Below, piece after piece: positions 1 to 28,984 of a stretch of 28,984 nucleotides of DNA. Under the pieces are notes generated by a model. That model was not told the origin of the DNA, searched no databases, and saw only the letters and a list, made by a program, of their open reading frames with translations. How positions within the stretch are numbered: position 1 is the first letter of the stretch; every line of letters begins with the position of its first letter. Position numbers and translations under genes: made by a program. The DNA is from Desulfobacterales bacterium HSG17 (GTDB taxonomy: Bacteria; Desulfobacterota; Desulfobacteria; Desulfobacterales; Desulfococcaceae). The stretch lies in the NCBI GenBank assembly GCA_030377945.1, contig JAUCGD010000023.1:1-28984 (forward strand), read 5' to 3'.

Positions 1-14
1 CAGCCTCCTTTCAA

Positions 15-42
15 TTGAATTCTTGGCAGGTTATGTTATAAT
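15..42 (+). promoter_or_regulatory. candidate sigma70-type promoter
   Basis: A perfect TATAAT (37-42) lies 16 nt downstream of TTGAAT (15-20). It is the best promoter-like sequence at the left edge and would drive the AlbA_2/Uma2/glycosyltransferase operon, probably replacing or inherited from the relic glycosyltransferase gene at 139-282. Called from sequence only. Confidence 0.4.
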
Positions 43-138
43 ATTTCATTAAAAGAGAAGTATCTTTTTTGAAAACTTATGACTCATGGGATAAATAATT
101 TATGTTATGCTCGGCCTTTACAAAGAAATTCCCCTTAT

Positions 139-282
139 ATGAAAATTCTTTTTGCAAGTGACATATCCATTGCCAGCGTAACAGGCGGAGCAGAATCAAA
201 TAAATGCAGGCAGATTGTTGAAATGAATTATTCGTGGGAGCAAAATATTGATTCCCTGGAAAGAGTGTTGGGGAACAGGTAA
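139..282 (+). pseudogene. internally deleted GT4-type glycosyltransferase relic
   Basis: The frame from ATG 139 begins MKILFASDISIASVTGGAE, the standard first strand and GG-A/S-E loop of a GT-B (GT4) glycosyltransferase. It then jumps directly to a C-terminal helix typical of the same family (CRQIVEMNYSWEQNIDSLER...) and stops at TAA 280-282. The intact glycosyltransferase at 2111-3310 has matching ends: it starts MKILFLSDV and ends with a KCRKYVVDNYSWDQ helix. The relic is therefore about 47 codons instead of about 400, best explained by an in-frame internal deletion. There is no Shine-Dalgarno before ATG 139. A genuine small protein is possible but less likely. Confidence 0.6.
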
Positions 283-283
283 A

Positions 284-1519
284 ATGATTTTTAAATATTC
301 GGAACAAGACGTTAAACGCATGATTAAGGCTGGAGAATCTTCAAAATTAGAGTTTAAAGAAGATTCTGTTCATAATGACCGTCTTGCCAGGGAGATTGCT
401 GCTTTTGCCAATTTTAAGGGTGGAACCATATTGCTTGGTGTGTCTGATTCAGGTGAAATTAAGGGCTTGACAAGGGAAGGTAATGAGGAACGGATTATGA
501 ATATCTGTTATTCTGTGATTTTTCCCAGGATTATTCCTGAGTATGAGCCTATGATATTAGAAAATAGAAACTTAGAAAATAGAAAAATTGCCTGTATCAC
601 CATTGATACAGGGATGGAAAAGCCTTATGCAGTTTTGAACAAAGGCAGGCGCAATTATTATATCAGGGTTGGTTCAACATGCCGGGAATCAAGTCAGCGT
701 GAACTGATGAGAATGTTCCAGGATTCTGCATTGCTTCATTTTGAGGTTTTGCCTGTTGCTGCTGATTTCAATGATCTTGATCGGCATTTGATTTTTGAAC
801 ATTTTAAGACTTATCGGAATATTGATCTTGAAGTTCTTAACGATGATGAACTGGCAAGAATTTTGATTAATTGCTCGGTCATGAATGAAAATAAACAGCT
901 TACCATTGGCGGGAGCCTGCTTTTTGCAAAACAACCGGATAAATTTTATGCTGGAACCGGTATTGCACTTGCAGTTATTGACGGGAATTTTCCAACAGAT
1001 ACTCTTCTTGAAGTTTCCCATTGTAATGCTGCCTTATTTGATAACCTGGAAAGAGTTCTCAGTATAATACGCTCATATAACCGTTCAAGAATAACAGGGC
1101 TTTCTGATAAAGGCCGGCGTCTGGAAGATTATGAATATCCATTTAAGGTTATCAGGGAAATTCTTGTAAACGCATTTATCCACAGGGATTATTCCATAGA
1201 GGGGAGTCAGATCAGGGTATTCATGTTCAAGGATTATCTTGAGGTCAGAAGTCCGGGATTAATTCCTAATTTCTTGACTGTGGAAAAAATGAAAATGGGG
1301 GTAAGTTATTATCGCAATCCCATGCTCATGAGTTATTTTTATGACAGGGGGCTGATTGAACGCCTTGGCCGGGGTATTCAGATGATTTTTGCAGAAATGA
1401 AAAAGCATAATGAAACTGAACCTGAGATATTTGAGCAGGGAGGAGAGCTTGTGGTCAGGATTAGGAAAAAGAAATTATTACCTCTGGAGGATAATAAAAA
1501 TGGTGCAAGTGCAGCATAA
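284..1519 (+). CDS. AlbA_2 (Schlafen-like) domain / HATPase_c_4 putative transcriptional regulator
   Basis: The product is about 411 residues. The N-terminal AlbA_2 domain (about 8-130) shows the family signature E-S-x-x-LEFKE (18-25) followed by IAAFANFKGGTILLGVSD (38-55). The C-terminal part carries the RecG-like HATPase_c_4 signature, REILVNAFIHRDYS followed by the LEVRSPG turn, and then a winged-helix-like RGLIERLGRGIQMI segment. Such proteins are annotated as ATP-binding or DNA-binding regulators and are often found next to defence genes; the exact role here is unknown. An upstream in-frame ATG at 248 exists, but ATG 284 is preferred because it follows an AGG-containing sequence and matches the usual N-terminus. 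The 3' end overlaps the Uma2 gene by 20 nt, implying a shared transcript. Confidence 0.88.
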   Translation: MIFKYSEQDVKRMIKAGESSKLEFKEDSVHNDRLAREIAAFANFKGGTILLGVSDSGEIKGLTREGNEERIMNICYSVIFPRIIPEYEPMILENRNLENRKIACITIDTGMEKPYAVLNKGRRNYYIRVGSTCRESSQRELMRMFQDSALLHFEVLPVAADFNDLDRHLIFEHFKTYRNIDLEVLNDDELARILINCSVMNENKQLTIGGSLLFAKQPDKFYAGTGIALAVIDGNFPTDTLLEVSHCNAALFDNLERVLSIIRSYNRSRITGLSDKGRRLEDYEYPFKVIREILVNAFIHRDYSIEGSQIRVFMFKDYLEVRSPGLIPNFLTVEKMKMGVSYYRNPMLMSYFYDRGLIERLGRGIQMIFAEMKKHNETEPEIFEQGGELVVRIRKKKLLPLEDNKNGASAA

Positions 1520-2111
1520 AGACATTTCATCATTAGAATATTTTGAAATGGAAAAATCGGTTGAATATAAGAGTGAGTATTATCACGGTGAAATATTTGC
1601 CATGACCGGGGCATCGGTTAATCATAATCTTATTAATGCCAATATCATTGTTGCCATTGGCAGTCAGCTTAAAGAACCTTGTCTTGTTTTTCCAAGTGAT
1701 ATCAAAGTGGAAATTGATCCTGCACATCATTATGTATATCCTGATGTAAGTGTTGTGTGCGGGGATATTGAATATGGTGCAGGCAGAAATGATATTATTA
1801 CAAATCCAAAGATTATTATTGAAATTCTGTCCGAGTCTATTGGATATCATGATCGCGGTAATTATGATCGCGGGGATAAGTTTCTTGCCTATCGCGGTTT
1901 GTCATCTCTGACAGATTATATTCTTGTGAATCAGTATAGTGTAATGGTTGAACATTTTATAATGAAAAAGCCTGATTTATGGGAAATGAGAGTTTACCGC
2001 AATTTGAATGATATGCTTAATATTGATTCTATTGATGTTTCTATTGCAGTAAAAGATATTTATAAGAATGTCGGTATTATAAAAAATTTAGATAAATATA
2101 ACGGAGGCTAA
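1500..2111 (+). CDS. Uma2-family PD-(D/E)XK endonuclease-like protein
   Basis: The product has 203 residues. The Uma2 (DUF820) fold is recognisable from the N-terminal YFEMEKSVEYKSEYYHGEI segment, the MTGASVNHNLINANI helix, the core strand with YVYPDVSVVCGD, and the following KIIIEILSES strand; the PD and E are the usual nuclease-core acidic positions. Family members are common in cyanobacteria and filamentous or multicellular bacteria, in many copies, with unclear function. Start ATG 1500 is set by a GGAGG at 1486-1490. The stop overlaps the next start (TAATG at 2109-2113), with another GGAGG just upstream, so translation is coupled to the glycosyltransferase. Confidence 0.88.
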   Translation: MVQVQHKDISSLEYFEMEKSVEYKSEYYHGEIFAMTGASVNHNLINANIIVAIGSQLKEPCLVFPSDIKVEIDPAHHYVYPDVSVVCGDIEYGAGRNDIITNPKIIIEILSESIGYHDRGNYDRGDKFLAYRGLSSLTDYILVNQYSVMVEHFIMKKPDLWEMRVYRNLNDMLNIDSIDVSIAVKDIYKNVGIIKNLDKYNGG

Positions 2112-3310
2112 TGAAAATATTATTTTTATCTGATGTTCCTATGAAAGATCCTTCCAGCGGTTCAGAACGTGTGTTATATGAGCAAGCTGCTGGGCTTTGC
2201 CGAAGAGGATTTCAGGTCAATGCAATTACTCGCAATAATGGTCCATCCGGTTTTATATTCAGAGATACAGGCGGAGTTTATGAAGCCTGCTACAATGCTC
2301 CTGTTGAAAGTATCATTGGTTTTTTTTCATCTCTTATAAAATTTCCTCATAGACTTTACAAAAAACTTTCAGAAACAGAGTCTTTTAAACTGATAATATC
2401 TCATCAACCATTTACCTGTGCAGCATTATTGTTATTGGGCAGCATAAAAAAAATCCCGATAGTTTATATTTTTCACTCTCCGGCGCATGAAGAATATTTG
2501 CTATTAAATCAAGCTGAAAAACGATTTTTAACCTTAATTCAGGCACAGATTCGCAAGTATATTGAATCTTTTTGCATGAAAAAAGCATGTAAAATTGTTG
2601 TTTTGAGCTGCTATATGAAAAAAAAAGCAGAAATTATTCACAAAATTCCTGAAAATATAATTGCTGTAAATTCGGGCGGAGTTGATTTGGAGCGTTTTAA
2701 GTTGGTTTTAAATCAAGAAAATTTGAAACGCGAGCTGAATTTTCCTAAAGGAAAAGTTCATCTTTTAACAATTCGTAATCTGGAACCACGTATGGGACTG
2801 GATAATCTGTTAAAAGCTGTTTCCATTTTAAAGAATAAAATTGATGTTTATCTTGTAATTGGCGGGCATGGGAGTCAAAGAAAAATTCTTGTGAATATGA
2901 TTGAAGAATTGGATTTGAAAAATCATGTTGTCATGCCAGGGTATATACCTTCTGATCTTTTACCTGTTTATTATGGCTCTTCTGATTTTTTTATTTTACC
3001 AACGCAAAACCTGGAAGGATTTGGTCTGGTTACAATTGAATCAATGGCTTGTGGAACGCCTGTCTTGGGTACTCCTGTTGGTGGGACAAAAGAAATCCTG
3101 TCCGGTTTTAATACTCAATTCATTTTTAAAGACTCATCTCCGAATTCAATGGCCAGGGGAATTGAAAAAAATGCTGAATATTATCTTAAAAATAAGGGTG
3201 CTTATGATTTGTTAAGGCGTAAATGCCGGAAATATGTTGTGGATAATTATTCATGGGACCAGCATGTCAACTGTTTGTCAGGGATTGTTAATAAATATGC
3301 GAAACCTTGA
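2111..3310 (+). CDS. GT4-family glycosyltransferase
   Basis: The product is a 399-residue GT-B glycosyltransferase, probably adding a sugar during exopolysaccharide or O-antigen repeat-unit assembly on the inner face of the membrane. It has the N-terminal MKILFLSDV strand with a SGSERV loop, and the C-terminal nucleotide-sugar-binding domain with the EGFGLVTIE E-x7-E motif near residue 300 followed by MACGTPVLGTPVGGTKEIL. Length and architecture are normal for GT4. It is translationally coupled to the Uma2 gene. Donor and acceptor cannot be read from sequence. It is the last intact gene before the accessory island. Confidence 0.93.
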   Translation: MKILFLSDVPMKDPSSGSERVLYEQAAGLCRRGFQVNAITRNNGPSGFIFRDTGGVYEACYNAPVESIIGFFSSLIKFPHRLYKKLSETESFKLIISHQPFTCAALLLLGSIKKIPIVYIFHSPAHEEYLLLNQAEKRFLTLIQAQIRKYIESFCMKKACKIVVLSCYMKKKAEIIHKIPENIIAVNSGGVDLERFKLVLNQENLKRELNFPKGKVHLLTIRNLEPRMGLDNLLKAVSILKNKIDVYLVIGGHGSQRKILVNMIEELDLKNHVVMPGYIPSDLLPVYYGSSDFFILPTQNLEGFGLVTIESMACGTPVLGTPVGGTKEILSGFNTQFIFKDSSPNSMARGIEKNAEYYLKNKGAYDLLRRKCRKYVVDNYSWDQHVNCLSGIVNKYAKP

Positions 3311-3326
3311 TAATAGGAGAACATAG

Positions 3327-3389
3327 ATAATCCACATAATCGCATGTCTGGATATGGGCGGCTCTGAGCAGATTTCGGGGCAAAGCTGA
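3327..3389 (+). pseudogene. 5' fragment of a second GT4 glycosyltransferase
   Basis: Codons from 3327 read IIHIIACLDMGGSEQ and then run into a TGA at 3387. This is the first strand and GG-S-E loop of a GT4 enzyme and closely matches the start of the intact gene at 16256 (KIIHIITRLDMGGSAQ). At the DNA level both contain ATAATCCACATAAT followed by CTGGATATGGGCGG. A ribosome-binding-site-like GGAGA precedes the fragment, but no start codon remains. It is a short relic marking the left junction of the accessory island. Confidence 0.5.
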
Positions 3390-3402
3390 CAGCTTTTTTT
3401 TT
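3382..3402 (+). terminator. weak intrinsic-terminator-like hairpin
   Basis: AAAGC and GCTTT can pair around a five-base loop and are followed directly by a run of T. The stem is short and AT-rich, so termination would be inefficient. It lies between the left glycosyltransferase operon and module 1. Confidence 0.25.
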
Positions 3403-3423
3403 CTGATGTAAAACTGCTGATAT

Positions 3424-3507
3424 ATGACCCGTAAAACAGATACATCATGGATGCTGTGGAACCTGATTGTATTTCAGAACTGGTATGAGCGCTGTATGGA
3501 GATGTAA
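3424..3507 (+). pseudogene. C-terminal relic resembling asparagine synthase (AsnB-like)
   Basis: A 27-codon frame ending in TAA at 3505-3507 contains SWMLWNLIVFQNWYERC. The pattern LW-x-L-x-x-F-x-x-WYER is the usual extreme C-terminus of glutamine-hydrolysing asparagine synthases, which are frequent in polysaccharide loci. Nothing else of such a gene is present. It stops immediately before the start of module 1, so it may mark where the island replaced EPS genes. A match over about 17 residues is weak evidence. Confidence 0.35.
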
Positions 3508-4509
3508 ATGACAGATTCAAATGAAAAATTTGTAGTTGACGGTAAAGATTCCCAGTTTGGTATTCTCGGTGAAAATATTCGTGTTGAAGGGGGCATACAT
3601 TTTCATTCATCTGAAAGCGGGGTAAATAAGTCAGAAGACAAATCCGCATTTGGATGGCTTGTTACCCGCATGTGCAACCGGGAAGATCATGACCACAGGT
3701 TCAAGGAGTTTTTTATTGAAAAATCCAATGATGAAAAATGCCGGGATCATCCACAATTTTACATCATTCAAGGCAATGAAGGCCAGTGCCATAACAGCCT
3801 GGTGGAACGTCTTCTTCATACCCATATTAAAAATTTTGTCAGGCAGGAATGGAAAGAAAAAACAATACTGCCAAAGCCTTACAGGGTTTCATGGTTCAAG
3901 GATAAAGAGCTGGAGAAACATAAAAACCGGCTGAAACATGAGGTTTTTTCAGCAGTTAATCCCAGGTACATGGGAGCTGATTATTCAATAAATGCCCTGT
4001 GTTCAATGCCAGGTATAAAAGAATATAATCTTGTTCTTATTGTGCATTATATCCAGGCATCAGAATGGGAGAGCTATTCTGCGGACCTGCTTAAATGGTA
4101 TATGCAGGATTTCTGGTCTAGGCATGAATGCAAAGAAAATATGCCCCGGTTTCTTATTTTTTTTAATATTGAATATCCGGTTCCATCTCCGGGATGCAGT
4201 TTGTTGAAGAGGTTGTTAAAGAAAGAAAATCGTGTAAAAAACCGTGTAATAAAAGATGTTGAGACTGTGTATAATGCTGTAAAAGACTCCTGTAACTGCC
4301 TGCTTTTAGAAGAGATTGATTCTGTGTCAAAAGAAGATGTTAAAAACTGGTTCTTCAAATATACAGAGCTTGGGGATTCAATTTTACATGAAAATCTAAA
4401 AGATTTATTTAAAGATTCAGAGCATAAAAGCATGGCTGAAATTGAGGTATGGCTTCAGAAAATCTATGAAAAGATAGACCGGGAAAGATTCATGTCCCAA
4501 AATGTATAG
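3508..4509 (+). CDS. module 1: inactive-STAND-like conflict-system protein
   Basis: The product has 333 residues. Residues 1-34 form a conserved leader, MTDSNEK...DSQ-G-GEN-RVEGGIHFHS, nearly the same as in the paralog at 9682 although the rest has diverged. The following domain resembles a STAND/P-loop NTPase whose Walker A is lost: strand FYIIQ runs into GNEGQCHNSLVERLL (about 89-103), with no GKS/T. A later hydrophobic strand (YNLVLIVHYIQ, about 175) sits where Walker B would be but lacks the acidic pair. Inactive STAND modules are known partners in MoxR-vWA ternary conflict systems; here the gene directly precedes moxR1. GGAG seven nt upstream fixes the ATG. The role of sensor or adaptor is inferred. 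Confidence 0.75.
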   Translation: MTDSNEKFVVDGKDSQFGILGENIRVEGGIHFHSSESGVNKSEDKSAFGWLVTRMCNREDHDHRFKEFFIEKSNDEKCRDHPQFYIIQGNEGQCHNSLVERLLHTHIKNFVRQEWKEKTILPKPYRVSWFKDKELEKHKNRLKHEVFSAVNPRYMGADYSINALCSMPGIKEYNLVLIVHYIQASEWESYSADLLKWYMQDFWSRHECKENMPRFLIFFNIEYPVPSPGCSLLKRLLKKENRVKNRVIKDVETVYNAVKDSCNCLLLEEIDSVSKEDVKNWFFKYTELGDSILHENLKDLFKDSEHKSMAEIEVWLQKIYEKIDRERFMSQNV

Positions 4510-4528
4510 ATTATTTAAGGAATGAAAC

Positions 4529-5545
4529 ATGACAAAACAAAGATATATTGACCTGTATATGGGAGACGGCAAAACCCTGGAACAGAGAGACCGCAGGCTC
4601 CCTGAGTATGAACCTTTTATTGGAACTGATGATCCCAAAAATTATATTGCATCAAAAGGTCTTCGCAATGCTGTTAATGTGGCACTTACACTGGGTCAGC
4701 CCCTTTTGATTACAGGAGAACCCGGAACAGGCAAAACCCGTCTGGGAGCAAGCACAGCATGGGAAATGGGGCTTGATCTTCTTGAATTTCATACAAAAAC
4801 CACTTCCACCGCAGCAGACCTTTTTTATCAATATGATGCCCTGCGCCGGTTTCAGGATTCCCAGCTCAAGGAGCAGAAGGCCATAGAGAAATATATAACC
4901 TGCCAGGCTCTTGGCACAGCCATAGTTCTGACAACTCCGGCAGATAAAAGACCGGAACAGGTAAAGAGGATTCTTCCTGAAGATCTCAGGCACAAAGGCC
5001 CTGTGCGCTCAGTGGTTCTAATTGATGAAATTGACAAGGCTCCCCGTGATCTTCCCAATGATATTTTAAATGAAGTTGAAAACATGCAGTTTAAAATAAA
5101 AGAAACCACATGGAAGCCTTTTATTGCAGATCAAAAATTCCGGCCTGTTTTAATTTTAACCAGTAATTCCGAAAAAAATCTTCCTGATGCTTTTTTAAGG
5201 CGCTGTGTGTTTTTTCATATAGATTTCCCGGATGATAATGCCTTAAAAGAGATTGTAATCCGAAGGTTTAAGGATAAATGGGATATAACACCTGAATTTA
5301 CTGATGAATTTATTGAAAACAGTATTAATCATTTTATTGGGGTCAGAAAGCTGAACCTGAAAAAACGCCCTGCAACAGCAGAACTCCTGGCATGGATAAA
5401 CATTGTAAAAACTCTGGGAATTGACATGGCAGCAATCAGGGAAGACCAGAAGGAAAAACTGGAACTGAGTTATTCAGTGCTGGCTAAAACCCGTGAAGAT
5501 TTAAACAGCTTAAAAAATAACCTGACAGAGATGGTAAAAAAATAA
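4529..5545 (+). CDS. module 1: MoxR-family AAA+ ATPase
   Basis: The product has 338 residues. Walker A GEPGTGKT is at 63-70, Walker B VVLIDEID at 162-169, sensor-1 TSNSEKNLP at 211-219, and the arginine pair in FLRRC at about 224-225. The motif TTSTAADLFYQYDALRRF after Walker A is shared with the paralog at 10858 and is typical of MoxR proteins paired with vWA partners. MoxR ATPases remodel or activate vWA-domain proteins; the expected partner is the product of 5719-8424. Start ATG 4529 follows an AGGA, 19 nt after the upstream gene. The original coupling to the vWA gene has been broken by the MITE at 5578-5706. Confidence 0.93.
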   Translation: MTKQRYIDLYMGDGKTLEQRDRRLPEYEPFIGTDDPKNYIASKGLRNAVNVALTLGQPLLITGEPGTGKTRLGASTAWEMGLDLLEFHTKTTSTAADLFYQYDALRRFQDSQLKEQKAIEKYITCQALGTAIVLTTPADKRPEQVKRILPEDLRHKGPVRSVVLIDEIDKAPRDLPNDILNEVENMQFKIKETTWKPFIADQKFRPVLILTSNSEKNLPDAFLRRCVFFHIDFPDDNALKEIVIRRFKDKWDITPEFTDEFIENSINHFIGVRKLNLKKRPATAELLAWINIVKTLGIDMAAIREDQKEKLELSYSVLAKTREDLNSLKNNLTEMVKK

Positions 5546-5577
5546 CAGTAGCGCCGCATTGCATGGCCGCTAACAAT

Positions 5578-5706
5578 TAGATATTACCGGAAATATTTTT
5601 TGTAGGGTGCGTTAGCGCAGCGTAACGCACCGTAACTTTAAAAGGTGCGTTACGGCTATCGCCTAACGCACCCTACGGAGGAAATCTTTATTTCCGATAA
5701 TGTCTA
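5578..5706 (+). mobile_element. 129-bp MITE-like element, copy 1
   Basis: The element has imperfect terminal inverted repeats (left TAGATATTACCGGAAATA, right TATTTCCGATAATGTCTA) and is bounded by TA on both sides. The interior contains an inverted GTAGGGTGCGTTAG / CTAACGCACCCTAC core. Read on the opposite strand it matches the element at 15919-16051. TA boundaries and a short non-coding body suggest a MITE mobilised by an IS630/Tc1-mariner-type transposase, none of which is encoded here. It ends 12 nt before the ATG of the vWA-FGE gene and leaves that gene without a recognisable Shine-Dalgarno. Confidence 0.65.
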
Positions 5707-5718
5707 TTAAATAAAAAA

Positions 5719-8424
5719 ATGCCAAAATTCGAAAACAAAAAACAAAACCTGCCCTTTGAAGATTTTATGGAGCAGTTAAAAATTCAGGGATTTATCCTTG
5801 GCGTAAATCATTACCTGCGCCTCCAGGCAATTATAAACCAGTTTGGTCCGGAATCCACGCCAGACGACCTAAAATATCTCCTCTGCCCCATCTTTGCCAC
5901 AAACAAAAAACAGCAGGAACAGTTTTACCGGGTGTTTGACCGGTATTTCCATTTGCTGAAACTTTCAGATGATTCTGGACCTGGATTTAAGGAACTCAAG
6001 TCAAAACCTGAAGAAAAAAAATCCCCCAAACCCTTGACCCTTAAAAAATGGCCTTATTTTGCTTTTTCCCTGCTGTGCCTTATTATTATTGCCCTGGCAA
6101 TACGGCATTTTGTTAAACCTTCTGAAATTAAACCACCTGGCAAAGTTGTTGAAAAAATACCCATAGAAAAAGGCAAGGTTGAAAGGCGCCCGGATCTCAG
6201 GGAAACCATACCCCTGAGCATCGGCCCGGTTCCTGATCTTAACTTTTACCAGCAATACTGGCCTGTTCTCAGGGGAATGGCCGTATCCCTGCCTTTAATT
6301 ATATTGTTTTTCACCTTTTTATATAAAAGAAAACACCGGGCCTGGGCCATACAAAAGCAGTATGGCAAAAAACCGCCCTATATCTGGCCTATAAAGGTAG
6401 AGCCTCCCCGCCCCGGTTTTCTGACCCATACCCGGTTTTATTCGGCTGCCAACCGCCTCCGTCAGCGTATTGAAAGCGATGTTTTGCGCCTTGATGTTAA
6501 TAAAACCATTGAAACCACCATTAATAAAGCCGGTTTTCCACAGTTCTGCTATCAGGCTGCAACAAAGCCTCCTGAATATCTCTTTCTTGTGGATCTGCCT
6601 GAATATGCAGATCATTATTCCCATTTTATGAAAACAATGGCTGATGCCCTGGTTCAGGAAGGTATTTTTGTGCGCTGCTTTTTTTATGCAGATGATCCCC
6701 AGGTCTGTTTTGAAGAACCTGGAGGACACAGGTTTTATCTTTCGGATTTGCAGTCAAAATTTTCCGGGCGCAGGCTCATCCTTGCAGGAACAGGTGATGC
6801 CCTTCTTGACCCCATGACAGGCAGGCCGGAACCCTGGACAGAGCTTTTTCACACATGGGAGCAGCGGGCGGTTTTAACAACCAGGAATGCAGAAGAATGG
6901 GGAATGAAGGAGATTGCCCTGGCAAAAGATTTTATTGTGCTTCCTGCAAACCTGGAAGGCTTGAATGCCCTGGTAATGTATTTTGAAAAACCTGTGAAAT
7001 ATGATTTGCGGGCCTGGAAAAATACCGGTTTTCAAGTTCCCATGATTTCAGCTCATGACTTAAATAATGCAGATAAGCTTGAAAACCGGCTTAATGATGA
7101 AAGCATTTTTCAATGGGTGTGTGCCTGTGCTGTTTATCCAGAAATAAACTGGAGCCTGACCCTTTACCTGGGTATGCTTCAAAAAAAGCCTGTAAGCGAG
7201 AATGCTTTGCTTACACTTATTCAGCTTCCCTGGTTTAAAACCGGAACCATGCCTGATGATCTGCGTCTTGAACTTATAAGCAGGCTGGATAAAGAAAAAC
7301 TGGCAGTCATCCGTCAGGCTGTTTATGATGTTCTTGAAAAGGATTCGCCTCCTGAAGACAGTGAAGCATGGGAGGCTTACTGCCTGAATCTTGGGGTTTT
7401 AAAATGGATGATCTCTCCTGAAAAACGGAAGTATTTAAAAGAAATCAAGGAAAATGAACAGAGAATTATTCGGGATTATACCTTGCTGCGCCTGCTGGAC
7501 AGCGCTCCAAAATCAATGTTAAGCCTTGTTATTCCTGAAAATCTTCATGATTTGTTTTTCAGGCATGGGATGGCTTTGTTTGGGTTTAGAAAAGGGGTTT
7601 GGGCTTGTATGGCTGTTGTGCTTGCAGTGGCGGGATTTTTGGTTTTTGCTAAGCCTGATCTTCCTGCTGTTACCGCAGGTAAAAGTCTGACACTTGAGTT
7701 TGCCCATATTCCGGCAGGGGAGTTTATGATGGGGAGTCCTGAGAGTGAACCGGGAAGATATAAAGGAGAAGAAAAATTGCATAAAGTAAAACTGACCAAA
7801 GGCTTTTACATGCAGAAAACCGAAGTAACACAGGCGCAGTGGAAGGCTGTTATGGGGAGCAATCCTTCAAATTTTAAAGATTGCGATAATTGTCCGGTTG
7901 AAAACGTTTCATGGGAGGATGTGCAGGAGTTTATAAAACAATTAAATCAAAGGGAAGGGGCGGAAAAGTACAGTCTGCCTACTGAGGCTCAGTGGGAATA
8001 TGCCTGCCGTGCTGGAAGTCGTACACCATATAGTTGGGGAAATGAAGCTGCCTGTGAAAAAATGATGTATGAAAATGATGTTGGAAGTAGTGAAGATAAA
8101 TGTGTTGAATATGTTAAAAAACAGGGTTTAAAATCTGATTCTACTGCTCAAGTAAAAAATTATGCACCAAACGATTGGGGTTTGTATGATATGCATGGAA
8201 ATGTCTGGGAGTGGTGTGAGGATTGGTATGGGGATTATACATTTGAAGCTATAGATAAAGCTGTAGTTGATCCGGTTGGGCCATCAAAAGGCGGTAACCG
8301 TGTTATACGCGGCGGCGGTTGGGACAGCGGCGCGAGGGACTGCCGTTCTGCCGTGCGCAGCAGGAGCGGGCCGGGCTACCGCAACGACTACCTGGGCTTT
8401 CGTCTTCTGAGGTCTTATCCTTAG
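5719..8424 (+). CDS. module 1: CoxE-like/vWA membrane protein with C-terminal FGE-sulfatase (C-type lectin) variable domain
   Basis: The product has 901 residues. In order: a CoxE-like N-terminal helical domain (about 11-80); TM1 (about 111-130); a short loop; TM2 (about 183-202); a degenerate vWA domain (about 285-425, EYLFLVDLPEYADHY in the MIDAS position, so DxSxS is lost); a helical region; TM3 (about 627-645, VWACMAVVLAVAGFLVFA); and an FGE-sulfatase domain (about 657-901) with IPAGEFMMGSP, PTEAQWEYACRAG and DMHGNVWEWC. Positive flanks (KKSPKPLTLKK before TM1, KRKHR after TM2, FRKG before TM3) predict vWA inside and FGE outside. The two FGE catalytic cysteines are not apparent, so this is likely a binding domain. 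Its last ~45 codons are a predicted DGR variable region. ATG 5719 is the only usable start after an upstream in-frame stop. Confidence 0.88.
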   Translation: MPKFENKKQNLPFEDFMEQLKIQGFILGVNHYLRLQAIINQFGPESTPDDLKYLLCPIFATNKKQQEQFYRVFDRYFHLLKLSDDSGPGFKELKSKPEEKKSPKPLTLKKWPYFAFSLLCLIIIALAIRHFVKPSEIKPPGKVVEKIPIEKGKVERRPDLRETIPLSIGPVPDLNFYQQYWPVLRGMAVSLPLIILFFTFLYKRKHRAWAIQKQYGKKPPYIWPIKVEPPRPGFLTHTRFYSAANRLRQRIESDVLRLDVNKTIETTINKAGFPQFCYQAATKPPEYLFLVDLPEYADHYSHFMKTMADALVQEGIFVRCFFYADDPQVCFEEPGGHRFYLSDLQSKFSGRRLILAGTGDALLDPMTGRPEPWTELFHTWEQRAVLTTRNAEEWGMKEIALAKDFIVLPANLEGLNALVMYFEKPVKYDLRAWKNTGFQVPMISAHDLNNADKLENRLNDESIFQWVCACAVYPEINWSLTLYLGMLQKKPVSENALLTLIQLPWFKTGTMPDDLRLELISRLDKEKLAVIRQAVYDVLEKDSPPEDSEAWEAYCLNLGVLKWMISPEKRKYLKEIKENEQRIIRDYTLLRLLDSAPKSMLSLVIPENLHDLFFRHGMALFGFRKGVWACMAVVLAVAGFLVFAKPDLPAVTAGKSLTLEFAHIPAGEFMMGSPESEPGRYKGEEKLHKVKLTKGFYMQKTEVTQAQWKAVMGSNPSNFKDCDNCPVENVSWEDVQEFIKQLNQREGAEKYSLPTEAQWEYACRAGSRTPYSWGNEAACEKMMYENDVGSSEDKCVEYVKKQGLKSDSTAQVKNYAPNDWGLYDMHGNVWEWCEDWYGDYTFEAIDKAVVDPVGPSKGGNRVIRGGGWDSGARDCRSAVRSRSGPGYRNDYLGFRLLRSYP
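8293..8400 (+). other. predicted DGR variable region, VR1
   Basis: This covers residues 859-894 of the vWA-FGE protein. Compared with VR2 (14478-14585) there are 14 nt differences in 12 codons: nine at position 1, five at position 2, none at position 3. In 11 of the 14, one copy has adenine. Variable codons are mostly NNC (GAC/GGC, AGC/AAC, AAC/TCC, TAC/CTC), as expected from AAC codons in a template repeat. Positions 8308-8400 are 73% GC by count, far above the surrounding gene. The site is the classic DGR target, the C-terminal edge of a C-type-lectin-fold domain. Confidence 0.8.
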
Positions 8425-8462
8425 CACTTTTACCCTTTTACCCTTTATGATATATGAGCGGA

Positions 8463-8514
8463 GTCTGGCATCATATGCTGGTCCGCGATAGCGGCCAGTC
8501 ATATGATGCCAGAC
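8463..8514. repeat. hairpin/cruciform with GATA loop, DGR-type recognition element
   Basis: The outer arms are 15 bp perfect complements (8463-8477, GTCTGGCATCATATG; 8500-8514). The inner arms CTGG/CCAG and CCGC/GCGG close a GATA tetraloop at 8487-8490, with single bulged T at 8482 and 8499. DGR target sites carry a GC-rich hairpin with a GRNA tetraloop shortly after the variable region; GATA fits GRNA. There is no T-run after it, so an intrinsic terminator is less likely. Confidence 0.7.
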
Positions 8515-8567
8515 GGAGCGACCGATCACTGGGTAACTAAAAAAGCGCCGCAGGCAGCGCACAAATT

Positions 8568-8638
8568 TTGAATCAGGATTTTCAGGATATGATAAGATAT
8601 CCAGGATATCCTTAAACATCCTGAGCATCTTGATTCAA
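8568..8638. repeat. 71-nt imperfect palindrome of TCAGGAT/ATCCTGA units
   Basis: Starting TTGAATCAGGAT and ending ATCTTGATTCAA, it contains repeated CAGGAT and ATCC(A)GGATATCC units that can fold back on each other. The same sequence is at 14753-14823. From memory, similar units are dispersed in Desulfobacterales intergenic regions. It may terminate transcription from either side. Confidence 0.55.
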
Positions 8639-8657
8639 GCAAACGGTAGCGCCGCCG

Positions 8658-9473
8658 TTATTCGATTTTCTTAAGCCATTTCAGAATTTCTTTTTTTGAA
8701 AATTTTTTTAAAATCTCATCTTCAGGAATACCCTTCAAAATCTGATCAGTAGGAATACCCTTCAAACGTTGGTCAACAGAGAATTGATTCAAAATTTCTT
8801 CATCCGAGAATTTTTCAAAAATGTGGGGCAGAATATACTCTTTATTAAAATCTTCAACAGTATAAGTCATGGCAATAACCTCCTCTATTTTATAAAAACT
8901 TATAAAAATTTCATTTATAACGGAACTTACTTGAGTACGCCATTTGTATTCTGAAAATCCGAATTTAACCGTATCAGGCACAGCACTGAAAAGGTTCCAT
9001 ATGGCATTCTTTTTTTCCTTTGCTACACGACTGAGAACAATGAGCCTGACATTTTTACTTCCCCAACTGATTTCATATACACCTGTACTTACCGGTTTCA
9101 AGTCAGTATATTTTTTAAGATTTTCAGGATACCGGGCACTGACACCGTACAATCTGAAATCTTTTGAATCAAAGAGTTTTCCAGGTGACGGGCTTATCAT
9201 TTTCCGGTAGTTCACGTAATGACCTGTAAGTTCATCAAGTGCCCATGCATCAAGAGCTTGCTGATGTGATTTATATGTCAGCAGATTATGCTTCCCCAGG
9301 TTTTCAAATCCGACAGGGATTTTTTCAGGCCGCATCCCCTCATGTTCTTCAATAATAACAACATCCAAAAACTGCTGTTTGATAGATAAATCTTTTTCAA
9401 GTTCAACCTTGTAGGCTGTGCCTGAAAAAAAGTCAGTAAGAGCTATTCCGAATAAGCGGTGCCATTGAATCAT
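8658..9473 (-). CDS. module 1: putative PD-(D/E)XK (Rpn-like) nuclease with C-terminal 9-residue repeats
   Basis: The product has 271 residues and converges on the vWA-FGE gene. The N-terminal half has a nuclease-like core: YKVELEKDLSIKQQFLDVVIIEE (split about residue 30; D37 and E42-E43 candidate acidic residues) and NLLTYKSHQQALD, which resembles the (D/E)-x-K strand with Thr in the acidic position and Lys at 68. The C-terminus is built of 9-residue repeats of the form [FI]-[SP]-x-D-E-I-L-K-x (FSDEEILNQ, FSVDQRLKG, IPTDQILKG, IPEDEILKK, FSKKEILKW). The copy at 14973-15791 is clearly homologous. The Rpn/PD-(D/E)XK assignment comes from motifs only, so the enzymatic role is uncertain. A promoter-like sequence lies at 9527-9555. 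Confidence 0.72.
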   Translation of the reverse strand: MIQWHRLFGIALTDFFSGTAYKVELEKDLSIKQQFLDVVIIEEHEGMRPEKIPVGFENLGKHNLLTYKSHQQALDAWALDELTGHYVNYRKMISPSPGKLFDSKDFRLYGVSARYPENLKKYTDLKPVSTGVYEISWGSKNVRLIVLSRVAKEKKNAIWNLFSAVPDTVKFGFSEYKWRTQVSSVINEIFISFYKIEEVIAMTYTVEDFNKEYILPHIFEKFSDEEILNQFSVDQRLKGIPTDQILKGIPEDEILKKFSKKEILKWLKKIE

Positions 9474-9526
9474 GATGTTTTCAACCTTGATGCAGAGAAG
9501 TGTATTTTCTTTTGATTATATTCTAT

Positions 9527-9555
9527 ATTTTACACCATACAAAGACAATGTGCAA
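9527..9555 (-). promoter_or_regulatory. candidate promoter of nuclease gene 1
   Basis: On the - strand TTGCAC, 17 nt and TAAAAT occur about 55-80 nt before the start codon. The same two hexamers and spacer length are kept upstream of the second nuclease (15843-15871) although the spacer itself differs, which supports function. Confidence 0.5.
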
Positions 9556-9681
9556 GGGGCTTAATCTGGCAGTTAGTGATCTTTCTTGCATTATTGAATC
9601 AGTGTTAATAAAAAGATCATGAAATAAATTCTTTAATGTTACAATATGAGATTAAGTTTGAAAATAAGATACGGGGTATGA

Positions 9682-10689
9682 ATGACTGATTCAAATGAAA
9701 AGTATGGGGTTGAAAGTACAGACTCCCAGGTCGGTATGATCGGTGACAATAATCGTGTTAATGGCGGGATACATTTTCATTCATATCAAAGCACTCCAGA
9801 GGAAATAAAAGAAAAAAAATCAACTTCTCGCAGTTCCAATGATTCTGAAACCTTTACTCAAAAAAACCGATGGCTTCTTCCATATCTTGTGGATCGGAGA
9901 CAACAGGTTGACTGCCTTGATAAAGCGGTTAATACTGGGAATAAGCCCGGTTCTCCAAAAATATGTCTTGTTCATGGTGATGAAACCCAGTGCCTTGAGG
10001 AATTCATTCAATGCCTTCAACACCGCTATTGGCAGGAATTTGAACCCCGTAACCGGAGTATGGCCGTTCCAAAACTTATTTTGCTTGACTGGCCTTATTT
10101 TTTGGATAATGAACAAGAAATTTCTGACAGGATTATTAAAGATATTTCCAGCCTCCTGCCCCGTGAACTGCATTTTTCAGATAATATCTTTGATGCAGTA
10201 AATAAATCACACAATGGAGCATTGCTGATCTGTACTTTTACCAGTTCCAATCGCCTGAAACATAAAAAGGAGATTGTTGAGCAATTTATAAATTTCTGGT
10301 CATCATGGCCGTCCAGAGGGGCGGGCGGGGTTTTTGTTTCGTGCCTTGTTATAAAATATTCACACAAAAAGGAAGCATATACAAAAAAGTTCTTTGATAT
10401 GTTTTATCGAATATTTAAAAATAATTCCGATAAATTAACAAATCAGGATATTCGTGATATTTTAAATGTCCGCCATTCTCAATGTCTGGTTCCCGAACTG
10501 GAAGGAATTGAAAAAGATCATGCAGATGCCTGGACCCGGCTTCATGAGGTTCAGGAAATCTGTATAAAGAAAAATTTGCAGCCCGGTAGTATAATCCGTG
10601 AAATTTTCAAGAATCAGGAAATAATATCAATGGAAACTTTGGCAAAAGAGCTGAAAACCAAGTTTTTAACAGAGGAGAGCGGAAATTAA
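9682..10689 (+). CDS. module 2: inactive-STAND-like conflict-system protein
   Basis: The product has 335 residues and is paralogous to 3508-4509. The first 34 residues match closely (MTDSNEK, DSQVGMIGDNNRVNGGIHFHS split by variable positions), while a basic, serine-rich linker (40-60) and the rest have diverged. The P-loop position reads CLVHGDETQCLEEFIQCL (about 95-112), again without GKS/T, so ATP binding is unlikely. GGGG at 9673-9676 precedes ATG 9682. A TACAAT at 9640-9645 is a possible -10 element, with no clear -35. It begins module 2 and is separated from moxR2 by an unusual 168-nt structured gap. A sensor or adaptor role is inferred from family context. Confidence 0.75.
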   Translation: MTDSNEKYGVESTDSQVGMIGDNNRVNGGIHFHSYQSTPEEIKEKKSTSRSSNDSETFTQKNRWLLPYLVDRRQQVDCLDKAVNTGNKPGSPKICLVHGDETQCLEEFIQCLQHRYWQEFEPRNRSMAVPKLILLDWPYFLDNEQEISDRIIKDISSLLPRELHFSDNIFDAVNKSHNGALLICTFTSSNRLKHKKEIVEQFINFWSSWPSRGAGGVFVSCLVIKYSHKKEAYTKKFFDMFYRIFKNNSDKLTNQDIRDILNVRHSQCLVPELEGIEKDHADAWTRLHEVQEICIKKNLQPGSIIREIFKNQEIISMETLAKELKTKFLTEESGN

Positions 10690-10857
10690 GGCGAACGCCG
10701 GTTTTTCGCAAAAATGCGCAACCACCTGTCTGGTGAGCAAGAATTATTTTTGGTCAGTCCGAAAAATAATTTTCGAACTCCGGATTTTATAATTTCCAAT
10801 GCAACAACAAAACATGAATAACCTGTGGATTTATCCATAGGTAAAAGGAGACACCCA
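10690..10857 (+). other. hairpin-rich gap between inactive-STAND and moxR2
   Basis: This 168-nt non-coding stretch contains several self-complementary pieces: GGCGAACGCC (10691 region), CACC-tgtct-GGTG, and AATTATTTTT paired with AAAAATAATT around a nine-base loop. The equivalent gap in module 1 is only 19 nt, so this looks like an insertion or structured leader. No known RNA family recognised. It ends with the AGGAG ribosome-binding site of moxR2. Confidence 0.35.
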
Positions 10858-11895
10858 ATGCTTTTCCCCAATTTTTTTTCAGGAAAAGGAAAAAATAAAA
10901 ATGATGAAGCCTGGAAAAATCTTCCCATTCCACAGAAAGAGGCTGAAACCCTGCCTGAAAATTATGATACAGATGAAGAACTGGCCGCTGCCGTTAATGC
11001 AGCCCTGCTGCTTGGGCAGCCTTTGTTTCTAACTGGCGAACCCGGAACCGGCAAGACACAGCTTGCTTTCAGGCTGGCATGGGAGCTTGGATTTGGCAGG
11101 CCCTTCAGGTTTGAAACTAAATCCACCAGCACTGCCCGTGATCTTTTTTACACATATGATACCCTGGGACGTTTTTATGCGGCTCACTGCAATGACTCTT
11201 GCGAGCAGAGGAAAAAACAGGAAAAGGATTATATTACTTACAATGCCCTTGGCCGCGCCATTTTACTGGCTAATGAGCATGAAAAGGTTAAAAAACTGCT
11301 GCCGGAAAATTTTAAGCACACTGGCCCTAAGCGCTCTGTTGTTCTTATAGATGAAATTGACAAGGCTCCCCGTGATTTTCCCAATGATATTTTAAATGAA
11401 ATTGAGAATATGTATTTTCGAATATCTGAGCTTGAGAATGTAAAAATTGAGGCAGATGCACAGATGAGTCCTGTGGTTGTCATTACCAGCAATTCGGAAA
11501 AAAATCTGCCTGATCCTTTTTTACGGCGCTGTGTTTTTCATCATATTGCTTTTCCCGAATCTGACCGGATGAAGCTGATTATGGAAAATCGTTTACAAGA
11601 AATCCCTGTGCGCTCAGACAAGGCCAAAACCCTTGATGACCGGATGTTGTCTGATGCAATGGCTCTGTTTTATCATTTAAGGCTGGAATCTCATGGACTG
11701 CAAAAATCACCGTCCACAGCCGAACTTATAGCATGGCTTCAGGCTCTCCGGGAATTTACAGATATTGATAATCCGGCAGCAGACAGCGGGGCTGTGCAAA
11801 ATACCCTGGGGATCCTGATAAAAAAGCAGGAAGACTTAAAAACAGCAAAGGGAATTGTTGACACATGGTTTCAGAATCGGAACGCTCAGGTTTAA
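10858..11895 (+). CDS. module 2: MoxR-family AAA+ ATPase
   Basis: The product is 345 residues from ATG 10858. Walker A GEPGTGKT is at 60-67, STSTARDLFYTYDTLGRF follows, Walker B VVLIDEID is at 161-168, then sensor-1 TSNSEKNLP and FLRRC. It is strongly similar to moxR1 in the ATPase core (IDEIDKAPRD-PNDILNE-EN) but differs at the N-terminus. ATG 10858 is chosen over an upstream GTG at 10825 because AGGAG lies seven nt before it. The end overlaps the vWA-FGE start by 31 nt, giving translational coupling and probably stoichiometric assembly. This is the undisturbed arrangement that module 1 lost to a MITE. Confidence 0.93.
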   Translation: MLFPNFFSGKGKNKNDEAWKNLPIPQKEAETLPENYDTDEELAAAVNAALLLGQPLFLTGEPGTGKTQLAFRLAWELGFGRPFRFETKSTSTARDLFYTYDTLGRFYAAHCNDSCEQRKKQEKDYITYNALGRAILLANEHEKVKKLLPENFKHTGPKRSVVLIDEIDKAPRDFPNDILNEIENMYFRISELENVKIEADAQMSPVVVITSNSEKNLPDPFLRRCVFHHIAFPESDRMKLIMENRLQEIPVRSDKAKTLDDRMLSDAMALFYHLRLESHGLQKSPSTAELIAWLQALREFTDIDNPAADSGAVQNTLGILIKKQEDLKTAKGIVDTWFQNRNAQV

Positions 11896-14609
11896 TTCAA
11901 AAATTTATCCAAAGCCTGCCCCAATTCCTGGATGAACTGCGCCTGAGCGGATTTAAAATCGGGGTTCGGGAATATCTGAATGTTCAAAAACTTCTGGTTA
12001 AAATGGCAGAAGCAGGACAACTGCCAGACAATCTTCAAAAGGGCAATCTTCATAAGCTCAGGCCCTTTATTGCATCCATTGTGTGCAGCAATGCAGGGGA
12101 GCAAAAAGAGTTTGGCCTGCGTTTTGAAATCTGGATAACCCGTTTTTATTCAGGGCAGGGTGATTTTTCAGAAAAATTTAAACCTGAAAAACCGGAAAAG
12201 ACAGATGTTGAAAAAGTGCGTTCAAAAGCATGGTACTGGATACCGGTTTTTCTAATTCTTTTGGCTGTGTGTGTTTACTTTTTTCCCGATGTTTTTGTTC
12301 ATGAGCCGGTTGTAAAAGTTTTCCAGGAAAATAATCAAATACTGCAGCCCGGCATTCCAGGCACTTTTCTTTTATGGCTGTCCGGGCTTGCACTTCTTGG
12401 CGTACTTATTCGTGAGTTGTGGATGCGGTATCTGGTTTCACGGGCTTTTCTTACAAGGGTATCTGTTTCCGAACCTGTTGAATCACTCAAGTTTTATGTT
12501 TTGGGCAAGTCTCCTGAGCTTTTTAATTCCATTGGATTTTTAAAAGCTGCCCAGGCATTTCGGAGGCATGTTCAAAAACCGGATTCAGCCATAGATGTAG
12601 AAGCTAGTGTGGAAAAGACCATTAGAAACGGGGGATTTTTTACTCCTGTTTCAGGGCTGCGACAGATTACGCCTGAATACCTGGTATTAATTGACCGCAC
12701 ATCATTCCAGGATCATCAGGCAAGATGGATTGATGCTATGGTAAACCGTCTGGCTGAAAATGATGTATTTATCAAACGCTATTATTTTGACGGAGATCCA
12801 AGAAGCTGTATTCCCCAAAAAGGTAAAATTCAGGCTGTTAATCTTCATGATCTGGCAGAACAGTATCCTGAACACAGGCTTATTATATTTTCAGACGGCG
12901 CAGGTTTTAAAGACCCTTTCAGCGGAGAGACAGTGTCCTGGATTGAACAGTTTTATATCTGGGAAGAGCGTTCAATAATGCTTATTCATGCAGACCGGGA
13001 TTTAAGCCGTCATCCTCTGAAGGATTTTGATTTTATTGTAATGCCTGCCAGAGAAAATAATATGGCAGCCCTGATTGATGCTTTTAACAATGAAGTAATT
13101 AATCCCCGTTTATCCAAAGCTTATGCAAAACCCCTTCCGGCATTTATTTCACATCAATATATCCGGCTTCTTGAGCAGTCGGAACCAAAACCTGAGATTA
13201 TAACAGCAATAAATAATTTGCTTGCAAACTATATTGATGAACCAGGCCGGTTCTGGCTTTGTGCCTGTGCTGTTTATCCTGATATTAACTGGGATTTAAC
13301 ACTTTTTCTTGGTCATATGCTTAAAGATAAAGCAGACCGGGAAATATTTTCCAAAAACAGGCTCATGCTCATGGCCCGTCTTCCCTGGTTTCGTTACGGA
13401 TATATGCCTGACTGGTTTCGGCGTTTCCTGATTAATGAATTAACAGGTGAAAAAGAACAGCAGGTAAGGCAGATTCTTTTTGATTTGCTTCAAGATCACA
13501 AGGATAGACTTGAACCAGGATATATCCCTTTAGAAATAGGAAAGCAGTATGATAAACTCATTCCAAGGATGGCAAAATATCTGCTCAGGCTTGCCCAGGT
13601 AAAATCACCAAAAAGCCGTGTTTTCCATGACAGGATTTTTGTAACCTTTATGCAGGACAGGCTTTCCGTAAGAATTTCGAGAATGGCAGGGAATTTTTTA
13701 AGAGGGCTTAATATTGGGAACCAGGAGGAAGATCAAAGTATAAGGGAAAAACACAGTACAGGAAAAGGAGCATCGGATACAGGGGCGGCAGATCAGGTTA
13801 TTGATAAACTAAGCATGAATTTTGCTTATATTAAACCGGGCACGTTTATGATGGGCAGTCCTGAAGATGAACCTGAAAGAATGGCTGATAGAGAACATTT
13901 GCATAAGGTAACTTTGACAAAAGGGTTTTATATGCAAACAACGGCAGTAACAATAGGGCAGTGGAGAATTTTTGCAGATGATACAGGATATAGGTCACAG
14001 GCTGAGACAGAGGATGGAGCCTATGCCTGGACAGGTGAAGACTGGAAAAAAAACAAAGATGTTTACTGGGACAATCTCGGATTTGAACAGGAGGAAGATC
14101 ATCCTGTCACTTGTGTTTCCTGGAATGATGCACAGGTATTTATAAAATGGATTTCGGAAAAGGATGGAAAAATTTACAGACTGCCAACAGAAGCCGAGTG
14201 GGAATATGCCTGCCGTGCAGGAACAGACACTCCTTTTTCTTTTGGAAAATGTCTTTCCACAGATCAGGCAAACTATGATGGAAATTATCCTCTTGAAGAT
14301 TGTCCCAAAGGTACGTTTCGGGGAAAAACAACCCCGGCAGGAAGTCTTGAAGCCAATGCCTGGGGTTTGTATGATATGCATGGAAATGTTTGGGAGTGGT
14401 GTCAGGATCGGTTTGGGGATTATACATTTGAAGCTATAGACAAGGCTGTTGTAGATCCAGTTGGAGCTATAGAAGGCGATGACCGTGTTGTACGCGGCGG
14501 CAGTTGGGGCAACCGCGCGAGGGACTGCCGTTCTGCCGTGCGCGGCAGGGGCGGGCCGGGCGACCGCTCCGACCTCCTGGGCTTTCGTCTTCTGAGGTCT
14601 TATCCTTAG
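11865..14609 (+). CDS. module 2: CoxE-like/vWA membrane protein with C-terminal FGE-sulfatase (C-type lectin) variable domain
   Basis: The product has 914 residues. Domains: CoxE-like N-terminus (about 10-95), TM1 (about 122-142), TM2 (about 166-186), vWA-like domain (about 270-400) with YLVLIDRTSFQDH in the MIDAS position (D277, T279, S280, partly kept) and the typical LIIFSDG strand (D344), a helical region, and an FGE-sulfatase domain (about 650-914; MMGSPEDEPE, PTEAEWEYACRAG, DMHGNVWEWC). Unlike the paralog it has no third hydrophobic segment before the FGE domain: residues 620-648 are polar (EEDQSIREKHSTGKG...). With N-terminus inside, the FGE domain would be cytoplasmic. FGE catalytic cysteines are not apparent. 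The C-terminal ~45 codons are the second predicted DGR variable region. Start overlaps moxR2. Confidence 0.88.
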   Translation: MVSESERSGLIQKFIQSLPQFLDELRLSGFKIGVREYLNVQKLLVKMAEAGQLPDNLQKGNLHKLRPFIASIVCSNAGEQKEFGLRFEIWITRFYSGQGDFSEKFKPEKPEKTDVEKVRSKAWYWIPVFLILLAVCVYFFPDVFVHEPVVKVFQENNQILQPGIPGTFLLWLSGLALLGVLIRELWMRYLVSRAFLTRVSVSEPVESLKFYVLGKSPELFNSIGFLKAAQAFRRHVQKPDSAIDVEASVEKTIRNGGFFTPVSGLRQITPEYLVLIDRTSFQDHQARWIDAMVNRLAENDVFIKRYYFDGDPRSCIPQKGKIQAVNLHDLAEQYPEHRLIIFSDGAGFKDPFSGETVSWIEQFYIWEERSIMLIHADRDLSRHPLKDFDFIVMPARENNMAALIDAFNNEVINPRLSKAYAKPLPAFISHQYIRLLEQSEPKPEIITAINNLLANYIDEPGRFWLCACAVYPDINWDLTLFLGHMLKDKADREIFSKNRLMLMARLPWFRYGYMPDWFRRFLINELTGEKEQQVRQILFDLLQDHKDRLEPGYIPLEIGKQYDKLIPRMAKYLLRLAQVKSPKSRVFHDRIFVTFMQDRLSVRISRMAGNFLRGLNIGNQEEDQSIREKHSTGKGASDTGAADQVIDKLSMNFAYIKPGTFMMGSPEDEPERMADREHLHKVTLTKGFYMQTTAVTIGQWRIFADDTGYRSQAETEDGAYAWTGEDWKKNKDVYWDNLGFEQEEDHPVTCVSWNDAQVFIKWISEKDGKIYRLPTEAEWEYACRAGTDTPFSFGKCLSTDQANYDGNYPLEDCPKGTFRGKTTPAGSLEANAWGLYDMHGNVWEWCQDRFGDYTFEAIDKAVVDPVGAIEGDDRVVRGGSWGNRARDCRSAVRGRGGPGDRSDLLGFRLLRSYP
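14478..14585 (+). other. predicted DGR variable region, VR2
   Basis: This covers residues 872-907, offset exactly 6185 nt from VR1 with no indels. Invariant blocks (GCG AGG GAC TGC CGT TCT and the following GCC GTG CGC) separate variable NNC codons: GGC, AAC, CGC, GGC, GGC, GAC, TCC, CTC here against GAC, AGC, GGC, AGC, AGC, TAC, AAC, TAC in VR1. All variation is at codon positions 1-2. Confidence 0.8.
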
Positions 14610-14647
14610 CACTTTTACCCTTTTACCCTTTATGATATATGAGCGGA

Positions 14648-14699
14648 GTCTGGCATCATATGCTGGTCCGCGATAGCGGCCAGTCATATGATGCCAGAC
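14648..14699. repeat. hairpin/cruciform with GATA loop downstream of VR2
   Basis: Identical to 8463-8514: 15-bp outer stem, inner GC-rich stem, GATA loop at 14672-14675. Its perfect conservation contrasts with the diverged coding sequence upstream of the variable region. Confidence 0.7.
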
Positions 14700-14752
14700 G
14701 GAGCGACCGATCACTGGGTAACTAAAAAAGCGCCGCAGGCAGCGTACAAATT

Positions 14753-14823
14753 TTGAATCAGGATTTTCAGGATATGATAAGATATCCAGGATATCCTTAA
14801 ACATCCTGGGCATCTTGATTCAA
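14753..14823. repeat. 71-nt imperfect palindrome, copy 2
   Basis: Same CAGGAT/ATCC palindrome as 8568-8638 with one substitution (14809 G). Confidence 0.55.
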
Positions 14824-14826
14824 GCA

Positions 14827-14921
14827 AACGGTAGCGCCGCCCTACGTGGCGGCAACCGGGGCGTATCCTTTTGTTTAAAGGGAATCGTAACCGTGCCGCC
14901 ACGTAGGGCGGCGCTACCGTT
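14827..14921. repeat. 95-bp element with perfect 28-bp inverted repeats
   Basis: The left arm 14827-14854 begins AACGGTAGCGCCGCCCTACG; the right arm 14894-14921 is its exact reverse complement, with about 39 nt between. The first 15 nt (AACGGTAGCGCCGCC) also occur at 8642-8656, directly before the first nuclease stop, and a GTAGCGCCGC piece occurs near 5548. This looks like a REP/MITE-type intergenic element. Confidence 0.6.
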
Positions 14922-14972
14922 ATGGAATGAATCTGAATATGGGAAGATAAATGTGGCAGAGAAGGTAAAAAA

Positions 14973-15791
14973 TTAACAGTCTGAATCCATTTTCTTAAGC
15001 CATTTCACTAATTCTTCTTTTGAAAAATTTTTTAAAACCTCATCAATAGGAATATCTTTCAAACGCTCATCAATACTAGCTTTTTTCATCAGTTCATCAA
15101 TAGAAATTTTTTCCAAAATTTCTTCCACAGAAAATTCGGTAATATGCTCCAGGGCATATTCTTGATAATAATCTTCAACAGTATAAGTCATGGCTATAAC
15201 TCCTTCTGTTTTATATGTATTTAACATTTCAGTCATGATAGAACTGACCTGTGTGCGCCATTTATATTCTGAAAATCCAAATTTAATTGTATCAGGCACA
15301 GCACTGAAAAGATTCCACATGGCATTCTTTTTTTGCTTTGGTACACGGCTGAGGACAATGAGCCTGATATTTTTACTTCCCCATCTTATTTCATATACTC
15401 CGGTACTTACATGTTTCAAAACAGCATATTTTTTAAGATTTTCAGGATATCGGGCACTGACACCGTACAACCTGAAATCATCGGAACCAATAAGTTTTCC
15501 AGATGACGGGCTTATCATTTTCCGATAATTAACATAATGACCTGTAAGTTCATCAAGTGCCCATGCATCAAGAGCCTGTTGATGAGATTTATATGTCAGC
15601 AGATTATATTTCCCCAGGTTTTCAAATCCGTCAGGGATTTGTTCAGGTCGCATTCCCTCATGTTCTTCAATAATAACAACATCCAAAAGCTGTTGTTTCA
15701 TAGATAAATCTTTTTCAAGCTCAACCTTGTAGGCAGTGCCTGAAAAAAAGTCAGTAAGAGTTATTCCGAATAAGCGGTGCCATTTAATCAT
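14973..15791 (-). CDS. module 2: putative PD-(D/E)XK (Rpn-like) nuclease with C-terminal 9-residue repeats
   Basis: The product has 272 residues and is homologous throughout to 8658-9473. It keeps the same core pieces (AYKVELEKDLSMKQQ, LDVVIIEEHEG, NLLTYKSHQQALDAWALDEL), and its C-terminal repeats have drifted (FSVEEILEK, ISIDELMKK, ASIDERLKD, IPIDEVLKN, FSKEELVKW). Maintenance of a convergent copy beside each conflict cassette suggests it belongs to the module, perhaps as effector or mobility nuclease; this is inference. The canonical acidic residue before x-K appears as Thr in both copies, so activity is uncertain. Promoter hexamers are conserved upstream. Confidence 0.72.
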   Translation of the reverse strand: MIKWHRLFGITLTDFFSGTAYKVELEKDLSMKQQLLDVVIIEEHEGMRPEQIPDGFENLGKYNLLTYKSHQQALDAWALDELTGHYVNYRKMISPSSGKLIGSDDFRLYGVSARYPENLKKYAVLKHVSTGVYEIRWGSKNIRLIVLSRVPKQKKNAMWNLFSAVPDTIKFGFSEYKWRTQVSSIMTEMLNTYKTEGVIAMTYTVEDYYQEYALEHITEFSVEEILEKISIDELMKKASIDERLKDIPIDEVLKNFSKEELVKWLKKMDSDC

Positions 15792-15842
15792 GATGTTTTC
15801 AGCCTGTGTGCATGGATGTTTATTTTCTTTTTTACATTCTAT

Positions 15843-15871
15843 ATTTTACAGCATAAAAAGGCAATGTGCAA
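15843..15871 (-). promoter_or_regulatory. candidate promoter of nuclease gene 2
   Basis: - strand TTGCAC, 17-nt spacer, TAAAAT, the same arrangement as upstream of the first nuclease. Confidence 0.5.
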
Positions 15872-15918
15872 GACCATTAAGCGGGCATTTTGTGACCTTT
15901 CTTGCATTATTTAATCAA

Positions 15919-16051
15919 TAGACATTATCGGAAATAAGGATTTCCACCGTAGGGTGTGTTAGGCGATAGCCGTAACACACCGTTATTTTAAGGCTGCGGT
16001 GCGTTACGCTGCGCTAACGCACCCTACAAAAATTATTTCCGATAATGTCTA
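15919..16051 (-). mobile_element. 133-bp MITE-like element, copy 2 (inverted relative to copy 1)
   Basis: Near-perfect terminal inverted repeats (TAGACATTATCGGAAATAA at the left and its reverse complement at the right), TA at both ends, and the internal GTAGGGTG / CACCCTAC core. Its reverse complement aligns with 5578-5706 over the whole length. It sits exactly where similarity between the two nuclease upstream regions ends, at the right edge of the island. Confidence 0.7.
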
Positions 16052-16109
16052 ATATTGATTGGCTATCCACTTAAGCCGCAACACCTTTAAAAATAGGTGT
16101 TGGCAAACC

Positions 16110-16195
16110 GTATCTCCAAAATTTGGAGCATTAACTTTATACTTTTAAATTAGTTGTTAATTCAACACTTTTTATGCTACAAATTATGGAGATAC
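16110..16195. repeat. spaced inverted repeat in the intergenic region before the GT4 gene
   Basis: GTATCTCCAAAATTTG (16110-16125) and CAAATTATGGAGATAC (16180-16195) are complementary at 15 of 16 positions. A nearby AACACC/GGTGTT hairpin lies at about 16080-16101. No gene in 16052-16255; the rest is AT-rich without a clear promoter. Confidence 0.35.
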
Positions 16196-16255
16196 TTCAA
16201 ATTGAGTTTATGCTAACAACCATTTTGGGGATTGCCGGAGTTTAAGGGGGCATCA

Positions 16256-17440
16256 TTGCATAAAATAATCCACATAATAACTCGGCTGGATATGGGCGGT
16301 TCTGCCCAGAACACCTTGCAGACCTGTCTTGGATTAAACAAAGATAAATATGATGTTACCCTGGTTTACGGGCTTTCCCTGGAATCAAAGATGACAGATG
16401 AGGAAATTTTATCTGTTCAAAGGTTAGTTGAATCCGGGAAAAAAAACAGTGTCAGTTTTATCTGCCTTCCTTCCCTGGTTCGTAAAATTGATCCTTTAAA
16501 AGATGCTGCTGCTCTTGTTTTTCTGATTTGTCTTTTATTAAAAAAACGTCCTGAAATTGTCCATACTCATACTTCAAAGGCCGGGATACTGGGCAGGCTT
16601 GCAGCCTGGTTTGCCAGGGTTCCGGTTATTATCCATACTCCCCACGGCCATGTGTTTTACGGCCATTTCAGAGCAAACCTGACCGCATTTTTCCTGATAA
16701 TTGAGAAAATCATGTCATTGATTACCCGCAGGATAATAATGCTGACTAAAGGAGAGAAAAACGACTGCATCAAACTCTGCCTTGCCCCTGTTAAAAAAAT
16801 AATGACCATACACAGCGGGGTTGATATTGATGTATTTGCAGGTTCTGGAACTGATAGAAATAATATAAAAAATCAGCTTGGTCTTGAACCTGATAATATC
16901 GTAATAGGAACGGTTGGCTGGCTCCTTCCCATAAAAGGTCCCAAATATCTTTTAAAAGCCATGTTCAGGGTATGGCAGGATTTTCCTGATGTAAAACTGC
17001 TTTTTGTTGGAAAAGGGGATTTAAGAATTGAGCTTGAAACTGAAGCAATGAAACATGGTGTATTGGATAAAGTTTTTTTTGCAGGATGGCGGGATGATGT
17101 TCATGAAATCATGCATGTTTTTGACATATTTGTCCTGGCCTCTTTAAATGAAGGCATGGGCAGGGTCATTGTTGAGGCTATGGCAGCAGGAAAGCCTGTT
17201 ATTGCAAGCAATACAGGGGGAATTCCCGATCTGCTAAGTCACGGGAAAAACGGACTGCTCGTTCCTCCGGCAGATGCAGATGCTCTGGCACATGCAATTT
17301 TAAACTTGTTATTAAATCCTGAAAAAGCTTTGATTATGGGCTTGAACGGGAAAAGAAAATGCTGGAATTTCAGCCTTGATTTTATGATGGAAAAACTGGA
17401 AAATCTTTATGATGATTTGTTAAAAAAACGGAGAACATGA
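16256..17440 (+). CDS. GT4-family glycosyltransferase
   Basis: The product has about 394 residues: KIIHIITRLDMGGSAQN at the N-terminus, HTHTSKAGILGRLAAW and HTPHGHVFYGHF in the acceptor domain, and the C-terminal donor-binding EGMGRVIVE E-x7-E motif near residue 297 followed by MAAGKPVIASNTGG. Start is taken as TTG 16256 because GGGGG lies five nt before it and the protein then begins right at the first strand; an upstream TTG at 16232 would add eight residues. It opens the downstream polysaccharide cluster and resembles GT4 enzymes that extend the lipid-linked repeat unit. Sugar specificity cannot be read. Confidence 0.93.
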   Translation: MHKIIHIITRLDMGGSAQNTLQTCLGLNKDKYDVTLVYGLSLESKMTDEEILSVQRLVESGKKNSVSFICLPSLVRKIDPLKDAAALVFLICLLLKKRPEIVHTHTSKAGILGRLAAWFARVPVIIHTPHGHVFYGHFRANLTAFFLIIEKIMSLITRRIIMLTKGEKNDCIKLCLAPVKKIMTIHSGVDIDVFAGSGTDRNNIKNQLGLEPDNIVIGTVGWLLPIKGPKYLLKAMFRVWQDFPDVKLLFVGKGDLRIELETEAMKHGVLDKVFFAGWRDDVHEIMHVFDIFVLASLNEGMGRVIVEAMAAGKPVIASNTGGIPDLLSHGKNGLLVPPADADALAHAILNLLLNPEKALIMGLNGKRKCWNFSLDFMMEKLENLYDDLLKKRRT

Positions 17441-17443
17441 TAA

Positions 17444-18184
17444 ATGATAGCTGCAATCCACCAGCCCCAGTATCTCCCCTGGCTCGGATATTTTGATAAA
17501 ATGGACAGGGCCGATGTTTTTTGTTATCTTGATAATGTTCAGTTTAAGAAAAATGAATGGCAGAACAGAAACCGGATAAAAAATTCAAAAGGCTGGCAGT
17601 GGATAACCCTTCCTGTGTGCTACCGTTTCCCTCAGAAGATTAATGATGTTGAAATCAATACTAATGTTAAATGGCAGAGAAAGCATATTCAGGCTTTAAT
17701 AACAAATTACAGCAAAACGCCTTTTTTTGAAAAAGTTCTGTCATTTTTTAAACAGATATATGCAAATGATTATAAATCATTTGCCAGATTGGCCATTTCT
17801 ATTAATGAACAGGTGCGCAGGGAACTTGGGGTTGATACCCATACGTTTAGTGCTTCGGAAATGAATTTAAAAAACGAAAACCCAACAGGGCGGCTTATTG
17901 AAATCTGCAAAAATCTGGGAGCTGACACCTATCTTGCAGGCCAGGACGGGGAAAAATATATGGATATGAAGCTTTTTAAGGAAAAAGGGATTAAGGTTAT
18001 TTTTCAGAGATTTAATCACCCGGTTTATCCCCAGGCTTTTGGAGGTTTTATATCACATCTTTCTGTTGTTGATCTTTTATTTAACTGCGGTGATGAAAGC
18101 ATGGAAATAATCAGAAAATATAATCCTTTACAAGAGGGGTATTATGATAAAAACAAATATTCTGGCCATAGGCGCTCATCCTGA
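17444..18184 (+). CDS. WbqC-family protein
   Basis: The product has 246 residues. The WbqC signature is clear at the N-terminus (IHQPQYLPWLGYFDKM, with DVFCYLDNVQFKKNEWQNRN following) and in TYLAGQDGEKYMD. Family members occur in O-antigen and capsule loci, and some modify sugars or lipids; no reaction can be assigned here. GGAG ten nt upstream supports ATG 17444, three nt after the previous stop. The 3' end overlaps the PIG-L gene by 41 nt, so the two are co-expressed. Confidence 0.9.
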   Translation: MIAAIHQPQYLPWLGYFDKMDRADVFCYLDNVQFKKNEWQNRNRIKNSKGWQWITLPVCYRFPQKINDVEINTNVKWQRKHIQALITNYSKTPFFEKVLSFFKQIYANDYKSFARLAISINEQVRRELGVDTHTFSASEMNLKNENPTGRLIEICKNLGADTYLAGQDGEKYMDMKLFKEKGIKVIFQRFNHPVYPQAFGGFISHLSVVDLLFNCGDESMEIIRKYNPLQEGYYDKNKYSGHRRSS

Positions 18185-18767
18185 TGATATTGAATTCGGG
18201 TGCGGTGGAACCCTGATTAAATTTGCAGAAAAAGGTCACAGATTGTTTATGCTGGTCATGACATATGGCGGTTCAGGTGGGCAAGCCGAGATAAGGACAA
18301 AGGAACAGAAAGATGCCCAGGCTATTATGTGTGTTGAAAATATTTTCTGGGGTGAATATGAAGATACCAAGCTTGAAATTAATAAAGATACTATTATGAC
18401 AATAGAAAATACCATCCAACAGGTTAAGCCCAGTTTTATTTTTTGCAGTTATCCTGAAGATACGCACCAGGATCACCGCCATCTTGCACAGGCAACCATA
18501 TCTGCAACACGCTATGTGCGAAATGTTTTGTTTTATGAAGGACCTACTACCCAGAATTTCACTCCCCAGGTTTATGTTGACATTTCTGCTGTGCTGGAAA
18601 AGAAAATGGATGCACTCAAGGCCCACCGCTCCCAGGTAATGAAAACCAATATTGAAGATCTTTCCATTCTTGAGCTTGCCAGATCAACTGCAAACTTCAG
18701 GGGAATCCAGGGCAGGGTCAAGTATGCTGAAGCCTTTTATTCCCAGAGGCTTTTTATTAATATTTAA
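18144..18767 (+). CDS. PIG-L-family deacetylase
   Basis: The product has 207 residues of the LmbE/PIG-L zinc-dependent N-deacetylase family. The zinc site is visible as AIGAHPDDIEFGCGG (H12, D15) and the later PEDTHQDHRH segment (about residues 105-114). It likely removes an acetyl group from an amino sugar in the polysaccharide precursor or polymer; substrate inferred from context. GAGGGG precedes ATG 18144. Overlap with wbqC and a two-nt gap to the aminotransferase show one operon. Confidence 0.92.
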   Translation: MIKTNILAIGAHPDDIEFGCGGTLIKFAEKGHRLFMLVMTYGGSGGQAEIRTKEQKDAQAIMCVENIFWGEYEDTKLEINKDTIMTIENTIQQVKPSFIFCSYPEDTHQDHRHLAQATISATRYVRNVLFYEGPTTQNFTPQVYVDISAVLEKKMDALKAHRSQVMKTNIEDLSILELARSTANFRGIQGRVKYAEAFYSQRLFINI

Positions 18768-18769
18768 TC

Positions 18770-19846
18770 ATGAAATCTCAATCCTTAAAAAATATCATTC
18801 CCCATTCAAAACCAACACTGGGGCAGGAAGAAATAGAAGCAGTTTCAAAGGTCATTTCTTCAGGTCAAATTGCCCAGGGGGAAGTTACTCTGGAATTTGA
18901 AAGAGCTTTTGCATCTTTTATCGGCTCTCAATATGCTGCCAGTACTAGTTCCGGAACAGCAGCTTTGCATCTTGTGCTTATGGCTATGGGAATAGGGCAG
19001 GGTGATGAGGTTATAATTCCGAGCTATGTATGTACTGCCCTGCTTAATGCTGTGTATTATGTGGGCGCTGTTCCTGTTATTGCTGATATTTGCCCTGAAA
19101 CTTTTAATATCTGCCCTGAACATGTGAAAAAACTTATAACACCTGCTGCACGGGCACTAATTGTTCCCCATATGTTTGGCCTGGCTGCTGATATGGATGT
19201 TTTTCTCAGTTTAGGTGTACCTGTTATTGAAGATTGTGCCCAGGCTGTGGGCAGTTTATATAACAGGGAAAAAAACGGTTCCCTGGGTCATGCGGCAATT
19301 TTTTCATTTTATGCTACTAAAATGATGACAACAGGTGAAGGCGGGATGATTGTTTCCGGTTCCAAATCCTTGATTGAGCGTATTAAAGATCTGAAAAATT
19401 ATGATAACAGGGAAAACAATAAAGTTCGGTATAACTATAAAATGACTGATATGCAGGCTGCTATGGGGCTTGTTCAATTAAAAAAACTGCCGGAATTTAT
19501 TAAACGCAGAAAAGCTGTTGCCTGCTTGTATGATAAAGGTTTTTCCGGTTTTGGTTTACAGATTCCGGCACTTTCTTCAGATCATATTTATTACAGGTAT
19601 GTTATCAGAACAGAAAATAATATTCAGGATTGTATTTTAAAATTAGATAAAAAAGGCATTCACTGTGCCAGACCAGTTTTTCTTCCCATTCACCGATTAC
19701 TAAAATTAAAAGTCCCGCAAAACAGGATTTATAACACTGACAAAGCCTGGAAACAGGCTTTATCAATTCCTGTTTACCCCTCTCTTTTGGATCATGATGT
19801 TGAGAAAGTCATTGAAGCAGTGCTTCAAATCCTTCATAATTATTAG
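18770..19846 (+). CDS. DegT/DnrJ/EryC1-family PLP-dependent sugar aminotransferase
   Basis: The product has 358 residues. It shows the family N-terminus (SKPTLGQEEIEAVSKVISSG), SSGTAALHLVLMAMG, the PLP-ring aspartate in VIEDCAQAVGS (D155) and the Schiff-base lysine in FSFYATKMMTTGEGG (K184). It would transaminate a keto-sugar nucleotide to an amino sugar for repeat-unit synthesis. There is no Shine-Dalgarno, but the start lies two nt after the PIG-L stop, consistent with translational coupling. Length normal. Confidence 0.94.
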   Translation: MKSQSLKNIIPHSKPTLGQEEIEAVSKVISSGQIAQGEVTLEFERAFASFIGSQYAASTSSGTAALHLVLMAMGIGQGDEVIIPSYVCTALLNAVYYVGAVPVIADICPETFNICPEHVKKLITPAARALIVPHMFGLAADMDVFLSLGVPVIEDCAQAVGSLYNREKNGSLGHAAIFSFYATKMMTTGEGGMIVSGSKSLIERIKDLKNYDNRENNKVRYNYKMTDMQAAMGLVQLKKLPEFIKRRKAVACLYDKGFSGFGLQIPALSSDHIYYRYVIRTENNIQDCILKLDKKGIHCARPVFLPIHRLLKLKVPQNRIYNTDKAWKQALSIPVYPSLLDHDVEKVIEAVLQILHNY

Positions 19847-20022
19847 CATATCCCTTGCCTTTAAGTAGGGCAATCCTACGAATGAATACATTCTGCTCCC
19901 CATTGATTAATTAAATTTTCAATGTAATATTAATTAATATGGAATTTTGCCTGGAATGCCCTTCATTTTATGTGTATTTTGTTAATTTCATGATTAAATT
20001 TTATATAAGGCAGGAAATAACA

Positions 20023-21192
20023 TTGAGCTTTAATTTATTCAAAGGCAAAAACAAATCATATATGCTTATGATTATAGTCATCTGCATACTTCTATTGCCT
20101 GGAGTTCGTTTGTTTTTCAAGGATATTGGATGGAGGTGGGTATATATGCTGTTTTTATCATTTTCAATGTCATTTTGCATTACCCCTGTTTGCAGGGGCG
20201 CTGCATATTTTTTTGATATTCTTGACAGGCCGGACAGCAGGAAATCCCATGATATGACTACTCCTTTACTGGGCGGGGCAGCTGTTTATCTTTCCTTTAT
20301 TATTGTTATCCTGATTAACGGCATTTATTCTAGCGGACTTTTTGCAATTATCGGGGCTGCAACCCTGCTTTTTCTGCTGGGAATAAAAGATGATGCAGGA
20401 GGAGTTTCCGCATTTATAAGGCTTGCAGCCCAGTTGTTTGCAGCCGCCATTGTAATGAGTTTTGGTATTATACTTCATGTGCTTCCTGTAAGCTGGGGAG
20501 TTTTTTCCCAGGCAGGCAATATATTGCTGACCTTTTTATGGATTATCGGGATTAGCAATGCCATGAATTTTTTTGACGGCATGGATGGACTGGCTGCGGG
20601 TCTGGGCAGTATTATTTCATTTTTTCTGGGTATTATTGCTTTTCAGATGAATCAGCCTTTTGTGGGATGGATTGCAGTTGCAATGACAGGGAGCTGCCTG
20701 GGCTTTTTACCTTATAATTTCAAGCTCAAAGGCAGGGCTGAAATTTTCCTGGGGGATGCAGGAAGTACGGTTATAGGATTTATAACAGCCTGTCTTGCTG
20801 TGTATGGGGACTGGGCACAGGATAATCCTGTTGCATCCCTGATTTCTCCAATGCTTATATTCTGGATACTGATATTTGATATGATTCATATTACAATTGA
20901 CAGGATTATTTCCGGCAAAGTTCATAATTTTCGGGAATGGGTAGAATATGTAGGAAAAGATCACTTTCATCACCGTCTGGAAAATGTGCTTGGATCTAAG
21001 AAAAAAAGTGTTTTGTTTATTTATCTTCTTGCCTTTTGCCTGGGAACAAGTGCTGTTGTGTTGAGAAATGCAGGATTTTTAGAGGCATTTTTACTGCTGA
21101 TTCAGGCTGTGTTTATTGTTGTGCTTATTACAATTCTTGAACGCCGTGGACAGGCCCTGGCAAAAAACTGTAAACTTGATGAAAATTTATAA
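20023..21192 (+). CDS. undecaprenyl-phosphate phospho-sugar transferase (WecA/MraY family)
   Basis: A polytopic membrane enzyme of about 390 residues that starts lipid-linked repeat-unit synthesis by moving a hexosamine-1-phosphate from UDP-sugar to undecaprenyl phosphate. Visible signatures: GIKDDAGG (magnesium-binding DD), NAMNFFDGMDGLAAG, FLGDAGSTVIGF and the C-terminal HFHHRL. About ten hydrophobic segments. Start is uncertain: TTG 20023 has AGGA at 20012-20015, while ATG codons at 19939 and 19990 lie upstream in frame without ribosome-binding sites and ATG 20062 lies downstream. The 92-nt gap after the aminotransferase holds only a small GTAGG/CCTAC hairpin. Confidence 0.9.
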   Translation: MSFNLFKGKNKSYMLMIIVICILLLPGVRLFFKDIGWRWVYMLFLSFSMSFCITPVCRGAAYFFDILDRPDSRKSHDMTTPLLGGAAVYLSFIIVILINGIYSSGLFAIIGAATLLFLLGIKDDAGGVSAFIRLAAQLFAAAIVMSFGIILHVLPVSWGVFSQAGNILLTFLWIIGISNAMNFFDGMDGLAAGLGSIISFFLGIIAFQMNQPFVGWIAVAMTGSCLGFLPYNFKLKGRAEIFLGDAGSTVIGFITACLAVYGDWAQDNPVASLISPMLIFWILIFDMIHITIDRIISGKVHNFREWVEYVGKDHFHHRLENVLGSKKKSVLFIYLLAFCLGTSAVVLRNAGFLEAFLLLIQAVFIVVLITILERRGQALAKNCKLDENL

Positions 21193-21207
21193 ATAGGGAT
21201 TTTTATT

Positions 21208-22329
21208 ATGGTATTGTTTAGAAAAATAAAACCGGAACAAGCAGATGCAATACCTCATGCAGCAAGGAATTATGACAGTCCTGCCGGTTCCCGTTTAAGT
21301 TTTCAGCGCCTGGAATCTAACAGCAGAAGAATGGCAGAAGCAAAACCAGGGATAATATCTGAAATAAGACCTGAAATAAAACCAGGAATAAAACCTGAAA
21401 TAGTATCAGACACAGAAAAAAAAGAGCAGGAAAGAAACAGGAAAAAATTATATGATTCCTTAGTTCTTTATATGGAAAAAGTATTTGCTTCAATTAGAAA
21501 TCAGCAGAAAGTTGCACTGGAACAGGGATTTGATCTGGTTAAAAAAATAACGGAAAATTCTTTTCCTGAAGATCCTGTTTTTATAAAAGCCATTCACCAT
21601 GACAATCTGGAAAAATATTATATTATTCATTGTGTCAATACTGCCATATATGTTGTTAAAATGGCAGATAATTTAAAATGGCCTGTGGATAAGCAGATTG
21701 AAGCCGGTGTGGGAGCTTTGCTTCATGATCTGGGTATGGCAATGGTTCCTGAAAGAATTATTCATAAAAAAGAGGCTCTTACAGAAAAAGAATATGAGAT
21801 TATAAGAAACAGACCATATACAGGCAATAAAATTTTACAGTCTTTTGGCGAAACTTATCCCTGGCTTCCCTTATGCGCGTTGCAGGCACATGAACGGATT
21901 GACGGTTCTGGTTATCCCCAAAAGCTGAAACAAGATGATATTCATAATTATGCACAACTGACAGGGCTGGCAGGTATGTACGAAGCTCTTATCCATTCCA
22001 GGCCCCAGGGGGAAAGATATCTGTATTCATCTGCTGTAAAAGAGATCATCAGGACAAAAAAAAAATCATTTAAAAATGAATATCTCAGGGCATTATTAAA
22101 TGTTTTTTCCATTTTTCCTCTTTACAGCTATGTAAAACTCAATACAGATGTGATCGGGAAGGTTATTGAAACCTATCCTGAACAGCCCATGAGACCCAGA
22201 ATTAAAATTATTTATAATATAAAAAAAAGTTCCCTGGTTTCTGACGAACAGATTGTTAACCTGCCTGATAACTCTTTGCTGAATATTATAGATTCAGTTT
22301 CAGAAAGAGAGGTAAGAGGGCTTTTCTGA
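21208..22329 (+). CDS. HD-GYP-like phosphohydrolase domain protein, degenerate
   Basis: The product has 373 residues. After a proline/lysine-rich N-terminal stretch with repeated KPGI/KPEI units (about 46-66) comes an HD domain with HCVNT (H141), LLHDLG (H173-D174) and a GYP-type segment QAHERIDGSGYP (228-237). The usual HPxxG histidine is Arg (RPYTG, R202) and the HHE motif is AHE, so one or more metal ligands are missing. HD-GYP enzymes hydrolyse cyclic di-GMP; this one may be weak or a binder regulating polysaccharide production. AGGGA precedes ATG 21208. It sits between initiation and export genes. Confidence 0.85.
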   Translation: MVLFRKIKPEQADAIPHAARNYDSPAGSRLSFQRLESNSRRMAEAKPGIISEIRPEIKPGIKPEIVSDTEKKEQERNRKKLYDSLVLYMEKVFASIRNQQKVALEQGFDLVKKITENSFPEDPVFIKAIHHDNLEKYYIIHCVNTAIYVVKMADNLKWPVDKQIEAGVGALLHDLGMAMVPERIIHKKEALTEKEYEIIRNRPYTGNKILQSFGETYPWLPLCALQAHERIDGSGYPQKLKQDDIHNYAQLTGLAGMYEALIHSRPQGERYLYSSAVKEIIRTKKKSFKNEYLRALLNVFSIFPLYSYVKLNTDVIGKVIETYPEQPMRPRIKIIYNIKKSSLVSDEQIVNLPDNSLLNIIDSVSEREVRGLF

Positions 22330-22348
22330 GTATGAAAAAGAGAATTAT

Positions 22349-23155
22349 ATGTATCTGAAACATTGGAATTTAAAAGAGCAGCCTTTTTTAAATGTACCTA
22401 AAAGCGGGCTTTTTTTTCCTTCTCCACAGCATGAAGAGGCTGTTATCAGGCTTTCTTATGTTGCGCAGCACCGCAAAGGTGTTGCAATGCTGACCGGAGA
22501 GGTGGGCTCAGGCAAGACTACGGTTGCCAGGGCTTTGATGAATCATTTGCCTAAAGACAAATTTGAAACGCAAATGATAGTCAATCCTGCTTTAAGTCCC
22601 ACAGATATGCTCAAGGCTATTTTACTTAAATTTGGTGAAAATGCTGAAAAAGCTGAAAGTGATTCAAAACCCATCCTCCTTGACCGGCTTCAAACCAGGT
22701 TTGCCCAAAATATGAAAAAAGGAATCACTACAGTTTTGATAATTGATGAGGTTCATGTTATTAAAGACCTTTCAACCTTTGAAGAATTACGAATGCTGCT
22801 TAATATGCAGTCTGATGATGAATTTCTGGTTACATTAATTCTTTTGGGACAGCCCCTGCTCCTGAAAAAAATTTCCGAACTTCAGCCTTTAAAGGAAAGA
22901 ATATCCATTAAATATCATCTTGAACCCCTGGATTCTGAAAATACCTGGGAATATATTGCATTTCGCTTGAAGAATTCAGGTTCTGTTAATAATATCTTTA
23001 CAAAAGATGCAGTAAGGCTGATATATGAAACAAGTGAAGGTATTCCCCTGAGAATAAATAATCTTTGCGACCGGAGTCTGCTGGTGGGGCTTATGTCAGG
23101 AGTTATGGAAATTGATGTTAATATTGTAAATGAAGCTATTGAAGATTTAAGATAA
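22349..23155 (+). CDS. ExeA-like AAA+ ATPase (exosortase/EPS-cluster type)
   Basis: The product has 268 residues. It begins MYLKHWNLKEQPFLNVP and HEEAVIRLSYVAQHRKG, the standard N-terminus of ExeA/GspA-like ATPases and of the XrtA/PEP-CTERM-associated ATPase family. Walker A is GEVGSGKT (50-57), Walker B VLIIDEVH (about 129-136), and ILLGQPLL and RINNLCDRSLL follow. Such ATPases are regular members of exopolysaccharide clusters, with an unproven role in assembly or export control. No exosortase is in the window. It starts 19 nt after the HD-GYP gene and ends five nt before the exporter. Confidence 0.9.
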   Translation: MYLKHWNLKEQPFLNVPKSGLFFPSPQHEEAVIRLSYVAQHRKGVAMLTGEVGSGKTTVARALMNHLPKDKFETQMIVNPALSPTDMLKAILLKFGENAEKAESDSKPILLDRLQTRFAQNMKKGITTVLIIDEVHVIKDLSTFEELRMLLNMQSDDEFLVTLILLGQPLLLKKISELQPLKERISIKYHLEPLDSENTWEYIAFRLKNSGSVNNIFTKDAVRLIYETSEGIPLRINNLCDRSLLVGLMSGVMEIDVNIVNEAIEDLR

Positions 23156-23160
23156 ATATT

Positions 23161-25308
23161 ATGATCTTGAAAGAAAATATATCAAAGTGCGGGAACTATT
23201 CAATTATTATGTTCCTTATTTTGATATTTGTCTTTAATCCAGCCGGATGCATTCCTGTTAAAAATCAAAACAATAATATCAGGCAGTTGATGGAAACCAC
23301 AGGGGGCTTTGGCCTGCCTTCATCAGGAAAGTATCGCGGACTTGTGATTGCAGATATGGATAATGACGGCAATCCTGATATGATAGGCGGGGCTTCATCT
23401 CCGGGTAATGTGGCAATCTGGTATGGTGATGGAACAGGACATATGTCCCAGCCTGTGTTTCTTCCCATAAAAGGTGATGTGCGCTCTGTTGCTGTGGGTG
23501 ATGTTAATGAGGACGGGTTAAAAGATATTATATTCTCCATTCGCAAGGAATCATCAGGAATAAAGGTATGGCTTAATCAGTTTCAGCGCAAGTGGGTTAA
23601 AGGGTTGTCACCTATTGAAGGAAATAATTATGAAGGTGTGCTGACTGCTGATGTGAACGGTGACGGGCACATTGATATTATTGCAGCCAATGCAACAACA
23701 GATTCACAGGCAGGTATCCAGGTATGGAAAGGAGATGGCAAAGGAAACTGGCCTTTGGAATCCGGTCCTGCTGCACAGGGGCTTTTCATGGATATTGTGT
23801 GCCGGGATTTTAATAATGACGGGATTTTGGATATTGCAGGTTCAGGATGGGGTATCTACGGTTCCCTGAGAATCTGGCTTGGCAATAATATGGGAGGATG
23901 GACAGCACAGCTTCCCCTGGAACCAGGCAGTTACTATGCTTTGAGTTCCGCAGATATAAATAATGACGGACATTTGGATATTCTTGCAGGAACCTATAAA
24001 AGCGGGATTAAGATATTTTCCGGTAATGGGAAAGGGGAATTCCACCTGACTAAAAGCCCTGCTGATACAGGAAGTTTCTGGAAGGTTCTTGGTGCTGATC
24101 TTGACGGAGACGGCATTCAGGATATTATAGCGGGTTCTTCAGATTCATCAGGTCTGCGTGCATGGCTTGGTAAAGGTTTTGGACAGTGGGAACAGGTACA
24201 TGCTTTTCCTGATTCAGGAATATATTATGCCATGTGCATTGCCGATGTTAACAAAGACGGTCATAATGACCTTGGAGCAGCCAGTTTTGGCGAAGGTATA
24301 AAGCTCTGGCCCGGTAAAGGCGGATTTATCAAAAATAACGGGGATTATGCTGAAACCCAGGAAATATCAGGAATTGAAAACAGCCAGGGCATTCAAATAC
24401 CTGATGAAAATGATGTGTTCACAAGTATTTCAGGATTTCCCGAATATAAAATAGGTCCTGGAGATATTCTTGAAATAACCATGTGGAAGCGTTCTGTGGG
24501 AACTAAAGAGGAAATCCTGGTGCGGCCTGACGGAAAAATTTCATTTGGCTTTGTTGAAAATCTTGAGGTTACCGGTCTCACAGCCACTCAACTTGATAAT
24601 CTTCTGACAGATGATCTTAAACGCTATATAAAACATCCTCAGATGGATGTTATTGTTAGAAAATATCAAAGTAAATTTGTCACCTTTGCCGGGGAGATAT
24701 ATACAAATGTCACCTTTCGTTCAGGTCCGGGAAGATATGAGCTTACAGGCAAGGTTTCGCTTTTGGAAATGCTGTCAAAGGTTGGCGGTCCTACCCAGAA
24801 TGCCAATTTAAGGGATGTGCGAATCCGCAATAAAAACGGGCAGTCCTTTAGTGTTGATCTTTATAAAACCATTAATTTCGGAGACAGCAGCCAGGATGTG
24901 GTAATAAATGACGGTGATTTGATAGTTATTCCTGCTATTACCAGGGAAGCAAACAGGGTTTATGTTTTCGGAGAAGTTATAAAACCAGGAGTTTATACTT
25001 TCAGCGGCTCTGAAATGCATTTGTTTGATGCCATATCCCAGGCAGGAGGGGTAAGTATTTTTGCCACTTCTGCCAGCACCAAAATTGTCCGGGGCGATAT
25101 AACCCGGCCAGAGGTGATTTCTGCTGATCTCAAAGCACTTATGGAAAAAGGAGACAGAACCCAGGATATAGCTCTTGCAAACGGTGATCTTGTTTATGTT
25201 CCCAGGAGTTTTGTGGGAGATGTTAATGTTTTTGTCAAACAGATTTCCCCTCTTATAAATCTTATTTTCACTCCTGCCCGGTTCCGGGATGAATATTACA
25301 GTTGGTAA
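23161..25308 (+). CDS. Wza-type polysaccharide export lipoprotein fused to a seven-repeat FG-GAP/VCBS propeller
   Basis: The product has 715 residues. A signal segment (about 15-29) ends in PAGC (C30), a probable lipobox. Residues about 60-395 hold seven FG-GAP repeats with calcium-loop cores of D-x-[DN]-x-DG type: DMDNDG, DVNEDG, DVNGDG, DFNNDG, DINNDG, DLDGDG, DVNKDG. From about 425 comes the Poly_export domain (YKIGPGDILEITMWKR, VRPDGKISF), then SLBB domains (VTFAGEIY...GRYELTGKVSLLEML; VYVFGEVIKPGVYTF). It would form the outer-membrane polysaccharide channel. The usual Wza is about 200-380 residues with no propeller, so the fusion is unusual. The reading frame is continuous through the junction. 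Confidence 0.93.
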   Translation: MILKENISKCGNYSIIMFLILIFVFNPAGCIPVKNQNNNIRQLMETTGGFGLPSSGKYRGLVIADMDNDGNPDMIGGASSPGNVAIWYGDGTGHMSQPVFLPIKGDVRSVAVGDVNEDGLKDIIFSIRKESSGIKVWLNQFQRKWVKGLSPIEGNNYEGVLTADVNGDGHIDIIAANATTDSQAGIQVWKGDGKGNWPLESGPAAQGLFMDIVCRDFNNDGILDIAGSGWGIYGSLRIWLGNNMGGWTAQLPLEPGSYYALSSADINNDGHLDILAGTYKSGIKIFSGNGKGEFHLTKSPADTGSFWKVLGADLDGDGIQDIIAGSSDSSGLRAWLGKGFGQWEQVHAFPDSGIYYAMCIADVNKDGHNDLGAASFGEGIKLWPGKGGFIKNNGDYAETQEISGIENSQGIQIPDENDVFTSISGFPEYKIGPGDILEITMWKRSVGTKEEILVRPDGKISFGFVENLEVTGLTATQLDNLLTDDLKRYIKHPQMDVIVRKYQSKFVTFAGEIYTNVTFRSGPGRYELTGKVSLLEMLSKVGGPTQNANLRDVRIRNKNGQSFSVDLYKTINFGDSSQDVVINDGDLIVIPAITREANRVYVFGEVIKPGVYTFSGSEMHLFDAISQAGGVSIFATSASTKIVRGDITRPEVISADLKALMEKGDRTQDIALANGDLVYVPRSFVGDVNVFVKQISPLINLIFTPARFRDEYYSW

Positions 25309-25331
25309 AACAGGACATATTATAAAATATC

Positions 25332-27497
25332 ATGGCTCAATATGATGTTGATTTAAGAGATTACTGGAGAATAATAAAAAAACGCCAGATCCTTATTTTT
25401 CTCATGGTTTTTCTTGTTGGATCATTCAGTTACATGTTTGCCAAGATGAGAGAACCTGCCCCTGTTTTTGAAGCTGAAACTGCTGTTAAAATAGAGCGGA
25501 GAACTAATCTGGCCGAATTTTTCATGGGAGGATTCTGGGATCAGTCAGACAGTCTTACCACCCAGGCATTTATAATAACAAGCTTTCCTGTCCTGGAAAA
25601 AACTGCAAAATTTTTAGGATGGATTCCTGAAAATATTTCTTCTGCTGATATTCAGGGTTCTGAAAAATATATGCCTGAAATCAAACGTTTAAAAGCCATG
25701 ATTATGGCAGACCAGGAAAAATACACCAGTATTTTAAATATCAGGACAATATCAGGAAACGCACAGGAGGCCGCAGATGTGGCAAATGCTGTGGCTGTAA
25801 CTTACCAGCTGTATAATGTTCAGGAAAAAAATAAGCAGACCTTTGAAACCAAATCCTTTATTGAGAAACAGCTTAAAACAACAGATGAAAATCTGACAAA
25901 AGCTGAAGAATCACTCCGTTCTTTTAAAGAAAAACATGATATTTTAACCCTGGAAGCCCAGACTGCAAATACCTTAAAAAGAATTTTTGCTGTTGAAGCT
26001 GAACTGGACAAAATAAAAAGGGAAAAATCCAATGCCCAGTCCCAGTTAAAGCTTATAAATAAAGCTGGCCGGTCTTCAAAAAGTATTGAAAACCTTTTCC
26101 TGCCTGAATCTGACAATGCTTCTGTCCAGGAACTTAATAAAAATCTCCGCAACCTGGTATTAGAGCGCCAGACCCTTTTATTTGATTTTACTGAAGAACA
26201 TCCCCAGATAATAGAACTGAACGATCAGATCAAGGGCATGGTTTACGGCATCAAACAAGAGCTTGTTTCAAGAATATCAGGGATTAAAGCTATGGAATCG
26301 GCCCTTGCTGCCAAGTATAAGCAATTGTTTAAAGAAAGTAAAACATTCCCGGAAAAAGCCCTGATCCTAAACCGCCTGCAAAGGGAGGTAACACTCCAGG
26401 AATCATTATATTCCCAGTTAAAAACAAAATATCAGGAAATACTTATCCAGGCAGCCGGAAAAGTGGAAGAGGTTGTTATTGTCCGGCCTGCAAGTGTACC
26501 TGTATTTCCCACCAATATTCCTTCAAATATGGCAGTTATTGCAACAGGTATTGTTATGGGGCTTTTTATGGGTATTGTCTTTGCTTTTGTAGCAGAAACC
26601 CTTGATACCTCCATAGGAACCATAGAAGATGTTGAAAACTTGTTAAAAGTACCTGTGCTTGGAATGGTCCCTTTTGTTAAAAGAGAAGAATGTGAAACAG
26701 GAGAAGGCTCAGACATGGACAGACCCTGCGAACTAGTTACACATTTTGATTCAGGGTCCCTGGTTGCTGAGTCTTTCCGGTCTATCAGGACAAATCTCCA
26801 GTTTATAGGAATGGAGATAAAGGGCAAGTCGTTTATGGTGACAAGCTCTTTTATGCAGGAAGGAAAAACTTTTAATGTTGTAAATATTGCACTCAGCCTT
26901 GCCCAGGGAGGCAAAAAAGTGCTTCTCATAGAAGCTGACCTGAGAAATCCAACTATTTACAAGATTTTCGGCTTGAGCCAGTCTCCTGGATTAACTGATT
27001 ATGTTCTGGGTAATTATCAGCCTGAAGAAGTGATAACCAGGATAACGGATCTTATGCTCGGAGACATGGATATTGACGATATACTAATGACACCGGGCCT
27101 GGATAACCTGAGCTATGTTACAAACGGAACACATGTGCCCAACCCTTCGGAAATACTCAATTCCAGACGTTTTAAAGATTTTATGGAATCAGTTTACCCG
27201 GATTATGACATGATTATTATTGATGCACCTCCTGTTCTTCCTGTAACAGATGCAGTAGATATTGCATCCCTTGTTGACGGGGTTATTCTCATATACACTG
27301 TGGGTAAAATTGCAAGAGGGGTACTGAAAAGGGCAAAATCAGCTCTTGACCATGTTAATGCCAGGGTGCTGGGTGTTATTCTTAATAATGTAAAATCTGA
27401 AACAGGACCTGAATATTTTAAATACCAGAGCCAGTATTATTACAGCCCAAAAAAAAAAGAAAAACAAAGAAAATGGGGAATCGGAACAAGAAACTGA
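25332..27497 (+). CDS. Wzc-type polysaccharide co-polymerase / BY tyrosine kinase
   Basis: The product has 721 residues. The N-terminal Wzz domain starts with DLRDYWRIIKKR and TM1 (about 21-38); a long periplasmic coiled coil follows (about 150-370), then TM2 (about 397-420, NMAVIATGIVMGLFMGIVFAF split by family spacing). The cytoplasmic kinase has Walker A SSFMQEGKTFN (about 503-513), Walker A' LLIEADLRNP, where Glu replaces the usual first Asp, and Walker B MIIIDAPPVLP. The C-terminus carries a tyrosine cluster (YFKYQSQYYYS) before a basic tail, as expected for autophosphorylation. It controls chain length with the exporter encoded just upstream. Confidence 0.94.
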   Translation: MAQYDVDLRDYWRIIKKRQILIFLMVFLVGSFSYMFAKMREPAPVFEAETAVKIERRTNLAEFFMGGFWDQSDSLTTQAFIITSFPVLEKTAKFLGWIPENISSADIQGSEKYMPEIKRLKAMIMADQEKYTSILNIRTISGNAQEAADVANAVAVTYQLYNVQEKNKQTFETKSFIEKQLKTTDENLTKAEESLRSFKEKHDILTLEAQTANTLKRIFAVEAELDKIKREKSNAQSQLKLINKAGRSSKSIENLFLPESDNASVQELNKNLRNLVLERQTLLFDFTEEHPQIIELNDQIKGMVYGIKQELVSRISGIKAMESALAAKYKQLFKESKTFPEKALILNRLQREVTLQESLYSQLKTKYQEILIQAAGKVEEVVIVRPASVPVFPTNIPSNMAVIATGIVMGLFMGIVFAFVAETLDTSIGTIEDVENLLKVPVLGMVPFVKREECETGEGSDMDRPCELVTHFDSGSLVAESFRSIRTNLQFIGMEIKGKSFMVTSSFMQEGKTFNVVNIALSLAQGGKKVLLIEADLRNPTIYKIFGLSQSPGLTDYVLGNYQPEEVITRITDLMLGDMDIDDILMTPGLDNLSYVTNGTHVPNPSEILNSRRFKDFMESVYPDYDMIIIDAPPVLPVTDAVDIASLVDGVILIYTVGKIARGVLKRAKSALDHVNARVLGVILNNVKSETGPEYFKYQSQYYYSPKKKEKQRKWGIGTRN

Positions 27498-27503
27498 ATT
27501 CAT

Positions 27504-28901
27504 ATGACTGCAAATATAAAAACAGCAATATTTTCCATATCCTTCCTATTATCAGCCCTTGCAGCAGGATTTACTGTTTCCCGATATTCACCAAAAATGA
27601 TGCTTTCAGCTATGGGGGCTGCGGGTATTTTTCTGGTATCCTTTATAAATACCCAATGGGGATTATTCCTGCTTATATTTTCCATGCTCCTCTCTCCTGA
27701 GTTTACAGTGGGAACAACTTCAGGAACCACCCTGGGAAGAGGAGTTTCCCTGCGCATGGATGATTTTCTGCTCCTGGTAATAGGTTTAACCTGGTTTTTT
27801 AAAACAGCATATTTTAAACATCTTGGACTGTTAAAAAAAACACCTTTAAATAATCCAATATTTCTCTATATCCTGGCATGTGCATTGTCCACAGGTGTGG
27901 GAATCATGGCAGGGCGGGTAAGTGCAAAAACCGGTTTTTTTTATGTGCTTAAATATTTTGAATACTGCTTTGTATTTTTCATGATGGTCAACCATGTTGA
28001 AAATAAAGACCAGATCAAAAAATTTATATTCTGCATTTTTTTAACCTGCTTTATCACATGTATTATCGGTATTCTCCAGATTCCGTCCGGTGGCAGAGTA
28101 AGCGCCCCTTTTGAAGGAGAAACGGGAGAACCCAACACATTCGGAGGCTATCTGATTTTTATAGGGGCCATTGCCGGAGGTTTGTTTTCCACATCAGATA
28201 ATTTAAAAGGAAAAGTTCTCACAGGTTTTCTACTGGCTGTTATGATACTTCCCTTTCTTTACACCCGTTCAAGATCTTCATACCTGGCTTTTATCCCGGT
28301 TTTTCTTATTCTCGGAGCCATGTCCGAAAAAAGAGCGCTGGTGCTTTCTGTAATGGTGCTTTGCCTTGCCCTTAGTCCTTTGTTTATGCCCGGAGCTGTT
28401 AAAGAAAGAATCTTTTTTACGTTTTCTCAACCCAGGGAAAGAGGGCAGATCAAGGTTGGAAATATCCACATTGATACATCCACATCAGCAAGGCTCAACA
28501 GTTGGAAACATGCAATAAGAGACTGGACAAAACATCCGCTCCTGGGATTTGGAGTTACAGGATATTCTTTTCTTGATGCCCAGTTTCCAAGGGTACTGGT
28601 TGAAACCGGTATTGTAGGCATGAGCGCATTTATCTATCTTTTATATTCAATATTCAGGCTGGCATTTATAAATTTAAAAACTTTGAAAAATCCATATTAT
28701 ATCGGCATAACAAGGGGCTTTATTGCAGGGTTTGCAGGGCTTATATTCCATGCCATAGGAGCCAATACCTTTATCATTGTCCGTATAATGGAGCCATTCT
28801 GGTTTCTGGCAGGAATTATTGTGGTTTTGCCTGGGCTTGAATTGAATCAGGATGTGATGTTAGCTAGTGAATATTCTTACGCTTTTACTTCAAAAAAATA
28901 A
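27504..28901 (+). CDS. O-antigen polymerase/ligase (Wzy_C/WaaL-type) membrane protein
   Basis: The product has 465 residues with about ten or eleven hydrophobic segments and a large loop. Family signatures are FLYTRSRSSYLAF and the HPLLGFGVTGYSFLDAQ segment of the periplasmic loop, followed by VLVETGIVGMSAF. It joins repeat units or ligates polymer in the periplasm; polymerase and ligase cannot be told apart from sequence alone. It starts seven nt after the kinase stop with no strong ribosome-binding site, suggesting coupling. Nothing convincing follows in the last 83 nt of the window. Confidence 0.9.
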   Translation: MTANIKTAIFSISFLLSALAAGFTVSRYSPKMMLSAMGAAGIFLVSFINTQWGLFLLIFSMLLSPEFTVGTTSGTTLGRGVSLRMDDFLLLVIGLTWFFKTAYFKHLGLLKKTPLNNPIFLYILACALSTGVGIMAGRVSAKTGFFYVLKYFEYCFVFFMMVNHVENKDQIKKFIFCIFLTCFITCIIGILQIPSGGRVSAPFEGETGEPNTFGGYLIFIGAIAGGLFSTSDNLKGKVLTGFLLAVMILPFLYTRSRSSYLAFIPVFLILGAMSEKRALVLSVMVLCLALSPLFMPGAVKERIFFTFSQPRERGQIKVGNIHIDTSTSARLNSWKHAIRDWTKHPLLGFGVTGYSFLDAQFPRVLVETGIVGMSAFIYLLYSIFRLAFINLKTLKNPYYIGITRGFIAGFAGLIFHAIGANTFIIVRIMEPFWFLAGIIVVLPGLELNQDVMLASEYSYAFTSKK

Positions 28902-28984
28902 ATTAATATAATAACGATACTTTGTATTTACTTGATTTACTTCTATATATTCTTATGAAAATTTATAGATACAGGTTTCATCAT

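What the first reader, a model, noticed from the sequence alone, without database searches (positions are those of the whole stretch)
8293..8400. DGR-type hypervariable 3' end in an FGE/C-type-lectin domain (VR1 versus VR2)
Aligned without gaps to 14478-14585, the two copies differ at 14 nt in 12 codons: nine at codon position 1, five at position 2, zero at position 3. In 11 of 14 sites one copy has A; the other three (G/C, T/G, T/C) fit a template A mutated in both copies. The immediately upstream 108 nt, under ordinary divergence, instead show seven synonymous third-base differences. Variable codons cluster as NNC, the expected product of template AAC codons. Location at the C-terminal edge of a C-type-lectin-fold FGE domain matches known DGR variable proteins such as Treponema TvpA.
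Basis: partly seen in the sequence, partly recalled or inferred. Interest (0 to 1): 0.93.

Follow-up and report, generated by a model that had tools for sequence, protein, structure and literature searches.

The report
Twin sensor genes with rewritable tails
Two nearby bacterial genes of a predicted infection-sensing system end in short stretches that differ mostly at the sites where related reverse-transcriptase mutators act; both are likely rewritten by such a machine elsewhere in the genome, which would let the cell keep changing what its sensors recognise.

Summary
In detail: 14 differences in 8293-8400, 9/5/0 by codon position, 11 with A in one copy. Ten of 12 differences in 8302-8409 fall in the 23 of 108 columns where at least 6 of 8 template repeats (TRs) of related Desulfobacterales have A (P 1.5e-6). 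In 13 TR-VR pairs, 192 of 194 differences are at template A. Both window copies carry the recipient-type IMH switch (AGG), the 19-mer TTTTACCCTTTTACCCTTT and a hairpin. In 380 genomes that 19-mer occurs 11 times, 10 right behind an FGE tail, two of these in a complete DGR whose template differs from both VRs at A only. No reverse transcriptase or TR was found in the window and its genome is not held, so action in trans, or a lost machine, is inferred. The genes sit in two diverged iSTAND-MoxR-(vWA-like)-FGE units (bodies 27% identical), yet from 8302 to 8656 they are near-identical outside template-A columns: the variable tail was recently shared between old paralogues.

The parts
8323..8390 (+). 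VR1 core: variable codons of the FGE tail of unit 1 (stretch compared with templates: 8302-8409)
14508..14575 (+). VR2 core: variable codons of the FGE tail of unit 2 (stretch compared: 14487-14594)
8395..8414 (+). IMH-like segment of VR1, ending in the recipient-type switch AGGTC
   Evidence: all 13 paired VRs read GG where the TR reads another base
14580..14599 (+). IMH-like segment of VR2, identical to that of VR1
8428..8446 (+). 19-nt target-flank element TTTTACCCTTTTACCCTTT, 3 nt behind the stop codon (8422-8424)
   Evidence: specificity
14613..14631 (+). 19-nt target-flank element of unit 2
8463..8514 (+). long hairpin/cruciform-forming inverted repeat, loop GATA (fits GRNA), small bulges
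   Evidence: (z -6.0)
14648..14699 (+). the same hairpin behind VR2
8391..8656 (+). near-identical tail shared with 14576-14841 (differences only at 8560 and 8624)
5719..8424 (+). target gene 1: N-terminal helices, two long helices (membrane-type by my reading, no predictor run), vWA-like domain, C-terminal FGE/CLec domain (Pfam FGE at residues 663-898)
11865..14609 (+). target gene 2: homologous protein, FGE at residues 655-911 (not folded here)
4529..5545 (+). MoxR-type AAA ATPase of unit 1
10825..11895 (+). MoxR-type AAA ATPase of unit 2 (47% identical to that of unit 1)
3508..4509 (+). iSTAND protein of unit 1 (PF19995, E 2.4e-20)
9682..10689 (+). iSTAND protein of unit 2 (PF19995, E 1.2e-18)
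8658..9473 (-). ORF of unknown family at the end of unit 1 (78% identical protein at 14973-15791); membership in the system not shown

Best explanation
The tails of two nearby FGE-domain genes carry recipient-side marks of a diversity-generating retroelement (DGR) and are likely rewritten in trans by a reverse transcriptase and template repeat that lie elsewhere in the genome. Shown here: the two copies differ mostly where templates of related DGRs have A; the IMH switch is of recipient type; behind the stop codon come a 19-nt element and a hairpin, and the same 19-mer follows VRs of complete DGRs; no RT or TR was found in the window; the two genes are old paralogues with a recently shared tail. 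Inferred: a TR with AAC codons at the variable sites is copied by an error-prone RT, the cDNA enters at the IMH with the help of element and hairpin, and swaps about a dozen residues of the lectin-fold domain. Inferred from published models: the FGE end would bind an invader molecule, the MoxR ATPase and vWA-like part would relay this, and the iSTAND protein or a partner would trigger the response.
For: Template-A test: 10 of 12 differences in 8302-8409 lie in 23 of 108 A columns of 8 RT-adjacent TRs, P 1.5e-6. With only the two TRs that plain BLASTN with the window DNA had hit (L144, L158): 11 of 12 in 29 columns, P 1.0e-6. A columns 10 of 23 differ, rest of 8302-8656 4 of 332, P 1.3e-10. Controls: 13 TR-VR pairs from 9 templates in 7 genomes, 192 of 194 differences at template A; all 13 VRs have GG at the IMH switch, their TRs another base; the window has AGGTC. 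Two VRs of one TR (G369) differ at 17 sites, all template A, 11 with A in one copy, much like the 11 of 14 here. 19-mer: 11 hits in 380 genomes, 10 directly behind FGE tails. A VR with the 19-mer on another contig than its TR and RT: G084, 12 of 13 differences at A. Family: residues not encodable by NNC (E, K, M, Q, W) make up 10 of 352 at the 11 AAC-template columns against 541 of 2030 in equally variable FGE columns, P 3e-30. Fold: TvpA ranks first. System: iSTAND + MoxR + FGE protein twice; G084 has a trypsin-iSTAND protein beside MoxR.
Confidence: 0.73

Rival explanations
1. Relict targets: a DGR made the variation in the past and has since been lost, so the two tails are fossils that no longer change.
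For: No RT or TR found in the window. In 5 of 8 genomes with a 19-mer FGE tail no DGR-type RT was seen, one of them essentially a single contig. Treponema denticola isolates with leftover targets are published (PMC4891356, passages).
Against: Between the two copies the template-A columns differ at 10 of 23 sites but the rest of the shared tail at only 4 of 332, so rewriting went on after the tails had been made alike. No stop codon in either VR.
Confidence: 0.21
2. Ordinary diversifying selection on a ligand-binding surface plus gene conversion of the tails, without any DGR.
For: Diversifying selection also favours codon positions 1 and 2; the shared tail does need gene conversion or a moved cassette.
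Against: It does not predict enrichment in template-A columns of other genomes (P 1.5e-6), the near-absence of E, K, M, Q, W at these columns, the recipient-type IMH switch, or the 19-mer seen behind targets of complete DGRs.
Confidence: 0.04
3. Recent tandem duplication of the whole unit, the tail differences being the first point mutations.
For: The two units have the same gene order and lie side by side.
Against: The units are old paralogues: MoxR proteins 47% identical, FGE-protein bodies 27% over 569 columns, while MoxR1 matches L203 at 59% and MoxR2 matches L167 at 62%, and the bodies match L163 and L167 at 40-41%.
Confidence: 0.01

Closest known systems
Treponema denticola TvpA and other FGE/CLec DGR variable proteins
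   Different: here the lectin domain is fused to an N-terminal helical and vWA-like part inside a ternary conflict unit; no RT or TR found in the window
Thiohalocapsa PB-PSB1 DGR-diversified conflict systems (Dore et al. 2024, PMC10907252; abstract, sections 5-8 and section 11 part 1 read)
   Same: DGR-diversified CLec sensors beside MoxR ATPases, duplicated targets, degenerate loci served in trans (their DGR 4 and 5 match the TR of DGR 2 at all non-adenine sites)
   Different: their ternary systems are described as VMAP-type or variations of it; the main text has no occurrence of iSTAND
iSTAND MoxR-vWA ternary systems (PMC7159879; section 20 and passages read)
   Same: iSTAND third component, MoxR, vWA protein with 4-helix N-terminus and sometimes N-terminal TM; FGS (=FGE) is the commonest effector there (about 22%)
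   Different: the passages seen report the DGR link and confirmed TRs for VMAP systems; here recipient marks are shown in two tandem iSTAND units
STAND-FGS counter-invader systems (PMC8195603; passages)
   Same: FGS domains of conflict systems often go with DGR components, beside the gene or elsewhere in the genome
   Different: those are STAND NTPase-FGS fusions; the passages seen do not show a VR, IMH or flank element
BPP-1 target recognition (Guo et al. 2011, PMC3240598; passages)
   Same: IMH differing from its template counterpart, then a hairpin with a GRNA loop (here GATA) behind the VR
   Different: the hairpin here is longer, bulged and 48 nt behind the IMH-like segment (published distance from VR 4-34 bp); the passages seen do not describe a 19-nt element between them

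Membership tests
DGR target (variable region) | Differences confined to positions where the template has A | tested here: met
   By proxy with templates of related genomes: 10 of 12 differences in A columns, 11 of 12 with two BLASTN-found TRs; the own template is not available
DGR target (variable region) | Own template repeat in the same genome | not testable with these tools
   Genome not held; none found in the window
DGR target (variable region) | DGR-type reverse transcriptase (G..SQ motif) in the genome | not testable with these tools
   None found in the window (tblastn with 8 DGR RTs, best E 0.047); rest of genome not held
DGR target (variable region) | Recipient-type IMH at the 3' end | tested here: met
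   AGGTC; 13 of 13 paired VRs have GG at the switch. One unpaired template, L158, also reads AGGAC
DGR target (variable region) | GC-rich 7-10 bp hairpin with GRNA loop 4-34 bp behind VR (phage-type) | tested here: inconclusive
   Loop GATA fits GRNA; stem longer, bulged, further away (published values)
DGR target (variable region) | C-type lectin or similar fold displaying the variable residues | tested here: met
iSTAND MoxR-vWA ternary conflict system | iSTAND protein | tested here: met
   PF19995, E 2.4e-20 and 1.2e-18
iSTAND MoxR-vWA ternary conflict system | MoxR-type AAA ATPase | tested here: met
   PF07728/PF00004; partial midasin match in PDB, E 7e-5
iSTAND MoxR-vWA ternary conflict system | vWA domain with 4-helix N-terminus | tested here: inconclusive
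iSTAND MoxR-vWA ternary conflict system | Defence activity | not tested
   Predicted in the literature only; PADLOC gave weak hits to the MoxR proteins and none to the others given

The most novel reading that the evidence does not exclude
VR + IMH + the 19-nt TTTTACCCTTTTACCCTTT element + hairpin form a transferable 'mutate-me' cassette: a cis tag, recognised by one class of FGE-type DGRs in Desulfobacterota and with close variants in other phyla, that recruits the retroelement in trans to any gene tail that carries it. Paralogous sensors swap the whole cassette (as units 1 and 2 of this window did), so one template diversifies many conflict-system sensors, and remote targets can be found without an RT next to them.
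Probability: 0.33. Interest if true: 0.8.

Novelty: new variant of a known kind. Interest (0 to 1): 0.62.

Why it matters
A large metagenomic DGR survey says that its RT-centred approach would miss remote targets (PMC8144416, passage). A short sequence tag that marks one class of FGE-type DGR targets would let such orphan sensors be counted directly. It also gives a concrete candidate for the cis feature that lets a distant template act, which cyanobacterial work could only suggest (PMC7517822, passage). It would tie DGR hypermutation to iSTAND ternary systems, and it shows two old paralogues sharing one fresh variable tail.

Tried and rejected
Searches that led nowhere: plasmid collection with the VR and tail (no match); viral contigs with hairpin, VR and 19-mer patterns (0 each); Rfam (0) and tRNAs (0). 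The own TRs of vWA-like-FGE homologues were sought in G068 and G047; the second hit in G047 was another VR-like copy, not a template (12 of 40 mismatches at A). Four homologue tails scanned against all loci held gave no template (best 15 or more non-A mismatches in 105; the first scan of L172 started at the wrong place and was redone in 134). A pattern for a GGGW-type TR in G068 gave the known TR of contig C12 exactly and a two-mismatch site on C29 that I did not follow.

Considered and rejected: the 3' identity as a recent tandem duplication; the tail identity as DGR copying itself, because by the published models copying ends at the IMH, while the identity runs about 240 nt further; the hairpin as a plain terminator, because no T run follows it. 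How far the shared tail reached is open: the minus-strand ORFs behind it are also rather alike (70-93% by block), so tail and ORF may have been shared together in an earlier step. VIA-align did not settle the vWA fold. RVT_1 hits without a G..SQ motif were not counted as DGR RTs. The PDB search of the FGE domain gives active FGEs above TvpA; catalysis was not examined.

Biases to know: 5 of the 8 TRs came from a tblastn with an N-rich peptide, which favours A; the TR of L139 was first read in the RT locus, and L144 and L158 were plain BLASTN hits. The script heading calls all three BLASTN hits; that is wrong for L139, so I quote its two-TR lines. The G369 TR was found by a scan that minimises non-A mismatches: 0 non-A in 100 for both VRs, next place outside the DGR's own repeats 30 or more. 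TR candidates with no VR paired (L158, L160/L190, L210) and the odd one L182 were left out of the 194 differences; further AAC-run sites in L001, L010, L026 and L093 were not examined. Of the 28 genomes hit, 20 match in the VR part and 8 only in the dispersed repeat further down. The order samples (389 genomes; 380) overlap widely.

Full report
Observation. The two 108-nt stretches differ at 14 sites exactly as described. The window is a whole contig of 28,984 bases with no genome held. The closest named homologue of the FGE protein is from Desulfobacterales bacterium HSG16 (P0004; G068 contig C47 has the same length); closer ones are unnamed and others are from other phyla, so the species is not known.

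Template test. Among 389 genomes of the order of Desulfonema magnum, 28 matched the VR-tail query, 20 of them in the VR part. Three matches lay beside reverse transcriptases. These and further loci hold RTs with GN(L/I)(T/I)SQ, noncoding TRs with runs of AAC and, in most, FGE targets. On 8 such TRs, 23 of 108 columns have A in at least 6; 10 of the 12 VR1/VR2 differences lie there (P 1.5e-6). Over 13 TR-VR pairs from 9 templates in 7 genomes, 192 of 194 differences are at template A; an RT was seen beside 8 of the 9 templates, not beside that of G002.

Recipient marks. Where VR and TR part behind GFR, every one of the 13 VRs has GG and its TR another base; both window copies read AGGTC. Behind the stop comes TTTTACCCTTTTACCCTTT (8428-8446, 14613-14631), then a hairpin with a GATA loop, which fits the GRNA loop of phage DGR targets (PMC3240598, passages). 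The 19-mer occurs 11 times in 380 genomes, its backward control once. Ten of the 11 lie directly behind the stop of an FGE tail, and G024 is the exception. In G369 it follows both VRs and not the TR. In G084 it follows a VR on another contig than TR and RT, with 12 of 13 differences at A. In G002 (HSG8) a near form follows the VR, with 20 of 20 differences at A, and in G118 a near form follows the VR too. The paired VRs of G032, G047 and G068 lack it, so it marks one class of targets only. In 80 loci from many phyla, 4 of 89 FGE tails carry it within 3 mismatches, against 0 of 1600 random windows (P 7e-6); these are from an acidobacterium, Hatepunaea, Desulfaltia and a Magnetococcales bacterium. 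The exact 19-mer is absent from the viral collection. A text search for the 12-mer ACCCTTTTACCC gave 2 unrelated papers, and the DGR papers I looked into do not mention such an element in the passages seen.

Family-wide sign. Across 33 homologues the 11 AAC-template residues have mean entropy 3.18 bits against 1.31 for the other 25 VR residues (P 1e-5). They hold E, K, M, Q or W in 10 of 352 cells against 541 of 2030 in equally variable FGE columns (P 3e-30), as expected if most variable codons descend from AAC.

Tail sharing. The MoxR proteins of the two units are 47% identical and the FGE-protein bodies 27%; each has closer kin in other genomes: MoxR1 59% to L203, MoxR2 62% to L167, bodies 40-41% to L163 and L167. 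Yet 8302-8656 differs at only 4 of 332 non-A sites and at 10 of 23 A columns (P 1.3e-10). So the tail was made alike recently, by gene conversion or a moved cassette, and the A sites have been rewritten since. The ORFs behind the tail are 70-93% alike by block, so the right-hand limit of the sharing is not sharp. Dore et al. describe divergent N-terminal parts with closely related CLec ends for the Thiohalocapsa targets (PMC10907252, section 7).

What is not shown. No TR or RT of this organism was seen, and no vWA-like-FGE homologue has been paired with its own TR. In 5 of 8 genomes with 19-mer FGE tails no DGR-type RT was found. The vWA assignment, sensor role and relay are inferred, the last two from published models. 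The 19-mer's function is inferred from position and specificity only; it may bind a DGR protein or ease opening of the hairpin.

Noticed in passing
8565-8640 and 14750-14825: A dispersed intergenic repeat (AATCAGGATTTTCAGGAT ... ATCTTGATTCAAG) that matches sites in other genomes of the order (8 genomes by this part alone, several copies in G124).
   Followed up: partly
8658-9473 and 14973-15791, minus strand: A pair of 271/272-aa proteins with repeated C-terminal motifs and no hit in Pfam, NCBIfam (both) or PADLOC (first one only), one beside each unit.
   Followed up: partly
3507-3618 and 9681-9792: The first 112 nt of the two iSTAND genes are more alike (81% DNA identity) than most of the rest; possibly a homotypic adaptor segment.
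   Followed up: no
5560-5718 and 15907-16069: Inverted repeats of 78-84 nt, 85-90% complementary, flank the region from the first FGE-type gene to the end of unit 2; they might allow inversion of 10 kb.
   Followed up: no
16232-28901: Exopolysaccharide-type cluster: glycosyltransferases, WbqC, PIG-L, DegT aminotransferase, export protein with FG-GAP repeats, Wzz/ParA-type protein, O-ligase-like protein.
   Followed up: partly
L223 (G369 contig C206): A compact complete DGR in 5.8 kb with bAvd, RT, TR and two VRs (one on a NACHT-FGE protein), each VR with the exact 19-mer; a good experimental model.
   Followed up: yes
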